A program made the translations under genes and the position numbers. The notes under the pieces are model-generated. The model was not told the DNA's origin and made no database searches. It worked only from the letters and a program-made list of their open reading frames with translations. Source: Aequorivita iocasae (lineage in GTDB: Bacteria; Bacteroidota; Bacteroidia; Flavobacteriales; Flavobacteriaceae). Taken from it: a stretch of 64,000 bases of DNA. Below, piece after piece: positions 1-64,000 of the stretch (position 1 is its first letter; every line of letters starts with the position of its first letter). Location: contig NZ_CP068439.1 of the NCBI RefSeq assembly GCF_016757735.1, forward strand, positions 1,550,001 to 1,614,000. Direction: 5' to 3'.

Positions 1-702
1 ATTTAAAAATGTATTGATGCCTGCTTCCACTGAAGGTTCGTTGTAAACACTCATTGAATATTTGCTGAAATCAGGGAACTTTTGAAGAAATTCCTTAACA
101 GGGTTCAGCCCAAGTTCTATACTATTAAAATCCGTTTCTGTATTTATGCGTAACAAATGAATTTTTGAGTCACATTTTTCTGCAATGGACAGTACTTCCT
201 TGAACGGTATGCTCACGTCTTCCTTAAAATCTGAAAGGAATACGATGTCCTTAAACGGAAACGTTACTTCATCCTCTTTTACCACAATAATTGGTGCATT
301 TGCCTTTCTTACAATTTTATCAACGTTACTGCCTATTACTTCCCTAACGAGTCCTTTGGTGCCGCTACTTCCAGTAATAATGAAATCGTGGTGAAAGTGA
401 CCGGAATGTTCTAAAATATCTTTTTGTCCTGAATCAAATTGTAGAAAAGTTCGACATTTAAGACCTTCGTGTTCTGCCTCTTTTTCCAACGCACGCAATT
501 TGGCTTTGGCAATACCAATTTGCTTTACAGTTTCGGGATAGCGCTTTTCTTTGAGTTTACTCAATTTTACCCAATCTACAGGTGTTGTCATCAAGTGTAA
601 AAAATGTATCTCTGCATCGTATAGTTTGGCCATTTTAATGCCTAAATAGGCTGCCTTTGTGCAGTTTTCAGAGAAATCGGTGGGTACAAGTATATTTTTC
701 AT
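1..702 (-). CDS. Universal stress protein with two Usp domains (partial, runs off the left edge)
   Basis: I translated 234 codons from an ATG at 700-702; the frame is still open at base 1, so the C-terminus lies outside the window. The N-terminus (MKNILVPTDFS) and the loop GSSGTKG followed by VIGSN at about residues 118-130 match the nucleotide-binding loop of UspA-family proteins. A second Usp-like domain starts at about residue 155 (PFKDIVFLSDF). Tandem-domain Usp proteins of about 280 residues are common in Bacteroidota. It lies 24 bases after ldhA in the same orientation, as the last visible gene of the long minus-strand run. Ligand and role are inferred from family only. Confidence 0.85.
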   Translation of the reverse strand, partial: MKNILVPTDFSENCTKAAYLGIKMAKLYDAEIHFLHLMTTPVDWVKLSKLKEKRYPETVKQIGIAKAKLRALEKEAEHEGLKCRTFLQFDSGQKDILEHSGHFHHDFIITGSSGTKGLVREVIGSNVDKIVRKANAPIIVVKEDEVTFPFKDIVFLSDFKEDVSIPFKEVLSIAEKCDSKIHLLRINTETDFNSIELGLNPVKEFLQKFPDFSKYSMSVYNEPSVEAGINTFLN

Positions 703-726
703 TTTTTTATGTTTTAATTATTTAAA

Positions 727-1722
727 CTAATTGACAGATATTTCATTCCCAGAAAGGATTTCTTTATCAAAGCAATCTAAATTATATATGGTGGTTTCAG
801 CAATATTGGTCAATGCTGTTTCTGTTAAAAAGGCTTGATGACTTGTTATTAAAACATTGTTAAAGGTCATTAATCGAGCAATCACATCGTCTTGCAAAAT
901 GTCATCAGAATGGTCTTCAAAAAACAATCCTTCTTCCTCTTCATAGACATCCAATCCTAAATACCCTATTTTTTTCGTCTTAAGACCTTGTATGACCGCT
1001 TTGGTATCCACCAAACCACCACGACTTGTGTTGATGAGCATTACACCGGGTTTCATAAGTGCGATATGTTTTGCATCAATCAAATGTTTTGTGTTTGGTG
1101 TTAAAGGTATATGCAGACTTATGATATCTGCCCGTTCGCAGAGTTTTTTGCAATCAGTATAATTGACGTTATATGTATTGACAAGCCTTTTATCGATAGT
1201 CATATCGTGGGCCAGAATTTTGCAGCCAAAACCGTGAAGTATTTTTACCAATACAGCACCTATTTTTCCTGTTCCTATGACACCGACAGTTTTTCCGTTT
1301 AGGTCGAAACCCGTAAGTCCGTTTAATGAGAAGTTGTGTTCGCGCACCCTGTTGTTTGCCTTAATCAGTTTGCGGTTTAATGCAAGTATCAAAGCCATTG
1401 TGTGTTCTGCAATGGCATAAGGTGAATAGGCAGGAACACGGGCTACCTTCATATCCAATTCAGCTACTTTTATTAAATCAACGTGATTGAAACCTGCAGA
1501 ACGCAGAGCAATATTTTTTACGCCTAACGTGCTTAATTTTTCAAGAACTTTTGCCGAAGCCTCATCACCTGTAAAGAGACTTACCGTTTTGGAACCTGTT
1601 GCGAGAATAGCTGTTTCTTCCGTCAAACGACTCTCAAGCAGTTTTAATTGATGCTTGCCATCATTCGCTTTTAACAGATAGGGTTCTTCAAACTTATGTG
1701 TGCTAAATATGGTTGTTTTCAT
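727..1722 (-). CDS. ldhA: D-lactate dehydrogenase (D-2-hydroxyacid dehydrogenase family)
   Basis: This is predicted to be a cytoplasmic NAD-dependent enzyme interconverting pyruvate and D-lactate, which would regenerate NAD+. Its 331 residues match the usual LdhA length. The NAD-binding motif GTGKIG lies at about residues 150-155. The catalytic set of the family is visible: Arg234 in NTSRGGLVD, a Glu near 264 in the acidic stretch after LGLDVY, and His295 in TSHQAFLT, the last being typical of LdhA rather than other 2-hydroxyacid dehydrogenases. It is 10 bases downstream of the MgtC/DUF4010 gene and belongs to the same transcriptional run as phosphofructokinase, aldolase and GAPDH, so a role in redox balance for that cassette is reasonable but inferred. 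Confidence 0.88.
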   Translation of the reverse strand: MKTTIFSTHKFEEPYLLKANDGKHQLKLLESRLTEETAILATGSKTVSLFTGDEASAKVLEKLSTLGVKNIALRSAGFNHVDLIKVAELDMKVARVPAYSPYAIAEHTMALILALNRKLIKANNRVREHNFSLNGLTGFDLNGKTVGVIGTGKIGAVLVKILHGFGCKILAHDMTIDKRLVNTYNVNYTDCKKLCERADIISLHIPLTPNTKHLIDAKHIALMKPGVMLINTSRGGLVDTKAVIQGLKTKKIGYLGLDVYEEEEGLFFEDHSDDILQDDVIARLMTFNNVLITSHQAFLTETALTNIAETTIYNLDCFDKEILSGNEISVN

Positions 1723-1732
1723 TTCACTTTTT

Positions 1733-3001
1733 TTAATTTCCTAACTGTATTAAAATATATGTTATGCCCACTATGACAACAGTTCCAAAAATCATAAGTA
1801 CAAGTTTTCCTGTTTTTTTAGAACCTTTAAAGTAGGTTATGCCCAACTTTACAATCATATTGCTTATGGTTGCTGTTATGATGACATTGGTTGCCAGTGC
1901 AAGTTTTTCTTCCAAAGACCCAAATTTTGCCATACTGATAGTAATGGCATCTGTATCTGCCAATCCTGCAATTAGGGCTGAATAGTACAAACCGCTTTCG
2001 CCAAAAAATTGATTTCCATAAAAAACCGCAAACAGGATGACCACATAAATACCACCAAACCCAAGGGCGTTCCAAATATTGAGTGGATTACCAAGATTGA
2101 TGTCTGTCTTTGGGACATCTGTATTCTTTTTGATGAATAAAAGCGCACTTATCAGGCAGATAAGGGTAAGAATAGTAAATGGGACGACTAAATAAGAAAG
2201 TATGGCACTATTGAAAATATATGCCAGAATCGCAAGTCTGGGAAACATTATGGCAGAAGCTATAATGATACCAGCGGCATATTCTTTTGAAAGTTCTGGC
2301 GATTCCTTACTTCGGGAAGCATATATCCAAGCTACAGCGGTACTTGAAATCAATCCGCCTAAAATTGCCGTGAGCAGAATACCACGTTTAGAACCTACAT
2401 ATTTTACAAGAAAGTAGCCGATGAAATTTAAGAAGGAAACAATAACAACAATAGAGCCGATTTCAAAAGGATTTAACAAACCTTCTGGTCCATAATTTTC
2501 TTTGGGAAGGAATGGTAATATCAACAACGCTATGATAGAAAATTTAATAAAAGCAAAAAGCTCTGCTGAAGTAATATTCTTTATGAAAGAACGAAAGGTA
2601 GTTTTAAGCGACAATAAAGTAACGACCACTACTGCGGTGGCAACTGCTTCCTTGTGCAAATGATTGGCAACCATAACACCCAAAATCAACGTAGCGAATA
2701 ATGCCATATTAGTGGTTATCCCTGTCATTACGTGTTTTTGTACCATAGACAGATGGCTCAAGGACAAAAACAAAAGAAATGCTCCTGCAATGATAATGAC
2801 CAACCAAGGTGTATAAGCTGTGGAAAGGTTGCCTAATATAAAACCAATAATGGCGACAATCGGGAAGGTTCTTATGCCTGCAAAACCTTGTTCTTCCTTC
2901 AGTTTATCGTATTCACGTTCCAGTCCCAGAATAAGGCCAATGCCTAGACTTATGAGTAATCCGAGGATAAATGGGTTGATATTTTTAAAGGCTTCAATCA
3001 T
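1733..3001 (-). CDS. MgtC/SapB and DUF4010 family membrane protein
   Basis: This is a 422-residue polytopic inner-membrane protein with roughly 11-12 hydrophobic segments. The N-terminus has the MgtC/SapB-type signature, LGLERE followed by GIRTFP at about residues 25-47. The C-terminal half matches the DUF4010 extension, including a polar AGLADTDAIT segment at about residue 345. MgtC proteins are linked to magnesium homeostasis and F-ATPase control in pathogens, but for the longer DUF4010 group the function is not established. It sits 3 bases after pfkA and 10 bases before ldhA, so it is co-transcribed with glycolytic genes. I assign the family with confidence, not the substrate. Confidence 0.82.
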   Translation of the reverse strand: MIEAFKNINPFILGLLISLGIGLILGLEREYDKLKEEQGFAGIRTFPIVAIIGFILGNLSTAYTPWLVIIIAGAFLLFLSLSHLSMVQKHVMTGITTNMALFATLILGVMVANHLHKEAVATAVVVVTLLSLKTTFRSFIKNITSAELFAFIKFSIIALLILPFLPKENYGPEGLLNPFEIGSIVVIVSFLNFIGYFLVKYVGSKRGILLTAILGGLISSTAVAWIYASRSKESPELSKEYAAGIIIASAIMFPRLAILAYIFNSAILSYLVVPFTILTLICLISALLFIKKNTDVPKTDINLGNPLNIWNALGFGGIYVVILFAVFYGNQFFGESGLYYSALIAGLADTDAITISMAKFGSLEEKLALATNVIITATISNMIVKLGITYFKGSKKTGKLVLMIFGTVVIVGITYILIQLGN

Positions 3002-3004
3002 TTC

Positions 3005-3979
3005 TTACTTTCCAAATAGTTCTAAAAGTTCATATAATTCATTATTTACTTGATGTTGCTTAACCACCTCTTTAAAAGAGGTTAGATGCAATTGATTGTG
3101 TGAAATTCCTACCATTACGTTCTTTTTACCTTGTAAAAGTGATTCTATAGCTGCGACACCCATTCTAATTCCCAACATTCTATCAAAAGCCGAAGGGTTG
3201 CCTCCTCGCTGCACGTGTACCAGCCTAGTTATTCGCAAATCTACATCCGAATTTATTTCCTTGATTTTTGACGCGACCAGTTCTGCGCCTAATTCATCTC
3301 CTTCCGAAACCACGACAAGAAATGCTTCTTCGTTATTGTAATTTTTGACCTTATTTAATAGATAAATAAAGTCTTTGCCGCTCTCGGGAATTAAAATGGC
3401 ATCTGCTCCTGTGGTAAGTCCTGAATGAATGGCAATGTAACCCGAATCCCTTCCCATAACTTCCACAATAAATATTCGGTTGTGAGATTCGGCAGTGTCC
3501 TTTATTTTATCGATATTCTCAATGGCTGTATTTACTGCGGAATCGAAGCCAAGAGTATAATCTGTCCCTGAAATATCGTTGTCAATAGTCCCCGGAATAC
3601 CTATAAAAGGGATGTCGCATATTTCTGAAAAAGCCAAAAGCCCCCTAAAAGTACCATCGCCACCAATGGCAATCAAAGCGTCTATTTTGTTTGCTTTTAG
3701 GGTTTGTAAGGCTTTTTTACGACCCTCTAATTCCAGAAATCGTTTGCTTCGTGCTGTTTTTAGAATAGTGCCACCTTTTTGGGTAATTTTTTTTAGTTCG
3801 TGAGATTTGAATGGTATCAAATCACCATCTATCAAACCTTCATACCCTTTTAAAAAACCACTTACTTTAATATCATTCACTTCCGCAGATTTTGCAATAG
3901 CATACAATGCAGCGTTCATTCCAGGGCTGTCGCCTCCAGAGGTAAATACACCTATATGTTTGATTTTATTAGTATTCAT
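3005..3979 (-). CDS. pfkA: ATP-dependent 6-phosphofructokinase
   Basis: Predicted to phosphorylate fructose 6-phosphate to fructose 1,6-bisphosphate in the cytoplasm. Visible motifs are the nucleotide loop GGDSPGMN at residues 15-22, GGDGTFRG at about 106-113, the catalytic loop GTIDND (Asp near 133) and MGRDSGYIA. The Gly in GGDGT and the Gly in PGTIDND are the residues usual in ATP-dependent enzymes; PPi-dependent enzymes carry Asp and Lys there. The length of 324 matches bacterial PfkA. The start overlaps the end of the hydrolase gene by 11 bases, which indicates translational coupling. Because a flavobacterial chromosome normally carries its own pfkA, this is probably a second copy carried by the island. 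Confidence 0.93.
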   Translation of the reverse strand: MNTNKIKHIGVFTSGGDSPGMNAALYAIAKSAEVNDIKVSGFLKGYEGLIDGDLIPFKSHELKKITQKGGTILKTARSKRFLELEGRKKALQTLKANKIDALIAIGGDGTFRGLLAFSEICDIPFIGIPGTIDNDISGTDYTLGFDSAVNTAIENIDKIKDTAESHNRIFIVEVMGRDSGYIAIHSGLTTGADAILIPESGKDFIYLLNKVKNYNNEEAFLVVVSEGDELGAELVASKIKEINSDVDLRITRLVHVQRGGNPSAFDRMLGIRMGVAAIESLLQGKKNVMVGISHNQLHLTSFKEVVKQHQVNNELYELLELFGK

Positions 3980-4886
3980 TTAATATTGTTTTTTGTGATT
4001 TTTTATCTGAAACCGAAAAATCTTGGACGGTCTTCCATACAAATTCTGCTTCTTTTAGAAAGAACTGATGGTCTCCTTCAGATGAAGTAATTATTTGTGC
4101 GTTTTTAAATTCCCTCGATAATTTTAAGGCATTTTCTAAAGGTGCAGTTGTATCTTTTTCTCCGTGAATAAAAAGCACGTCTTTATCCTTAATTTTCCTT
4201 GCCATCGCATATAAATTTGTTTTTAAGATGATTCTTTTAAGAGAAAAATAGTAGCTCTGCCAATGATGTTTTTTTGCGTCTTCATAAACTTCGTCAGTAA
4301 GATTATCGGGTTTGAAAGCACGCGACATAAAAATGGGATGTATCATACAGATGTATTTCGAGAATTTGCTTGTTGAAATCCTATCCACAAAGGAATGTGT
4401 GGACATAACTTTCTTAAACTCATCTGCATCCTTGTAAACAGGTATGCTAATAAAAACGCCTGATTTGAACCAATGACGATGTTTTTCTAAAAGAGCTAAT
4501 GAAATTATCGCTCCCATAGAATGTCCACCTATTAAAGTTTTTCCATCATTGAATCCTTCCTTGTTTAAAACCAATTCAACGGCTTGCATTTGTATTGAAA
4601 GAGAATAATTGCTTCTTGGTTTTGGCGAATCACCAAAACCAAGAAGGTCTATTAGAAGTAAAGAATGTGTTTTTGAAATGCTTTCTAAATTGCGCTTCCA
4701 ATAATTCAATGACCCAGTCAATCCGTGTAGCAAAACAAGTTTGGTTTCACCTGAACCCATTATTTCATAATTCAATAGAGTTTTGTTGGCATCATAGGCT
4801 GGTTGCTTAACAATCTTATAATGCTGATATCCTGCTATAGCGATAACTGGAAGAATTAAGAATATGGATGTGAATAGTAATGTCAT
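3969..4886 (-). CDS. Alpha/beta-fold hydrolase, membrane-anchored
   Basis: I chose the ATG at 4884-4886 (305 aa); a longer reading would need a TTG at 4904. The first 20 residues form a hydrophobic segment, so the enzyme is probably anchored with its domain in the periplasm, although a non-cleaved orientation cannot be excluded. Alpha/beta hydrolase landmarks are present: oxyanion-type LLHGLTG near residue 53, nucleophile elbow GHSMG with Ser123, the acid in HGEKDTT and the His in GDHQFF near the C-terminus. The substrate is unknown. Its 3' end overlaps pfkA by 11 bases, so it belongs to the metabolic run even though it is not a glycolytic enzyme. Confidence 0.8.
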   Translation of the reverse strand: MTLLFTSIFLILPVIAIAGYQHYKIVKQPAYDANKTLLNYEIMGSGETKLVLLHGLTGSLNYWKRNLESISKTHSLLLIDLLGFGDSPKPRSNYSLSIQMQAVELVLNKEGFNDGKTLIGGHSMGAIISLALLEKHRHWFKSGVFISIPVYKDADEFKKVMSTHSFVDRISTSKFSKYICMIHPIFMSRAFKPDNLTDEVYEDAKKHHWQSYYFSLKRIILKTNLYAMARKIKDKDVLFIHGEKDTTAPLENALKLSREFKNAQIITSSEGDHQFFLKEAEFVWKTVQDFSVSDKKSQKTILNEY

Positions 4887-4929
4887 TATTAAAATATGAA
4901 TCAATTTTTAAATTTATTCCATTTGTTAA

Positions 4930-5991
4930 CTATGCAATATTGATAGTATCATCCAAATAGACATTCTGCACGGCTTTGATTAACGCAACTCCTTCACCAA
5001 AAGGTTTTTGAAATGCTTTCCGTCCCATTATCAAACCAGAACCTCCCGCTCTTTTATTGATGACAGCTGTCGTAACTGCTTCAACCAAATCTGACTCACC
5101 TTTTGAGCCACCACCTGAATTTATCAAACCTATTTTTCCCATATAGCAATTGGCTACTTGCAATCTGCATAGGTCAATAGGATGGTCTGTTGTAAGTGTT
5201 TCATACATTTTATCATCATATTTACCAAAACCTATCTCTTTGAAACCAAAGTTGTTTGTAGGTAATTTTTGCTTAATAATATCTGCCTGAATGGTTACTC
5301 CTAAATGATTGGCTTGTCCCGTAACATCGGCAGCTGCGTGGTAATCTTCTTTTTCGGTTTTAAAAGCTTCATTGCGCAGATAGCACCATAAAATGGTAGC
5401 CATTCCTAAATTATGGGCTTCTTCAAAAGCTTCAGCTATTTCTTTTAGCTGTCTGTTACTTTCCTCTGAACCAAAATAGATAGTTGCACCCACGGCAATT
5501 GCTCCCATATCCCAAGCCGATTTTACCTTGCCAAAGAGCGTTTGGTCATATTTATTGGGATAGGTAAGAAGTTCATTGTGGTTGATTTTTACAATGAATG
5601 GTATTTTGTGCGCGTATTTTCGAGCGTTCAGCCCTAAAACACCAAAGGTGGACGCTACACCATTGCAACCAGCCTCAATGGCGAGTTTTATGATATTCTC
5701 TGGGTCAAAATAATCTGGATTTTTATAAAAAGAAAAAGCTGCACTATGCTCGATGCCTTGGTCAACAGGCAGAATGCTCAAGTAGCCTGTTCCCCCAAGA
5801 TTTCCGTGGTTGTACAACTGTGCGAGGCTTCGCAGTACTTGTGGATTTCTGTTACTATTTAGAAATACTTTTTCAAGACTGTTCTTGCTTGGGGTTAGAA
5901 GTTCATCCTTCGTGATTTTTTCACAAACGTGTTCTAAATAGAAAGATGACTTCTTTCCTAATAGTTCTATGATATTTTTTTCTGTTTTCAT
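4930..5991 (-). CDS. fbaB: Class I fructose-bisphosphate aldolase (DhnA/FbaB type)
   Basis: Predicted to cleave fructose 1,6-bisphosphate to two triose phosphates through a Schiff-base lysine, without a metal ion. The 353-residue sequence carries typical stretches of the bacterial/archaeal class I family: [10 protein letters not shown] near residue 78, [28 protein letters not shown] in mid-protein, and [12 protein letters not shown] plus [15 protein letters not shown] near the C-terminus. I did not assign the Schiff-base Lys exactly. It follows the archaeal-type gap gene by 11 bases. The metal independence matters here: the usual bacterial class II aldolase is a divalent-metal enzyme, and this copy lies in a copper-resistance operon. 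Confidence 0.93.
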
Positions 5992-6002
5992 TTTATGTTG
6001 AA

Positions 6003-7016
6003 TTAATGAATTCCTAAACTGTCATTGGTTTTGACAATGGATTTTTCTGCACCTGTTTCAATTCCCGTAAGTGCCCTAATGGCATCAATCGTTTCAGGGA
6101 TTACAATAGCTTGATTATCTACTACATAAGCGTAAAAAAGCTCGTCTCCAACAACCTTCAGCATATCTTCCCAAAGCGCAACTTCATACATATCGCCCCA
6201 AGGTCTTCCCATATCCAAAAACATTTCCTTAATAGTGTTGTTAGAAACCAAGCCTTGGTCATAGCGTATCAGCTTAATTCTGCTGGATGTTTTAAAGGCA
6301 TTAAGCACTTCTTCTTTCGTGGCTTGCTTCTTTAACTTCACGTTCCAATAGTGCATATGGCTCAATGTCTCTGGAACTTTTACTGCGGATGTGATAACAT
6401 CGAGTTCGGGGTCGACACTTTTGGCATCAGGACCTTGATGGCTCGGAATATCTTTTTCTGGAACCATTGTGTTCATAATTCCGCCCAAATGACTTTCCCA
6501 AGGGTCTGTTGCTCTTCTTAAGAGTGTTCCTCTAGCATAATCCAATAAACCAGCTCTTTTTAGAGCGGTCAATGTTCTTAAGATAGAGGTGGTATTGCAG
6601 GAAACTACACGTGTTGCATTTAGATTTAACGCAGATTTATAATTGTTTTCCGCACTAAAGGAATGACCCGTGGTCTCGTGCTTTTCCCCTCCCTGTAAGA
6701 TAAATTTTATCCTAATTTCTTTATAAACTTTCACGTTCTGTGCTGCAATTTTTTTTGGGGTACAGTCCACAACTAAATCTACCTCTTTCAAAAGGTCTTG
6801 CATATTTCCTTTGACATCGATGCCAGCATTTGCCATTGTAACAGCTGCTTCTTGAGTGGCTGCATAGATATCGTACTCTTTTCTCACCGCATTTTGAATG
6901 CGCCAATCACTAATGATATCACACACACCCGAAAGTTTCATATCATCTTGAAGATTGACGGCATCAGCTACTCTTTTTCCGATGACACCATATCCTATAA
7001 CTGCTATATTTTTCAT
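6003..7016 (-). CDS. Type II (archaeal-type) glyceraldehyde-3-phosphate dehydrogenase
   Basis: Predicted to oxidise glyceraldehyde 3-phosphate to 1,3-bisphosphoglycerate with NAD(P). The 337-residue protein starts with a Rossmann motif, [12 protein letters not shown] (residues 6-17), and contains the type II active site SCNTTSILR with the catalytic Cys at residue 140, followed by RRATDP. These are features of the archaeal GAPDH family, which is only distantly related to the ordinary bacterial GapA (SCTTN). The type is unusual in Bacteroidota and suggests transfer. It sits between the APC permease and the class I aldolase with short gaps (14 and 11 bases). Archaeal enzymes are often NADP-accepting; the cofactor preference here is not determined. 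Confidence 0.9.
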
Positions 7017-7030
7017 ATAAATTGAATTTA

Positions 7031-8389
7031 TTAATTATGTTTTGTTTTTATATTACTTGTTACTTCCATTCCCATCGGCATATTTCCCTCATCATCTGTA
7101 TGTGAAATCATAAAAAGCCGTTCCGCAACAATGATTAGAATAATCCCAATTGCCGCTACGATAAGCACCAATGGGTCGTTCAGATATTTTATATAAAGAA
7201 ATGCTGAAAGCACCGCAACATCCATCACAATGGCTATTAATGGAATGATTGGCAGAAAATCCACTTCTTTTTTTAGGTGGCGAAAAAGTCCCCAATGGAT
7301 AGCAATATCCATAATGAGGTAAAAAATAGCCCCAATGGAAGCAATCCTTGTTAAATCAAACAACACGGTCAGTAAAATAGCCAGTGAAACCGTGAATATG
7401 AGGGCAGGGTTTTTAAGATTCCCCATTCTTTTTAGGGACGGCACTTGCTTCATATTGCTCAACATCGCCAACAAGCGTGAGGCCGAAAACACACTTGCTA
7501 TAACACCAGAAAAGGTTGCTATAATGGCTATTGCTATGGTAATCCAAGAACCCCATTCCCCAAAAATGGGTTGTGCCGCCGCTGCCAAGGCGTAATCCTT
7601 TGCTTCGATTATTTCTGGGATAGTTAAACCTCCAGCAACAGCCAGTGCCAAGGCTACATAAATAATCGTGCAAATAAGAATGGAAATAATAATAGAACGT
7701 CCAAGGTTCTTATGTGGATTTTTAATATCACCTCCCTGATTTGTAATAGTAGTGAATCCCTTATAGGCAAGGATTGCCAACGCCAATGCAGCAATAAAAG
7801 CGAACCCTTGTGGCAACGTTTCCGTATTTCTTGGAATATAATTTCCTGTAATATCTGCGAATCCGGAAGCTATAAGTCCCGCAATGGCGAGCAATGCAAT
7901 ACCTACAACTTTGATAATTGCTGTAAAGGTGGCTGTTGCGCCAATAACTTTGTTTCCTAAAATATTGATGATGTAAGCTGTTACCAATAGCAGAATCCCG
8001 AGAATGGATGCGTAACCAGCCAAACTTTCTGGGAACAGCCGAAGCGTATATGCTCCAAAAGTGCCCGCCACCAAGCTTTCTGAAACCACCATTGAGACAT
8101 ACATCAACAAAGAAAAGACCCCTGTCGTAGTGCCAGGGCCATAGGATTTGTTCAAGAATTTAACAACGCCTCCAGAAGATGGAAAAGCATTTGAAAACTT
8201 CACATAGGAATATGAACTGAAACCAACCACAATGGCACCAGCTATAAAAGCAACCGGAAATAAATCACCTACCAATTCAGCTATTTGTCCCATAAGGACA
8301 AATATTCCAGCACCAATCATAACCCCAGTACCGAGAGATATGGAACCTATTAGAGAAAGCTTATTATTTTTAACTGTGGTGTCTTTCAT
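7031..8389 (-). CDS. APC-superfamily amino acid permease
   Basis: This is a 452-residue inner-membrane protein with about 12 predicted transmembrane segments. The N-terminal GSISLGTGVMIGAGIFVLMG (residues 15-34) is the glycine-rich unwound helix 1 that binds substrate in APC transporters, and FSSYSYVKFSNAFPSSGG matches the following helix 2 region. The substrate cannot be read from the sequence; amino acids, polyamines or organic cations are possible. It is 7 bases from the NDH-2 gene and 14 bases from the archaeal-type gap gene, so it is co-transcribed with energy genes. No extra soluble domain is present: the C-terminus ends shortly after the last hydrophobic segment. Confidence 0.85.
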   Translation of the reverse strand: MKDTTVKNNKLSLIGSISLGTGVMIGAGIFVLMGQIAELVGDLFPVAFIAGAIVVGFSSYSYVKFSNAFPSSGGVVKFLNKSYGPGTTTGVFSLLMYVSMVVSESLVAGTFGAYTLRLFPESLAGYASILGILLLVTAYIINILGNKVIGATATFTAIIKVVGIALLAIAGLIASGFADITGNYIPRNTETLPQGFAFIAALALAILAYKGFTTITNQGGDIKNPHKNLGRSIIISILICTIIYVALALAVAGGLTIPEIIEAKDYALAAAAQPIFGEWGSWITIAIAIIATFSGVIASVFSASRLLAMLSNMKQVPSLKRMGNLKNPALIFTVSLAILLTVLFDLTRIASIGAIFYLIMDIAIHWGLFRHLKKEVDFLPIIPLIAIVMDVAVLSAFLYIKYLNDPLVLIVAAIGIILIIVAERLFMISHTDDEGNMPMGMEVTSNIKTKHN

Positions 8390-8396
8390 TATTATA

Positions 8397-9752
8397 TTAT
8401 TTCTTCGGATTATTCACAGAAGATTTAGGTTTAAAATTTCTAATAATCAGGCGGTTGCTCTTTTCGTAAGTGAAATAGCTTACCGCCCAATTAAAACCAA
8501 CCATCAATCTATTTCTAAATCCGCTTATTGACATCAAATGCACAATAGACCATAACAACCAAGCGAAATAACCTGCAAACTTGAATTTACCCAAATCAGC
8601 TACTGCTTTTCGTTTACCAACGGTCGCCAACGAACCTTTATCTTTATATTCGAAAGGCTTTACGGCTTCATCATTAATAATTTTCAATAATGAATTACCC
8701 AAATATTTCCCTTGTTGAATAGCCGTCTGTGCTACTTGTGGATGTCCTTTTGGCGTTTCATTTGTAATTATAGCCGCTATATCGCCTATGGCAAAAATGT
8801 TTTCGTAACCTTCTACCATTAAAAATGAGCCCGTTCTTATACGGTTGCCTTTTACCACGTGTTTTTCATCGATACCTTTTGGGAACTGTCCTTTTACACC
8901 TGCTGTCCAGATTAGGTTTTTGGCAAAAATGGTTTTCCCACTTTTGGTTGTGACTATTGACCCGTCATAATCGCTTACCGATTCATTGAATAGTACCTTT
9001 ACATCCAAGTCCTTCAAATATTTCAGGGTTTTTGTAGAGGCTTTTTCAGACATTGTACTTAACAATTCATCAATGGCCTCAATCAAATAAATGTTCATTA
9101 TAGAAGAAGGGTACTCTGGATAATCCTTCGGTAGAATGTATTTACAGAATTCTGCCAAAGCTCCTGCCATTTCTACCCCAGCAGGACCACCACCAACGAT
9201 AACGAAATTTGTCAGGGCATCACGTTCATCATCATCACAGGTTATGGCTGCCTGTTCCAGATTTTGCAACATCAGATGGCGGATGTTTAGGGAATCACGA
9301 ATATCCTTCATCCCCAAGCTGTTTTGCTCAACGTTTTCCATACCAAAGAAATTGGTAGTTGTTCCGGTTGCCAAAACCAAATAATCATATTCAACTGTTC
9401 CTTTATCTGTGACAATTATATTTGATGAGGCTTGAATTTCTTCCACTTCTGCCAAACGGAATACCACGTTTTTATATCCATTAAATTGTTTTCTGAAAGG
9501 AAAAACAATGCTGTCCGGTTCCAGGGCACTTGTAGCTACTTGATAAAGCAAAGGCTGAAACTGATGGAAATTATTTTTGTCAATAAGGATAACTTGAATT
9601 TCTTTGTGTTTCAGTTTTTCTGTCAATGCCAAACCTGCAAACCCACCGCCAATGATAACTACACGCGGTAAGTCAGAATCTGGAAGGCATATTGTCTCTG
9701 TTACCTTACAAGCAGATTCTTCTGCATTATTATTTGAGTAATTGACGTTCAT
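8397..9752 (-). CDS. ndh: Type II NADH:quinone oxidoreductase (NDH-2)
   Basis: Predicted to pass electrons from NADH to quinone at the membrane using FAD only, with no iron-sulfur cluster and no proton pumping. Two dinucleotide motifs are visible: GGGFAG at about residues 35-40 (FAD) and GGGPAG at about 187-192 (NADH). FHQFQPLLYQVATSALEPD near residue 62 is typical of NDH-2. The C-terminus (about 400-451) contains aromatic, amphipathic stretches such as FAWLLWSIVHLM that usually dock the enzyme to the membrane. It lies between a universal stress protein and the permease. An alternate dehydrogenase lacking Fe-S centres fits a copper-stress cassette, since copper damages Fe-S clusters; this link is inferred. 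Confidence 0.88.
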   Translation of the reverse strand: MNVNYSNNNAEESACKVTETICLPDSDLPRVVIIGGGFAGLALTEKLKHKEIQVILIDKNNFHQFQPLLYQVATSALEPDSIVFPFRKQFNGYKNVVFRLAEVEEIQASSNIIVTDKGTVEYDYLVLATGTTTNFFGMENVEQNSLGMKDIRDSLNIRHLMLQNLEQAAITCDDDERDALTNFVIVGGGPAGVEMAGALAEFCKYILPKDYPEYPSSIMNIYLIEAIDELLSTMSEKASTKTLKYLKDLDVKVLFNESVSDYDGSIVTTKSGKTIFAKNLIWTAGVKGQFPKGIDEKHVVKGNRIRTGSFLMVEGYENIFAIGDIAAIITNETPKGHPQVAQTAIQQGKYLGNSLLKIINDEAVKPFEYKDKGSLATVGKRKAVADLGKFKFAGYFAWLLWSIVHLMSISGFRNRLMVGFNWAVSYFTYEKSNRLIIRNFKPKSSVNNPKK

Positions 9753-9785
9753 ATTTGGTTTTTATATCATTGGTGTTGGCCATAG

Positions 9786-10247
9786 TTACTTTGAGTCCTT
9801 GTCTTTTACAATCATTACTGAACATTTGGCGTGTGTTGCTAAATACTGTGAAACAGAACCCAATAAAAGACGTGAAAATGCTCCTTGCCCTTGAGAGCCG
9901 ACTACGATTAAATCTGCATCAAACGACTCTGCTTTTTCTAAAATCTCCTTTTTTGGAAGCCCACTGACCACGCTTGTTGTTATTGCAATCGAACTATTTT
10001 TTTCAGATATGATTATTACAGCATCGGAAACAATTTTTTCTCCCAATTTTTCTGCATTGGCTATAAATTCTCGATAATAGACGTCAAGAGTGTCCGTTGT
10101 TGAAATGAGCTCTGGCGTTGACATCGCTGGATGCTCATAAACGTTTATTATACTAATTTCACTATCCTGTGGTAATGAAAATTTTGCAAGTTCCTTAACA
10201 GCCACTTTACTAAACTCTGAACCGTCTATTGCTAATACTATCTTCAT
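9786..10247 (-). CDS. Universal stress protein, single domain
   Basis: This 153-residue protein starts with MKIVLAIDGSEFS and ends with the nucleotide-binding pattern GSQGQGAFSRLLLGSVSQYL (about residues 118-137), which corresponds to the G-x2-G-x9-G-S/T ATP loop of UspA-family proteins. The length is typical for a single Usp domain. It is the second Usp gene in the run; the other, two-domain copy lies at the left edge. It is followed after 33 bases by NDH-2 and preceded by the lycopene-cyclase-like gene after 16 bases. The usual roles are in starvation, oxidative or respiratory stress, with no specific ligand predictable. Confidence 0.9.
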   Translation of the reverse strand: MKIVLAIDGSEFSKVAVKELAKFSLPQDSEISIINVYEHPAMSTPELISTTDTLDVYYREFIANAEKLGEKIVSDAVIIISEKNSSIAITTSVVSGLPKKEILEKAESFDADLIVVGSQGQGAFSRLLLGSVSQYLATHAKCSVMIVKDKDSK

Positions 10248-10263
10248 TTTATTTAGTTTTAAA

Positions 10264-10971
10264 TTAATTACGAGCTTTATTTAATTTTATAAGTTTTCGC
10301 CAATACAGATGTTCGTATAATCCAGACCAGTACATCCCAAAAGTAAAGGCGAATAATAATTCTTCAATCGGAATGCCCAAGACAAGAATATGGGTCAGGT
10401 TGTTCAGATTCCAGTACAACTCCACATATTGGGGATAGAACGGAAGTATGCTTCCGAAATAAATGAAGTACAATACCGTAAACAAAATTCCCCCAACCCA
10501 TATCTTTCCTTTTAAATCTGGGCGACAGTAGAGTGTTGCCAATCCACCAATAAAGAGAGCGATAATCCCACAATAGATATGGTTAAGCGATGTAAACAGA
10601 GCCAGTAAAATGAATATGACCACTGGCGTAAAGAGTATATAATTATGTAGCCGATGCCTTTTGTGGTTTCTCTCGATATGTGGTATTTCGGAAAGGCCTC
10701 GCTTAAAAATCAGGTTATAAACAACTGTACCTATTCCGCCTATGGCGAAAGAAAATATTAAACTTTCAATGTCAAAGCCTGTTTTTTCGGCCAATTCAAA
10801 TAATGATGGTGGCATCCAATATTCTGGCACAAACAAGGGCTCTGTTAAACCAAACGGCATAGTGATTAGGCTCATTTGAAGCATTGCTTTTCTATTTTCT
10901 TTTTTGGACAAGTAGATAACTGCCCAAAGAGCTAAAATGATAAGCGACCATATAAACCAGACATTCTGCAT
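10264..10971 (-). CDS. Lycopene-cyclase-domain-like membrane protein
   Basis: A 235-residue protein with about seven hydrophobic segments. PFGLTEPLFVPEYWMPPS at about residues 40-57 and IPIEELLFAFTFGMYW near residue 200 resemble the repeated Pro/Glu motifs of the small CrtYc/CrtYd/CarR lycopene cyclase family, which hold acidic residues in the membrane. I see no carotenoid biosynthesis gene nearby, so a true cyclase role is doubtful. The setting, between small copper-type membrane proteins (DUF5676, SHOCT) and a universal stress protein, suggests that this fold has been adopted for a membrane or metal function. Family assignment is moderately secure; function is open. Confidence 0.6.
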   Translation of the reverse strand: MQNVWFIWSLIILALWAVIYLSKKENRKAMLQMSLITMPFGLTEPLFVPEYWMPPSLFELAEKTGFDIESLIFSFAIGGIGTVVYNLIFKRGLSEIPHIERNHKRHRLHNYILFTPVVIFILLALFTSLNHIYCGIIALFIGGLATLYCRPDLKGKIWVGGILFTVLYFIYFGSILPFYPQYVELYWNLNNLTHILVLGIPIEELLFAFTFGMYWSGLYEHLYWRKLIKLNKARN

Positions 10972-10989
10972 AATCCTAAAATGGTTTTC

Positions 10990-11268
10990 CTATTTTTTAA
11001 CTTTTATTTGTGCGTTATAAAATGCTCCAATACAAGCCCCTATTAACCACCAAAGAATAAAAGTTTGTATTATTCCCATTAACACTTCTAAAGGTGGTAC
11101 ATCCATTCTAATGATACTGGTAGTATCCAAGCCGTGCAAAAGGCTGTTGAAAAAGGTAATTGAACCTTCTTGTCCTGCTGTTAACATTACAATCATACAG
11201 CCCAAATAAATTAAGGTTCCTGTTAGACCGAAAGCAAAACCGAGTTTTTTTATGTTTAATCGATACAT
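10990..11268 (-). CDS. DUF5676-like small membrane protein
   Basis: This is a 92-residue protein with two hydrophobic segments (about 10-30 and 63-85) joined by a loop. The C-terminal segment includes WWLIGACIGAFYN and is followed by a short basic tail. The layout matches a small family often found beside copper-handling genes in Bacteroidota and Proteobacteria. No metal-binding cluster is present beyond isolated Met and Cys residues within the membrane segments. It is 17 bases downstream of a SHOCT gene and 18 bases upstream of the lycopene-cyclase-like gene. Function is unknown. Confidence 0.65.
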   Translation of the reverse strand: MYRLNIKKLGFAFGLTGTLIYLGCMIVMLTAGQEGSITFFNSLLHGLDTTSIIRMDVPPLEVLMGIIQTFILWWLIGACIGAFYNAQIKVKK

Positions 11269-11285
11269 AGTTTTATAATTTTGAG

Positions 11286-11492
11286 TTAGTTTTCTGATTT
11301 TAGAATCTTTTTAGATTCTTCAAATTCTTCCTTGGATAATTCGCCTTTTGCAAAGCGTTTTTTAAGAATATCCAGTGGGCTGTCCTTCTTTGTTTTTTGA
11401 TAAGGTATGTCTGTAGGAATGAAAAATATCCAGGCCAAGAAAAAAAACCAGATAATCCACCATATAAAATGCATACCGCCGTAGTGATTCAT
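11286..11492 (-). CDS. SHOCT-domain small membrane protein (copy 1 of a tandem pair)
   Basis: A 68-residue protein with one strongly hydrophobic, Trp-rich segment at residues 8-25 (FIWWIIWFFFLAWIFF). A short basic linker follows, then a C-terminal SHOCT-type helix pair, DILKKRFAKGELSKEEFEE (residues 42-60). SHOCT is a short C-terminal module often seen in small membrane or oligomeric proteins. It is nearly the same protein as its upstream neighbour at 11504-11740, from which it is separated by 11 bases, so the pair arose by tandem duplication. The function of this family is not established. Confidence 0.75.
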   Translation of the reverse strand: MNHYGGMHFIWWIIWFFFLAWIFFIPTDIPYQKTKKDSPLDILKKRFAKGELSKEEFEESKKILKSEN

Positions 11493-11503
11493 AATATTAG
11501 TTT

Positions 11504-11740
11504 TTAGGAATTAAGGTTTTTAGTAAAATCCGCGTTTAAAATCTTTTTAGATTCTTCATAATCTTCCTTGGATATTTCGCCTTTTGCAAAGCGATTTTTT
11601 AGAATATCAAGTGGGCTTTCTTTCTTTGATTTTTGATATGGGATATCCGCTGGGATAAAGAAGATCCAGGCAATAAATATGACCCATATAATCCACCATA
11701 TAAGGTGCATTCCTCCAAAACTTCCATCGTAATAGTGCAT
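11504..11740 (-). CDS. SHOCT-domain small membrane protein (copy 2 of a tandem pair)
   Basis: A 78-residue paralogue of the next gene, with the same layout: a His/Tyr-containing N-terminus (MHYYDGSFGGMH), one Trp-rich membrane segment (LIWWIIWVIFIAWIFF), and a SHOCT helix pair beginning DILKNRFAKGEISKEDYEE. It is 10 residues longer than the other copy because of a slightly longer start and tail. Differences between the copies are conservative, which suggests both are maintained. It lies 21 bases after the HMA chaperone gene. Confidence 0.75.
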   Translation of the reverse strand: MHYYDGSFGGMHLIWWIIWVIFIAWIFFIPADIPYQKSKKESPLDILKNRFAKGEISKEDYEESKKILNADFTKNLNS

Positions 11741-11761
11741 AATTTTTAATTTTAGATGTTA

Positions 11762-11977
11762 TTAATTTATTTCTGTGATTGTGTATCCATTGAGCGCATC
11801 GAGTTGCTTTTGTAGTTCGGCAACTGAAAGAGTTTCATTCATAGTGATTACAGTAGCTCCTTTTGGTGCCAGAAAAATCTCTGCTTTTTCAATGTTGGGA
11901 TGTTCTTCCAATGTCTTCTTGACTCTTGCAACACATCCACCACAACTGATTCCGTTTATTTGAAATTTTTGTTTCAT
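11762..11977 (-). CDS. HMA-domain copper chaperone (CopZ-like)
   Basis: A 71-residue single-domain heavy-metal-associated protein, predicted to bind Cu(I) and hand it to an ATPase or efflux pump in the cytoplasm. The metal loop is GISCGGCVARVKKTL with the two binding cysteines at residues 11 and 14, followed by the beta-alpha-beta-beta-alpha-beta spacing typical of the fold (ends NGYTITEI). There is no signal peptide. It lies 12 bases after the DUF2933 gene and 21 bases before the SHOCT pair. A second HMA chaperone of different sequence is at 42422-42634 next to the Cu ATPase. Confidence 0.9.
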   Translation of the reverse strand: MKQKFQINGISCGGCVARVKKTLEEHPNIEKAEIFLAPKGATVITMNETLSVAELQKQLDALNGYTITEIN

Positions 11978-11989
11978 AATATTTAGCTT

Positions 11990-12259
11990 TTAGTGATGCT
12001 GATGGCCTTTGTGTTCATCTTTGGATTCAGCCGTAGAGTTTTCTTCTCTATTTTGGGATTCACTTTGTTTATGCTGTGAATGGTTATGACCACCGTGTCC
12101 GTGCGAGCCGTGGGGCATAAATAGGTGGCAGGCAAACATAAAAATGATGAAAATAAATAGTGATGAACCACCTCCTATACCAAATGAGGGCGCTAAAAAG
12201 ATGAACAGTAGTGGTAGCCCACAACCGATGACCATCCATATCCAGTGATTATTTTTCAT
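11990..12259 (-). CDS. DUF2933-like membrane protein with a His-rich tail
   Basis: An 89-residue protein with two hydrophobic segments (about residues 5-24 and 31-50), then a tail very rich in His and Gly (HGSHGHGGHNHSQH at about 51-64) and a final GHQHH. The N-terminal layout (MKNNHWIWMVIGCGLPLL) matches the DUF2933 family that accompanies copper-resistance genes. The His-rich tail is likely to bind Cu, Zn or Ni, probably on the periplasmic face, but topology is not determined. It sits between the Met-rich lipoprotein (18 bases) and the HMA chaperone (12 bases). Confidence 0.72.
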   Translation of the reverse strand: MKNNHWIWMVIGCGLPLLFIFLAPSFGIGGGSSLFIFIIFMFACHLFMPHGSHGHGGHNHSQHKQSESQNREENSTAESKDEHKGHQHH

Positions 12260-12277
12260 TGTTTTTGATTTTATAAA

Positions 12278-12751
12278 TTAGTGATGCTCGGTATGGTCAT
12301 CCTTGGTGGAAGAATCCATATTGTCCATCTTCATACCCTGCATATCCATTCCTTTTTCGCCCATCATCTTTGAGCAGGATTCCATACAGTCCTCGCTCAT
12401 CATTCCTTTTTCGTGCATCATTTTCATCATCGTTCCCATCATTTTTCCGTCATTCATCATTTGGTTCATCATTGAGTGCATCATTGGTTTGTTGCCCATC
12501 ATATTGTTCATCATCGTACTGTCTTTCATCATCATTTGCATTCCTTCACCTTGCATCATTTGCATTGCGTGGTCGCTATTGTGCATCTCCTCCATAAACT
12601 CGGTCATATAATCGTGATTTTTGGTAATTGCATCATATACTTCTGTACGGTTTTCCGGATTTTGCATTAATGCTTGCAAGTCTGCTTCCTGTTTGCAACT
12701 GTTTAAGCTTAAAAGCCCAATTGCAGATAAAATAATTACTAGTGTTTTCAT
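12278..12751 (-). CDS. Met- and His-rich lipoprotein, probable copper binder
   Basis: A 157-residue lipoprotein. The first 19 residues end in a lipobox with Cys19 (LLSLNSC), so the mature protein is probably lipid-anchored. From about residue 60 on it is extraordinarily rich in Met (MQMMQ, MQMMMKDSTMMNNMM and similar) and ends in Asp/His residues (DDHTEHH). Met clusters of this type bind Cu(I) or Ag(I) in the periplasm, as in CusF- and CopC-like proteins, although no defined domain is visible here. Long antisense reading frames across this gene arise from its repetitive ATG codons and are not genes. Confidence 0.82.
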   Translation of the reverse strand: MKTLVIILSAIGLLSLNSCKQEADLQALMQNPENRTEVYDAITKNHDYMTEFMEEMHNSDHAMQMMQGEGMQMMMKDSTMMNNMMGNKPMMHSMMNQMMNDGKMMGTMMKMMHEKGMMSEDCMESCSKMMGEKGMDMQGMKMDNMDSSTKDDHTEHH

Positions 12752-12781
12752 TTTGATTTGTTTTTAAATTATTAATAAGAT

Positions 12782-13384
12782 TTATTCTATTTTCTTTAGT
12801 GACCATTTCTTGTTTTCGTCTCCAACCATAACTAAACTTCTAGAGATTAGCTTGGATGTAATTGCAGGTGGATTTTTATCCTTCTTGCCTTTAGGCGAGA
12901 CGTGAATGGCCAATTGAGTTAAATGCTCTATTGTTTTTCCTTCTTTATCTATGACAACCTCAAAATAATGATAGCTTACCACGTCTTTTTTGAATATGTC
13001 ATTATAGCCAATGATTTCTTTTTCAACTTTTAAAGCCAATGCTTTATCGCCTTCAAAGTTGGTTGCATTCAAAAATTGTGGTTGTATGATAGGATTTCCA
13101 GTTCTATCAATATATCCGTAATAAAGCACATCACTTTTTTGATGTGCAATCAGACATCTTTCGTTACTAAATATGGGATAGCTGGCATCATCTGTTTTGG
13201 TTAAAACCAAATCGTCCCTAAAATCCACCACAATTTTGGCTTCTTGATTTATAAATGCCCATTTCTCTCCTTTTTTTATGGCAGCAAGTCCCTCGTGAAA
13301 AGGTGAAATGTAATCGATATTCTCGATGGTCTGTGCAAATCCCAATAGTGGAAGAAGCAATAATGTGATAACTATTTTTTTCAT
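12782..13384 (-). CDS. Secreted WG-repeat protein
   Basis: A 200-residue protein with a clear signal peptide (MKKIVITLLLLPLLGFAQT, cleavage after about residue 18). It has at least two WG-type repeats: one around KKGEKWAFINQEAKIVVDF (about 37-55) and one around YYGYIDRTGNPIIQPQF (about 87-103). WG/KWG repeats form beta-type modules of unknown binding function and are common in Bacteroidota. It is the second gene of the minus-strand run, 71 bases after the HMA-AraC regulator, which is the largest gap in that run. A small near-palindrome lies in the gap at 13419-13429. No metal ligands stand out. Confidence 0.75.
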   Translation of the reverse strand: MKKIVITLLLLPLLGFAQTIENIDYISPFHEGLAAIKKGEKWAFINQEAKIVVDFRDDLVLTKTDDASYPIFSNERCLIAHQKSDVLYYGYIDRTGNPIIQPQFLNATNFEGDKALALKVEKEIIGYNDIFKKDVVSYHYFEVVIDKEGKTIEHLTQLAIHVSPKGKKDKNPPAITSKLISRSLVMVGDENKKWSLKKIE

Positions 13385-13418
13385 TTTGATATGTTTTTAA
13401 TTTATTAAATGTAGTATT

Positions 13419-13429
13419 GGCCAATGGCC
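13419..13429. promoter_or_regulatory. Short inverted repeat upstream of the WG-repeat gene
   Basis: GGCCA and TGGCC are separated by one base, 35 bases upstream of the WG-repeat gene start and just after the regulator gene start-to-end block. It is the most GC-rich stretch in an otherwise AT-rich gap. It could be an operator or a processing or termination element between the regulator and the rest of the run. With only 5-bp arms, the evidence is weak. Confidence 0.25.
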
Positions 13430-13455
13430 TTCATCTGCATAACTTTCGTTGATAT

Positions 13456-14037
13456 TTATATAATTTCATCATAAAAGTTTCGTTTCCAATTTTCGGTATT
13501 TTTATAGTCAGTCATACTCATTCCAATCACTTCTTTGAATTGTCGGGACAAATGGTTGACACTGCTATAATCCAATAAGTATCCTATTTCTGAAAAGGAA
13601 TGTTGTTTAAGTTGGATGAGTTCTTTAACTTTCTCTATCTTCAATTTGATAAAGTACTTTTCGATGGTTGTATGTTCATTGGTAGAAAATAATTTGCTCA
13701 AGGTCTTATAATCCTTATGAAGATTTGATGCCAATAGTTCAGATGTTTTTACCTTAATATGTAAGGGTAGCTCTTGCAATTGTTCAATAAGAATAATCTT
13801 GATTCTTTCTGTAAGCATTACGTCTTCGTTCTGAACGATTTCAAAATCATTGGAGTGAAGTACGGTTGTTACAGCATTGACAATTTCATTGTTGGTTTTT
13901 TTTGGTGCTTCTACCAACAACCTTCCCAATTCCAAAGAAAGTACTGTTACTCCAAGTTCCTGTAGTTCCTGCTTAATTACTTTTAAGCAGCGATTACAGA
14001 CCATATTCTTAATCCAAAATTCTTTTGGTTTGCTCAT
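13456..14037 (-). CDS. HMA-like/AraC-type transcriptional regulator (copy 1)
   Basis: A 193-residue cytoplasmic regulator. Residues 1-70 resemble a heavy-metal-associated fold with a CxxC loop (NMVCNRCLKVIKQEL, Cys14 and Cys17). Residues 120-190 are an AraC-family helix-turn-helix pair (SEIGYLLDYSSVNHLSRQFK, then GMSMTDYK). The combination suggests direct sensing of a soft metal such as Cu(I) by the N-terminal Cys pair, with the AraC domain acting on DNA. This proposal is inferred from domain content. It is the first gene of the 19-gene minus-strand run. A paralogue with the same plan lies at 29766-30332 in front of the second efflux module. Confidence 0.8.
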   Translation of the reverse strand: MSKPKEFWIKNMVCNRCLKVIKQELQELGVTVLSLELGRLLVEAPKKTNNEIVNAVTTVLHSNDFEIVQNEDVMLTERIKIILIEQLQELPLHIKVKTSELLASNLHKDYKTLSKLFSTNEHTTIEKYFIKLKIEKVKELIQLKQHSFSEIGYLLDYSSVNHLSRQFKEVIGMSMTDYKNTENWKRNFYDEII

Positions 14038-14089
14038 AGTGTTTAATGTATTGCCATCAGGTTTTAGCCCAATAGTTTGAATTATCTGT

Positions 14090-14106
14090 AGCTAACAAGG
14101 TTAGCT
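14090..14106. promoter_or_regulatory. Perfect inverted repeat upstream of the HMA-AraC regulator
   Basis: AGCTAAC and GTTAGCT flank a 3-base loop, 53 bases upstream of the regulator start on the minus strand and about 120 bases after the end of the preceding small gene. A 7-bp perfect arm pair here is a reasonable candidate for an operator or a small hairpin. I cannot separate the two possibilities from sequence. Confidence 0.35.
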
Positions 14107-14228
14107 CTGTAAGGTTTTATTGAATGATGTACGGTGTAGTTTAAAACAGGGTACAACAAATGTTAGCCAGAAGTGAAACTGTGGCTATAGAGACAATGCA
14201 GATTAAATTTAACCTGCGAAGTAGAAAA

Positions 14229-14651
14229 TCAAATTAAGAAGGTCTCGTTGAGAATTATTATATCTGTAGATAAGAGAGGCGGCCTATAGGTTTGAAAAGA
14301 AATTACGTTATCCTCCAATCCCTCAAATAGATTGATATAGGTATGAAAGTAAGTATTTAAGAAAACAAGCGTTTCAGGTTCTGGTATGGTGTTGGATTTT
14401 TTGAAGGCATCATCACCTTTTTTAAAAATGGACTGGTTGTCGCAGCAACCTTTCTCTTGCAATGTAGTACATTGTTTGGTGTATGAATCTTTTTTTTGAG
14501 CCATATCTTTGCAAGCTTTGGCTTTGCCCAGAATGGACATATCTACCAACTTTTTACAGCAAAAATGCATATCTACCGTAAAGGAAGAGGTAGAAAACAG
14601 TATAACAACTGCTAAAAAAAAGGCCAATATTTTGGTAAAAGAAGACTTCAC
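14229..14651 (-). CDS. Small secreted Cys-rich protein (HYC_CC_PP-like), copy 1
   Basis: A 140-residue protein read from a GTG at 14649-14651. An N-terminal signal peptide or anchor (about residues 5-27) is followed by three conserved elements: DMHFCCKKLVD (residues 28-38), KGCCDNQS near residue 68, and a C-terminal YRPPLL. These match a small Bacteroidota family recognised by HYC, CC and PP motifs and usually found beside metal efflux genes. Six or more Cys plus His suggest periplasmic metal binding; this is inferred. It is transcribed away from a close relative at 14943-15359, and the two share a 291-base intergenic region. Confidence 0.72.
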   Translation of the reverse strand: MKSSFTKILAFFLAVVILFSTSSFTVDMHFCCKKLVDMSILGKAKACKDMAQKKDSYTKQCTTLQEKGCCDNQSIFKKGDDAFKKSNTIPEPETLVFLNTYFHTYINLFEGLEDNVISFQTYRPPLLSTDIIILNETFLI

Positions 14652-14942
14652 ATCTAAAGGTAGTTAAATTTTGTTTAACATTTGGTTTTAATCAACTTTA
14701 TAATATTTTGTTTAATAAATTCATTATCAGTTTTTTATACATCAAACACAAGATTGATTTTTACGAAGATAATTGTAAAGGTTCAACAAGAATATGATTT
14801 ATATCATATTGAAATAATTTTTATTGGATTTCATTTGCAATTATATTTCGTGAATTTTAGTTATACATTTTACAATCTCATAATCTAAAATATTTGTTAA
14901 ATAGGTATTTAGAAATAAGTTTTTCATAACTTCGTAACCATA
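14652..14942. promoter_or_regulatory. Divergent control region between the two HYC_CC_PP-like genes
   Basis: This 291-base, very AT-rich stretch has no credible gene. It separates the two arms of the island: everything left is transcribed leftward down to base 1, and everything right is transcribed rightward to 43429. On the plus strand TAACTTCG, resembling the Bacteroidota -7 box TAnnTTTG, lies about 10 bases before the ATG at 14943. On the minus strand TACCTTTA lies about 8 bases before the GTG at 14651. Both are approximate matches. The short symmetric ATATGATTTATATCATAT at about 14801-14818 is another possible operator. Confidence 0.4.
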
Positions 14943-15359
14943 ATGAAAAAAGTTTTTCATAAAATAGCATCATTTTGTATGGCACTTTTAGTGTTACTAT
15001 CAACTGTTTCTTTTACTGTTGATAGTCATTACTGTGGTGATATTTTAGTGGATTCTTCATTGTTTGGCCACGTTGAAACTTGTGGTATGGAAGTTAATAA
15101 ACAATCACCTTTACCAGAGTGCAATATCTCCAAAAAGGACTGTTGTAGTGATGAGCAACAAAGTATATCGGGACAAGACGAACTACAGCTTACTTTTGAT
15201 AAAATAACCTTAAATCAGCAGCTTTTCGTTGCTGCTTTTTTCCACTCTTATAATACCCTTTTTGAAATTTCTGAAGAAGTAACCTTTACTTTAAACGATT
15301 ACCCACCACCCATTATCGTCAGGCATATCTACAAACTTGACGAAACCTATTTAATTTGA
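14943..15359 (+). CDS. Small secreted Cys-rich protein (HYC_CC_PP-like), copy 2
   Basis: A 138-residue protein with an N-terminal signal segment (MKKVFHKIASFCMALLVLLS), then DSHYCGDILVD at about residues 28-38, KKDCCSDEQ at about 63-71, and YPPPIIV near the C-terminus. These are the three defining motifs of the HYC_CC_PP family. It is paralogous to the divergent gene at 14229-14651. It lies 102 bases upstream of the CusA-type pump, so it is probably the first gene of the Cu/Ag efflux operon. A periplasmic metal-binding or pump-accessory role fits the context but is not shown. Confidence 0.78.
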   Translation: MKKVFHKIASFCMALLVLLSTVSFTVDSHYCGDILVDSSLFGHVETCGMEVNKQSPLPECNISKKDCCSDEQQSISGQDELQLTFDKITLNQQLFVAAFFHSYNTLFEISEEVTFTLNDYPPPIIVRHIYKLDETYLI

Positions 15360-15381
15360 TTTTTAAGCAATAGACCCACTA

Positions 15382-15438
15382 ATCCTATGGAGTTCATCCA
15401 TCAGGATAATTTGTTGTATTCGGTATTTTCTTAATACC
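15382..15438 (+). promoter_or_regulatory. Two hairpins in the leader between the small Cys-rich gene and cusA
   Basis: The first hairpin (15382-15407) pairs ATCCT-ATGGA with TCCAT-C-AGGAT around a 5-base loop. The second (15422-15438) pairs GGTATT with AATACC. Both lie in the 102-base gap before the CusA start. Neither is followed by a clear U-run, so they may tune mRNA stability or expression ratio rather than end transcription. The second efflux module has two hairpins in the equivalent place. Confidence 0.4.
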
Positions 15439-15461
15439 ATTGTCTAATTGTTTAACAATCA

Positions 15462-18400
15462 ATGCCAATGCTAAATAAAAGCATAAAATTTCTAATAGAA
15501 AATAAACTCGTAGCCGTACTTATGCTCGTTGCATTTGTAGGTTTTGGGACGGTTTATGCACCTTTTAATTGGGAAACTGGAATTTTGCCCAGTGACCCTG
15601 TTGCAGTTGACGCCATTCCTGATATTGGCGAAAACCAACAAATTGTTTTTACCAAATGGGACGGTCGTTCGCCACAAGATATTGAAGACCAAATAACCTA
15701 TCCCTTGACCACGACGTTATTGGGTATTCCTGGCGTAAAAACCATTCGTAGTTCATCAATGTTCGGCTTTTCAAGCATCTACATAATTTTTGATGAGGAT
15801 ATCGAATTTTACTGGAGTAGAAGCCGAATCCTTGAAAAATTGAATTCCTTGCCAAGTGGCCTTTTACCTGAAGGTGTAAATCCAGCTTTGGGTCCTGATG
15901 CCACAGGTTTAGGACAAATATTTTGGTACACGCTTGAAGGGCGAGACAAAGATGGTAACGTCACTGGAGGTTGGGATTTACAGGAACTACGAAGTATTCA
16001 GGATTATTATGTAAAATATGCTTTGGCATCGGCAAGCGGAGTTTCAGAAGTGGCATCCATTGGTGGTTATGTCAAGGAATACCAAATAGACGTAAATCCA
16101 GAATTGATGCGACAATACAACATTGGGCTTGCCCAAGTCGTGAAAGCTGTAAAGGAAAGCAATAAGGATATTGGTGCTCAAACCTTGGAAATCAATCAAG
16201 CGGAATATCTCGTTCGAGGTCTGGGTTATGTAAAATCTGTGGCTGACATTGAAAATGCCGTCGTAACCTCTGAAAATTACACATCTATAAAAATTAGTGA
16301 TATTGCCAATGTTACGCTTGGTCCGGCTACACGTCGTGGCATTTTGGACAAGGAAGGTGCAGAAGTTGTGGGTGCGGTTGTCGTGGCGCGCTATGGCGCA
16401 AACCCGATGGCAGTCATCACTAACGTAAAGGAAAAAATTGCGGAGTTAAGCAAAGGGTTGCCTTCAAAGGTATTGGCCGATGGCAGAACTTCACAAGTAA
16501 CGATTGTTCCTTTTTATGACCGTACCGAACTCATACAGGAAACTTTGGGAACGCTCAACGAGGCATTAACGCTTGAAATTCTTATTACAATTTTAGTTAT
16601 CATCGTAATGGTGTTCAACCTTCGGGCATCCATTTTAATTGCAGGACTGTTGCCCGTTGCAGTGCTGATGGTTTTTATTGCAATGAAATTCTTTGGCGTA
16701 GATGCCAATATTGTGGCACTTTCGGGTATCGCCATTGCCATTGGCACAATGGTGGATGTGGGTATTATTCTCGCGGAGAATATCATCAGGCATCTGGATG
16801 AGGATAATAAAAAGCTACCTATAAATAAATTGGTATATAAGGCTACAGCCGAAGTTTCAGGAGCTATTGTGACTGCCGTAATGACCACGATTATCAGCTT
16901 TATCCCTGTATTTACGATGATTGGTGCCGAAGGTAAACTGTTCCGTCCCCTGGCGTTTACAAAGACATTTGCGCTCACAGCGTCCATAATTATAGCCCTG
17001 TTTATAATTCCGCCATTTGCGGCCATTTTCTTTAAAAACAGGAATATTCATAAAAACACGAATTACGGTATCAATAGCCTTTTGATTCTGGCTGGGTTTA
17101 TAGCCGTGATTTTTGCGCACTGGATAGGTGTTATTTTAATTGCATTCGGTTTTGTGGCATTTGCAAAACTACGTGGAAATGTGTCCCACAAGCGCTCTAA
17201 CTATATTAATATCTACCTTTCCGTTGCTGCTATTGTATTCCTTTTGGCAGAATATTGGCGTCCTTTAGGTGTCGATAAAAGTGTGTTTTGGAACCTTCTT
17301 TTTGTGGGCATTATCTGCTTTGGTCTGTTGGGAGTTTTTTCCATTTTCCAAAGATATTATACCCGAATTTTAAAATGGGCACTCGCAAACAGACTCTTGT
17401 TCTTGACCATTCCAACAGCCTTGTTGATTTCAGGTTTCCTCATTTTTAAAACCACCGGAAAAGAGTTTATGCCTTCCCTCAACGAAGGTTCATTCCTATT
17501 GATGCCAACTTCAATGCCGCACGCTGGCGTTGAAGAGAATAAACGTGTGTTACAACAACTGGATATGGCCGTCGCGAGCATTCCCGAAATTGAAACCGTT
17601 GTCGGTAAATCGGGTCGGACGGAATCCGCACTCGACCCCGCACCTTTGTCAATGTATGAAAATATGATTCAGTATAAACAGGAATATATGCTGAAAGAAG
17701 GGAAAAGGCAACGTTTTAAAGTAGATGATAATGGGTTTTTTATAATGAAAGACAGTAGTCTCATTGAGAACCCCAACAGGCCTGTTGGTTCTGAAAAAGT
17801 AGAGACTGCCCGGAAAAATGGCAAGAAAGTATCTATTACTGTCGATGCATCTTCAGAAAAATTGATTCCGGATGACGATGGCGAATTCTTCCGAAACTGG
17901 CGCCCAGAAATCAGTTCGCCTGACGATATCTGGAACGAGATAGTAAGGGTCACAAAATTACCTGGCGTTACATCTGCCCCGAAATTACAACCCATAGAAA
18001 CCCGTTTGGTAATGTTGCAAACCGGAATGCGCGCCCCAATGGGAATTAAAGTGAAAGGACAGGATTTAAAGCAGATTGAAGCTTTTGGTGTTCAATTGGA
18101 AGATATTCTAAAACAAGCCGAAGGCGTTAAACAAGAAGCCGTTTTTGCAGACCGAATTGTTGGTAAACCCTACTTACTAATCGATATTGACAGAGAAAAA
18201 TTATCGCGCTACGGCATTACCATCGAAGATGTTCAAAATGTGCTGAAAGTAGCAGTTGGCGGAATGGTGCTTACCCAAACCGTGGAAGGCAGGGAACGTT
18301 ATGGCGTTCGGGTGCGTTATCCAAGAGAATTACGTGGAGACCCATCAGATTTGAAAGATATTTATGTGCCTGTTGAAAAAGGCAGTCCCGTTCCCTTGAG

Positions 18401-19244
18401 CGAATTGGCGACCATTAAATACGAACAAGGGCCGCAAGTCATCAAAAGTGAAGATACTTTTTTGGTGGGCTACGTGCTATTTGACAAATTGGATGGTTTC
18501 GCCGAAGTAAATGTTGTGGAAAATGCGCAGGCACTTATCCAGCAAAAAATTGACAATGGCGAATTGGTAATGCCAAAAGGCATCAGTTATAAATTTACAG
18601 GAACATACGAAAATCAATTGCGTGCAGAAAAAACACTGTCGATTATCGTGCCATTAGCGCTGGCAGTCATCTTTTTGATATTGTATTTCCAGTTCCGTGC
18701 GGTTTCTACCACGTTAATGGTATTTACCGGAATTACAGTAGCTTTTGCAGGCGGTTTCGTGATGATTTGGTTTTATGGCCAGGATTGGTTTTTAAACTTT
18801 AATTTTTTTGGCGAAAACCTGCGAGACCTCTTCAATATAAAAACCATCAATTTGAGCGTGGCGGTTTGGGTTGGTTTTATTGCACTATTTGGAATTGCTA
18901 CGGACGATGGTGTAGTTATGGCCACCTATCTTACACAAACATTCGATAAAAATGACCCGACTGATAAAGCGGAAATCAGAAAATCTACTTTGGAAGCGGC
19001 TTCAAAACGAATACGTCCGTGTTTGATGACAACGGTTACGACCATTTTGGCATTGTTGCCAGTACTAACTTCCACAGGAAAAGGGAGTGACATTATGATA
19101 CCAATGTCCATCCCAATTTTTGGGGGAATGCTATTGGACACAACTTCCTATTTCCTTGTCCCTGTACTTTTCAGTTGGAGGAAGGAACGTATTGCGAAAA
19201 GAAAGCTCAAAAACGAACCACAAACTATAACTATCGAACAATGA
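15462..19244 (+). CDS. cusA: CusA-type Cu/Ag efflux RND pump (inner-membrane subunit)
   Basis: A proton-driven heavy-metal RND transporter expected to export Cu(I)/Ag(I) from the periplasm or cytoplasm through CusB and a TolC channel. Membrane segment 4 reads SGIAIAIGTMVD followed by ILAEN (residues 421-440), the pattern of monovalent Cu/Ag pumps, not the D-x5-D pattern of Zn/Co/Cd pumps. Methionines in APLSMYENM and LQTGMRAPM lie where CusA uses Met to bind metal; exact equivalence was not aligned. At 1260 residues it is about 200 longer than E. coli CusA. The extra sequence includes added hydrophobic segments at about residues 525-640 and a soluble insert near 745-830. The tolC start overlaps its stop by 4 bases. 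Confidence 0.9.
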   Translation: MPMLNKSIKFLIENKLVAVLMLVAFVGFGTVYAPFNWETGILPSDPVAVDAIPDIGENQQIVFTKWDGRSPQDIEDQITYPLTTTLLGIPGVKTIRSSSMFGFSSIYIIFDEDIEFYWSRSRILEKLNSLPSGLLPEGVNPALGPDATGLGQIFWYTLEGRDKDGNVTGGWDLQELRSIQDYYVKYALASASGVSEVASIGGYVKEYQIDVNPELMRQYNIGLAQVVKAVKESNKDIGAQTLEINQAEYLVRGLGYVKSVADIENAVVTSENYTSIKISDIANVTLGPATRRGILDKEGAEVVGAVVVARYGANPMAVITNVKEKIAELSKGLPSKVLADGRTSQVTIVPFYDRTELIQETLGTLNEALTLEILITILVIIVMVFNLRASILIAGLLPVAVLMVFIAMKFFGVDANIVALSGIAIAIGTMVDVGIILAENIIRHLDEDNKKLPINKLVYKATAEVSGAIVTAVMTTIISFIPVFTMIGAEGKLFRPLAFTKTFALTASIIIALFIIPPFAAIFFKNRNIHKNTNYGINSLLILAGFIAVIFAHWIGVILIAFGFVAFAKLRGNVSHKRSNYINIYLSVAAIVFLLAEYWRPLGVDKSVFWNLLFVGIICFGLLGVFSIFQRYYTRILKWALANRLLFLTIPTALLISGFLIFKTTGKEFMPSLNEGSFLLMPTSMPHAGVEENKRVLQQLDMAVASIPEIETVVGKSGRTESALDPAPLSMYENMIQYKQEYMLKEGKRQRFKVDDNGFFIMKDSSLIENPNRPVGSEKVETARKNGKKVSITVDASSEKLIPDDDGEFFRNWRPEISSPDDIWNEIVRVTKLPGVTSAPKLQPIETRLVMLQTGMRAPMGIKVKGQDLKQIEAFGVQLEDILKQAEGVKQEAVFADRIVGKPYLLIDIDREKLSRYGITIEDVQNVLKVAVGGMVLTQTVEGRERYGVRVRYPRELRGDPSDLKDIYVPVEKGSPVPLSELATIKYEQGPQVIKSEDTFLVGYVLFDKLDGFAEVNVVENAQALIQQKIDNGELVMPKGISYKFTGTYENQLRAEKTLSIIVPLALAVIFLILYFQFRAVSTTLMVFTGITVAFAGGFVMIWFYGQDWFLNFNFFGENLRDLFNIKTINLSVAVWVGFIALFGIATDDGVVMATYLTQTFDKNDPTDKAEIRKSTLEAASKRIRPCLMTTVTTILALLPVLTSTGKGSDIMIPMSIPIFGGMLLDTTSYFLVPVLFSWRKERIAKRKLKNEPQTITIEQ

Positions 19245-20476
19245 TAAAACAGAAAACACATATTAAATTCGTCTTGTTTTTCGGGATATGTCTTTCGGCT
19301 TTCAATAGTTATGGACAGAATTTGCAGACCTATATAGATGAAGCCATTACCAACAGTCCCGAAATCCAAAAGGTTCAGTTTCAATATGAAATTGCATCGG
19401 AAAAAGTAAATGAAGCCAATTGGTTGCCAAATACTGAAGTGAGCGCAGGCTATTTTGTAAGCGAACCCGAAACAAGGGTCGGTGCACAACGAGCAAGACT
19501 TTCATTAAAGCAAATGATTCCGTGGTTTGGCACTATCTCGGCAAGGGAAAATTATGCCAGTTCAATGGCAGCAGCACAATATGAGGAATTGGTCATAGCC
19601 AAGCGGAAATTGATTGTGTCCGTATCCCAATCTTATTACAACCTAATGGCAAACAAAGCAAAACAGGAAGTTTTGGAACAAAACATTCAGTTGCTTGAAA
19701 CCTATGAGCGTCTGGCATTGACATCGGTTGAAGTAGGAAAGGCATCGGCTGTATCAGTGTTGCGATTGCAGATTCGGCAAAATGAGCTTCAACAGACCAA
19801 AGAAGTTTTACAGCAACAATATCTGGCGGAACAAGCCATTTTCAATAATCTTTTGAATAGGGATAATGATATGGAAGTTGTCGTAATGAGTGATTTGACA
19901 ATTCCAGCTGAAATCGACATCATTTCCGAAGAAAATCTAAAGGTGCATCCAGAGCTTACCAAATATGATAAGATTTATGAATCAGTCTCACAGTCGGAAC
20001 TTTTGAACCAAAAAGAAAGCAGCCCAATGCTCGGTTTTGGGTTGGACTACATTCCCGTTTCAGAACGAACCGATATGACTTTAATTGATAATGGTAAGGA
20101 TATATTGATGCCGATGGTCACGCTTTCGATTCCAATTTTCAACAATAAATACAAGAGCCAGACCAAACAGAACCAGTTGAAACAGCAAGAAATCACATCA
20201 CAAAAAGAAGAACGGTTAAATGCTTTGCAGACAATGCTTTCAAAAGCAATTTATGATAGAAATTCCGCAAGAATAAGTTACGATACACAATCCAAAAACC
20301 TAAAACAAGCCGAAGATGCCGAAGAAATCCTGATAAAAAATTATGAAACGGGAACTATAGATTTTAATGATGTTTTGGACATACAGGAACTGCAATTGAA
20401 GTTCCAAATCAATCAAATTGAATCTATAAAAATGTATTACATACAATCCACAATCATCAATTATTTAACCAATTAA
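19241..20476 (+). CDS. TolC-family outer-membrane efflux channel
   Basis: I place the start at the ATG at 19241, which overlaps the cusA stop in an ATGA and gives 411 residues with a signal peptide (cleavage after about residue 26, NSYGQ). An upstream in-frame start exists but lies within cusA and would spoil the signal peptide. The body has the long alpha-helical hairpins of TolC/CzcC proteins: repeated Gln/Glu/Leu-rich coiled coil at about 115-200 and again at 300-400. It is predicted to form the outer-membrane duct for the CusA-CusB pump. The overlapping start indicates translational coupling with cusA. Confidence 0.88.
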   Translation: MIKQKTHIKFVLFFGICLSAFNSYGQNLQTYIDEAITNSPEIQKVQFQYEIASEKVNEANWLPNTEVSAGYFVSEPETRVGAQRARLSLKQMIPWFGTISARENYASSMAAAQYEELVIAKRKLIVSVSQSYYNLMANKAKQEVLEQNIQLLETYERLALTSVEVGKASAVSVLRLQIRQNELQQTKEVLQQQYLAEQAIFNNLLNRDNDMEVVVMSDLTIPAEIDIISEENLKVHPELTKYDKIYESVSQSELLNQKESSPMLGFGLDYIPVSERTDMTLIDNGKDILMPMVTLSIPIFNNKYKSQTKQNQLKQQEITSQKEERLNALQTMLSKAIYDRNSARISYDTQSKNLKQAEDAEEILIKNYETGTIDFNDVLDIQELQLKFQINQIESIKMYYIQSTIINYLTN

Positions 20477-20538
20477 AACTATAATCTTATGAGTTAAATT
20501 GTTCAAAAAAATTGATGTAATTATATAAAAAAAAGAAA

Positions 20539-22983
20539 ATGAAAAGCTTGAAATATATAATAGTACTGATACTAATGACTGGTCAAACAGTTGTTGCCCA
20601 ATCCATTTATGAAAAATCGACAGAAGGAAATCCTGACAATCTACCTGTTCACGAATATACCCTGACGTTAAAGGAAGAAATGGTCAACAAGGCTGGCAAG
20701 GAAGTAAAAGGTATGACGGTCAACGGGACCATTCCAGGACCAACGCTCGAATTTACCGAAGGCGAATATGCTGTCATTTACGTAAAAAATGAAATGAGCG
20801 TAGAAACTTCGGTGCATTGGCACGGAATTATTTTACCGAATTTTTACGATGGCGTTCCCTATTTGACCACGCCACCCATAATGCCTGGGACTACTTTTAA
20901 ATATGAATTTGCCATAACGCAAAACGGCACATACTGGTACCATTCACATACAATGTTACAGGAACAGAGCGGTGTTTTTAGTTCTATCGTCATTAAACCA
21001 AAAGAAAAAACCTTGGATTATGACAAAGATTTGGTGTTAATGCTATCAGATTGGACAAACGAAAAACCAATGAATGTGCTTCGAAACCTAAAACGTGGTA
21101 ATGAATGGTATCAAATGAAAAAGGGTACATCTACACCTTTAAATAAAGTGATTGCAAGAGGTGCCTTTGGTGCACAGCTCGATTTCTGGCGTCAACGAAT
21201 GGAAGGCGCAGACATTGCCGATATTTATTACCCTGCATTTTTGGTCAATGGAAAGGAAGTAGCGGAATATCCTGAATTTAAAGCTGGCGAAAAAGTACGC
21301 TTACGAATCATCAATGGCTCTGCCTCATCGCAATTTTGGATGACTTTTGGTGGCGACACACCAACTTTGGTAGCAGCAGATGGTAAGGACGACGTTCCAG
21401 TAAAACACAATAAAACCTTTATCGCCATAGCGGAAACCTATGACTTTATCGTAACCGTTCCCGAAGATGGAAAGATTGAATTCCGTGCAATGGCGCAAGA
21501 TGGTTCTGGAACTGCCTTGGCATATATAGGTTCTGGTAAAATCCTTCCTGCTGAAATTGTACCTAAACCAGACAAAATCCAAATGATGCAACAAATGGCA
21601 AAAATGAAGATGAAAATGGGAGCACACGCATTGAAATTCCAACCAAAGAAAGATGAACGCTATGAAATGAAAGAGGAATATGGAATGAAAATGGACGGTA
21701 TGCAGATGGACCATTCCAAAATGAAGATGAAGGAGGAAAAAATGAATATGAATATGTCCAAGGACTCAACGATGAACGATAAAATGGACCACAGTAAAAT
21801 GGACCATTCAAAGATGAAGATAGATGAAGAGAAAATGAAAATGGATATGCCGAAAGATTCAATGATGGATGAAAAGATAGACCATTCCAAAATGGACCAT
21901 TCAAAAATGAAAATGAATGACGATAACACCAAAATGGATGGAATGGACACTATGCAAATGGACGGAATGGATATGTTTTCTGAATACAATTATGATTATT
22001 TGAAATCTCCAGAAAAAACCAATTACGATAAAGATATTCCCGTCAAGGAAATTCTGTTGAACCTTACTGGTAATATGAACCGCTATATCTGGAGTATGAA
22101 CGGTGTGCCGCTTTCGGAAGCCGACAATATCAAGATAAACCATAAAGAAGTTACCCGTATAACCTTGAATAACCTCACGATGATGCACCACCCAATGCAT
22201 TTGCACGGACACTTTTTTAGGGTCATCAACAAAAATGGCGAGTACTCGCCACTAAAACATACCGTAAACGTGCCACCAATGCAAGAGGTTACGATAGAAT
22301 TTTATGGCAACGAATATGGCGACTGGTTTTTTCACTGCCACATATTGTACCATATGATGAGTGGGATGGCGAGAGTTGTAAGTTACGATACGCCGCGCGA
22401 CCCAAGAATGGCGAAATATCCAGTTAAGAATTTAATTAATGAAGCTGACCAATATTATACGTGGGCAATGGTTGATGCAGCTTCACATATGACAGAGTTT
22501 AATTTTGTGACTTCAAACATTCGAAACCAATTTAATGTTTCCGCAGAATATGGTTGGAATCAAAATCTGGAAGCCGAAGTAACCTACGAACGATATCTGC
22601 ACGATTATTTACGGGTTTTTGGTGGTGTGAATATAGAAAACGAAATGGATGATAGTTTGGACGAAATAACGACAACTGCAATTGCTGGAGTTCGGTTTTT
22701 GACACCTTATTTATTCAATCTCGATGTGCGGATTGACAGCAAATTACGTCCACAAATCAGTTTAAGTCGTGAAATCCTGATTTTCCCACGAACGGCCATT
22801 TTTGGAATGTATGAATATCAAGCTAATTTCGGTTGGGTTGATGACCTTCCCTTTGGAGACAATTTCGACAAAGAAGTTACTTGGAACGCAGGTGTTGAAT
22901 ATTTTTTATCAAGAAACTTTTCATTGATGGCAAGCTACGACAACCGTTTTGGTGCAGGTGGTGGACTATCCGTGAGATTTTAA
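20539..22983 (+). CDS. CopA-type multicopper oxidase fused to a CopB-like outer-membrane barrel
   Basis: An 814-residue protein. After a signal peptide (about 1-20), residues 25-620 form a CopA-like multicopper oxidase. Copper ligands are visible in HWHG (about 93), WYHSH (about 133), HHPMHLHGH (about 550) and FFHCHILYHMM (about 597). Residues about 345-490 are a Met/His/Lys-rich insert with repeated MDHSKM units, probably binding Cu(I). From about 640 to the end, the sequence has alternating beta-strand character, resembles the CopB barrel and ends in Phe, the outer-membrane barrel signature. CopA and CopB are normally separate genes. Predicted function: periplasmic Cu(I) oxidation tethered to the outer membrane. 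Confidence 0.85.
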   Translation: MKSLKYIIVLILMTGQTVVAQSIYEKSTEGNPDNLPVHEYTLTLKEEMVNKAGKEVKGMTVNGTIPGPTLEFTEGEYAVIYVKNEMSVETSVHWHGIILPNFYDGVPYLTTPPIMPGTTFKYEFAITQNGTYWYHSHTMLQEQSGVFSSIVIKPKEKTLDYDKDLVLMLSDWTNEKPMNVLRNLKRGNEWYQMKKGTSTPLNKVIARGAFGAQLDFWRQRMEGADIADIYYPAFLVNGKEVAEYPEFKAGEKVRLRIINGSASSQFWMTFGGDTPTLVAADGKDDVPVKHNKTFIAIAETYDFIVTVPEDGKIEFRAMAQDGSGTALAYIGSGKILPAEIVPKPDKIQMMQQMAKMKMKMGAHALKFQPKKDERYEMKEEYGMKMDGMQMDHSKMKMKEEKMNMNMSKDSTMNDKMDHSKMDHSKMKIDEEKMKMDMPKDSMMDEKIDHSKMDHSKMKMNDDNTKMDGMDTMQMDGMDMFSEYNYDYLKSPEKTNYDKDIPVKEILLNLTGNMNRYIWSMNGVPLSEADNIKINHKEVTRITLNNLTMMHHPMHLHGHFFRVINKNGEYSPLKHTVNVPPMQEVTIEFYGNEYGDWFFHCHILYHMMSGMARVVSYDTPRDPRMAKYPVKNLINEADQYYTWAMVDAASHMTEFNFVTSNIRNQFNVSAEYGWNQNLEAEVTYERYLHDYLRVFGGVNIENEMDDSLDEITTTAIAGVRFLTPYLFNLDVRIDSKLRPQISLSREILIFPRTAIFGMYEYQANFGWVDDLPFGDNFDKEVTWNAGVEYFLSRNFSLMASYDNRFGAGGGLSVRF

Positions 22984-23036
22984 TCATTCAATATATAAAT
23001 CAAATAAAAACAAGTATTAATCTAAATCAAATCAAA

Positions 23037-23666
23037 ATGAAACATTTAAAAGTAACAACATCAGTATTGGCTTTGGCCTTTGTAGGTCTTACAGCAATGT
23101 CTTGTAAAGACGGTAAAAAAGAAGAACATTCAGACGATGCAATGAACACCGAAATGTCTTCTGAAGAAGGACATCATCACGAAGAAGGAATGGAACACGA
23201 TGAAATGGACGAATCCAATAATACGATGAATTCTGAAGCGCAAGCTTCTGATGTCAAACAAGTAATGGCAGATTATATGTCGTTAAAAGATGCATTGGTG
23301 GCTACAGATAAGGATGCTGCTGCCAAAGCTGGAAAGACATTGGAAAGTGCCCTTCGAGGCCTAAACATCAGTAGCTATACCGCCGAACAACAAAAAGAGT
23401 TGAAAGACATAGTTGCTGATGCCACAGAACACGCAGAGCACATAGGCAAAAGCGAAATGGACCACCAACGCGAACATTTCAAAACCTTGAGCAAGGATAT
23501 GATTGATATGGTAGCTATTACCGGAATAGATAGTAAAATGTACCAAATGCATTGTCCAATGTACGACGGTGGAAGTGAATGGTTAAGTATGGAGAAAGAA
23601 GTAAAAAACCCTTATTACGGTAGCAAAATGATGGGCTGCGGTAAAGTGGAAAAGGAAATTAATTAA
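23037..23666 (+). CDS. DUF3347-domain lipoprotein
   Basis: A 209-residue protein with a lipoprotein signal (Cys23 in LTAMSC), then an acidic, His/Met-rich linker (about 25-75) and a DUF3347 domain (about 80-205). The domain starts with a helix pair (ADYMSLKDALVATDKDAA) and ends with HCPMYDGGSEWLS, then [14 protein letters not shown], where Cys, Met and His residues could bind a soft metal. The same domain appears in the gene at 24222 and at the C-terminus of CusB (27710). It lies 53 bases after the multicopper oxidase. A periplasmic Cu/Ag-binding role, perhaps presenting metal to the pump, is an inference. Confidence 0.85.
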   Translation: MKHLKVTTSVLALAFVGLTAMSCKDGKKEEHSDDAMNTEMSSEEGHHHEEGMEHDEMDESNNTMNSEAQASDVKQVMADYMSLKDALVATDKDAAAKAGKTLESALRGLNISSYTAEQQKELKDIVADATEHAEHIGKSEMDHQREHFKTLSKDMIDMVAITGIDSKMYQMHCPMYDGGSEWLSMEKEVKNPYYGSKMMGCGKVEKEIN

Positions 23667-23673
23667 TCATAAA

Positions 23674-23728
23674 CTACAAGATATTCCCTGCATTGCGAGA
23701 AACGAAGCAACAGCAGGGTTCCTTGTAG
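23674..23728 (+). repeat. Long imperfect hairpin between the DUF3347 and haem-binding genes
   Basis: Nested perfect arms pair as CTACAAG/CTTGTAG, CCCTGC/GCAGGG and TTGC/GCAA, separated by small internal loops; 17 base pairs in 55 bases. It occupies most of the 80-base gap and has no U-run after it, so it is unlikely to be a simple terminator. A role in mRNA processing or differential expression within the operon is possible. Confidence 0.6.
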
Positions 23729-23746
23729 GTTGAATTGAATATTTTG

Positions 23747-24199
23747 ATGAAAATTCTAAAAATCATTGCCCTTATTTTTCTGGTCGCTTTTATAACAATC
23801 CAATTTTTTCCTATTGAATTGAACCAAAGTGATACCGTACCAAAAACAGATTTTCTCTTGGTAAATACCGTTCCGGAAACCATTCAGAAAAAGTTAGAGG
23901 TATCTTGCTATGACTGCCATAGCAATAACACAGAGTATCCGTGGTACAGTAAAATTCAGCCAGCAGCTTGGTTTTTGGAAGACCACATCAAAGAAGGTAA
24001 AGCCGAATTGAATTTTAATGAATGGGACGATTATTCCGATAGAAGGAAAAACAGCAAGCTAAAATCCATCATCAATCAAATTAAGGATGATGAAATGCCG
24101 CTGGAATCCTACACCTACATTCACGGCGATGCTATCTTTTCAGCTGATGAAAAAGAGGAAATGATACAATTTATGGAACAATTGAGAGACAGTTTATAA
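23747..24199 (+). CDS. Haem-binding (Haem_bd-type) c-type cytochrome-like protein
   Basis: I prefer the ATG at 23747 (150 aa); the longer reading from a TTG at 23735 adds only four residues. One N-terminal membrane segment (about 5-22) anchors the protein. A single CxxCH motif (CYDCHSNNTEYPWYSKIQPA, Cys at about 54 and 57) indicates one covalently bound haem. The region around it and the C-terminal DDEMPLESY matches the Bacteroidota haem-binding domain family. It is expected in the periplasm. Among copper genes it could pass electrons to or from the multicopper oxidase, but no partner is proven. It follows a long hairpin and precedes the second DUF3347 gene by 22 bases. Confidence 0.85.
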   Translation: MKILKIIALIFLVAFITIQFFPIELNQSDTVPKTDFLLVNTVPETIQKKLEVSCYDCHSNNTEYPWYSKIQPAAWFLEDHIKEGKAELNFNEWDDYSDRRKNSKLKSIINQIKDDEMPLESYTYIHGDAIFSADEKEEMIQFMEQLRDSL

Positions 24200-24221
24200 A
24201 CAATAATTAAATATAATAAAA

Positions 24222-24782
24222 ATGAAAAATTTAAAAATGAGTATAGCAGGAATGCTATTGTTAGCAGTTTCTTTTACCAACGCACAGGAAAAAGAAAAAA
24301 TGAACAACGAGCACGGTGATATGAAAATGGACCACAGTTCGATGAAAATGGATAAAATGAATCCAAATGCAGAATCAGTTCTTGCAGATTATTTTATGCT
24401 GAAAGATGCTTTGGTAGGCGATGATACAAAAAAGGCAGCACAAGCTGGAACTAAATTAATGGCTTCACTTAAAGCCTTTGACACGAAAAGTTATACCAAA
24501 GAAGAACAAAAAGAACTTGCCGATATCATAGAAGATGCCACCGAGCACGCAGAACACATTTCTGAAAGTGCCATAGACCACCAACGTGAGCATTTTAAAA
24601 CATTGAGCAAGGACATAACAGATATGGTTGCCATTACAGGGACAAAAAACACGCTGTACGAACAGTTTTGTCCAATGTATGATAAAGGGAGTGCTTGGTT
24701 AAGCTCAAGTAACGAAGTTAGAAACCCATATTACGGAAGTAAAATGCTTAAATGCGGGAAAGTTCAAAAAACTATTCAATAG
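24222..24782 (+). CDS. DUF3347-domain periplasmic protein
   Basis: A 186-residue protein with a signal peptide (cleavage after about residue 21, FTNAQ), a short Met/His-rich linker ([12 protein letters not shown]) and a DUF3347 domain (about 50-186). It ends with [13 protein letters not shown] and [14 protein letters not shown], nearly the same as in the gene at 23037. Unlike that protein it lacks a lipobox, so it is probably soluble in the periplasm. The two genes are clear paralogues separated by the haem-binding gene. A 387-base non-coding region follows it. Confidence 0.85.
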
Positions 24783-24870
24783 ATATTCCTTGTTTAAGAA
24801 TCTTTATAAAATTCTGGTTTTTAGTTAACAGAAGGTAAAAGATGATAAGGACATTGGATAGTTGTTAAGT

Positions 24871-24928
24871 CCTGTCTTGGGAAGGAAAACAATGTTGATG
24901 GTTAGTGTTTATTCCTTCCCGTGTCAGG
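24871..24928 (+). repeat. CCTG...CAGG hairpin, copy 1
   Basis: CCTG pairs with CAGG, a partly paired 4x4 internal loop follows, and GGGAAGGAA pairs perfectly with TTCCTTCCC. The apical loop is about 20 bases. Confidence 0.65.
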
Positions 24929-24972
24929 CACAATGAATTTTGAAAAAGAGAAGTTGATTTGGTTAATAGTAG

Positions 24973-25035
24973 CCTGCAGAAGAGGGAGGAGAGATTAAAT
25001 CCTTAAAATAATAACATCTCTCTTCCTTTGTCAGG
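24973..25035 (+). repeat. CCTG...CAGG hairpin, copy 2
   Basis: CCTG pairs with CAGG; AGGGAGGAGAGAT pairs with ATCTCTCTTCCTT with two G-T type positions. The inner stem sequence differs from copy 1 while pairing is retained. Confidence 0.65.
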
Positions 25036-25088
25036 TAACTTTATACTTATTTATTAATACCAGAATTTAAAACGTTTGGTAATAAAGC

Positions 25089-25150
25089 CCTGACCTTGGA
25101 GGGGACACATAGTTTACTGGGTAGTTTCTATGTTCCCTTCCGTTTTCAGG
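25089..25150 (+). repeat. CCTG...CAGG hairpin, copy 3
   Basis: CCTG pairs with CAGG; GGAGGGGACACATAG pairs with CTATGTTCCCTTCC with one bulge. It ends just before the permease start, so in an mRNA it could influence access to the start codon. Confidence 0.65.
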
Positions 25151-25169
25151 CAATCAATATATATCAATA

Positions 25170-26393
25170 ATGGACAACTTTCTAAAACAATGGGCAGAAG
25201 CGGCATTTACCACCACCGGATTTTTCTGGATGGCACTTTGGGCATTTGCACTCGGTTATATCATCAGCAGTATGATTCAGGTTTTTATCACTGAAAAGAA
25301 AATGCAGGAAACAATGGGCGAAAACGAAGGTAAAGGTGTTTTACTCGGAACATTTTTCGGCTTTATAAGCAGTTCTTGCAGCTTTTCGGCATTGGCATCA
25401 ACTAAATCCCTTTTTAAAAAAGGGGCAAGTTTCGTGTCATCGATTGCCTTTTTATTGGCTTCCACTAATTTGGTTATTGAGCTGGGTATCATCATATCCA
25501 TCTTTCTTGGTTGGCAATTCATAGTAGGCGAATATGTCGGCGGAATTTTATTGATTCTCATTTCGTGGCTATTGATACGCTTGATAAATCCTAAAAAACT
25601 AATCGAAAACGCCAGAAAAAATTTAAAGGATAAGGACGACGATGATATGGACGAATCCAAATCGTGGAAAAAGAAAATTCAATCAGAAAAAGGTTGGGCA
25701 AAAGTTTCCAAACAATACGGAATGGAATGGAAAATGGTCTGGAAAGATGTTACCGTTGGCTTTACCATTGCAGGGATTGTCGCTGCTTTCGTTCCCGATT
25801 CATTCTTTCAAACCTTATTCATCAATAGTGGTAATGGCAATACCGATTTTACTTTTTTTGAAATCCTTGAGCATATCATTGTTGGGCCTATTGCAGCATT
25901 TTTGACCTTTATTGGTTCTATGGGAAATATTCCTTTGGCAGCTTTGTTGTTTGGGAAAGGTGTGAGTTTTGCTGGTGTAATGGCATTTATTTTTAGTGAT
26001 TTGGTAGTGTTTCCAATCCTTCGCATCAATGCGAAATATTATGGTTGGAAAATGTCATTGTTTATTTTGTTTTTGTTGTTTACGGCATTAATAGGTACAT
26101 CACTAATCTTACATTATTCATTTGATTTGTTGAGCATTTTGCCCGACCCATCACAAGTTAAAATTCAGGATAGTGAATACTTTAAAATAGATTACACCTT
26201 CTTTTTGAACATTGCATTTTTGGCAATTTCAGGATTTATGCTCTATCTGGGTTTTTTCAAACGGAAAGATGTAAAACATATGAAGGAAATGGCACCAAAA
26301 AGCCAGTTGCTTGAAAATATCTTGAAATATGCTGCTTTGGTATGCTACGTTTGGATTGCTGGTGGATTGATTGTGAAATTTTTTGTGAACTAA
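25170..26393 (+). CDS. Predicted permease (DUF318/ArsP-like family)
   Basis: A 407-residue inner-membrane protein with about 8-10 hydrophobic segments in two halves, joined by a charged cytoplasmic stretch (about 145-180). Each half has a conserved, Ser/Cys-bearing re-entrant-type motif: SSSCSFSALASTKSLFKKG (about 65-83) in the first half and SMGNIPLAALLFGKG in the second. The layout fits the DUF318 family, which includes the organoarsenical exporter ArsP and many permeases of unknown substrate. Metal or metalloid export is a reasonable guess from the neighbours. It starts 19 bases after the third hairpin and is followed by the PepSY gene. Confidence 0.78.
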   Translation: MDNFLKQWAEAAFTTTGFFWMALWAFALGYIISSMIQVFITEKKMQETMGENEGKGVLLGTFFGFISSSCSFSALASTKSLFKKGASFVSSIAFLLASTNLVIELGIIISIFLGWQFIVGEYVGGILLILISWLLIRLINPKKLIENARKNLKDKDDDDMDESKSWKKKIQSEKGWAKVSKQYGMEWKMVWKDVTVGFTIAGIVAAFVPDSFFQTLFINSGNGNTDFTFFEILEHIIVGPIAAFLTFIGSMGNIPLAALLFGKGVSFAGVMAFIFSDLVVFPILRINAKYYGWKMSLFILFLLFTALIGTSLILHYSFDLLSILPDPSQVKIQDSEYFKIDYTFFLNIAFLAISGFMLYLGFFKRKDVKHMKEMAPKSQLLENILKYAALVCYVWIAGGLIVKFFVN

Positions 26394-26426
26394 ATGATTT
26401 TAATCAAACGAAACTAATTTATTACT

Positions 26427-27137
26427 ATGGTCAACAGAAAAACAGCAATCAAAATACGAAAGACCCACAGATATTTAGGGCTCTTTTTAGGGATTCAATT
26501 CCTGTTCTGGACCATCAGCGGAATGTATTTTAGTTGGACGAACATAGACGACATTCACGGCGACCAATTTCGCAATTTAGATTATGTGCCAAAAGCCTTT
26601 GACAATCTAATAAGTCCTTCAGAAATCGATAATAATCAAAGCATTAGGACTGTTGAGATTCGCGACATAAATAACGAGCCTTACTATTGGATTAACAATC
26701 ATAAATTGTACAGTGCAAAAACTGGAGAAGCAAAAAAAGATATTTCGGAAGAAGAAGCCCTGTCTGTAGCCAAAAACTATATGAAAGAAGGTTTAAAAGT
26801 GGCAAACATTGAAAAAATAACAAAAGTGGACGACTATCACGAATATCGGGAAAAGCTATTGCCAGCCTATGTTATTTCGTATGATACCAATGAAGCACTC
26901 AAAGCTTATGTTTCGGTAACAGACGGAAAATTCCAGACCGTAAGGCATCGAGCGTGGCGTTGGTTCGACTTTTTATGGATGACCCACACAATGGACTATG
27001 ACACGCGCGACAACTTCAATACCATCGTATTAAGGGCGTTTTCGCTTTTGGGATTGATTACAGTGTTAAGCGGATTCTTGCTGTGGTACACTTCCTCGCC
27101 AACAATTAGAAAAGTAAAAAAGAAAATAAGTAAATAA
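26427..27137 (+). CDS. PepSY-domain membrane protein
   Basis: A 236-residue protein with an N-terminal membrane segment (HRYLGLFLGIQFLFWTISG, about 13-31), a periplasmic PepSY-like region (about 60-165) and a C-terminal membrane segment (about 200-225). The motif WRWFDFLWMTHTMDY near residue 175 followed by a helix fits the PepSY-associated TM family. Such proteins often accompany metal reduction or iron/copper transport. No catalytic residues are recognisable. It is 33 bases after the permease and 20 bases before the DUF305 gene. Confidence 0.8.
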   Translation: MVNRKTAIKIRKTHRYLGLFLGIQFLFWTISGMYFSWTNIDDIHGDQFRNLDYVPKAFDNLISPSEIDNNQSIRTVEIRDINNEPYYWINNHKLYSAKTGEAKKDISEEEALSVAKNYMKEGLKVANIEKITKVDDYHEYREKLLPAYVISYDTNEALKAYVSVTDGKFQTVRHRAWRWFDFLWMTHTMDYDTRDNFNTIVLRAFSLLGLITVLSGFLLWYTSSPTIRKVKKKISK

Positions 27138-27157
27138 TAACCAAAAAATCTAAAACA

Positions 27158-27640
27158 ATGGAACATTCAAATCAGCACAAAAGCAAAGGCAATTACACAA
27201 AATTTATTTTGATGCTCGCCGCATCTTTTATCGCAATGTACATCACGATGTATCTGAACAGTTATGAAATAGACCACGTCTATTTCAGTCTAACCCGATT
27301 TTATATGGCCTGTTTGGGAATAGCCTGTATGGCCGTGATAATGTGGTTCTTTATGCGCAAAATGTACCAAAATAAGAAGAAGAACATCGCTGTCCTATTG
27401 GGTAGTTTGATACTTTTTGTTAGTGCATATGGCTTGGTAAGGGCTCAAGCACCCATTATTGGTGACGTTCTTTATATGAAGGCGATGATTCCACACCATT
27501 CTATTGCTATTTTAACGAGTAAAAGAGCAGACATCAAAGACCCTGAAGTACGTAAATTGGCAGATGATATCATTAAAGCACAAGAAAAAGAAATAGCTGA
27601 AATGAAAGCAATGATAAAGCGCTTGCAAGCGGCAGAATAA
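27158..27640 (+). CDS. DUF305-domain membrane protein
   Basis: A 160-residue protein. Three or four membrane segments occupy residues 13-105, followed by a short DUF305-type region with the diagnostic MIPHHSIAI motif (about 111-119) and a C-terminal helix rich in Lys/Glu (DIIKAQEKEIAEMKAMI). DUF305 proteins have a ferritin-like four-helix core in the family at large and are repeatedly linked to copper resistance; this copy keeps only the C-terminal part plus membrane helices. The paired His residues may bind metal. A terminator-like hairpin follows 11 bases downstream. Confidence 0.82.
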   Translation: MEHSNQHKSKGNYTKFILMLAASFIAMYITMYLNSYEIDHVYFSLTRFYMACLGIACMAVIMWFFMRKMYQNKKKNIAVLLGSLILFVSAYGLVRAQAPIIGDVLYMKAMIPHHSIAILTSKRADIKDPEVRKLADDIIKAQEKEIAEMKAMIKRLQAAE

Positions 27641-27651
27641 TTATAATTACT

Positions 27652-27686
27652 AAAACCTAACAGGTCTTAAAAATCTGTTGGGTTTT
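27652..27686 (+). terminator. Terminator-like hairpin after the DUF305 gene
   Basis: AAAACCTAACAG pairs with CTGTTGGGTTTT around an 11-base loop. The 3' arm itself ends in a T-run. It lies between the DUF305 stop and the cusB start at 27710, so it may cause partial termination and lower cusB expression, or it may end the transcript with cusB having its own promoter. Confidence 0.6.
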
Positions 27687-27709
27687 ACAAAGAATTAAGC
27701 AAATATATT

Positions 27710-29512
27710 ATGAAAAAGTACATCATTTACATCGCCATTTTAATTATAGGATTGGTATTGGGCTACGTCTTTTTTGGCCGTTCCGTAGAAGGTTCAGCAA
27801 ACACTAAAAACGTTTCTGATATGACCGAGAATTCTACATTGAAAAACCAAATGTGGACTTGTTCAATGCATCCACAGATTATGCAACCCGAACCAGGCGA
27901 CTGCCCTATTTGTGGTATGGATTTGATTCCTGCGGAAACAGGCGCAGACGGACTGGCAATGAACGAAATAAAAATGTCCGATAACGCAATGGCATTGGCA
28001 AATATCCAAACCACCGTTGTTGGCAATGTTTCCGAGACTGACAATAACACTTTATCCCTTTCCGGAAAAATAATGGCCAACGAAGAAGCCAATGCGGTAC
28101 AGGCAAGTTATTTTGAAGGCCGAATCGAAAAGCTGAATGTCAATTTCACGGGAGAGGAAGTTCGCAAAGGGCAATTGTTGGCAACTATTTATGCACCCAC
28201 ACTTGTTGCTGCGCAACAGGAGCTTTTAACAGCAGCATCTATGAAAGCATCGCAACCTGCTTTATACAAGGCGGTTCGCAATAAATTAAAATTATGGAAA
28301 CTTTCAGAAAGCCAAATCAACCAAATTGAAAGCTCGGGAAAAGTGCGGGAAAATTTCCCCATTTATGCCACAGTTTCAGGTACGGTTTCCCAAAAAATGG
28401 CAGAGGAAGGCGACTACGTAAAGCAAGGACAACCCATCTTAAAAGTAAGCGATTTAGGAACGGTTTGGGCAATGTTCGATGCGTATGAAAACCAAATTTC
28501 CCAACTTAAGGAAGGTCAAAAAATAAAAGTGACCACCAATGCCTATCCCAATAAGGAATTTGAGGCAACGGTATCTTTTATAGACCCAACGTTGAATACA
28601 AAATCCAGAACCGTTGCAGTTCGTGCCACATTGAACAACAAAGAGGATTTGTTGAAACCCGGAATGTTCGTTTCAGCAAAAGTGCAGATGTCAAAAGGAA
28701 CTTCTACCCAATCCCAGATAACCGTTCCGGCCACTGCTGTTTTATGGACGGGAAGCAGGTCTTTGGTGTATGTAAAAACAAATCCAAACGAACCTATTTT
28801 TGAAATGCGCCAAGTAACCTTGGGGACTAAAAACGGCAACGTGTACACCATTTTGGAAGGACTGAACAACGGCGAAGAGGTGGTAACCAACGGAACATTT
28901 ACCGTGGATGCTGCTGCCCAGTTACAGGGCAAAAAAAGTATGATGAATACATCTGGCGGTAAAACAATGACAGGCCACGAAGGTCATTTGGGTATGCAAG
29001 AAGGCAGTACTGGAGAAAATGCAGATAAAGCCAATCATTCAGAAATGAAAGAAAGAATAACGGTTTCAGGCAAATTTCAAAATCAGTTAAAGCAGGTTTT
29101 TAAAGACTATATCCTCTTAAAGGACGCCTTGGTTAACGATAATGCCAAAAATGCTCAACAAGCAGGAAAGCAAATAAGCCAGTCTTTAACTAAAGTGGAT
29201 ATGAAGTTGTTATCTGATGAAAAAGCGCATAATCATTGGATGACTATTCAAATGGAGATAAAGGCCTCTGCTAATGCCATTGGTAACAGTTCCGAAATAG
29301 CAACACAAAGAGGACATTTCAAGCATCTTTCTGCCCATATGATAAGTAGTGTGCAGCTTTTTGGAGTTGACCAAGAAGTTTACATCGAGTTTTGCCCTAT
29401 GGCCGATAATAATAAGGGCGCATATTGGATAAGTTTGGAAAAAGAGATAAGAAACCCATACTATGGAGAAGCAATGTTAACCTGTGGTGAAGTAACAGAA
29501 ACCATACAATAG
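27710..29512 (+). CDS. cusB: CusB-type RND adaptor with heavy-metal-binding and DUF3347 domains
   Basis: A 600-residue periplasmic adaptor for the CusA pump. After an N-terminal membrane segment (1-22) comes a heavy-metal-binding domain (WTCSMHPQI and DCPICGMDLIP, about 49-74), then the membrane-fusion-protein core with barrel-sandwich hybrid and helical hairpin (about 120-410). The C-terminal 150 residues form a DUF3347 domain ending in FCPMADNNKGAYW and NPYYGEAMLTCG, the same module as in the free-standing genes at 23037 and 24222. The gene is separated from cusA by eight others, so the pump parts are split within the cluster. Confidence 0.9.
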   Translation: MKKYIIYIAILIIGLVLGYVFFGRSVEGSANTKNVSDMTENSTLKNQMWTCSMHPQIMQPEPGDCPICGMDLIPAETGADGLAMNEIKMSDNAMALANIQTTVVGNVSETDNNTLSLSGKIMANEEANAVQASYFEGRIEKLNVNFTGEEVRKGQLLATIYAPTLVAAQQELLTAASMKASQPALYKAVRNKLKLWKLSESQINQIESSGKVRENFPIYATVSGTVSQKMAEEGDYVKQGQPILKVSDLGTVWAMFDAYENQISQLKEGQKIKVTTNAYPNKEFEATVSFIDPTLNTKSRTVAVRATLNNKEDLLKPGMFVSAKVQMSKGTSTQSQITVPATAVLWTGSRSLVYVKTNPNEPIFEMRQVTLGTKNGNVYTILEGLNNGEEVVTNGTFTVDAAAQLQGKKSMMNTSGGKTMTGHEGHLGMQEGSTGENADKANHSEMKERITVSGKFQNQLKQVFKDYILLKDALVNDNAKNAQQAGKQISQSLTKVDMKLLSDEKAHNHWMTIQMEIKASANAIGNSSEIATQRGHFKHLSAHMISSVQLFGVDQEVYIEFCPMADNNKGAYWISLEKEIRNPYYGEAMLTCGEVTETIQ

Positions 29513-29576
29513 ATTGAAATTATTATTAATTGAGTAGTTTGAATTAGTCATCTTGATTTTTTAAATGATAACGGTG

Positions 29577-29753
29577 ATGAGTAAAAGCAGAAGAAATAAA
29601 AGAAAAAATGAAGGAATAAAACATCATCCCAAAAGTGATATATCAAAAAAAGACAAAATCATTGCTGTGGTTGTGATAGTATTAATTTTTATAGCAGCGG
29701 CATTACTAGCTGTTTATTACTCTCTATACAAATCCGGATTGACATTATTTTGA
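29577..29753 (+). CDS. Small basic single-pass membrane protein (KKDKII family), copy 1
   Basis: A 58-residue protein. I use the second in-frame ATG because it aligns with a similar short gene at 39850-40017: both begin M-x4-RNK, have a basic soluble N-terminus, then KKDKII followed directly by one hydrophobic helix and a short tail. The basic segment predicts a cytoplasmic N-terminus. It lies between cusB and the second HMA-AraC regulator (12 bases before it). I recognise no known family. The repeat of the same layout next to another metal exporter supports it being a real gene. Confidence 0.6.
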   Translation: MSKSRRNKRKNEGIKHHPKSDISKKDKIIAVVVIVLIFIAAALLAVYYSLYKSGLTLF

Positions 29754-29765
29754 TACAGATAAAAT

Positions 29766-30332
29766 ATGAATGAGACTATCCACATAAAAAATATGGTCTG
29801 CCCAAGATGTATTTCGGCAGTATCCAATATTTTGGAACTTCTTGAAATACAGTATGTTTCTATAAAATTGGGGGAGGTCAAATTACTTTCAACATTGAAT
29901 GCCAAAACCAAAAATAATCTTTCCAAAGCTCTTCAAAATTCTGGCTTTAGTTTGATTGACGACCGTAAAAGTCAACTTATTGAGCAAATGAAAACTTTGG
30001 TTGTTGAGAAAATACATCATTCCAACGACGAAACCGATTTAAAATGGGCAGATATTATAAGTGGTGAACTTAATTTGGATTACAAATATTTAAGTTCCCT
30101 ATTCTCATCAGTAGAAAGCATCACATTTGAGCAATATATCATCAACCAAAAAATTGAACGTGTAAAAGAACTCATAGTTTACGATGAATTAACCTTAAGT
30201 GAAATAGCTTTTCAACTACATTATAGTAGTGTTGCCTATTTAAGCAATCAGTTTAAGAAAATTACTGGGATGTCACCATCACAGTTTAAGAAATCGGTGG
30301 AAAAAAACCGAAAATACTTGGATGAGATTTGA
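29766..30332 (+). CDS. HMA-like/AraC-type transcriptional regulator (copy 2)
   Basis: A 188-residue relative of the regulator at 13456-14037. The N-terminus holds an HMA-like loop, NMVCPRCISAVSNIL, with Cys12 and Cys15. The C-terminus has an AraC helix-turn-helix pair (SEIAFQLHYSSVAYLSNQFK, then GMSPSQFK). It faces the second efflux module: the small His-rich gene, the CzcA-TolC fusion and czcB follow on the same strand. It probably regulates that module, or the upstream cus genes, in response to metal bound at the Cys pair; this is inferred from domain content and location. Confidence 0.8.
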   Translation: MNETIHIKNMVCPRCISAVSNILELLEIQYVSIKLGEVKLLSTLNAKTKNNLSKALQNSGFSLIDDRKSQLIEQMKTLVVEKIHHSNDETDLKWADIISGELNLDYKYLSSLFSSVESITFEQYIINQKIERVKELIVYDELTLSEIAFQLHYSSVAYLSNQFKKITGMSPSQFKKSVEKNRKYLDEI

Positions 30333-30377
30333 GGATTCATAAGGGAATATAGTTGATAGTTGTAAAACGATTCTAAA

Positions 30378-30430
30378 ACCAGACAAAGGAGCTTGTTGTA
30401 TTTATTTTTACCAACAGAACAGGTTCTGGT
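30378..30430 (+). repeat. Imperfect hairpin downstream of the second regulator
   Basis: ACCAGA pairs with TCTGGT at the base and CTTGTTG with CAACAG higher up, with internal loops between. It lies in the 184-base gap between the regulator and the small His-rich gene. It could end the regulator transcript, although the U-run after it is weak. Confidence 0.45.
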
Positions 30431-30499
30431 CCTTCAATTCAAAAAACAATTGCTGACAACGTCTTAATACTTTGCACACCAATTGCATCTACAAATTCG

Positions 30500-30507
30500 T
30501 ATATTTG
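30500..30507 (+). promoter_or_regulatory. -7 promoter box for the second efflux module
   Basis: TATATTTG matches the Bacteroidota -7 consensus TAnnTTTG exactly and lies 9 bases before the ATG at 30517. An upstream in-frame start at 30472 would precede this box, so the box supports the shorter protein. I could not find a well-spaced -33 element. Confidence 0.45.
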
Positions 30508-30516
30508 TCAAACTTT

Positions 30517-30912
30517 ATGAAAATATTCGTTTCCATATCAATGTCATTTCTGTTCCTTTTTCAAGGAATAGCGGCCAATATGGAAGTTTGTGAGCAGATT
30601 GAAGAAATATCACATTTTATCACTCATTACCAAGACCACAAACAAAATGAAGGATATTCTTTTTTTGAATATGTTTATGAAGATTATATAAATGATGATG
30701 GAAAACCTGACGACCATCATCAGGATTCAGACCACGATAACGAGCCTTTGCACACGAGCCATCAATGTTGCCAACATTTTGTCTTCTTTACACCTTTTCA
30801 GCCAACGTTAATCAATGAAGTTTCTTATGAGGCTCAAAATCAATTTAACTACTATACTTTCCAATTGAATTCCAGATATCTGGAATCCCTTTTTCAACCC
30901 CCACGAGTTTAA
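30517..30912 (+). CDS. Small secreted His-rich protein
   Basis: A 131-residue protein from the ATG at 30517, chosen because it gives a signal peptide (MKIFVSISMSFLFLFQGIAA) and lies downstream of a -7 box. The middle is acidic and His-rich (DDHHQDSDHDNEPLHTSHQCCQH, about residues 67-90, split here by a paired Cys at the end), and the C-terminus ends LFQPPRV. It does not share the HYC motif but has the same general plan as the HYC_CC_PP proteins: short, exported, a CC pair, and a Pro pair at the end, located just before an RND pump. Probably a periplasmic Zn/Co/Cu-binding accessory; not proven. Confidence 0.65.
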   Translation: MKIFVSISMSFLFLFQGIAANMEVCEQIEEISHFITHYQDHKQNEGYSFFEYVYEDYINDDGKPDDHHQDSDHDNEPLHTSHQCCQHFVFFTPFQPTLINEVSYEAQNQFNYYTFQLNSRYLESLFQPPRV

Positions 30913-30917
30913 TGAAT

Positions 30918-30966
30918 ACCTGCAAAAAGCAGGTCTTATAAATTAGTGTTGCCATTTCTCTAATGG
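30918..30966 (+). promoter_or_regulatory. Two hairpins in the leader before the CzcA-TolC gene
   Basis: ACCTGC pairs perfectly with GCAGGT around AAAAA (30918-30934), and CCATT pairs with AATGG around TCTCT (30952-30966). Both fall in the 92-base gap between the small His-rich gene and the pump. The equivalent gap before cusA also has two hairpins with unrelated sequence. Confidence 0.45.
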
Positions 30967-31004
30967 TCAGCTTCATACTTTTTATAATTCATTAAACTTT
31001 TTCT

Positions 31005-34000
31005 ATGATTAACAAAATCATTTCATTTTCCATTAATAACAAGTTTATTATTGGATTATTCATTGTGGCACTTGTAGGCACAGGGATTTGGTCTATGGCC
31101 ACTATAAATCTGGGTTCTGTACCCGATATTACCAACAACCAAGTACAGGTAATTACCACTGCCCCCAATTTGGGAACGGAAGATATTGAGCAGTTTGTTA
31201 CCTACCCTGTAGAATTGGCAATGGCCAATCTTCCAGATGTCATTGAACTGCGTTCGGTATCACGTTTTGGTCTTTCCGTGGTAACCATTGTCTTTAAGGA
31301 TGAAGCTGGAACATATTTGCCACGGCAATTAGTTCAGGAAAAGCTTGCCGAGGTAAACGAGGAGATACCCGAAGGCTTCGGAAAACCCTTTATGGCACCC
31401 ATTACTACAGGTCTGGGCGAAATATTTCAATACACCTTAAAAGTAAAAGATGGGTACGAAGATAAATATGATGCAATGGAGCTTCGTACCATCCAAGATT
31501 GGATTGTAAAGCGACAGATGGCATTAGTACCTGGAGTTGTAGAGGTCAACGCGTTTGGAGGTTTTGTAAAGCAGTACGAAGTCGCTTTAAATCCTGATAA
31601 ACTTAAAAGTTTTGGCATTACAATGAACCAAGTCTTTGAGGCTTTAAAAATGAACAATGCCAACACAGGCGGTGCATATATAGAAAAAAACCACCAAGCC
31701 AATTTTATCCGTGGCGAAGGCTTGGCACGAAGTATTGAGGACTTGGAAAATACCGTTGTAACCTCACAAAATGGAAGTCCGGTTTTGGTAAGGGATGTCG
31801 CAGAAAAAGTGGGCTACGGAAGCCAAGTACGTTACGGTGCATTTACCCAAGACGGTCACGAATCAGTAGGTGGTCAAATCTTGATGCTGAAAGGACAAAG
31901 TCCCGGAAATGTTGTTGAAAATGTTGAAATTCGTATTAAGGAAATTCAAAAGTCCCTGCCCGAAGGTGTCTATATCGAGCCATTTTTAAGCAGAAGTGAC
32001 CTCATTGACCGAACCACAAGCACGGTCGAGAAAAACTTAATTGAAGGTTCACTGATTGTGATTTTTGTTTTGGTGCTATTATTAGGAAGCTTCCGTGGCG
32101 GATTAATTACAGCTTCGGTAATCCCTTTATCCCTTCTCTTCGCATTTATTTTAATGAAACAATTTGGCGTATGGGCAAATTTAATGTCCTTGGGTGCAAT
32201 CGACTTTGGAATTATCGTGGATGGAGCGGTAATCATTGTTGAAGGAATGGTGTTCCATATCCATCAACGGATGAAAAAAACCACAACTGCCATAGGTCAG
32301 GCGGAAATGGATGAAATTGCCTATGAATCTGCAAGTACGATGATGAATTCGGCATTTTTCGGACAGCTTATTATTCTTATCGTCTTTACACCGATTCTCT
32401 TTTTGACTGGCGTGGAAGGCAAAATGTTTCGTCCAATGGCTTTTACCTTCGGTTTTGCAGTTTTAGGAGCGATTATCCTTTGTCTTACGTATGTGCCAAT
32501 GATTTCGACGATGTTCCTAAAGCCTGCAAAAAACCAAAACGGTTGGTTTGCAAAATTTGAAAATAGAATTGATAGGTTCAGCGATAGAATAATGTCAGGT
32601 TTGAACAGAGCGTATGTGCCATTGCTCAATTTTGCACTTCGTTTTAAGACTGTTGTCGTTATAGGCGCAGTTACCCTGCTATTAATTGCGGGATTTATCT
32701 TCAGCAATATGGGTGGCGAATTTATACCAAAATTTGATGAAGGCGATATAGCATTTCAAGCGTTAATTAAACCCGGCAGCAGTCTTACAGAGTCCATCGA
32801 AGCTTCAAAAAAACTTCAAAATTTAATCAATGAATTTCCAGAGGTAAAAACGGTAGTTTCAAGGATTGGTGTGGCTGAAATACCAACAGACCCGATGCCT
32901 ATGGACATTGCGGATAGCTACATTATACTTGAAAAGAATAAAAGCAAATGGACTTCCGCCGATAGTAAAGAAGAACTCATAGAAAAAATACAGGAAAAAA
33001 TTTCAGTTGTTCCCGGTGTAAATTTCGTGTTTACCCAACCCGTAGAACTTCGTTTTAATGAATTGCTTACAGGGGTTCGTGAGGACGTGGCAATCAAATT
33101 GTACGGAGAGGATTTGGAAGTGTTGGCAGACAAGGTACAGGAAATCGCTGCGGTCATTAGAACCGTACCCGGAGCGGCTGACCTTAATGTGGAAGCTACA
33201 AGCGGTTTACCTCAAATGACGGTGGAATACAATCGCGCAAAAATGGCCCAATATGGTGTAACAGTTGACAAGCTGAACGATTATGTAAGTGCCGCATTTG
33301 CGGGCGAAAAGGCAAGCGTCATTTTTGAAGGCGAAAAAAGGTTCGATGTGGTCATTCGGTTAGCAAAAGAATTTAGACAGGACATTAACAGCCTTAAAAA
33401 CCTGTACATCGATTTGCCAAGTGGCGCACAAGTACCGCTTAACCAAGTGGCAGACATCAGTTATAAATCTGGTCCGATGCAAATTTCAAGGGATAACACG
33501 TCTCGTCGCATTTCGGTTGGCGTCAATGTCCGTGGGCGGGATGTCAAAACTATGGTCGAGGAAATTCAGCAGAAACTTGAAAAGGAAGTAGAATTGCCAG
33601 CAGGCTATTACGTAACCTATGGCGGCTCATTTGAGAATTTACAAAGGGCAACTGACCGTTTAATGATTGTAGTTCCCATTGCACTTGCCCTGATTTTTAT
33701 ATTGCTCTACTTCGCATTGAGCTCATTTTCGCAATCACTAATGATTTATATGGCAGTGCCTTTGGCCGCTATTGGTGGTGTATTTGCGCTTTGGATTAGG
33801 GGAATGCCATTCAGTATTTCGGCAGGCGTTGGTTTTATTGTGCTGTTCGGAGTTGCGGTTTTAAACGGACTTGTACTTATAAACAAATTTAATGAATTAA
33901 AAGAAAGTGGAATGACTAATTTAAAAGACAGAATTTACGAAGCTACCCACGAGCGTTTACGTCCAATTTTGCTGACGGCAACCGCAGCCATTATGGGCTT

Positions 34001-35420
34001 TATCCCGATGGCGGTTTCTACCTCGGGTGGTGCAGAAGTACAACGACCTTTGGCAACAGTGGTTATTGGTGGTTTGATTACGGCAACTTTTTTGACCCTT
34101 GTTGTGATTCCAGTATTGTACTATTGGCTGGAATCCCGAAAAGAAAAGAAAGAAAATGGTGGGGACGTAAGCTATATCAACAAAACAACAACAGTAGTTA
34201 CCATATTGTTACTATTGGGCGGTGTAATTTCATCAGGTAGTGCTTTTGCACAGGATAAAAACATCGGAGATGAAACCCCTGTTACCATCACTTTGGATGA
34301 TGCTATTGAAATGGCTAAACATAATTACCCATCCCTTAAAGAGAGCCAAGCTTTTATACAACGGGAGCAGGCAATGAAAGGCACCAGTTTTGACCTTGGC
34401 AGCACCCAAGTTTTTACTGGAAAGGAAGAATACGGAAATAATCTTCCGGGAATTCAAACAACCATCGGCGTACAGCAGGGAAATATTGATTTGCTTTCTG
34501 GTTTTTCAAAATCAAAGTTTTATAAAGAACGCATTGCTCTGGGCGAAAAATTCTATGTGCTAAATGAACAGCAATTGGTAAAAAATGTAATGCAGGCTTA
34601 TGACCAGATAAACTATTACAAGGCACAATTGCATTTTGCGGAACAATTGGACAGTGTGTACGTCAATTTTAAAACGGCCGCACAATTGAGATACGATACG
34701 GGAGAAACGGGCAAATTGGAATTTATCGCTGCATCTTCCGAATACCAACAGATTCAAGTATTAAAACAACAGGCTTATGACGATATAGAGATTGCCAAGC
34801 GGGCTCTAAAACAATATTTGGGTATGGACAAAGCCATTGAGACTTCAACCGTTCCCTATGAACCGATGGAATTTATGACGGTGCTGGATTCTGTTTCAGT
34901 GGCGAACAATCCAATGTTACAATATTCCCAACAAAATGCCGAAGTGAGCAAAGCTAATGTAAGCGTTGAGAAATCGGAGTTTTTTCCCAAATTCAGTTTT
35001 TCCTATGGAAGACAGGTGGTGGACGATGTTTCCGGTTTCAATACCTATCAGGCAGGTATCAATATTCCACTTTGGTTTTTTCCGCAGAAAGCAAGGGTAA
35101 AGGCGGCCAAGGCAGATGCACTGGTAGCAGAAAGCCAATATTTGGAGCAAAAGGCAACTACCGAAAGCAAAGTTTCGCAACTGCTCAAATCCCTTGAAAA
35201 AACACAGAAGACATTGCGATATTATGAAGAAGGTGCATTGCTATTGGCAGAAGAACAGATAGCCACGGCACAATTGGCATCCAAGGAAGGCGAAATAGAA
35301 TATATAAACTATATCACTATTCTCAACAGTGCCATCAAGATAAAGCAAAATCATTTGCAATACATCAACCAATATAACCAACAGGCCATTGAGGTACAAT
35401 ACCAATTGGGCAATCTATAA
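31005..35420 (+). CDS. czcA: CzcA-type divalent-metal RND pump fused to a TolC-type outer-membrane channel
   Basis: A 1471-residue single reading frame. Residues 1 to about 1050 are an RND metal pump. Membrane segment 4 has DFGIIVDGAVIIVE with Asp400, Asp406 and Glu413, the charged set of Zn/Co/Cd (CzcA) pumps, so divalent cations are expected. Residues about 1090-1471 are a TolC/CzcC-type channel with long coiled coils. Between them, residues 1060-1083 (KTTTVVTILLLL, then SGSAFAQ) look exactly like a signal peptide with a signal-peptidase site after Ala1082. Since RND pumps end in the cytoplasm, this would export the channel half, perhaps with cleavage into two proteins. No internal ATG starts a separate tolC gene nearby. 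Confidence 0.9.
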   Translation: MINKIISFSINNKFIIGLFIVALVGTGIWSMATINLGSVPDITNNQVQVITTAPNLGTEDIEQFVTYPVELAMANLPDVIELRSVSRFGLSVVTIVFKDEAGTYLPRQLVQEKLAEVNEEIPEGFGKPFMAPITTGLGEIFQYTLKVKDGYEDKYDAMELRTIQDWIVKRQMALVPGVVEVNAFGGFVKQYEVALNPDKLKSFGITMNQVFEALKMNNANTGGAYIEKNHQANFIRGEGLARSIEDLENTVVTSQNGSPVLVRDVAEKVGYGSQVRYGAFTQDGHESVGGQILMLKGQSPGNVVENVEIRIKEIQKSLPEGVYIEPFLSRSDLIDRTTSTVEKNLIEGSLIVIFVLVLLLGSFRGGLITASVIPLSLLFAFILMKQFGVWANLMSLGAIDFGIIVDGAVIIVEGMVFHIHQRMKKTTTAIGQAEMDEIAYESASTMMNSAFFGQLIILIVFTPILFLTGVEGKMFRPMAFTFGFAVLGAIILCLTYVPMISTMFLKPAKNQNGWFAKFENRIDRFSDRIMSGLNRAYVPLLNFALRFKTVVVIGAVTLLLIAGFIFSNMGGEFIPKFDEGDIAFQALIKPGSSLTESIEASKKLQNLINEFPEVKTVVSRIGVAEIPTDPMPMDIADSYIILEKNKSKWTSADSKEELIEKIQEKISVVPGVNFVFTQPVELRFNELLTGVREDVAIKLYGEDLEVLADKVQEIAAVIRTVPGAADLNVEATSGLPQMTVEYNRAKMAQYGVTVDKLNDYVSAAFAGEKASVIFEGEKRFDVVIRLAKEFRQDINSLKNLYIDLPSGAQVPLNQVADISYKSGPMQISRDNTSRRISVGVNVRGRDVKTMVEEIQQKLEKEVELPAGYYVTYGGSFENLQRATDRLMIVVPIALALIFILLYFALSSFSQSLMIYMAVPLAAIGGVFALWIRGMPFSISAGVGFIVLFGVAVLNGLVLINKFNELKESGMTNLKDRIYEATHERLRPILLTATAAIMGFIPMAVSTSGGAEVQRPLATVVIGGLITATFLTLVVIPVLYYWLESRKEKKENGGDVSYINKTTTVVTILLLLGGVISSGSAFAQDKNIGDETPVTITLDDAIEMAKHNYPSLKESQAFIQREQAMKGTSFDLGSTQVFTGKEEYGNNLPGIQTTIGVQQGNIDLLSGFSKSKFYKERIALGEKFYVLNEQQLVKNVMQAYDQINYYKAQLHFAEQLDSVYVNFKTAAQLRYDTGETGKLEFIAASSEYQQIQVLKQQAYDDIEIAKRALKQYLGMDKAIETSTVPYEPMEFMTVLDSVSVANNPMLQYSQQNAEVSKANVSVEKSEFFPKFSFSYGRQVVDDVSGFNTYQAGINIPLWFFPQKARVKAAKADALVAESQYLEQKATTESKVSQLLKSLEKTQKTLRYYEEGALLLAEEQIATAQLASKEGEIEYINYITILNSAIKIKQNHLQYINQYNQQAIEVQYQLGNL

Positions 35421-35438
35421 TTAAAAATTCATCAAATT

Positions 35439-36653
35439 ATGAAACACATAAAAATTTTCAGTTCAATAATGGCCATACTCTTATTGATGGCTTGCAATAA
35501 TAAACCCGATAGCGAATCGGGTCACAGCGATGAACAAACCGCTGAACTTTCCGATGGCGAAGAAACAGGACACAAAGAGGAAGAAGGTGTAGTGGAAATT
35601 ACCCAAGCACAAGCGGAAACGGTTGGACTCGAAATGAAACCTTTGGAACAAAAAAACTTGGGCAACACCATAAAAGTTACAGGACAGTTGGAGTTGTTTC
35701 CACAGGATAGAGCGAACATCAGTCCTTTTGTTGGTGGTAATGTCCGTTCCATCAATGTCATTGAGGGCGACAAAGTGAACAGAGGTCAGGTATTGGCTTA
35801 TTTGGAGCATCCAGATATTATTACAATGCAACAGGAATTTCAGGAAAAGAACGATGAACTGGTCTTTTTGGAACAGGATTTTGAGCGTAAAAAAATCCTT
35901 TACGAGAAGGGTGTCTCATCAGGAAAGGAATTTCAACTGGCACAGTCCAAATTTCGTTCTACTATGTCCAGTGTCAATGGATTGCGTTCAAAATTGAAAC
36001 TTTTGGGTATTAATACGGGCAAGGTTTTGGAAGGTCAAATATATTCGGCAGTACCTATTACGTCACCAATTAGTGGTTTTGTAGATGAAGTGATGGTCAG
36101 CCTTGGCGATTATGTCGCACCACAGACTAAAATGTTCACGGTGAGCGACAATACAGAAATCCACGCCGACTTTAAGGTTTATGAAAAGGACATTCATAAA
36201 GTCAAGGAAGGACAGGAAATATATTTTACAGTGGCATCCAAACCAGATGAACTTTTAAAGGCAAAAATACACGCCATTGGTAAAACTTTTGAAACAGACC
36301 CAAAAGCATTGCACGTCCACGCAGACGTACACAATGAGGATAAAGAACTGCTTCCCGGAATGTATGTGGAAGGTAGGATTGCACAGGATGAAAAAATGGT
36401 CTATGCAGTACCCGAAGAAGCTATCATCAAGGACGGCGAACAATCTTTTATTTTTATTTTGGATGAAGATGGCGAAAAAGAAAAGAACAAAATGAAGTTT
36501 AAAATGATTCCAATAAGCACAGGAATTACAGATTTGGGTTTTGTTGAAATAAATCTACCAGCCGATATGCCAAAAGAAGCTAAAGTGGTTACCAAGGGAG
36601 CATACACGCTATCGTCCGAAATGGTAAAAGGCGAACTGGAACACGACCATTAA
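35439..36653 (+). CDS. czcB: CzcB-type RND periplasmic adaptor lipoprotein
   Basis: A 404-residue membrane-fusion protein. The signal ends in a lipobox (LLLMAC, Cys19), followed by an acidic, His-containing linker (about 20-50). The core has the usual order: lipoyl half (about 90-125), helical hairpin (EFQEKNDELVFLEQDFERKK, about 129-148, continuing), second lipoyl half with TSPISGFVDEVMVSLGDYV, then beta-barrel. It ends in EHDH, a possible metal site. It lacks the Cys/Met heavy-metal domain and the DUF3347 tail found in CusB at 27710. It would join the inner pump to the outer channel. It begins 18 bases after the fused pump gene. Confidence 0.88.
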   Translation: MKHIKIFSSIMAILLLMACNNKPDSESGHSDEQTAELSDGEETGHKEEEGVVEITQAQAETVGLEMKPLEQKNLGNTIKVTGQLELFPQDRANISPFVGGNVRSINVIEGDKVNRGQVLAYLEHPDIITMQQEFQEKNDELVFLEQDFERKKILYEKGVSSGKEFQLAQSKFRSTMSSVNGLRSKLKLLGINTGKVLEGQIYSAVPITSPISGFVDEVMVSLGDYVAPQTKMFTVSDNTEIHADFKVYEKDIHKVKEGQEIYFTVASKPDELLKAKIHAIGKTFETDPKALHVHADVHNEDKELLPGMYVEGRIAQDEKMVYAVPEEAIIKDGEQSFIFILDEDGEKEKNKMKFKMIPISTGITDLGFVEINLPADMPKEAKVVTKGAYTLSSEMVKGELEHDH

Positions 36654-36687
36654 AAAATTTGTAATTGTTGAACAAAATAATATTCAG

Positions 36688-37026
36688 ATGAAAGAGATAA
36701 AAGCTTATGTTAAGCCGAACAGAATTCAGAAAGTTATTGAAGCCCTTGCTGATAGTGGCTTTCAAAGTATGACATTATCACAGGCAGAAGGCACTGGTGC
36801 ATTTAAGGCAAAAGGGGCAAAACCTTCGCTCGATTTTCACGTAACCGACAGCCCTGTGGTAAAATTGGAGTTGGTCTGTCAAAATGAAGAGGCGCAAGAT
36901 GCCATAGACTTAATCATTGCCAATGGCAAAACCAACGAACAGGGCGATGGTATTATCTATGTAATAGATATTGAGAATGCCTTTCAAATAAAAACGGGAG
37001 AATCCCTTAAAAAACAACAGCGTTAA
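36688..37026 (+). CDS. PII-like regulator of the efflux-associated group
   Basis: A 112-residue protein with a PII fold signature: the N-terminal MKEIKAYVKPNRIQKVIEAL is the beta1-alpha1 segment of PII/GlnK proteins. The T-loop region (QAEGTGAFKAKG) is short and lacks the uridylylated Tyr of GlnB. The C-terminal part (GDGIIYVIDIENAFQIKTGE) keeps the B-loop-like area. A divergent PII group is known to sit next to CzcA-type pumps, and this gene fits: it follows czcB by 34 bases. It is expected to sense a small molecule or metal and modulate the pump rather than nitrogen metabolism. Confidence 0.82.
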   Translation: MKEIKAYVKPNRIQKVIEALADSGFQSMTLSQAEGTGAFKAKGAKPSLDFHVTDSPVVKLELVCQNEEAQDAIDLIIANGKTNEQGDGIIYVIDIENAFQIKTGESLKKQQR

Positions 37027-37038
37027 AAATAGATAACA

Positions 37039-37455
37039 ATGAATGAAGTTGAAAAATTTTTAGAGGGTAAAAAAGTTCGTCCTACCTCAATGCGCATACT
37101 TATATACAAGTATATGGCACAAAAAGAAATAGCGGTTGCACTTACAGATATAGAAAATGCTTTCACAAAATCAGATAGGACTACCTTGTACAGAACCCTT
37201 AAAACTTTTGAGGAAAACGGTATCGTACACCAAATTGATGATGGCACAGGAATTTCAAAATATGCCCTTTGCCAAAATGGTTGCAATTGCGAAATAGAAC
37301 AGGATTTGCACCTCCATTTTCATTGCTCAAACTGCAACAAAACGGTTTGTTTAACGGAGCACAAAATCCCTCATATCAATTTACCGGAAGGATATTTGGC
37401 AGAGGATGTAAACCTCGTTGTTAAAGGAATATGCGAAAAATGTAGTGGCCAATAA
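37039..37455 (+). CDS. Fur-family metal-responsive repressor
   Basis: A 138-residue Fur-type regulator. The winged helix spans about 10-85, with the recognition region DRTTLYRTLKTFEENGIVH. The dimerisation part has the His/Cys metal-binding stretch HLHFHCSNCNKTVCL (about 94-108) and a second structural pair CEKC near the end, as in Zn-containing Fur/Zur proteins. It is 12 bases after the PII-like gene and upstream of a Zn/Cd ATPase. A Zur-like response to zinc, controlling this operon, is plausible. I found no clear Fur/Zur box. Confidence 0.85.
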   Translation: MNEVEKFLEGKKVRPTSMRILIYKYMAQKEIAVALTDIENAFTKSDRTTLYRTLKTFEENGIVHQIDDGTGISKYALCQNGCNCEIEQDLHLHFHCSNCNKTVCLTEHKIPHINLPEGYLAEDVNLVVKGICEKCSGQ

Positions 37456-37508
37456 ATGCACTTCCATTGCACTAATTATTTCATTAAATTGATTAAAATT
37501 TAAAAATT

Positions 37509-37865
37509 ATGATACAGTTAGTAAATACCACAAAAGACAATTTAGTTGCCACCATTTTGGAAGGCAAAATCTCTAAAACCGATGTGAAACTGATACATTC
37601 AAGAATTGACGAAATACTGAAAAACAATCAATAAGTTGATTTCTATTTTGAAATGAAAGACTTCCACGGCTATGACCTTGAAGGATTGTGGGCAGATATA
37701 AAAGTGGACGTTTCGCATCTTTCCGATTATGGGAGAATGGCATTTGTGGGAGAAAAAAAATGGCAGGAATGGGCTGCAAAAGTCACCGATTTCTTCACAA
37801 GCTCGGAAGTGAAATTCTTCGATTTAAAAGAAAAAGAAGAAGCAAAAAAATGGATTGGCCAATAA
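37509..37865 (+). pseudogene. STAS/SEC14-like (SpoIIAA-like) gene broken by an in-frame stop
   Basis: The frame from ATG 37509 encodes 41 residues (MIQLVNTTKDNLVATILEGK and on) and then meets TAA at 37632-37634. The same frame continues without further stops from 37635 to 37865 and reads as the rest of the family: FEMKDFHGYDLEGLWADIK, LSDYGRMAFVGEKKWQEWAA, then FFDLKEKEEAKKW. Together they make the usual 118-residue protein of the STAS/SEC14-domain group. One base change would explain the stop. The second half could be translated from ATG 37653 (70 aa), so two half-proteins remain possible, but decay of a once intact gene is simpler. Confidence 0.8.
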
Positions 37866-37874
37866 ATTGAACTT

Positions 37875-39839
37875 ATGAAAAAGCAAAAAAGAAACCTTCG
37901 GGATTTAGACCCAAAAGAACATATAGGAGAACACAGCCACGACGATGGCCACAATCATAGCAATCCGGAAAAACTCGGTAATTTCAGAACGTATTTACCT
38001 TCCATTTTCAGTTTTGTAATGCTGATTGCAGGAATTGCTTTTGATTATTTTGAAACCTTTCCACATTTTTCTGGTTGGATTCGCATTGTATGGTATGTTG
38101 TGGCATACCTGCCAGTTGGTTTTCCTGTAATAAAAGAAGGATGGAACAGTATCCTAAAAGGCGACTTCTTTACCGAATTTCTATTGATGTCAATTGCCAC
38201 AATAGGGGCATTCGCCATTGGCGAATATCCTGAAGGTGTTGCCGTGATGCTATTTTATGCCGTGGGCGAATTGTTCCAAAGTGCCGCGGTTAAAAAAGCC
38301 AAGGGAAGCATCAAGGCATTACTGGATGTACGACCTAATGAAGCCTTGGTCTATAGGAACGACAATTATGTTTCTGTAAATCCCGAAACCGTTGCCATTG
38401 GCGAAAAAGTACAAGTCCGTGTGGGCGAAAAAATCCCTTTGGATGGTATTTTACTTTCTGAAAAAGGCTCGTTCAATACAGCGGCTTTAACGGGCGAAAG
38501 TAAACCCGATACCATTGCAAAAGGCGAAAAAGTATTTGCAGGAAGTATTAACCTTGATGGCGTAATTGAAATTGAAACCACCAAGGAATTTAAGGATAGT
38601 TCCATTGCCCGAATTCTCGATATGGTTCAAAACGCCACGGCACGTAAATCAAAAACCGAATTGTTCATCAGAAAATTTGCAAGAATCTATACACCTATTG
38701 TGGTATTCTTGGCGATTGGATTAACATTTTTGCCCTACTTTTTTGTGGATGATTATGTGTTTAACGATTGGTTATATAGAGCATTGATATTCTTGGTAAT
38801 TTCCTGTCCGTGTGCCTTGGTTATCTCTATTCCGTTGGGTTATTTTGGTGGATTGGGAGCAGCTTCAAAAAATGGAATTCTCTTTAAGGGAGCATCCTAT
38901 TTAGATGAAATGACAAGGATAACCACAGTGGTAATGGACAAAACCGGAACCGTAACCAAAGGTGTTTTCAAAATCAAGGAAATAAAAGCCATTGGTTGGG
39001 ATGAACCCGAATTTATGAAATACCTGATGACGATGGAAGAACAATCCACTCATCCCATTGCCAAGGCAATTATGGAATATAAAGCCGATGGCGAAGATTT
39101 TCAAGCTTCCGAAGTAACTGAAATAGCAGGAAAAGGCTTAAAAGGAACAGTAAACGGCAAAACCGTATTGGTTGGGAATAAAGCATTGATGATTTCAAAC
39201 AATATCGAAGTTCCATCTCAAACCGACAACATTGTAGAATCCATTGTGATGGTTTCTATTGAAAGCAAATTCGCTGGCTATGTCATCATTGCAGACGAAT
39301 TGAAAGAAGATGCCCACGAAGCCATCAAACAAATTCGAGAATCGGGAATTTCCAAAATCATAATGCTTTCGGGCGACAAGGATTCTATAACCCAACAAGT
39401 CGCAAAAGAAATGGGCGTTGATTGGGCAAAAGGCGGATTATTGCCCGAAGCTAAATTAGCTGAAGTCGAAAAACTGATGTCCGAGACCGACAATAAAGTC
39501 GCCTTCATTGGCGATGGTATCAATGATGCACCAGTCTTGGCAGTAAGCGATGTTGGCATTGCAATGGGTGGCTTGGGAAGTGATGTGGCCATCGAGACAG
39601 CGGATGTCATTATTCAAACAGACCAACCAAGTAAAATAGCGAGAGCCATAAAAATAGGCTGTTCTACAAGACGTATTGTATATCAAAATATTGCGCTTGC
39701 TTTTGGAGTAAAAGCAGTGGTTTTGGTTTTGGGCGCAGGTGGTCTGGCAACGATGTGGGAAGCGGTTTTTGCCGATGTTGGTGTGGCTTTATTGGCAATA
39801 TTGAATGCCGTTAGGTTGCAGAGGATGACGTGGAAGTAA
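37875..39839 (+). CDS. Zn/Cd/Pb-exporting P1B-type ATPase
   Basis: A 654-residue heavy-metal-translocating ATPase. The membrane metal site is SCPCALVISIPLG (CPC at about 310-312), followed by the phosphorylation loop DKTGTVTKG (Asp at about 355). The hinge motif GDGINDAPVL and the last membrane helix with ADVGVALLAILNAVRL, including its conserved Asp, place it in the P1B-2 (Zn/Cd/Pb) group. Instead of an HMA domain, the N-terminus carries a His-rich segment (EHIGEHSHDDGHNHSN, about residues 16-31). It is predicted to pump divalent metal out of the cytoplasm. It starts 10 bases after the broken STAS-like gene. Confidence 0.92.
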   Translation: MKKQKRNLRDLDPKEHIGEHSHDDGHNHSNPEKLGNFRTYLPSIFSFVMLIAGIAFDYFETFPHFSGWIRIVWYVVAYLPVGFPVIKEGWNSILKGDFFTEFLLMSIATIGAFAIGEYPEGVAVMLFYAVGELFQSAAVKKAKGSIKALLDVRPNEALVYRNDNYVSVNPETVAIGEKVQVRVGEKIPLDGILLSEKGSFNTAALTGESKPDTIAKGEKVFAGSINLDGVIEIETTKEFKDSSIARILDMVQNATARKSKTELFIRKFARIYTPIVVFLAIGLTFLPYFFVDDYVFNDWLYRALIFLVISCPCALVISIPLGYFGGLGAASKNGILFKGASYLDEMTRITTVVMDKTGTVTKGVFKIKEIKAIGWDEPEFMKYLMTMEEQSTHPIAKAIMEYKADGEDFQASEVTEIAGKGLKGTVNGKTVLVGNKALMISNNIEVPSQTDNIVESIVMVSIESKFAGYVIIADELKEDAHEAIKQIRESGISKIIMLSGDKDSITQQVAKEMGVDWAKGGLLPEAKLAEVEKLMSETDNKVAFIGDGINDAPVLAVSDVGIAMGGLGSDVAIETADVIIQTDQPSKIARAIKIGCSTRRIVYQNIALAFGVKAVVLVLGAGGLATMWEAVFADVGVALLAILNAVRLQRMTWK

Positions 39840-39849
39840 TCAAAAAGCG

Positions 39850-40017
39850 ATGTATCAAAAGCAGAGAAATAAAATAAATAAGAAGGTCAGTAAATTATCA
39901 AATAACAATACCACAAAAAAAGATAAAATAATTTGGATTAGTATTATAATCATTGTTATCGTGTTAATCTGCTTTGTACTGTTCTTAAAATTCCTAAAGT
40001 ACTTTATCTATATTTAG
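39850..40017 (+). CDS. Small basic single-pass membrane protein (KKDKII family), copy 2
   Basis: A 55-residue reading frame 10 bases after the Zn/Cd ATPase. It has a basic N-terminus (MYQKQRNKINKK), a polar stretch, then KKDKII followed by one long Ile/Val/Leu helix and an aromatic tail (KYFIYI). It matches the layout of the gene at 29577-29753, including M-x4-RNK and KKDKII. Both lie directly after an exporter gene. Family and function are unknown to me; the shared layout argues that both are translated. Confidence 0.6.
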   Translation: MYQKQRNKINKKVSKLSNNNTTKKDKIIWISIIIIVIVLICFVLFLKFLKYFIYI

Positions 40018-40110
40018 ATGCAATGCTTTAGCAATAAATGAAACGAATTCAGCAAATTCTACAAATCATTCAGCATATAACGTAATACATTAAAGTCCTT
40101 TAATCCTGAA

Positions 40111-40127
40111 ATTTGTACTGTACAAAT
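40111..40127. promoter_or_regulatory. Perfect 17-bp palindrome upstream of copA
   Basis: ATTTGTAC and GTACAAAT are separated by a single T. The palindrome ends 12 bases before the copA ATG at 40140 and probably overlaps the promoter or transcript start. Its size and symmetry suit a dimeric repressor or activator site. The regulator is unknown; the Fur-family protein and the HMA-AraC proteins are candidates from this window. Confidence 0.6.
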
Positions 40128-40139
40128 AAGAATGCGATT

Positions 40140-42398
40140 ATGGAAACTATCAACATATTTGAAACCAAAGAAAAGAACCATAAACAGGAAATAAAAGAAT
40201 CATTCCCTGTTACAGGAATGACCTGCGCATCGTGTGCATCAAGCGTTGAATCTGTATTAAAACACACAGATGGCGTATTTGATGCAAGCGTCAATTTCGC
40301 TAATAGTTCTGTTCTTGTGGAATACGACAAAGAGTTGAGTCCTAATCAACTTCAAAATGCACTTCGCGAAGTGGGTTATGACATTATCATTGATGCGGAG
40401 AATCCTTCAGAAGTACAACAAGAATTACAGCAAAAACATTATCAAGACATAAAAAACCGTACTATCTGGTCGGCCATACTTACCCTTCCCATTTTTGTAT
40501 TAGGAATGTTTTTTATGCAATGGGAACCAGGTAAGTGGATTTCTTTGGTGTTAACTTTTCCAATTCTTTTTTGGTTCGGTCGTAGCTTTTTCATCAATGC
40601 TTTCAAGCAAGCCAAACACGGTAAAGCAAATATGGATACCTTGGTAGCTTTGAGCACAGGAATCGCTTTTATCTTTAGTGTATTCAATACCTTTTTTCCA
40701 GAATTTTGGTTGAGTCGTGGTATTGAGCCTCACGTTTATTATGAAGCGGCTACGGTAATTATAACTTTTATTTCCTTGGGAAAATTGTTGGAGGAAAAGG
40801 CAAAATCAAATACTTCTTCGGCCATTAAAAAACTTATGGGATTACAACCCAAAACCCTTAAAATTATTGAGAATGGGGAAGAGAAGGAAATCCCTATTTC
40901 ATCAGTACAGGTTGGTCAGACCATTTTGGTACGTCCCGGAGAAAAGATTCCAGTGGATGGCGAAGTTTCCAAGGGAAGCTCGTATGTAGATGAAAGTATG
41001 ATTACGGGAGAACCTCTTCCAGTTCAGAAATCCCAAGGGGAAAAGGTCTTCGCTGGTACGGTTAATCAAAAAGGAAGCTTTCAATTTACCGCTGAAAAAG
41101 TTGGTGGAGAAACCTTGCTGTCGCAAATTATTAAAATGGTTCAGGAAGCTCAAGGAAGTAAGGCGCCAGTTCAAAAACTGGTCGATAAGATTGCCGGAAT
41201 ATTTGTTCCTGTCGTATTAGTTATTTCTATCATTACATTCATTGTCTGGATGTCAGTTGGAGGCGATAACGCATTTTCACAAGCCTTGTTGACCTCTGTA
41301 GCCGTGTTGGTTATCGCTTGTCCTTGTGCATTGGGCTTGGCAACACCTACCGCAATTATGGTGGGAATTGGTAAAGGCGCAGAAAATAATATCCTTATAA
41401 AGGATGCTGAAAGTTTAGAACTCGGTTATAAAGTGAATGCTATTATCCTTGATAAAACTGGTACTATTACCGAAGGAAAACCATTAGTAACTGATATCCT
41501 TTGGAAGGATAAACTTGAAAATAGCAATGAATACAAAAAAAATCTTTTGGCTATCGAGTCACAATCAGAACATCCTTTGGCAGGAGCGGTCGTTAATTAT
41601 TTAAAAGAGAAAAATATTGAACAAGCTGAAATTGCTTCTTTTGAAAGTATTACAGGAAAAGGCGTAAAAGCTGAAACAGAAAACGGTTCACAATACTATG
41701 TTGGAAACCATAAATTAATGCTTGAGAAAAATATTCAAATCGACCATTCTTTAATGCAAACAGCAGAAAGTCTCGAAGAGCAGGCTAAAACGGTCATATT
41801 CTTTGGTAATGAAAAACAAGTGCTGGCGATACTCGCCATTGCAGACAAGATTAAGGAAACTTCAAAAAAGGCCATAGCAACGCTTCAAGAAAGAGGTATT
41901 GAGGTTTATATGCTTACAGGAGATAATAATAAAACCGCATCTGCTGTCGCAAAACAAGTAGGAATAACAAATTACCAAGGCGAAGTAATGCCTTCGGACA
42001 AAGCCGCTTTTGTTGAAAAATTGCAGGCGGACGGAAAGATAGTCGCAATGGTTGGCGATGGTATTAATGATTCCCAGGCTTTGGCGCAAGCCAATGTGAG
42101 TATTGCAATGGGAAAAGGTTCAGATATAGCGATGGACGTAGCAAAAATGACCTTGATAACATCAGATTTACAATCCATTCCCAAAGCGTTGGAACTATCG
42201 AAAAGAACCGTGTTGGGCATACGTCAGAATCTATTTTGGGCATTCATTTATAATCTCATTGGTATTCCAATTGCAGCAGGTGTTTTGTATCCCGTAAATG
42301 GATTTTTATTGGACCCAATGATTGCTGGAATGGCAATGGCTTTCAGTAGCGTATCTGTTGTCTTAAATAGTTTAAGACTTAAACGAGTAAAACTTTAA
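40140..42398 (+). CDS. copA: Cu(I)-exporting P1B-type ATPase
   Basis: A 752-residue copper ATPase read from the ATG at 40140; a TTG nine codons earlier lies inside a palindrome and is unlikely. One N-terminal HMA domain carries [13 protein letters not shown] (Cys29 and Cys32). The membrane site is [13 protein letters not shown] (CPC near 394), followed by DKTGTITEG (Asp near 437) and [10 protein letters not shown]. The last helices have [10 protein letters not shown] and [14 protein letters not shown], the P1B-1 Cu(I) signature. It removes Cu(I) from the cytoplasm. The copZ-type chaperone gene follows after 23 bases. Confidence 0.93.
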
Positions 42399-42421
42399 TA
42401 TTAATTATAAATTCAAATAAG

Positions 42422-42634
42422 ATGAAAACTTTAAAATTTAAAACAAATATCAATTGTGGTGGTTGTGTATCAAAAGTAACCCCTTTTTTAAACAAACAAG
42501 AAGGTATAGAAAGTTGGGAAGTGGATACCGCTAATCCTGATAAAATCCTAACCATTGAAAGTGATGGTGCAACCGAAGAAGATGTAAAGGCTACCTTGCA
42601 AAAAGTTGGCTTTAAAGCTGAATCTGTAGATTAA
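42422..42634 (+). CDS. HMA-domain copper chaperone (CopZ-like)
   Basis: A 70-residue cytoplasmic HMA protein with the loop NINCGGCVSKV (Cys12 and Cys15) and the expected fold length. It lies 23 bases after copA, so it probably delivers Cu(I) to that ATPase's HMA domain. Its sequence differs clearly from the HMA chaperone at 11762-11977, indicating separate partners for each arm of the island. Confidence 0.9.
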   Translation: MKTLKFKTNINCGGCVSKVTPFLNKQEGIESWEVDTANPDKILTIESDGATEEDVKATLQKVGFKAESVD

Positions 42635-42649
42635 TACTTTCCTTTTAAT

Positions 42650-43429
42650 ATGGCTTATATTTTAATTTCAGTTGTGGTTATTCTCTTTGCTGTTCATTTT
42701 TACAGAAAAGCGAAACGCCATAGTGTAAAGTCATTTCCAGAGCATTGGCACAGATTATTAATGGATAATGTTCTGTTTTATAGAAATCTCTCTAAAAATA
42801 AGCAGCTTATTTTTCAACAAAAAATGATGCAATTTTTAAGTGAGGTTTATATAGATGCTGTGCAGTTTGAATTGGAAGAATTGGACAAGATTTTAATTGC
42901 GGCAAGCGCAGTAATCCCTGTTTTTGGTTTTAAAGAATGGCATTACACCAACTTAAGCGGTATCCTTTTATATCCAGATTATTTTAATGAGGATATGCAA
43001 TTTAGCAGCAAGGATAACTCAAGAAACATTGGCGGCATAGTTGGAAACGGACGTTTTGAGAAGCAAATGATTTTATCTAAAAAAGCATTGTACCACGGTT
43101 TTCAAAACACAACCGATAAAAGTAATACAGGCATACACGAATTTGTGCACCTTATTGATAAGCTGGATGATAGTACAGATGGTGTGCCAGAGCGATTATT
43201 AGAACATCAATATGCCATACCTTGGTTGAATTTAATCCATAAGGAAATGGAAGCGATAAATGATAACCACTCTGATATCCGAAAATATGGAGGTACAAAT
43301 CAGACTGAATTTTTTGCAGTAGCTTCAGAGTATTTTTTCGAGCGTCCAGACTTGCTCAAAAAGAAACATCCTGACCTATATAAAATGTTGGTAAAATGTT
43401 TCAATCAAAAATTAGCGGATCCAATTTAA
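42650..43429 (+). CDS. MtfA-like zinc-dependent peptidase
   Basis: A 259-residue protein with an N-terminal membrane segment (about 1-17) and a metallopeptidase domain. The zinc-binding HExxH motif is HEFVHLIDKLDD (about 164-175), and a downstream E in TEFFAVASEYFFERP (about 224-238) supplies a third ligand, as in the MtfA family. MtfA of E. coli titrates the Mlc repressor, but a comparable partner is not visible here. It is 15 bases after copZ and is the last gene before the integrase. Its relation to metal resistance is unknown. Confidence 0.8.
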   Translation: MAYILISVVVILFAVHFYRKAKRHSVKSFPEHWHRLLMDNVLFYRNLSKNKQLIFQQKMMQFLSEVYIDAVQFELEELDKILIAASAVIPVFGFKEWHYTNLSGILLYPDYFNEDMQFSSKDNSRNIGGIVGNGRFEKQMILSKKALYHGFQNTTDKSNTGIHEFVHLIDKLDDSTDGVPERLLEHQYAIPWLNLIHKEMEAINDNHSDIRKYGGTNQTEFFAVASEYFFERPDLLKKKHPDLYKMLVKCFNQKLADPI

Positions 43430-43435
43430 ATTTAA

Positions 43436-43449
43436 TTCCTATTTAGGAA
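43436..43449 (+). terminator. Weak hairpin after the MtfA-like gene
   Basis: TTCCT pairs with AGGAA around ATTT, and a T-rich stretch follows 10 bases later. It could end rightward transcription before the oppositely oriented integrase gene. The stem is short. Confidence 0.35.
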
Positions 43450-43549
43450 AGACTAAATTTTTTATTGGAAAAGATAAAGAGCGGATATTTTGTTGTTACA
43501 GATAGGTTTAGCATATTCAAAATAATCGCTCATTGGTTTTTTTATTTCT

Positions 43550-44764
43550 TTAAAAGTTTATGACACTATCTAAAGCATCATCTGCGTCCTTGTGGATGAA
43601 GTTGGCTTGATATTTCAATGTGGTTTTCAAATCGCTATGACGATATAATTTTTGAAGCATTAATGGATGTATTGCATCCCCAGCGATATTCCCGAAGCTA
43701 TGACGCGCTATGTGCATTGTTATATGCTTATTGATTTTCGCCTTTTTAGAGATTGATTTTAAATTGTCATTAAACTTTTTAGTAGCTGTTTTCCTTTTAT
43801 TATAAACATCTTTAGCATCATCGAGATTGGCTTTTTTCAATTCAGGGAAAACAAAATCATCATCACTTCTTTTATCATCTTTATATTGGTCTAAAATCTT
43901 TAGTACTTTTTCAGGAATTTTTAATGATAGAAGTTTTGCGTTTTTATGCATTCTATAATGCAGCCTGTTATCATAAATATCTGACCATTTGGTTCGTAGA
44001 ACATCAGAAACCCGCATACCAGCAAAATTGAAACTAAAAAGCCAGACATTTCTAGTATGCATTTCAGAAGGTTTGAGATTTATCAAATTTTCAATTTGTT
44101 GAATCTCTAAAATATTTAGTCCTACTTTGGTAGTTTCAGGAAATTTGATTTTTATTTTATCGCCACCGAAGGGGTATAATTCTCTGCTTACAATTTTGTA
44201 TTTAATTGCTCTGTTAAATAATAGCCTTACAAATACCAAAATGTTCATTATTGAGGTTTCAGACAGGGAGTACTTAACTTTTAAAGTTAACATCAGTTTT
44301 TTAAGAAAACGTTCATCAATTTCTTGAAAAGACAATTGTTTCGAATTGTGATATTTTATAATAAAGCTCAACCACGCTTTATCAGTAGATAAACGATTTA
44401 GCTTTTCTGTACTTTCTAAATCGTCAAGATGTTCTTGTGCTAATTCAAAGAATGTAGCATTGATACCGGAGGAATATATTTCTTTCTTAATTTGATTGGC
44501 AGAAGCATCTTTTTGTTCGGATTGAAGCGTAATAAGAGCATTGTTTAATTCAGAAAGTTTCAAGGATAACAAATTGTTCAAGGTTTTGAAATTTATGTGT
44601 GATTTCTTAACCCGAATATTCTTTTCATCCCAATCTTCCAATTCAATGTAGTGACCTATATATTGGTATGTTGAGCGACGATTTTTTGTAATACGTATGG
44701 CAAGAGGATACAAGCCTTCTTTATTAGGCTTTTTGCGAAGAACTATTTTAGCGTTTGATGACAT
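43550..44764 (-). CDS. Tyrosine recombinase/integrase of Bacteroidota mobile-element type
   Basis: A 404-residue site-specific recombinase. An N-terminal arm-binding-type region (about 1-90) and a SAM-like core-binding domain (about 100-200) precede the catalytic domain. Catalytic residues are visible: Arg251 in FAGMRVSDVL, His351 and Arg354 in HIARHSFGN, His376 in LYRHSDLK and the nucleophile Tyr385 in TTLKYQANF. It is transcribed leftward from a repeat-containing region and lies next to a truncated tRNA-Leu, its probable attachment site. It should catalyse integration and excision of the island, possibly with an excisionase encoded outside the window. Confidence 0.93.
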   Translation of the reverse strand: MSSNAKIVLRKKPNKEGLYPLAIRITKNRRSTYQYIGHYIELEDWDEKNIRVKKSHINFKTLNNLLSLKLSELNNALITLQSEQKDASANQIKKEIYSSGINATFFELAQEHLDDLESTEKLNRLSTDKAWLSFIIKYHNSKQLSFQEIDERFLKKLMLTLKVKYSLSETSIMNILVFVRLLFNRAIKYKIVSRELYPFGGDKIKIKFPETTKVGLNILEIQQIENLINLKPSEMHTRNVWLFSFNFAGMRVSDVLRTKWSDIYDNRLHYRMHKNAKLLSLKIPEKVLKILDQYKDDKRSDDDFVFPELKKANLDDAKDVYNKRKTATKKFNDNLKSISKKAKINKHITMHIARHSFGNIAGDAIHPLMLQKLYRHSDLKTTLKYQANFIHKDADDALDSVINF

Positions 44765-44998
44765 AATTGACCTGTTTTGCGTACGAAAGCCAAATCAGGT
44801 ACAACATAGGTACAACATTCAATTTTGAATGTTCAGTTTACCAAGAAGTTTCCCTAAAGATACAAATTTATTAGTTTCTCTGGGTACAACATAGGTACAA
44901 CAAATGTTGAAATCAATTGATATTAGATGATATCAAAAAAAATGACATATTATATAATCAATTGAAAATGAGTGGCTTTGGTACTGTTTGGGCAAATA
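44765..44998. repeat. Integrase-side non-coding region with paired 20-bp repeats
   Basis: Two identical 20-bp sequences lie at 44798-44817 and 44883-44902, 85 bases apart. Each is itself two copies of GGTACAACA in an 11-base period, so there are four copies of the 9-mer, on one helical face within each pair. No gene is visible. Position between the integrase start and the att site suggests integrase arm-type or excisionase binding sites, or an operator of the integrase gene. Confidence 0.65.
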
Positions 44999-45058
44999 TA
45001 CGCTAGACTTAGGATCTAGTGCCTTACGGTGTGAGAGTTCGAGTCTCTCCGCCTGTAC
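44999..45058 (+). tRNA. 5'-truncated tRNA-Leu(UAG) fragment, probable attR
   Basis: The anticodon stem-loop (CTAGA, loop with TAG anticodon, TCTAG), a variable arm (GTGCCTTACGGTGT), the T arm (GAGAG, TTCGAGT, CTCTC) and the 3' acceptor strand CGCCTGTA are all present. The expected 5' acceptor strand ACAGGCG and the D arm with GGTAGAC are missing; unrelated sequence takes their place. So this is the 3' part of a tRNA-Leu left by site-specific integration, not a working gene. An intact tRNA-Leu(UAG) is expected at the left end of the island. Confidence 0.82.
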
Positions 45059-45063
45059 AAGTT

Positions 45064-45093
45064 AAAAGCTTCCCATTCTCGGGGAGCTTTTTT
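45064..45093. terminator. Terminator after the tRNA-Leu fragment
   Basis: AAAAGCTTCCC pairs with GGGGAGCTTTT (11 bp, one G-T), followed by a T-run. On the minus strand it also follows the stop of the endonuclease-like gene, so it can serve both directions. It is likely to be the original tRNA terminator, now on the chromosomal side. Confidence 0.75.
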
Positions 45094-46132
45094 ATTGATT
45101 GTCTTTTCCGTTTTCAATTAATTCCTCTATTTCTTCTTTTTGTTCCCCGTTCAGCTTAGGGTTCTTTGGGGTCTGGACTTTTTTTTTGTGATGAATTTCA
45201 TAATACATAGCGAAATGATCACTGCCAAAATTTTTGGAACGAACCATTTTACCTACGTATAAATCGCGGGTGTGAAAAAGATGGTCCAAAGGAAAGCGAA
45301 GGAAGAAATAGTTTGCATGAAAGGTTGAAAAAAAACCCCGACCCACACGTGGATCGATCATACCGGTCATTTTTTTGAAAAGTCGCGTGGTGCGGCTCCA
45401 AACCACATCGTTCATATCACCGCAAACCACGGTAGGTTTGTCCAAATCACGAATTCTTTTTCCGGTTAGCATCAGTTCGGCATCGCGCTCTTTTGAAGTT
45501 TCATTTTCTGTGGGGCTGGGTGGTGCGGGATGCAGGCAACAGAAAAAGATAGGAGGATTTCCTTCCAACGGAAAATCGAAAAAGATTGAAGGTTTATCAT
45601 CTTCAATCTGGTATTTCACTTCCACGTTTTTTAATTCCTTTTTTGAATAAAGATGCATTCCATAAAAATTTTCCAATGGTATTTTTACTGTGAAAGGATA
45701 CTCTTTTTCAATTTCAGAAAGACAGTTTTCCCAATCTTTGTTGGATTCCATAGTGAGCACCAAATCTGGGTCGAAGCGTTTTACTTCATTTAAAAAATCT
45801 GGGTAGCAGGAATTTGTCTGCAAAACATTTCCAGCTAAAATTGAAACATGGCTATCACTTGCGGCGTGCGACCTTCTTCTTGGAAAAAGGGAACTGTAGG
45901 GAAATACTTTGTAAAGTTGATACAACATGGTTACAATCAGCGCCACAAGCAATATCCAACTAAAGGCAGTAAATTTTTCTTCAAAATAGAGAAACAAACC
46001 CAATAATATAAGTTGGATAAATAACGATTGAAGCCTTACAAAATCAGCAGTTCTAAAAAACCAATGCGGATTTCCGGTAGCAGGAAAAAAGGGGCTGATT
46101 ATAAAGAAGATTATTAAAACATATAATACCAT
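45092..46132 (-). CDS. Endonuclease/exonuclease/phosphatase-fold membrane protein
   Basis: A 346-residue protein. Three hydrophobic segments (about 1-80) anchor it; the rest is a DNase I-like EEP domain. Recognisable elements are ILAGNVLQTN, VLTMESNKDW (metal-binding Glu), VVCGDMNDVVW (catalytic Asp/Asn) and GSDHFAMYYE (catalytic Asp-His). The C-terminal 25 residues are charged. Such membrane-anchored EEP proteins in Bacteroidota are usually of unknown substrate and may act on nucleic acids or phospholipids. This is the first chromosomal gene right of the island end. Confidence 0.85.
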   Translation of the reverse strand: MVLYVLIIFFIISPFFPATGNPHWFFRTADFVRLQSLFIQLILLGLFLYFEEKFTAFSWILLVALIVTMLYQLYKVFPYSSLFPRRRSHAASDSHVSILAGNVLQTNSCYPDFLNEVKRFDPDLVLTMESNKDWENCLSEIEKEYPFTVKIPLENFYGMHLYSKKELKNVEVKYQIEDDKPSIFFDFPLEGNPPIFFCCLHPAPPSPTENETSKERDAELMLTGKRIRDLDKPTVVCGDMNDVVWSRTTRLFKKMTGMIDPRVGRGFFSTFHANYFFLRFPLDHLFHTRDLYVGKMVRSKNFGSDHFAMYYEIHHKKKVQTPKNPKLNGEQKEEIEELIENGKDNQ

Positions 46133-46230
46133 TCTTCAAATTTAAGTTTTTTCAAAATGCTAAAGACTACAAATATCTTTTTTGCTTAAATGCATATTCC
46201 TATTTTTACGACTTCAAAAAAAACAAACCC

Positions 46231-47700
46231 ATGAAAAAAATTATCCTCAGTACATTATTAATCTTTTTAACCTTCACATTCGCAATTGCCCAAGATTACA
46301 CCACCCCAAATACTGGCGTAACTTGGACTCTGGCCGATATTGCAGCGGCAAGTCCCACAACAATTACAATTTCTGGAAATGAATACACGCTTTTGGGAAA
46401 TCTTACTATTTCAGAAAACGATACGGTAATAATAGATTCAGATTTGACGCTTTTAATTGATGATGCAAAACTGGTAACAGTGTTTGGAACTTTTACGGTA
46501 AATTCAAACGCGGTAACAATTACGGCTTTGGATGAAAACGCCCCTTACGAAGGTTTCCGTTTTGAAGAGTTTTCAGAAATCGATATCAATAATGCAACCA
46601 TTCAATACGGCGGCGGACTTCGCGTTTTGACAGAAACGTTTTCGATAGATGGCTGTACGCTCACAAATAACATATCGGGCGCAACTACAAGTGCAGTAAT
46701 CCAACTTTCGCGCGGTATGCCACAGATTACGAATAATACTATTTCTTTTAACGAAAATCCTGCAATCGGTTCCGCAGCAAATTCTGCGGTTTCAGCATAT
46801 ATTTTCAATAATATGATTGAAGGGAACAATCAGGCCAATAGCAACCGTCCGCAAATAAATTTGGGTACAACCTTGGCCAATGAGCCTTTGGAGATTATCC
46901 AAAACACAATCATAGGCGATCCTGCTTTGGAACAAGCCGGTGGTATTGCCATTGCCAACTTTGTGGGCGGCAATGTAAATGTAGTTATTGATAACAACAT
47001 CATTCGCGGAAATCGCTACGGAATCACAATGCTTGGTATAAATGATTCTGCGGAAATCACAAATAATATTATTGAAGACAACAACATCCAGGGAGATCCT
47101 AACCTTGGCGGAAGCGGTATCAACCTTAATAGTTCATCGATAAGTGAAGATGTAATTGTTTCCGGGAACGAAATTAGAAGAAATCTTTGGGGAATTACTT
47201 TGCAGGGTGAAGTTACAATTAACCTTGGCGACGATGCAAGTAATCCAGGCAATAATACATTTGCGGAAAACGGTAACGGTGGCGAAATTTATGCGCTTTA
47301 CAACAATACCGCAAATCCAATTTTAGCAAAGAACAACTGCTGGATAGAGGGCCAACAAAGCACCGAGCAGCAGGTGGAGGATGTAATTTTTCACAGCGTA
47401 GACGATTCAAATTTAGGTGAAGTGACTTTTACTCCATTTCTATGCGGTATTTTGGGAGTTGCCGATAATGCGGTTGAAAACTTCAGATTTTATCCCAATC
47501 CGGTTAAAAACGAAATCAATTTCAATAACATCTTTTCTTTTGAAAAAGTTGAAATTTATGGTGTTCAAGGGAATTTGATTTCTTCGAAAACCATTTCTGA
47601 AGGGCAAAACACTTTACCTATAAATCTTCCTTCAGGTTTATATTTTGTGAACTTTAGTAACGATATACAAAATGTTACGAAGAAGATAATTGTAGAATAA
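46231..47700 (+). CDS. Secreted right-handed beta-helix protein with T9SS sorting domain
   Basis: A 489-residue protein with a signal peptide (cleavage after about residue 20, IAIAQ). The middle (about 90-380) is a parallel beta-helix with repeated Asn/Ile motifs such as EIINNIIEDNN-like turns, as in NosD/pectate-lyase-like repeats. The last 80 residues form a type A T9SS C-terminal sorting domain (FRFYPNPVKNEINF, then LPSGLYFVNF and a basic end). It is predicted to be secreted and attached by the Bacteroidota type IX system. The ligand, perhaps a polysaccharide, is unknown. A strong terminator follows. Confidence 0.87.
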   Translation: MKKIILSTLLIFLTFTFAIAQDYTTPNTGVTWTLADIAAASPTTITISGNEYTLLGNLTISENDTVIIDSDLTLLIDDAKLVTVFGTFTVNSNAVTITALDENAPYEGFRFEEFSEIDINNATIQYGGGLRVLTETFSIDGCTLTNNISGATTSAVIQLSRGMPQITNNTISFNENPAIGSAANSAVSAYIFNNMIEGNNQANSNRPQINLGTTLANEPLEIIQNTIIGDPALEQAGGIAIANFVGGNVNVVIDNNIIRGNRYGITMLGINDSAEITNNIIEDNNIQGDPNLGGSGINLNSSSISEDVIVSGNEIRRNLWGITLQGEVTINLGDDASNPGNNTFAENGNGGEIYALYNNTANPILAKNNCWIEGQQSTEQQVEDVIFHSVDDSNLGEVTFTPFLCGILGVADNAVENFRFYPNPVKNEINFNNIFSFEKVEIYGVQGNLISSKTISEGQNTLPINLPSGLYFVNFSNDIQNVTKKIIVE

Positions 47701-47723
47701 GCGTCCAACCAGACAGTTTTGTC

Positions 47724-47757
47724 AAAATGCCTTGGCTTTTCGTCAAGGCATTTTTTA
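47724..47757 (+). terminator. Rho-independent terminator after the T9SS gene
   Basis: AAAATGCCTTG pairs with CAAGGCATTTT around a 9-base loop, followed by further T residues. It lies 24 bases after the stop codon. Confidence 0.85.
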
Positions 47758-47792
47758 TTGGCTTAAAGCCTTTTATTCCCTTCGTAAAACCG

Positions 47793-47800
47793 TAATTTTG
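47793..47800 (+). promoter_or_regulatory. -7 promoter box of the PLP decarboxylase gene
   Basis: TAATTTTG matches the TAnnTTTG consensus of Bacteroidota promoters and lies 28 bases before the GTG at 47828. Together with the terminator just upstream, it rules out the in-frame start at 47732 for the next gene. Confidence 0.6.
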
Positions 47801-47827
47801 CACTTTCAAAAAAATAAAAATACAGAA

Positions 47828-49267
47828 GTGAATATTCAGAATAAAGCTACGCTTGAATTGAGCAAGGACGAAATGAAAAACTACGGTTACGAAGTGGTTG
47901 ATGCCATTGTGGAACATTTTGCAACGCAGAATGGAAAACTACCCGTTGTGTCCGGTTCCCGTAAGGAAATGGAAGCCTTGTTTCTTGAAGATGCGCCCGA
48001 AAAAGCTAGCGATCCGAGAAAAGTTTTAAATTTTGTTTTGGACGAAGTGATGACCAAAAGCAACATCGTTTCGCACCCAAAATCCTATTCCTTTGTTCCT
48101 GGCCCTAGCAACTATATTAGCGCGATGGCCGATAGCTTGGCTTCGGGCTTCAATATATTTTCCGGCGGCTGGGCGGCTTCACCAGCGGCAGCGCAAATGG
48201 AAATCACGGCGATGAATTGGCTACTGAAAATGTTCGGGTTTCCACAAAAAAAAGGCGGCGGAATTTTTACAAGCGGGGGTTCCATGGCAAATTTGACGGC
48301 CTTGGTTACTGCTCGAAAAGTGAAGTGTGGCGATGATTTTAGCAATGCGGTAATTTATCTTTCCGATCAGGCACACTCTTCAAATATAAAGGCAATTCGC
48401 GTACTCGGTTTTAGAAAGGAGCAAATTCGTATAATTCCAACGGACAGCGAATTTAAATTTTCCCTGAACAAATTAAAAAATGCTATCGCAAAAGATAGAT
48501 TGGAAGGCCTGCAGCCTTTCTGCCTGATTGCAACGGCAGGGACCACAAATACGGGCACGGTCGATCCGCTTTCAGACATTGCGAAAATCTGCAAAAAAGA
48601 AGACATTTGGTTCCACATTGACGGCGCTTACGGTGGATTTGCAATTCTTGCCGAAAATGGGAAACAACTTTTAAAGGGAATAGGAAAAGCCGATTCCTTA
48701 ACTGTCGATCCTCATAAATGGTTTTTCCAGCCCTATGAAATTGGCTGTCTTTTGGTGAAAAACCACAAATGGCTGAAAGGAACTTTCACCGAAAAACCTG
48801 AATATCTGCGTGATATTGAAGGCAATACTTCCGAAATAAATTTTTACGATCACGGAATAGAATTGACGCGACGATTTCGTGCACTGAAATTTTATATGTC
48901 AGTAAAAACCTTTGGAATGGGTGAGTTCAGAAAAGCCATTACGTACAATGTAAAACTTGCTGAAGCCACGGAAGCATTTCTTCGAAAAAGCTCCAATTGG
49001 GAAGTCATTTCACCAGCTACATTGGCGGTTATTAATTTCCGATATAATCCCATTGGCAACAAACTTTCAGAAAAAAAACTGGATGCGCTCAATCAACGCA
49101 TTTCCAAAAGTGTGGTCGATTCAAAACAGGCCTTGCTCGTAACTACGGTACTTAACGGACAAGTAGTTTTAAGGATGTGCTTAATAAATCCGCGCACTAC
49201 GCTAGATGACGTAAAGGAAACAATCGCCCTTTGCGAAAGTTTTGCTGATGAAAAAATTACCGTTTGA
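47828..49267 (+). CDS. PLP-dependent amino acid decarboxylase (group II)
   Basis: A 479-residue cytoplasmic enzyme from the GTG at 47828; an earlier start at 47732 is excluded by a terminator and a promoter box between. The PLP-binding lysine lies in VDPHKWFFQP (Lys297), with the preceding IDGAYGGFA holding the PLP-stacking residues and SGGSMANL binding phosphate. It belongs to the group II decarboxylases, which include aromatic amino acid, glutamate and diaminobutyrate decarboxylases. The exact amino acid is not readable. The next gene starts within its stop codon. Confidence 0.85.
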   Translation: MNIQNKATLELSKDEMKNYGYEVVDAIVEHFATQNGKLPVVSGSRKEMEALFLEDAPEKASDPRKVLNFVLDEVMTKSNIVSHPKSYSFVPGPSNYISAMADSLASGFNIFSGGWAASPAAAQMEITAMNWLLKMFGFPQKKGGGIFTSGGSMANLTALVTARKVKCGDDFSNAVIYLSDQAHSSNIKAIRVLGFRKEQIRIIPTDSEFKFSLNKLKNAIAKDRLEGLQPFCLIATAGTTNTGTVDPLSDIAKICKKEDIWFHIDGAYGGFAILAENGKQLLKGIGKADSLTVDPHKWFFQPYEIGCLLVKNHKWLKGTFTEKPEYLRDIEGNTSEINFYDHGIELTRRFRALKFYMSVKTFGMGEFRKAITYNVKLAEATEAFLRKSSNWEVISPATLAVINFRYNPIGNKLSEKKLDALNQRISKSVVDSKQALLVTTVLNGQVVLRMCLINPRTTLDDVKETIALCESFADEKITV

Positions 49268-50481
49268 AACAGGCCGATGTCATAATAATTGGTGGCGGTG
49301 CTGCGGGATTTTTTACGGCAATCAATGCTGCGGAAAACAATCCGAAACTTAAAATAATTATTCTTGAACGTGGAAAGGAAGTGCTTACGAAAGTGAAGGT
49401 TTCCGGTGGTGGGAGATGCAATGTGACCCACGGCGAATTTCTTCCGAAGGAATTGACACAAAATTATCCGCGTGGCGAAAAGGAACTTTTGGGCCCATTC
49501 CATTCCTTTATGACGGGCGATACTATTGAATGGTTTGAAAAAAGGGGCGTGGAACTCAAAATTGAAGCGGATGGCCGCATGTTTCCGGTTTCAGATTCTT
49601 CACAAACGATAATTGATTGTTTTCTTTCGGAAGCGAAAAGATTGGGCGTCGAAATTCTTCTCAACCAATCTGTAAAAGAAATTCAAAAGGAGGAAAATCG
49701 TTTCACCATAAATACTACGACCGATACTTTTTCAGCAGAAAAAATTGTGGTTGCCACGGGCAGCAATCCGAAGATTTGGAAGCTTTTGGAAGATTTGGGA
49801 CATACTATTGTTCCTGCCGTTCCTTCCCTTTTTACATTCAATATTAAGGATTCGCGAATCATAGACTTACCCGGTTTAAGCACGGATGCTTCCGTAAAAA
49901 TTATAGGTGATAGCGGAAAAATTCTTTTGGAAAGCAATGGTCCTTTGCTGATAACCCATTGGGGAATGAGCGGCCCCGCAATTTTAAAACTCTCTGCTTG
50001 GGGCGCAAGAATGTTGGAGCCTTTAAACTACCATTTCAATATTGAAGTGAACTGGTTGAATACCCTTTCCGAAGAAGAAGTTTTCGATGCTTTGAAAAAC
50101 TTGAAAACATTGCAAGGAAAACAGACGATTTTTAAAAATGCGCAATTTGAACTTCCGAAACGTTTATGGCAGAGTCTCGTAAAAGCTGCCGGAATTATGG
50201 AAACGCTTACTTGGGCCGATGCCACGCGGGAGAATCTTCAGAACCTGGCAAACCAACTTACGGCTGGAGTTTTTGAGGTTGTGGGGAAAAGTACGTTTAA
50301 GGAAGAATTTGTTACCGCCGGCGGTTTGGATTTAAAGGAAGTGAACTTCAAAACGTTTGAAAGTCGAAAAATTGACGGCCTTTATTTTGCCGGAGAGGTT
50401 TTAAATATAGATGCCATTACGGGCGGGTTCAATTTTCAGAATGCCTGGACGGGCGGGTTTATCGTTTCACAAAATCTGTAA
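49264..50481 (+). CDS. HI0933/YhiN-family FAD-dependent oxidoreductase
   Basis: A 405-residue flavoprotein, starting with a TTG at 49264 that overlaps the previous stop (TTGA). The N-terminal GGGAAGFFTAINAAE (about 10-24) is the FAD motif, followed by the family signature KVKVSGGGRCNVTHG (about 44-58). The C-terminus has GGLDLKEVNFKTFESRK and LYFAGEVLNIDAITGGFNFQ, also typical (about 345-395). The HI0933 family has no firmly established reaction. The overlapping start indicates translational coupling with the decarboxylase. Confidence 0.88.
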   Translation: MKQADVIIIGGGAAGFFTAINAAENNPKLKIIILERGKEVLTKVKVSGGGRCNVTHGEFLPKELTQNYPRGEKELLGPFHSFMTGDTIEWFEKRGVELKIEADGRMFPVSDSSQTIIDCFLSEAKRLGVEILLNQSVKEIQKEENRFTINTTTDTFSAEKIVVATGSNPKIWKLLEDLGHTIVPAVPSLFTFNIKDSRIIDLPGLSTDASVKIIGDSGKILLESNGPLLITHWGMSGPAILKLSAWGARMLEPLNYHFNIEVNWLNTLSEEEVFDALKNLKTLQGKQTIFKNAQFELPKRLWQSLVKAAGIMETLTWADATRENLQNLANQLTAGVFEVVGKSTFKEEFVTAGGLDLKEVNFKTFESRKIDGLYFAGEVLNIDAITGGFNFQNAWTGGFIVSQNL

Positions 50482-50507
50482 ATACTTTATTGGATTTCAG
50501 GGTGTAT

Positions 50508-50541
50508 TTGTATATATTTGATATATATAATCTATATACAA
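50508..50541. promoter_or_regulatory. Inverted repeat and promoter of the toxin-antitoxin pair
   Basis: TTGTATATA and TATATACAA form a perfect 9-bp inverted repeat with a 16-base spacer. A -7 box, TATATTTG (50513-50520), lies across the left arm, and the right arm reaches the antitoxin ATG. This is the usual place for an antitoxin-toxin complex to repress its own operon. AT-rich repeats can arise by chance, so confidence is moderate. Confidence 0.5.
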
Positions 50542-50786
50542 TGGGAAAGACAAAAAAATTGATCGAACTGGAAGACAAAACGATAGCTATTCTCGAGGAG
50601 CAGGCAAAACTTCAAAAACGTTCCTTAAAAAATTATCTTGAATTTATGATTGAGGATAGGGCATTGTATTTTTCAAAACCTTCGGAAGAGTATAAAGCTA
50701 TGATGGATGATATGCTGAAAAGGCAGGAAAATGGTGAGATAAAATGGATTTCCTCTGAAGAAGTTAGAAAACGCTATGGCCGATAA
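50541..50786 (+). CDS. Antitoxin of a small type II toxin-antitoxin pair
   Basis: An 81-residue protein from the ATG at 50541; the earlier TTG at 50490 lies upstream of the promoter box. It begins GKTKKLIELEDKTIAILEEQ, compatible with a ribbon-helix-helix-type DNA-binding N-terminus, then a helical middle and a charged C-terminus (EEVRKRYGR) that could wrap the toxin. It overlaps the next gene by 11 bases, the classical antitoxin-toxin layout. Confidence 0.7.
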   Translation: MGKTKKLIELEDKTIAILEEQAKLQKRSLKNYLEFMIEDRALYFSKPSEEYKAMMDDMLKRQENGEIKWISSEEVRKRYGR

Positions 50787-51051
50787 AGTTGAGTATAGTG
50801 AGCAATCACTAATTGATATACATAAGGCTAAATGTTACTTTGATCTTTTTGGAAAGGGAGATGACTTTTTGGATGATTTGTTTCGGCACGAAGACTTAAT
50901 ACTGTTAATGCCCGAAATGTATCAAAATAAATATAAAAAGATACGCATCGCAAATCTGGAAAATTTTAAATATGCTATTCACTATATGTTTTTAAATGGA
51001 CAAATATATATTTATAGAGTTTATCCTGATGGTCATGAATTTAAGATATGA
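50776..51051 (+). CDS. RelE/ParE-like toxin
   Basis: A 91-residue protein with a layout suggestive of the RelE/ParE fold: two N-terminal helices (about 9-45), a central strand (YKKIRIANLENFKYAIHYMF) and a final strand pair (GQIYIYRVYPDGHEFKI). ParE-type proteins lack strongly conserved catalytic residues, so ribosome-dependent RNase versus gyrase inhibition cannot be decided. The start overlaps the antitoxin by 11 bases. Confidence 0.68.
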   Translation: MADKVEYSEQSLIDIHKAKCYFDLFGKGDDFLDDLFRHEDLILLMPEMYQNKYKKIRIANLENFKYAIHYMFLNGQIYIYRVYPDGHEFKI

Positions 51052-51571
51052 GAAACACATCGCTTTTCTGCGCGGCATTAATGTTGGCGGCCATAAAAAG
51101 CTAAAGATGGCCGACCTGAAACTTCTTTTTGAGGATTTGGGATTTGAAAACGTGAGTACTTACATCCAAAGCGGCAATGTGGTTTTTTCGGCTAAGAATG
51201 TAAAGAATCTTGAAGAGAAAATTTCAAAGGAAATAGAAAAACGGTTTGGATGGCAAGTTCCCGTTTTGGTGAAAAGTTGCGGTGGGGTAGATAAAATTTT
51301 AAAGGCTTGCCCCTTTAAGGAAACAAAGAAAACTGAGGCGTATTTTATGTTGCTCGCCGCGCCTCCTAAAATTGAATTAATGGAAGCCATAGCGAATCTA
51401 AGCTATCCGGAAGAAGAATTTGTTATAATGCCCCAATGTGTTTATATGTACTATAAAAATGGCGCGGGCAAAGCCAAATTGAACAATAATTTTATTGAGA
51501 AAAAGCTACAGGTTGCTGCTACTACACGAAATTATCGTACGCTGGCAAAGTTGGTGGAGTTGGCGAAATAG
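51035..51571 (+). CDS. DUF1697-domain protein
   Basis: A 178-residue protein. I use the ATG at 51035, which gives MNLRYEKHIAFLRGINVGG, the family start; other ATGs lie at 50996 and 51029. The motif YIQSGNVVFSA (about 43-53) and the C-terminal RNYRTLAKL are typical of DUF1697, whose function is unknown. It overlaps the toxin gene by 17 bases in another frame, so it may be co-transcribed with the toxin-antitoxin pair, although it is not part of it functionally as far as known. Confidence 0.82.
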   Translation: MNLRYEKHIAFLRGINVGGHKKLKMADLKLLFEDLGFENVSTYIQSGNVVFSAKNVKNLEEKISKEIEKRFGWQVPVLVKSCGGVDKILKACPFKETKKTEAYFMLLAAPPKIELMEAIANLSYPEEEFVIMPQCVYMYYKNGAGKAKLNNNFIEKKLQVAATTRNYRTLAKLVELAK

Positions 51572-51581
51572 TGTAGATATC

Positions 51582-52076
51582 TTATTTCCGATATTTATTA
51601 ATATATGTTTCTTCATTTTCATATTTATGTTTCCATTCATATAAAAGGGCCATAAGTTTTTTAGGTTTTAATCCGTATGTATTGGGAAGTGCGCCATCGC
51701 TTTTAGCCAAGAATTGAGAGATCTTTTTTCCTGTTTTATGTTTTGTATGGGAGGATTTGTAAGTGATGGAAACAATAGTTGTATAATGTATATTAACGAG
51801 TCCAAAAGATTCTATATCGGACCATTTGGTAAATTCTTTTTGATAAAGTGAGCAGATTTCAAAACCTTCCGGAGTTAATTTTAGATAGCTTGCACGTGGA
51901 AGTAGTGTTAGTGCAAACGCACATATGCACAATCCGAAAAAAAGAATGATTCCCCATTTTATAAACGAATTTTGTGGTTCTATCAAAAACCCTATAGTAA
52001 CGAATGCCGTACAGACTACTAATAGTATTATAATTTTTGCTTTGCTGGGGTTTAATATAAGTGTTACGGTGCCCAT
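51582..52076 (-). CDS. Membrane protein with a PH-like C-terminal domain
   Basis: A 164-residue protein from the ATG at 52076; a longer frame to 52151 would overlap the next gene. Two hydrophobic segments (about 15-55) are followed by a domain with SYLKLTPEGFEICSLYQKE and KWSDIESFGLV, resembling the bacterial PH-like domain of STM3941-type proteins. The C-terminus has NTYGLKPKKLMALLYEWKHKY, also seen in that group. Function is unknown. The upstream gene ends 31 bases away. Confidence 0.6.
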   Translation of the reverse strand: MGTVTLILNPSKAKIIILLVVCTAFVTIGFLIEPQNSFIKWGIILFFGLCICAFALTLLPRASYLKLTPEGFEICSLYQKEFTKWSDIESFGLVNIHYTTIVSITYKSSHTKHKTGKKISQFLAKSDGALPNTYGLKPKKLMALLYEWKHKYENEETYINKYRK

Positions 52077-52107
52077 ATTTTTTGGGAGTTTTTTTTTAAT
52101 ACAATTA

Positions 52108-52746
52108 TTAACCCACACTGTATTTGTATAGAAAATAAAATAATAGGACAATTAAACAAATTTGGAAAATGGTACCCAATAGTGCGTTCTTTTTAAGTTG
52201 TTTTTGGTTGTAAAAGGTGTTAAACTTACGTTTGCCAAAATAGAAGACATACCTAAGAATTGCTCCAAACCATTCTGAAGTATTTAAAGCATTGTCTGCT
52301 TCATTTTCCCAGTCCATGTCGTTTTCTGAACGGGAATTAAATACTTCAAAATTATTGTCGTAGGGGTGTTCAAAATGTACATTGCCCAAATACGTTTTTT
52401 CTTTGCGATCCCTTAGAATAGGAGTGCAGCGAAGGGTATTTTCGGTTTCTAAAATTTTAATGTGAAATTTTGCGTCTATTATAAAGTCAGGCGAGAACCC
52501 TTCCCTTTCCAATTGTTTATTTATCTTTTCTTTTAGTTTGGGAAGAAAAATGACAAGGGGTTTTAACTGTAACTCTCTTGGGTGGATTTTATAATTTAAA
52601 ATATCTATAGTCAATTCGTTTATGCCTTTTTCTGTGGCAGCGTTCCAAATCCAATCTGCCATATAGCCTTTTTTGTAATAGTATTGTTTTCCAAAATAAT
52701 GGGGGGCAATATTATTCGCAATTTCGCTAACGGTTTGATTATTCAC
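52108..52746 (-). CDS. Uncharacterised protein with a C-terminal membrane anchor
   Basis: A 212-residue protein from a GTG at 52744-52746. The first 170 residues appear soluble and mixed alpha/beta. The last 25 hold one hydrophobic segment (about 187-208), preceded by basic residues (NQKQLKKN), suggesting a tail anchor with the domain in the cytoplasm. I do not recognise a family. It is followed by the PH-like membrane protein, so the two may work together. Confidence 0.55.
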   Translation of the reverse strand: MNNQTVSEIANNIAPHYFGKQYYYKKGYMADWIWNAATEKGINELTIDILNYKIHPRELQLKPLVIFLPKLKEKINKQLEREGFSPDFIIDAKFHIKILETENTLRCTPILRDRKEKTYLGNVHFEHPYDNNFEVFNSRSENDMDWENEADNALNTSEWFGAILRYVFYFGKRKFNTFYNQKQLKKNALLGTIFQICLIVLLFYFLYKYSVG

Positions 52747-52800
52747 TATACAACGTTGAAGGTTTTTAAATATACCAAATGTTTTTGATCGGAAGCTTTT

Positions 52801-53577
52801 TTATTCAAAAAACAAATACATACCCCGCTCATCCTGATGGATTAACGGTTCCAAACGGTAGGCGGTTTTCATATTTTCAGCATTGAGCACTTTTTCTTTA
52901 CTTCCGGCGGCCAGCAGTTCGCCATGGTTCAGCAAAACCAAATGATCGGCGAATTTTGCCGCTAGGTTTAAATCGTGCACTACCCCAACAATCACCAAAT
53001 CCTTTTGCTTTAAAAGTTCGCGTAGCTTGTGCATAAACTGAAATTGGTAATGCACATCCAAAAAAGTGAGTGGCTCGTCCAAAACCAAATATCTGCAACC
53101 ATTTTCCGAAGGATACCAAATTTGCGAAACCACGCGCGCAAAGTGAACACGCTGTTTTTCGCCTCCGCTTAACGTTAAATAATCGCGGTCTGCCATTGCT
53201 TCAACATCAAAAAACTGCATTGCTTCCTTTATTGCTTGCTCATCTTTCGAGGTAGGATTTACCGAAAAATGCGGATAGCGGCCCATCATCACTACTTCCT
53301 TTACTTTTAAGGGAAAAGCGAGCTCGGTGTTTTGCGAAAGCACGGCCCGTACTTTGGCGAGTTCTGCCACGGAAGTATTACGGATGTTTTTTTCTTCATA
53401 AAAAACGGTGCCTTCCTGCGGTTTCAGTTGGTTGCAGATTACTTTTACTAATGTTGATTTACCTGCGCCATTGGGCCCGAGGATGAGGTTTATTTTCCCT
53501 GGTTCAAAATTTACCGAAATATCCTTCAGAATTGTTTTGCTTCCTATTTTGTACGATATGTTGGTGGCCTTTATCAT
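52801..53577 (-). CDS. hmuV: Haem ABC transporter ATP-binding protein
   Basis: A 258-residue ABC ATPase with Walker A GPNGAGKST (about 34-42), Q-loop region VLSQNTELAF, signature TLSGGEKQR and Walker B YLVLDEPLTF. Together with the permease and binding protein just upstream it forms a HmuTUV-type haem importer; similar ATPases serve siderophores and B12, so the substrate rests on HmuT. The gene follows hmuU by 2 bases. Confidence 0.88.
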   Translation of the reverse strand: MIKATNISYKIGSKTILKDISVNFEPGKINLILGPNGAGKSTLVKVICNQLKPQEGTVFYEEKNIRNTSVAELAKVRAVLSQNTELAFPLKVKEVVMMGRYPHFSVNPTSKDEQAIKEAMQFFDVEAMADRDYLTLSGGEKQRVHFARVVSQIWYPSENGCRYLVLDEPLTFLDVHYQFQFMHKLRELLKQKDLVIVGVVHDLNLAAKFADHLVLLNHGELLAAGSKEKVLNAENMKTAYRLEPLIHQDERGMYLFFE

Positions 53578-53579
53578 TT

Positions 53580-54614
53580 TCAGAAGAAATAATTTTTACG
53601 CTGAAGCAAAAAGATGAAAATAGGAACGCCAACTACTGAAGTCACAATGCCGATGGGTAATTCCGCCGGACGTAAAACCATTCGTGAAATAAGGTCTGCA
53701 ACACAGAGAAGTATTCCCCCGAGTAAAGCGCTATTTCGAATTAAAAAACGGTTATCGCTTCCGTTTATAATTCGCAAAAGATGGGGTACAATCAAGCCAA
53801 CAAAACTGATAACCCCTACAAAGGCAGTAGCTACAGCCACCATTATTACATTTATAAGAAGAATTTTCCACTTCAAACTCTTAATATTCACTCCCAAAAA
53901 TTGCGCTTCCTCTTCGCCAATCATCAACGCATTCAAATGTTTTGAATAGCGAAGGGAAATCAAAATCGTTCCAATAGTTGAAATTCCAACAATTAAAACG
54001 GAAGTCCAATTGGCGCCGCTCAAGGTTCCGAGATTCCAAAATACGATAGACCGCGCTTGAGGGTCACGAGCTATATAACTCAAAAAGCCCACCCCGCTTA
54101 AAAACAAAGCGTTTATGGCAATACCCGTAAGCAACAGTGCTACGATGGAACTTTTACCGCTATTGCGCGATTGCGAAAGGAAAAAAACCAAACCTGTGGA
54201 TAATAATGCGCCAAGACAGGCCGCCAAAGCCAGGGTCCATTTGCCCACGCTAAAGCCGAAAGTCGCTCCCAAAGCAAAATAAAGTGCTGCTCCAAATGCC
54301 GCCCCGCAGGAAGTGCCGATTAGGCCGGGTTCAACAATGGGGTTTCTGAAAAGGGCTTGTAGAAGTGTTCCGCCTACGGCCAAACTTGCGCCAACGAATA
54401 TGCAGAGTATTGCCCGAGGTAAACGGATTTCCATAAAAATACGTTCGGTGAGATCCATATTGTCCGGGGTGGAAAAATAATTTTTAAAGGAGGAAAAAAT
54501 TTCTTCCAAAGAAATGGAGACCGCCCCATACCGAATGGAGAAGAAGGTGATTATTACCAAAAGAAGAAGTAATATTGGAAATGTTCCGTTGTATCTGCTT
54601 GTCTTTTTCTTCAA
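53580..54614 (-). CDS. hmuU: Haem/iron-complex ABC transporter permease (FecCD family)
   Basis: A 344-residue inner-membrane permease with about 9-10 hydrophobic segments. It carries the family pattern RLPRAILCIFVGASLAVGG followed by LQALFRNPIVEP (about 49-82), typical of FecCD/HmuU/BtuC. It forms the membrane pore for the hmuT-hmuV system. A small 7-bp tandem repeat lies between it and hmuT. Confidence 0.88.
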   Translation of the reverse strand: MKKKTSRYNGTFPILLLLLVIITFFSIRYGAVSISLEEIFSSFKNYFSTPDNMDLTERIFMEIRLPRAILCIFVGASLAVGGTLLQALFRNPIVEPGLIGTSCGAAFGAALYFALGATFGFSVGKWTLALAACLGALLSTGLVFFLSQSRNSGKSSIVALLLTGIAINALFLSGVGFLSYIARDPQARSIVFWNLGTLSGANWTSVLIVGISTIGTILISLRYSKHLNALMIGEEEAQFLGVNIKSLKWKILLINVIMVAVATAFVGVISFVGLIVPHLLRIINGSDNRFLIRNSALLGGILLCVADLISRMVLRPAELPIGIVTSVVGVPIFIFLLQRKNYFF

Positions 54615-54626
54615 AATATTTTTTTA

Positions 54627-54647
54627 CTCACTACTCACTACTCACTA
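54627..54647. repeat. Three tandem copies of a 7-bp repeat between hmuT and hmuU
   Basis: CTCACTA occurs three times in a row on the plus strand. The hmuT stop codon lies in the last copy, so unit gain or loss would alter the gap (about 30 bases) to hmuU but not its coding sequence. Confidence 0.7.
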
Positions 54648-55508
54648 TTGATGTATCAACTTCTGCAATTCAATTATATTCTCGCCTGTTCTTGGGCCTA
54701 AATACACCATATCGTGTTCCTCAACACGGTACACTTTTCCCTCCTTAAAAGCACGCGTACTTGAAATGCCTGGCAACGTTCCCACTTCTTCTGTGGAACC
54801 TAATTTATCGTACCCAAAATCAGTTAATAGAATAACATCCGGATCGCTTTGTGCTACTACTTCAGGAGAAAATTGGGTCATGCCCCGTTCGCCGTCAACG
54901 GCCATTTCACCGCCTGCCCAATCGATTAATTTTCCGGCGGTGCTGTTTTTGGTCATTACCAGATAAATGTTGTTAGCCTGCCCAAAATGGATTACCAACA
55001 GCTTTGGTTTTTTTTCATACCAAAGGGCTTGTTGCTTAGCGTAATTCATATCGGCGTCCAACTTTTTGCAAAGTTCCTCGGCTTTTTCTTCTTTGTGGAA
55101 ATAGCTGCCCATTTCTCGAATTAAAGAATCTGTTCCGGCAATAGTATTTTCATAATGCCCAAACTGTTTCATCGGTATCTTTAAATTCTTCAATTGGGTT
55201 ACCACGTGTTCGGGACCGATATTATTATCCTCCAGAATGAGGGTTGGCTTCATCGAAAGAATGGGTTCCGCTGCCAATGCCCGGTGGTAGCCGATGGTTG
55301 GCAAGTCTTTGATTTCTGGTGGATAAGTGCTGGAAACATCCACGGCAACAATATTTTCTTCTGCGCCGAGCGCATAGATAATCTCGCTGTATTGTTTCGA
55401 AATACACACAATGCGCTCTTCACTTACCTTCTTTTTGTCTTCATTGCCAAACCTTCCACAAGAGTAAATTGTAATGATTGCAATGGAGAGAAAAATTACT
55501 TTTTTCAT
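54645..55508 (-). CDS. hmuT: Haem-binding ABC transporter lipoprotein
   Basis: A 287-residue periplasmic binding protein with a lipobox (ITIYSC, Cys17). It has the two-lobe cluster A-2 layout (VCISKQYSEIIYALGAEENI at about 33-52). The Tyr in TIGYHRALAAEPILS (about 73) fits the haem-ligating Tyr of HmuT/ShuT proteins. It is predicted to carry haem from an outer-membrane receptor to HmuUV. The TonB-dependent receptor gene lies upstream on the same strand after about 104 bases. Confidence 0.87.
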   Translation of the reverse strand: MKKVIFLSIAIITIYSCGRFGNEDKKKVSEERIVCISKQYSEIIYALGAEENIVAVDVSSTYPPEIKDLPTIGYHRALAAEPILSMKPTLILEDNNIGPEHVVTQLKNLKIPMKQFGHYENTIAGTDSLIREMGSYFHKEEKAEELCKKLDADMNYAKQQALWYEKKPKLLVIHFGQANNIYLVMTKNSTAGKLIDWAGGEMAVDGERGMTQFSPEVVAQSDPDVILLTDFGYDKLGSTEEVGTLPGISSTRAFKEGKVYRVEEHDMVYLGPRTGENIIELQKLIHQ

Positions 55509-55612
55509 ATTAATTTATAATTTTTGTTTGTTTTATTGCCCCTATGAGCGCAGGAGAGAACTTTTGGCTTGCACTACGCTCTTTAGGACAATATCAACAC
55601 TAAACAATCGAG

Positions 55613-57979
55613 TTAAAAATTATATTTAAGGTTTAGACCGCCATAACAAACGGTGTCCAATGGAGCAGGAATGTATGCGTCATCCAATTGGTTCAGGAAA
55701 AGCATGAGATAATATTTTTCACCTGTAATATTATCAGCGCCTGCATAGGCATCAAGATCAAAGTGCCCAAAACTCATTCTGTAACCCAGTTTAGCATTGA
55801 GCAAACTATAGCTATCTGCCACGTTTAATCCATCGGATGTGAAGGGAACCGGGTCGTGATATGCATAGTTTACTGTTCCGTAAAGACCAAGATTTGTATT
55901 GAAATCAACCCCAGCATTTACTACCCAAGGTGCAACCCCCGCAACAGCTTTCCCGCTATAATCAGAAGTTGACAATTCTCCTTCTCTTGATATAGATTGA
56001 TAGACAAAATCTTCATATTTAAAATCTGAATACGCCACATTTGCATAAGGGCTTATATTATTAAAGAATCCCGTGGCAGATTCATAAGCGGTATATTTCA
56101 CCAATGCTTCAACCCCTTTATTATTCAGCTCACCACCATTCGCTATAGAGGAATACAAGGTTGTGCCATCGCCAGCTGGAACAGCAACGGAAGTAAACTT
56201 GTTTTTGAATATAGCCTGGAAAAGTGCTACTTCATAATGTAATTTGCTATTAATTACATTTCCTTTTGAACCGATTTCAAACTGGTCGCCTTCCTCTGGC
56301 TCCAAACCTGTATTCAATTCGCCAGTAGCGCCAATTATTACGTTACCGCTAACGGGAGCTTTGTAACCTTTGCTATATGAAGCATAAAGTGAAATGCTAT
56401 TGTTGAAAATTTTGTTCACGGCAAAGTGCGGCGAAAACAAATCTTCATAATTTGCAGAAACTACTTGGGGCTTCCCGCTGGTGGGGTCAAAAGCGCGATC
56501 TTCCAAGTCGAGATTCATTGAACTTTTGCCAATACCGGCGGTAAAGGAAATATTATATGGCATTTTCAAGGTCCACTCTGTGAAAAGCGATTTGTTTTTC
56601 GATTTTGAATATTGGTTGCTTCGTATGGCGCCAATTATATTGTAACCTTCGGGATCGTTAGGGTTTTCAATCATTCCATGACTAATGGATTGGGAACGTT
56701 GCTCCTGAAACTCAAGTCCTGCAATTCCTGAAAGGCTGAAGTTTTCACTTAAATCAAAATTTAGGTCAAAAGTAATTCGCGTTCCATAGTTGATAGGATT
56801 TTTATCTGTCCAGCCCCCGGCAGAGCTGGCATTGGTATTAAGGCCAGAGCCATACACCGTAGCGGTATTTGAAAGCCAATTGGTAAATCTGTATTTGTGG
56901 CTCAACCCCGCTCTAAAACTTATCACTTCGCTGTGCGCATTGTTTTTAATATACCGGGCGTTTCCACTGTAGTCCAAAGTATCGTATTGCCCAATGGTAA
57001 GCTCACCTGCACGTTCGTCATAGCTATTGCTGAAACCAAAATAGGTGCTAACTGTCTGTTTCTCGCTTGGATTAAAATCCAAGACTGCATTTAAGAAATC
57101 TTTGGTTGAGGCATTATGGTCTAGATACCCATCAGAAATTTGATGGCCGTAGTTCAATAAAACTGAAGATTTTTTCATACCCACTTGCAATTGTGTTGTA
57201 AAACGCGCCAGACCATAACTGCCCACGGTAACTTTTTCACTTAGTGAAGTTTCGCCATTTTTGGGACGAATGGTTGTAAGGTTTACAACTCCCGCAATCG
57301 CAAATCCATATAATGCTCCTGCAGGCCCTTTAATAACATCCACACTGCCCACGGAGGCAAAATCTATATCGTCTAAGATTGTGATTCCTTCCGCATCTGT
57401 AAGCGGGATGTTGTTGTAATACACTTTGTAGCCTTGACCGTCAAAGTTGTTATTCGCTCCGCGAAAACCAACGCCGTTTCCATACCCACGAATATTGAAT
57501 TGCTGCCCAGACGAAACACCCCTTCGGTTCATCGTTACTCCAGGAACGTTTGCGTTTATGGCATCGTCGAGATATAGTCCCGTGCCACGCTGCAATTCCT
57601 TCTCTTCCAATTTAATTACGGAAACAGGCTTGTCGAGAACTTTTTTGTTATTGTCCAAGGTTCCGGAAAGCTGTACTTCGTCCAGCGCGCTTACTGAAGT
57701 TCGCATCGAAATATTTAAGGTTTCGGAACAATTTTTAACTTGAGTTGTATAGGTTTCGTAGCCAATAAAGCTTACTGAAATATTTTGGTTCGTAACACAA
57801 GGAATGCTGAAATTACCATTGGCATCAGTGCTGGCAACTTCAGTGCCGTTCACTTCTATTTTTGCTCCAGCAAGTGGAGCCTTGTTGGTTGCATCATATA
57901 TTTTTCCAGAAAGTTGTTGCTGTCCAAATACAGATACGGTTATAAGCAATCCCAAAAGGGAAAGATAAATTTTTGTCAT
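55613..57979 (-). CDS. TonB-dependent outer-membrane receptor
   Basis: A 788-residue receptor with a signal peptide (cleavage after about residue 19), an N-terminal carboxypeptidase-regulatory-like domain (about 20-105), a plug domain (about 110-235, with LNISMRTSVSALDEVQLSG before it and FNIRGYGNGVGFRG within) and a 22-strand-type barrel ending in Phe (NLKYNF). It is presumably the outer-membrane intake for haem or a related iron complex because it precedes hmuTUV. I saw no clear FRAP/NPNL haem-receptor motif, so a siderophore or other ligand is possible. Confidence 0.85.
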   Translation of the reverse strand: MTKIYLSLLGLLITVSVFGQQQLSGKIYDATNKAPLAGAKIEVNGTEVASTDANGNFSIPCVTNQNISVSFIGYETYTTQVKNCSETLNISMRTSVSALDEVQLSGTLDNNKKVLDKPVSVIKLEEKELQRGTGLYLDDAINANVPGVTMNRRGVSSGQQFNIRGYGNGVGFRGANNNFDGQGYKVYYNNIPLTDAEGITILDDIDFASVGSVDVIKGPAGALYGFAIAGVVNLTTIRPKNGETSLSEKVTVGSYGLARFTTQLQVGMKKSSVLLNYGHQISDGYLDHNASTKDFLNAVLDFNPSEKQTVSTYFGFSNSYDERAGELTIGQYDTLDYSGNARYIKNNAHSEVISFRAGLSHKYRFTNWLSNTATVYGSGLNTNASSAGGWTDKNPINYGTRITFDLNFDLSENFSLSGIAGLEFQEQRSQSISHGMIENPNDPEGYNIIGAIRSNQYSKSKNKSLFTEWTLKMPYNISFTAGIGKSSMNLDLEDRAFDPTSGKPQVVSANYEDLFSPHFAVNKIFNNSISLYASYSKGYKAPVSGNVIIGATGELNTGLEPEEGDQFEIGSKGNVINSKLHYEVALFQAIFKNKFTSVAVPAGDGTTLYSSIANGGELNNKGVEALVKYTAYESATGFFNNISPYANVAYSDFKYEDFVYQSISREGELSTSDYSGKAVAGVAPWVVNAGVDFNTNLGLYGTVNYAYHDPVPFTSDGLNVADSYSLLNAKLGYRMSFGHFDLDAYAGADNITGEKYYLMLFLNQLDDAYIPAPLDTVCYGGLNLKYNF

Positions 57980-58073
57980 TTTTTTTGAATTTTTATAATT
58001 TAAAATATATGCAGAACGGCCCGAAATTGTACCGAATGCATTTTTAAGGGAAGCGAAAATGCTTCAAAATAAA

Positions 58074-58607
58074 TTATAAAACTTGTTGGGGCGGGGGACT
58101 GGAGATTTCCAGTGAAAGCGGGGAATAATTGTCTTGATAGACAAAATTGGTGTGGGTAGATTTTTTTGAAAGCGCTACATCATCCTTCTGGGGAAGCGGA
58201 TTTATTTTCTGAAGAAACTTTACGGTTTTTACTGAATTGTTCCGGTTGTTTTTATCCTTGCGTTTTTTCTGAAGCTCTTTATTATATTTGGCAATCAAAT
58301 TGGTTTCCTGGCTGTCTGAAATACAATGGTAAACTTTTGTGTTTTCATTCAAAATTTCAACGCGAACAATATCATACATCGTTCCTTTATAGCTGAATTC
58401 TTCACGGTCTTTCCAGATAAGTTGGTTTTCATTTTCGGAAGAAACGGTAAGGCTTGTCAAATCTTTTTCAGAAATACCCTTCTTTATTTGATGGATTATT
58501 TCCCTACGAATATGATGTTGTTGAATTTTTAAAACAACATAAGAGCCCCCAAAGTTGAAGGCAAATACAAAAAGAAGAAAAATTACAGTTGCATTTTTCA
58601 ATGCCAA
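58074..58607 (-). CDS. Uncharacterised membrane-anchored protein upstream of the receptor
   Basis: A 177-residue protein with one N-terminal hydrophobic segment (about 8-27) and a charged, probably extracytoplasmic remainder; it ends in a Pro-rich tail (SSPPPQQVL). Short proteins of this kind often precede TonB-dependent receptor genes in Bacteroidota. No domain is recognised. It is 94 bases upstream of the receptor and on the same strand. Confidence 0.6.
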   Translation of the reverse strand: MALKNATVIFLLFVFAFNFGGSYVVLKIQQHHIRREIIHQIKKGISEKDLTSLTVSSENENQLIWKDREEFSYKGTMYDIVRVEILNENTKVYHCISDSQETNLIAKYNKELQKKRKDKNNRNNSVKTVKFLQKINPLPQKDDVALSKKSTHTNFVYQDNYSPLSLEISSPPPQQVL

Positions 58608-58791
58608 TTTTTTTAAGGAATAGCTAAATTAAATAAAATATGATAAGCAATAGCAATAGAAGCCTATTTAACACAATTATCGTGGATTGCATTGCGTATA
58701 TTCTTCTGTGTTAACAGCCTGTTAAACCAAAGTTCTTCTGCTTCAGCACCGTATTAATTACGTAATTTTAATAGCCATAAAATTTTCAGTC

Positions 58792-61572
58792 ATGCAGCAA
58801 GATATTTACAACCTCAAAAAAACACTCGAGACTTCCAAAGAAAAGCTTAGCTATTACAGTCTTCCCGAACTTGAAAAGCAAGGGCATAACATTAAAAAAT
58901 TGCCGTTTTCGATACGCATTCTCTTAGAAAATGCACTGCGGAATTACGATGATTTTTCAGTAACTAAGGAACATTTGGATGCTATCCTCAATTGGGAACC
59001 TACCAAAAGCGATTATGACATCGCATTTAAGCCTGCCCGGGTTCTGATGCAAGATTTTACCGGCGTTCCCGCAGTGGTTGACATTGCCTCCCTGCGTTCT
59101 GAAATGGCGCGAAAGGGCGGCGATGCCTCAAAAATAAATCCGTTGATCCCAGTAGATTTGGTTGTTGACCATAGCGTGCAGGTGGACTATTTTGCCGCCC
59201 AATATGCATATCAGCAAAACATGGAAGAAGAATACAAGCGCAACAGGGAACGCTATACTTTTTTGAAATGGGCTCAGAAATCGTTCAATAATTTTAGTGT
59301 GGTGCCCCCCGGAATGGGCATTTGCCACCAAGTGAATTTGGAGTATTTTTCCCAAGGTGTTATTGCGAGGGACGGAATGGCCATACCTGATACACTTGTA
59401 GGAACAGATAGCCATACGCCAATGGTAAACGGAATAGGCGTAGTAGCCTGGGGCGTTGGCGGAATTGAAGCCGAAGCAGCCATTCTGGGCCAGCCTATTT
59501 ATTTCATAAGTCCGGAAGTTATTGGGCTAAAGCTTACCGGAAATCTTCCAGTGGGCTCTACTGCAACTGATTTGGTGTTGACCATAGCCAACTTGCTCCG
59601 TAAATACGGCGTGGTGGGCAAATTTGTTGAGGTATTTGGGCCGGGCTTGAACAATCTTTCGGTGCCGGATAGAGCCACAATTGGGAATATGTCGCCAGAA
59701 TTTGGTTGTACTATTACATATTTCCCCATTGACGATAAAACCTTGGAATATATGCGAAGCAGCAACCGCAGTGAGGAACAGATACAGTTGGTGGAAGATT
59801 ATTGCAAGGCGAATATGCTATGGCGTGCAGATGAAGATATGATTGAATACACCGACGTGCTGGAACTTGATATTTCTACCGTTCAGCCTACCGTGGCTGG
59901 GCCCAAACGTCCACAGGATAAAATTGTTTTAAAAGACTTTAGAGGTAAATTCATAGAATTATTAGACACTGGGTTTGATAGAAAATATATAAAACCATCA
60001 GAGCGGGAACAGGCCATTACACGGTGGAAAGAGGAGGGTGGAAGCCAACCGGTGGAACAGCCCAAAGACCCAAACCCCGATGTTGAAATAGAAACAAAAA
60101 TTAAAAATGGTCTAAAGACAGTCTGGATTTCAAACGGAAGCCAAAAATATATGCTATCCGATGGGTCCGTGGCCATTGCTGCAATTACATCCTGTACCAA
60201 TACATCCAATCCCTTTGTGATGATTGGTGCTGGCTTGGTGGCCAAAAAAGCCCGTGAAAAAGGAATAGACGTGAAGCCATGGGTAAAAACCTCCTTGGCA
60301 CCTGGCTCAAAAGTAGTAACTGATTACCTTGAGAAAGCAAATCTTTTAAAAGACTTGGAAGCGTTGCAATTTCATTTAGTGGGTTACGGCTGTACTTCAT
60401 GTATCGGGAATTCGGGCCCGCTTCCCCCGCAAATTGCAAAAGCTGTGGAAGAGCAACAGTTGGTTGTGGCATCCGTGCTGTCGGGCAATCGAAATTTTGA
60501 AGCCCGAATCCATCCTCAGGTTAAAATGAATTTCTTAATGTCGCCTATGTTGGTAGTTGCCTTTGCCATTGCCGGGCGAGTGGATATTGATTTAACTTCT
60601 GAACCATTGGCTACAGACCATAATGGCAAGGATATTTTTTTAAAAGACATCTGGCCTACCGATGATGAAATTCACGAAGTGATGAAAATGGTGCTTTCGC
60701 CAAAAGATTTTGAGAAGAATTACGGAGAAATATTTGAAGGCAACGAAATTTGGCGAAACCTAGAAGTGCCAGATGACAAGATTTACCAATGGGATGATGA
60801 GTCAACCTATATAAAAGAAGCGCCGTTTTTCCGTGATCTTTCTGAGGAACCAAAAGACCTGAAAAATATTGAAAATGCCCGTGCGCTTTTGGTTTTGGGC
60901 GATAGTATTACTACAGACCATATTTCACCGGCAGGAGCTTTTTCAGAAAGTTCTGCGGCAGGACAGTATTTAAGGTCAAGAGGCGTGGAGAAGAAAAATT
61001 TTAATAGCTACGGCTCGCGTCGTGGAAATGATGAAGTGATGGTACGGGGCACCTTCGCCAATGTGCGTATCAACAATCAACTGGCAGACAAAGAGGGCGG
61101 GTACACCACACATCTGCCGTCGGGAGAGGAGATGACGGTTTATGATGCCGCCCAAAAGTATATAAAGGACAAAACGCCACTAATTGTTCTCGCTGGTAAG
61201 GAATATGGAAGTGGTTCCTCTCGCGATTGGGCTGCCAAAGGAACTTTTCTTTTAGGGATAAAAGCCGTTTTGGCAGAAAGTTACGAACGCATCCATCGTA
61301 GTAATTTGATTATGATGGGTGTATTGCCACTTCAGTATGTGGAAGGTGAAAGCGCAAAGTCTCACGGATTAACGGGGAAGGAACATTTCACAATTACCGG
61401 TATTGAAAACGATTTGACCCCTTCAAAAAAGGTAATGGTGACTGCCAAGAACGAAGATGGCAAGGAAATTGAATTTAAGGTAGTAGCAAGACTGGATTCG
61501 CCTATTGAAGTTGCATATTACCAAAACGAGGGCATACTTCAATACGTGTTACGCCAGTTTTTGAAAGAATAA
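58792..61572 (+). CDS. acnA: Aconitate hydratase (AcnA type)
   Basis: A 926-residue TCA-cycle enzyme interconverting citrate and isocitrate through a [4Fe-4S] cluster. Cluster cysteines lie in TSCTNTSNP (near 468) and YGCTSCIGNSGPL (near 534 and 537). The N-terminal domains have GTDSHTPMVNGIGVVAWGVG and the C-terminal swivel domain has GKEYGSGSSRDWAAKG. The length matches the AcnA/IRP type rather than AcnB. TAATTTTA about 30 bases before the ATG resembles a -7 promoter box. Confidence 0.95.
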   Translation: MQQDIYNLKKTLETSKEKLSYYSLPELEKQGHNIKKLPFSIRILLENALRNYDDFSVTKEHLDAILNWEPTKSDYDIAFKPARVLMQDFTGVPAVVDIASLRSEMARKGGDASKINPLIPVDLVVDHSVQVDYFAAQYAYQQNMEEEYKRNRERYTFLKWAQKSFNNFSVVPPGMGICHQVNLEYFSQGVIARDGMAIPDTLVGTDSHTPMVNGIGVVAWGVGGIEAEAAILGQPIYFISPEVIGLKLTGNLPVGSTATDLVLTIANLLRKYGVVGKFVEVFGPGLNNLSVPDRATIGNMSPEFGCTITYFPIDDKTLEYMRSSNRSEEQIQLVEDYCKANMLWRADEDMIEYTDVLELDISTVQPTVAGPKRPQDKIVLKDFRGKFIELLDTGFDRKYIKPSEREQAITRWKEEGGSQPVEQPKDPNPDVEIETKIKNGLKTVWISNGSQKYMLSDGSVAIAAITSCTNTSNPFVMIGAGLVAKKAREKGIDVKPWVKTSLAPGSKVVTDYLEKANLLKDLEALQFHLVGYGCTSCIGNSGPLPPQIAKAVEEQQLVVASVLSGNRNFEARIHPQVKMNFLMSPMLVVAFAIAGRVDIDLTSEPLATDHNGKDIFLKDIWPTDDEIHEVMKMVLSPKDFEKNYGEIFEGNEIWRNLEVPDDKIYQWDDESTYIKEAPFFRDLSEEPKDLKNIENARALLVLGDSITTDHISPAGAFSESSAAGQYLRSRGVEKKNFNSYGSRRGNDEVMVRGTFANVRINNQLADKEGGYTTHLPSGEEMTVYDAAQKYIKDKTPLIVLAGKEYGSGSSRDWAAKGTFLLGIKAVLAESYERIHRSNLIMMGVLPLQYVEGESAKSHGLTGKEHFTITGIENDLTPSKKVMVTAKNEDGKEIEFKVVARLDSPIEVAYYQNEGILQYVLRQFLKE

Positions 61573-61576
61573 ACCT

Positions 61577-61903
61577 GTGATTTTAATCGTTCGCCCAAAA
61601 CTTCTCCGTAAAAATTACAATGGGATCACCCTCTGGCCTTTTGTGGTTTTAAAACACAATTCCTTAAAAAAAGACGCCGTTTTTTTGAACCACGAAAGAA
61701 TCCACTTGCGCCAACAGTCAGAATTGTTGATTCTTTTTTTCTATTTGTGGTACGGTCTTGAGTTTTTGATACGATTAATTCAATATAAAAATCGTCACAA
61801 AGCATACCGAAATATTTCCTTTGAACGTGAAGCATATCATTACGAAAGTGATTTCAATTATTTAAAAAAACGAAAGCCTTACGGATTCTTAAAATTTTTA
61901 TAA
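61577..61903 (+). CDS. Small protein with an HExxH motif
   Basis: A 108-residue protein read from a GTG 4 bases after acnA. NHERIHLRQQSELL (about 38-51) contains HExxH, the zinc-binding motif of metallopeptidases, and is followed by a hydrophobic helix (ILFFYLWYGLEFLIRL) like those of membrane-associated M56/BlaR1-type peptidases. At this length it lacks most of such an enzyme. It may be a minimal member of a Bacteroidota family or an inactive relative. It is probably co-transcribed with acnA. Confidence 0.6.
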   Translation: MILIVRPKLLRKNYNGITLWPFVVLKHNSLKKDAVFLNHERIHLRQQSELLILFFYLWYGLEFLIRLIQYKNRHKAYRNISFEREAYHYESDFNYLKKRKPYGFLKFL

Positions 61904-61921
61904 CTGACAACCGACAACAAA

Positions 61922-62989
61922 ATGAGCCTACTCTTTTCTCCCTTAAAAATAAAAAGTACAACCTTTAAGAACCGAATGGTCGTTTCGCCTATGTGTATGT
62001 ATAGCAGTGCTGACGGCTTTGCAAACAATTTTCACTTGGTGCATCTTGGAAGCCGTGCCGTTGGTGGAATGGGATTGATTATTCAAGAAGCTACCGCCGT
62101 CTCCCCCGAAGGCAGAATTACCCACGGCGATATGGGCATTTGGAAAGACGAGCATATAGTGATGCAAAAACAAATAGTAGATTTCGTGCATTCCCAAGAT
62201 GCTTTAATCGGCATACAGTTGGCCCACGCAGGCAGAAAAGCGAGTTATCAATTACCTAAAGATGGTGCTAGAAAAATTGCCCCCGAGCTTGAAAACGGAT
62301 GGCAAACAGTTTCTTCTTCGGCATTGCCTTTTAGGGAAGGGGAGCCTGCACCACTGGCAATGGATCTATCGGCAATCGAAAAAGTGAAAAATGATTACGC
62401 CATAGCTACACGTCGTGCCCAGGAAGCGGGATATGATGTAGTAGAAATCCACGCTGCCCACGGGTATCTCTTCCACCAATATTATTCGCCTTTGGCAAAT
62501 GAAAGAACTGACGAATACGGTGGCAGTTTTGAAAATAGAATCCGCTTTTTATTGGAAGTCACCGAAATTGTTCGAAATGAATGGCCAGTGGAAAAACCAT
62601 TGTTCGTTAGAATTTCAGCAACAGATTGGACTGAAGGTGGTTGGACTATTGAAGATTCTGTAAAACTTTCAGTTGAACTTAAAAAGTTGGGGGTAGATCT
62701 AATAGACACCTCTTCCGGCGGGAATGTTCCCAAAGCCACCATTCCCAGTGAGCCGAGCTACCAAGTGCCCTTCGCTGCCCAAATTAAAAAAGAAGCAAAT
62801 ATTTTGACAGGAGCTGTGGGGCAAATTACAACTGCAGCACAGTCCGAAGCAATTTTAAAGGAAGGAAAGGCAGATTTAATTCTGTATGCCCGCGAAAGTC
62901 TTCGTCAACCGTATTTTTCTCTTCACGCAGCCCGCGAATTAGGTGTAGATGTAAATTGGCCGTTGCAATACCAAAGAGCGAAAATTTAA
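61922..62989 (+). CDS. NADH:flavin oxidoreductase of the OYE/YqjM family
   Basis: A 355-residue FMN enzyme predicted to reduce activated alkenes or quinones. The start (LFSPLKIKSTTFKNRMVVSPMCMYS, about residues 4-28, given here as family start) has the Cys26-type residue of the YqjM subfamily. HAGRKAS (about 99-105), EIHAAHGYLFHQY (about 174-186) and SPLANERTDEYGG are typical, the last with the FMN and active-site positions. YqjM-type enzymes take part in oxidative stress and xenobiotic reduction. Confidence 0.88.
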   Translation: MSLLFSPLKIKSTTFKNRMVVSPMCMYSSADGFANNFHLVHLGSRAVGGMGLIIQEATAVSPEGRITHGDMGIWKDEHIVMQKQIVDFVHSQDALIGIQLAHAGRKASYQLPKDGARKIAPELENGWQTVSSSALPFREGEPAPLAMDLSAIEKVKNDYAIATRRAQEAGYDVVEIHAAHGYLFHQYYSPLANERTDEYGGSFENRIRFLLEVTEIVRNEWPVEKPLFVRISATDWTEGGWTIEDSVKLSVELKKLGVDLIDTSSGGNVPKATIPSEPSYQVPFAAQIKKEANILTGAVGQITTAAQSEAILKEGKADLILYARESLRQPYFSLHAARELGVDVNWPLQYQRAKI

Positions 62990-63071
62990 TTAAAACAGCA
63001 TGCTAAACTTATAGCAATACAGTTTACCTAATTTTAGTTTTTTACGACAATCAGATTATCATAATTTTAAA

Positions 63072-64000
63072 ATGAATAAAGAAGAAAATTTGAAACACAC
63101 TCCTTTTTCCATACTTGATTTGGTTCCCGTAATGCAGGGAAGCACCCATAAAGTTGCTATGGAGAATAGCCTGGCGCTGGCACAGCATGCTGAAGATTTT
63201 GGTTATAAAAGATTTTGGATATCTGAACACCACAATGCAGAAAGTTTGGTTAGTTCTGCTACATCTTTGCTAATTGGTTATGTAGCACAAGGCACAAAAA
63301 GCATTCGCGTAGGATCGGGTGGTGTAATGTTACCAAACCATGCGCCTTTAGTAATTGCCGAACAATTTGGGACCCTGGCCACCCTTTACCCCAACCGAAT
63401 AGATTTAGGCCTGGGTCGAGCTCCGGGAACTGATCAGCTTACTGCTCGTGCCTTAAGGCGTGATCGTCAGGAAACGGTAAATGATTTCCCTCAAGATGTG
63501 CAGGAACTGGAAAGATATTTTTCAAAAAACATTAATAAAAATGCTGTACGTGCCATTCCTGGCGAAGGATTGGAAGTGCCTTTATACCTTCTGGGATCTA
63601 GCACTTATAGCGCACAGCTCGCAGGGTCATTAGGGTTGCCTTATGCCTTTGCTAGCCATTTTGCACCTACACATTTACACGATGCACTACTCTTATATCA
63701 TTCAAATTTTGAGGCATCAAAACAGCTCATCAAACCATATGCTATGGCTTGTGTAAATATTGTGGTTGCAGATACCGATGAGGAAGCTGAATACCTTGCA
63801 ACGAGTATGAAACTTTTTATGCTCAACGTAATCCGTAATACACGCCAGCCACTTCCGCCACCGGTAAAAAGCATGGACGGACTCTGGAATTCAATGGAAG
63901 AAGCGCATATTTCACATATGATGCAGTATACCTTTATTGGAAGTAAGGAAACGGTGCAAAAAAAGATTCTTGCTTTTCTAACAGAAACTAGCGTTAATGA
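63072..64000 (+). CDS. LLM-class flavin-dependent monooxygenase (partial, runs off the right edge)
   Basis: I translated 309 codons from an ATG at 63072; the frame is open at the window end. It starts [20 protein letters not shown], contains [20 protein letters not shown] (about 47-66) and [19 protein letters not shown] (about 116-134), typical of the MsnO8-type group of luciferase-like monooxygenases. These use reduced flavin and oxygen. The C-terminal residues are missing. The substrate is unknown. Confidence 0.88.

Follow-up and report, generated by a model that had tools for sequence, protein, structure and literature searches.

Spare central-metabolism enzymes in a putative copper-resistance operon of Aequorivita iocasae: possible replacement of copper targets

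Why a set of copper genes should enclose enzymes of central metabolism is the question raised by a locus at the start of the window, the 64,000-nucleotide stretch of A. iocasae contig NZ_CP068439.1 (positions 1,550,001 to 1,614,000) that was analysed. Our preferred answer is a mobile, copper-controlled operon that would confer copper resistance partly by target replacement, a proposal drawn from sequence that we consider evenly balanced between right and wrong.

A same-strand run framed by copper genes

From 14037 down to 727 the recomputed list contains 18 minus-strand ORFs, one fewer than the 19 genes of the preliminary description, whose limit of 71 bases on the gaps was borne out as the largest gap. 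The same-strand run extends about 9 kb beyond the window edge into the flanking stretch L201, where ten further ORFs follow, no gap exceeding 42 bases; the last is an MFS gene, and a thymidine/AMP-phosphorylase-family enzyme is also encoded there. At the level of sequence, this shows one same-strand run of 28 ORFs, with copper genes near both ends, which opens with an AraC regulator bearing a CxxC motif and with small metal-binding proteins, passes through the spare enzymes and closes with a copper ATPase and the MFS gene (Table 1). Profile searches (Pfam at E 0.001; NCBIfam with the models' cut-offs) agree with most of the gene identities first given, but 'D-lactate dehydrogenase' and the HMA-AraC regulator had been named too precisely; the dehydrogenase falls under the cut-off of every NCBIfam model listed (for example NF006374, 196 bits, cut-off 356), and the HMA part of the regulator has no Pfam match at E 0.001.

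Table 1. Features of the run and its continuation
Feature	Coordinates	Strand	Basis or remark
Operator-like dyad TAGCCA-N12-TGGCTA	14164..14187	.	upstream of regulator gene
AraC-type regulator, N-terminal MxCxxC motif (presumed copper sensor)	13456..14037	-	PF12833
WG-repeat protein	12782..13384	-	PF14903
Met-rich small protein	12278..12751	-	sequence; no Pfam match
His-rich small membrane protein, DUF2933-like by our reading	11990..12259	-	sequence; no Pfam match
HMA copper-chaperone-like protein	11762..11977	-	PF00403
SHOCT protein	11504..11740	-	PF09851
SHOCT protein	11286..11492	-	PF09851
DUF5676 membrane protein	10990..11268	-	PF18926
Lycopene-cyclase-domain membrane protein	10264..10971	-	PF18916
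Universal stress protein (Usp)	9786..10247	-	PF00582
NDH-2 type NADH dehydrogenase	8397..9752	-	PF22366 (NDH2_C) + PF07992 (Pyr_redox_2)
APC amino-acid permease	7031..8389	-	PF13520
Type II (archaeal-type) GAPDH	6003..7016	-	NF003251 447 bits (cut-off 185); TIGR01546 333 bits
Class I fructose-bisphosphate aldolase (FBA), FbaB type	4930..5991	-	NF006707 639 bits (cut-off 327)
Alpha/beta hydrolase	3969..4904	-	PF00561
6-Phosphofructokinase (PFK)	3005..3979	-	NF002872 372 bits (cut-off 253)
MgtC-DUF4010 membrane protein	1733..3001	-	PF02308, PF13194
D-2-hydroxyacid dehydrogenase (lactate as substrate not established)	727..1722	-	PF02826; NCBIfam matches below cut-off
Continuation of run outside window	L201:8584-18703	-	ten ORFs
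PRPP synthetase (Prs)	L201:12917-13810	-	outside window
Copper P-type ATPase	L201:9808-11958	-	TIGR01511 610 bits (cut-off 397)

An exporter and a chaperone, as expected of a copper-resistance operon, are present in the same directional run, namely the TIGR01511 ATPase, with its CPH motif and His/Met-rich N-terminus, and the HMA protein. The motif M-V/A-C-x-x-C is found in 54 of 58 orthologues of the regulator. The dyad upstream has no other exact match in the genome, and in 30 of 53 relatives a relaxed form precedes the regulator by 99-212 bases; once a single mismatch is tolerated, however, the genome contains 7 sites compared with 11 matches to the reversed pattern used as control, so the motif by itself is not significant. 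Consensus scans of positions 1-15500 found 60 promoter-like sites (57.1 expected) and 23 terminator-like sites (10.4 expected), the strongest of the latter within coding sequence; such scans were uninformative and were rejected as a guide to operon ends. No tRNA that might serve as an attachment site was found in the window or L201.

The gene order had been proposed for a search of related islands, and it recurs, being conserved across many genera; cultured environmental strains that carry it include Gillisia mitskevichiae DSM 19839 (locus L063) and Leeuwenhoekiella blandensis MED217 (locus L051). Among the best 80 of at least 573 relatives' loci, which as nearest relatives are linked by descent or transfer so that counts are not independent, a same-strand copper-side gene lies upstream of the GAPDH gene in 76 and the aldolase gene is on the same strand in 78; no block gene was found on the strand opposite GAPDH at any of them, whereas CusA, which lies beyond the block, diverges in 15. 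Because the order recurs and no block gene opposes the GAPDH strand, the run is not a chance arrangement. It had been stated beforehand that the idea should be abandoned if most relatives had the metabolic genes on their own transcript; judged from spacing, this does not appear to be so. In the same best 80 (of at least 573), a same-strand PRPP synthetase homologue is present in 18 and NhaA in 21.

Second copies of metabolic enzymes

The island GAPDH is the second in the genome and is unrelated to the chromosomal one. It scores above the NF003251 cut-off and has Cys140 and a His at 220, presumably the catalytic His, both of which are invariant across seven aligned sequences; the catalytic Cys, which had been noted as a point against copper tolerance, is indeed there. 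The island enzyme has three Cys against four in the chromosomal one, and lacks the CxxxC arrangement. A Cys four residues after the catalytic Cys was found in none of 110 type II readings and in 19 of 19 type I readings, two of which are the same gene; the patterns used (type I, SCTTN-like, accepting C or A at +4; type II, V-S/A-C) skip sequences that lack them, which left 1 of 111 type II loci unread. It is plausible that absence of this second Cys would be the reason for a lower copper sensitivity of type II GAPDH.

The other enzymes extend this picture. The island aldolase, over its model cut-off as class I, would be metal-independent by virtue of that class; it is unrelated to the single class II aldolase of the chromosome, and PF01791 detects no other FBA of its class in the genome. 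The contrast first drawn between a metal-free island aldolase and the usual class II enzyme would accordingly apply to the predicted classes of this genome's two FBAs. PFK is also a second copy (47% identical to the other), so that the anticipated second glycolytic set, comprising PFK, aldolase and GAPDH, is found in the copper-framed run. The PRPP synthetase is a further second copy, just 22% identical to the chromosomal one. As Cu(I) has been published as an inhibitor of S. aureus GapA and Prs, GAPDH and PRPP synthetase are second copies of known targets, with target status taken from S. aureus. That island enzymes are generally Cys-poor was considered and rejected, as only GAPDH and PFK (1 vs 3) have fewer Cys than their chromosomal counterparts; the island counts are higher for NDH-2 (4 vs 0), Prs (6 vs 4) and FBA (5 vs 2).

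The NDH-2 had been put forward as an Fe-S-free stand-in for complex I, and this part did not survive. A search of this genome for the complex I subunit PF00346 found no match, and complex I was rejected as the enzyme replaced; Na+-NQR is present, as is a second, Cys-free NDH-2, 54% identical to that of the island, and therefore the island NDH-2 is not the sole Fe-S-free route. The set is wider than the spare glycolytic and respiratory route first described: it includes PRPP synthetase and the thymidine/AMP-phosphorylase-family enzyme, and relatives' loci add a dicarboxylate/amino-acid symporter, phosphorylases and acetate-kinase-like genes.

Under target replacement, we envisage that the regulator would sense copper and activate the run at a promoter close to the dyad, while the chaperones and ATPase would reduce free copper. 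Where Cu(I) inhibits GapA and Prs or harms Fe-S and Zn enzymes, the type II GAPDH, class I aldolase, PFK, NDH-2 and PRPP synthetase could sustain ATP, precursors and PRPP; the 2-hydroxyacid dehydrogenase may recycle NAD+ and the permease may bring in amino acids. The copper genes near either end of the run, spare and partly unrelated enzyme copies, synteny, same-strand PRPP synthetase homologues in relatives, the published inhibition of GapA and Prs, and, as described below, the association of type II GAPDH with copper markers, the metal-named genes of plasmid contexts and a copper-induced ICE cluster with a GAPDH gene speak for this proposal; Cys counts that mostly run the wrong way, the Cys-free NDH-2 already present, the three of 17 loci below that lack a copper marker, and contexts that fit general energy stress speak against it.

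Type II GAPDH and metal genes beyond the locus

In a Bacteroidota sample, copper markers lay beside type II GAPDH at 14 of 17 loci, compared with 1 of 17 beside the ordinary type I GAPDH of those genomes and with 2 of 20 control stretches, which we set at round coordinates rather than drew at random; the marker panel was itself drawn from the window and from plasmid loci containing type II GAPDH, and loci spanned 14.5-20 kb and control loci 11.4-20 kb. Without two Flavobacteriaceae (L125 and L128), whose matches are partly the same block and which share DNA with L080 and L103 of the 80, the figures are 12 of 15 and 1 of 15. All 17 genomes also have a type I GAPDH. The 17 genomes that score above the cut-off include the window's own genome; the locus test excludes it, and its seventeenth locus, L135, is a fragmentary match under the cut-off. 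Later Pfam inspection of the three loci without a panel marker (L119, L121 and L123), made without controls, found other metal genes at two and none at the third, a cut contig.

Plasmids of other phyla carry similar islands that are assembled differently and vary in content among phyla. Of 13 annotated plasmid contexts, 10 had metal-named genes no more than 10 kb away, against 4 of 13 control stretches (one per context; Fisher p 0.047). The counts were made by eye on product names that mention copper, heavy metal, multicopper or DUF2933, and the contexts inspected were 14, one of them unannotated, from 37 matching records. Class I FBA alone had 56 matching plasmid records, the largest groups being Rahnella (12), Escherichia (7) and Klebsiella (5); it was rejected as a copper marker, the matches listed being mostly annotated fbaB.

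A broader form of target replacement is a mobile, cross-phylum pool of enzymes that stand in for those which copper, and perhaps mercury, disables inside the cell; this would make bacterial type II GAPDH chiefly a metal-resistance enzyme; we hold it tentatively, and think it rather more apt to fail than to hold. The pool would comprise type II GAPDH, PRPP synthetase, class I aldolase and bypasses through phosphoketolase and acetate kinase; where plasmids have such islands, it would extend to their L,D-transpeptidase and lipoprotein-maturation enzymes.

An unlikely but serious competitor is a general module for survival of low energy or stress, providing substrate-level ATP and use of reserves when respiration fails (through glycolysis, glycan phosphorolysis, acetate kinase, arginine deiminase and Usp) and merely neighbouring metal genes. 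Among the best 80 of at least 573 relatives, Usp occurs in 66, glycogen phosphorylase and amylase in 8 each and GH130 phosphorylase in 10, and acetate-kinase-like matches occur at several loci; the plasmid neighbours of type II GAPDH include arginine deiminase in one context and pyruvate:ferredoxin oxidoreductase in another; and L119 has GAPDH-II, PfkB and GlgP without a panel copper marker. Against such a module stand the same-strand run flanked by copper genes at both ends, the enrichment specific to copper loci, and the spare PRPP synthetase, which makes no ATP.

Improbable, in our estimation, is metabolic supply for detoxification, whereby enzymes with no special tolerance feed efflux and thiol repair with extra precursors, ATP and NAD(P)H. 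The run does encode ATP-driven export, and archaeal type II GAPDHs accept NADP besides NAD, but supply leaves unexplained why GAPDH and aldolase differ in class from the chromosomal ones. That metal islands collect assorted genes, retained by chance, accords with island contents that differ among phyla; it is made very improbable by the order conserved in many genera, the similar functions recurring at islands in other phyla and the enrichment over controls. Arsenate detoxification by a GAPDH-ArsJ pair is hardly credible and was rejected: the GAPDH gene adjoins metal genes, an MFS gene ends the run and an ArsP-like permease lies at 25170-26393, but the 15 models that the MFS protein matches in NCBIfam are Tet-type and multidrug ones and include none for ArsJ, the known partners of arsJ are type I GAPDHs, and aldolase, PFK and PRPP synthetase would be left unexplained.

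Relation to known systems

In gapdh-arsJ pairs, a GAPDH recruited to an arsenate-resistance cluster makes the exported arseno-compound; the island shares such recruitment into a metal-resistance cluster but not an ArsJ match. Target replacement by a mobile second copy of a poisoned housekeeping enzyme is familiar from antibiotic resistance (sul, dfr and ileS2), and the island resembles it, except that here a metal acts as the poison and hits many targets, so that several enzymes would be replaced together, and that tolerance of the copies is our proposal. The cluster appears to move between marine bacteria, and the data hint that bacteria survive copper partly by swapping out its victims. If this is true, copper resistance gains a further principle beside efflux and sequestration, the real targets of a metal in the cell can be read off from the genes in its islands, type II GAPDH acquires a role in bacteria, and island/chromosomal enzyme pairs from one genome could probe which copper targets matter in living cells.

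Among the open-access papers listed, judged by titles and abstract openings, none dealt with type II GAPDH as a component of copper islands or with island replacement of copper targets. According to the accessible part of one report, cop/cus/pco-type islands such as CMGI-30b of Cupriavidus metallidurans are likewise mobile, with copper ATPases, chaperones and a copper regulator, and also feature Cus efflux and a multicopper oxidase; the present run is set apart by its block of central-metabolism enzymes, and GAPDH and aldolase genes are assigned there to chromosomal carbon metabolism, not metal islands (PMC2864759). The nearest published case found is a copper-induced ICE cluster, that of Pseudomonas aeruginosa ICE13534, in which 18 genes include copA and a terminal GAPDH gene; like our run, it places a GAPDH gene in a copper cluster on a mobile element, and the accessible part of the report states neither type nor role for that GAPDH and mentions no aldolase, PFK or PRPP synthetase (PMC13393423). 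Against target replacement, the same report gives an unchanged copper MIC in P. putida receiving the ICEs (PMC13393423). For the predicted copper induction of the island run, the induced ICE13534 cluster offers an analogy (PMC13393423).

Extent and content of the gene run

The gene run named in the preliminary description, a copper-framed minus-strand block with second copies of metabolic enzymes, is a sound observation that is borne out by ORFs and family matches, although its extent is larger than described. In the window (bases 1550001-1614000 of a single-contig 3.35-Mb genome), 18 ORFs lead from an AraC regulator to a D-2-hydroxyacid dehydrogenase with gaps of at most 71 bases. The run then extends leftward past position 727 into the DNA beyond the window edge (L201), with gaps of at most 42 bases, giving 28 ORFs over about 23 kb. 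The nearest named loci are from Flavobacteriaceae, including Aequorivita. In L201, the top model for the beta-CASP protein is type VII CRISPR Cas14 (395 bits, under the cut-off of 800), and the phosphorylase-family enzyme falls under the AMP phosphorylase cut-off (489 versus 535). We take the copper ATPase to be of the CopB type.

Features of the run, its flanks and related loci
Feature	Position	Remarks
Two-domain Usp	L201	first in L201 part of run
ATP-cone protein	L201	second
84-aa ORF	L201	third
Beta-CASP protein	L201:15340-16746	after 84-aa ORF; adjoins phosphorylase-family gene
Thymidine/AMP-phosphorylase-family enzyme	L201	NF003338, 688 bits (cut-off 434)
Ribose-phosphate diphosphokinase (PRPP synthetase)	L201	NF005537, 404 bits (cut-off 322)
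Two small ORFs	L201	between diphosphokinase and copper ATPase
Copper ATPase	L201	CPH motif, His/Met-rich N-terminus
MFS gene	L201	last ORF of run
D-2-hydroxyacid dehydrogenase	727-1722	last window ORF of run
AraC regulator	13456-14037	start of run
TAGCCA-N12-TGGCTA dyad	14164-14187	exact
Small Cys-containing pair	14229-14651, 14943-15359	mutually similar, signal-like N-termini, divergently oriented
CusA, multicopper oxidase, CusB, DUF305, second AraC, Zn/Cd-type ATPase, CopA-type ATPase	window, other side	
Integrase	43550-44764	right side
ArsR regulator-like, mercury-transport-like HMA, RteC-like, excisionase-like genes	L201:2700-6754	left of run; by eye
Cupin, GH130 phosphorylase, glycosyltransferase	L065:15329-19102	within block
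HMA-flavoprotein, mercuric reductase-like	L121:14542-16191	
Relaxed dyad	L076:18315, L118:16048	

The Cys-containing pair sits between divergent gene runs; a Pfam search of the two proteins gave no match.

Copper genes around type II GAPDH

The link of the run to copper, by gene position, is well supported. A scan of genome contigs for relatives of the island (type II, archaeal-type) GAPDH gave at least 573 matches; the 80 best of them were retained and searched by tblastn with the window genes. A same-strand copper-side gene lay upstream of GAPDH in 76 of these 80; in three exceptions (L081, L083 and L095) the contig starts less than 5 kb from the GAPDH gene, and the fourth, L118 from the gammaproteobacterium Marinicella pacifica (GAPDH 85% identical), has phosphorylase, Prs and copper-ATPase homologues after GAPDH. 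FBA was present in 78, NDH-2 in 69, PFK in 47 and 2-hydroxyacid dehydrogenase in 41 of the same best 80, many of which stop short of the distal genes, and none of the four was found on the opposite strand. The largest same-strand gap from DUF5676 to FBA was at most 100 bases in 54 of 70 loci and at most 200 in 64, and that from AraC to the dehydrogenase at most 250 in 31 of 33, tallies that use mechanical ORFs and speak to spacing alone.

Of 395 sampled Bacteroidota genomes, 17, counting that of the window, scored above the cut-off for type II GAPDH. Leaving that one out, 17 loci were tested, 16 of them above the cut-off and one a fragmentary match; all 17 genomes also carry type I GAPDH, the ordinary GapA kind. 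With MerR-type matches excluded, at least one copper marker was found at 14/17 type II loci, versus 1/17 type I loci of the same genomes (Fisher, 1.3e-5) and 2/20 control stretches (1.1e-5); at least two were found at 9/17, 0/17 and 0/20, respectively. The association may reach beyond copper to thiol-binding metals, since loci without a copper marker hold ArsP and DUF5676 genes (L119) or a mercuric reductase-like HMA-flavoprotein (L121); a third, L123, truncated by the contig end, showed no metal gene in nine ORFs viewed or scanned. Some type II loci (L120-L122) adjoin a mercuric-reductase-like gene or MerR-type regulators.

Type II GAPDH relatives were also found in 37 plasmid records, which take the comparison to other phyla. 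Fourteen contexts were opened, and copper or heavy-metal named genes occurred within 10 kb in 10 of the 13 annotated ones, versus 4 of 13 same-plasmid control stretches (p 0.047, by eye). The neighbours vary yet share a theme: PRPP synthetase together with an enzyme of the phosphoketolase family in Paracoccus and Acidovorax (XFP confirmed) and, by shared product name, Agrobacterium; acetate kinase in Acidovorax; aldolase, GH57, GlgP and PFK in Meiothermus; aldolase and phosphoketolase in Corynebacterium; enolase and PEP synthase in Croceicoccus; and arginine deiminase in Roseovarius. Three neighbours in the run, the MBL-fold protein, the phosphorylase and the PRPP synthetase, are seen together again on the Paracoccus and Acidovorax plasmids. 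L,D-transpeptidase genes lie close to GAPDH in Paracoccus and elsewhere on two such plasmids, and several carry lipoprotein-maturation genes; both L,D-transpeptidases and the acylation of lipoproteins are inhibited by copper according to PMC6593411, which makes a possible link of such genes to copper islands a lead.

Island enzymes and copper targets

Elsewhere the genome has another PFK, adjoining GapA, two further Gp_dh_N genes, one class II aldolase, a second NDH-2, a PRPP synthetase that scores higher than the island one, and Na+-NQR; the complex I subunit PF00346 was not found in the genome. The only other PF01791 match is a 225-aa frame. Island and chromosomal PFK are 47% identical and the NDH-2 enzymes 54%. 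Prs identity is 22%, and for GAPDH and aldolase no meaningful alignment with the chromosomal counterparts was obtained. GAPDH and Prs, for which copper lesions are published, therefore differ in form from the chromosomal copies, as does the aldolase.

Published work shows that GapA of S. aureus is bound and inhibited by Cu(I) (PMC6350627), that purified Prs has undetectable activity at 5 uM Cu(I) (PMC10249872), and that copper targets the Fe-S enzymes that make glutamate and branched-chain amino acids, a lesion bypassed by these amino acids (review, PMC10903455). The APC and SDF transporters would fit such a bypass. The active site reads VSCNTT followed by S, A or G in type II enzymes (110 readings, 111 loci) and ASCTTNC in type I (19 readings); on chemical grounds, this difference would predict that type II GAPDH binds Cu(I) less strongly, as a type-wide trait.

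A spare, copper-tolerant metabolism is the best reading of the run that we can infer. The chief competing explanation is a general energy-survival module that is carried along with metal genes. Cysteine counts, higher in the island enzyme in 3/5 pairs, count against copper-tolerant enzymes. In a copper transcriptome study of P. aeruginosa (PMC13393423), an 18-gene ICE cluster with copA and a terminal GAPDH gene rises with copper; one strain showed a change in the GAPDH gene and another, with an insertion before it, did not, and P. putida recipients had an unchanged copper MIC.

Probable mobility and the dyad upstream of the regulator

The block also occurs in Membranihabitans (L084), of a different class, which points to transfer between bacteria. 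Integrative-element-like genes on the left and an integrase on the right raise the possibility that the whole region is a single integrative element. Insertions among the 80 loci comprise an SDF symporter (44; top model GltP, under cut-off), NhaA (21), GH130 phosphorylase with glycosyltransferase (10), glycogen phosphorylase (8) and amylase (8); a PRPP synthetase homologue is present in 18. The GH130 insertions could possibly denote a mannan-like reserve supplying the spare glycolysis. L039 and L087, both contigs of the metagenome-assembled genome UBA5544, hold one block copy each, and the window genes present on L039 match at 100% identity.

The regulator would sense copper and bind at the dyad, whose exact form occurs once in its own genome. 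Of 53 relatives whose loci extend far enough upstream of the regulator, 30 have a relaxed form 99-212 bases before it and 23 have none there, including L040, among the closest. Support for this putative site is its positional conservation, not rarity, because allowing one mismatch gives 7 sites in the genome versus 11 for the reversed control. Among the loci listed, the relaxed dyad occurs away from the regulator only in L076 and L118, where no regulator match was found; in both it falls between PRPP synthetase and copper-ATPase matches.
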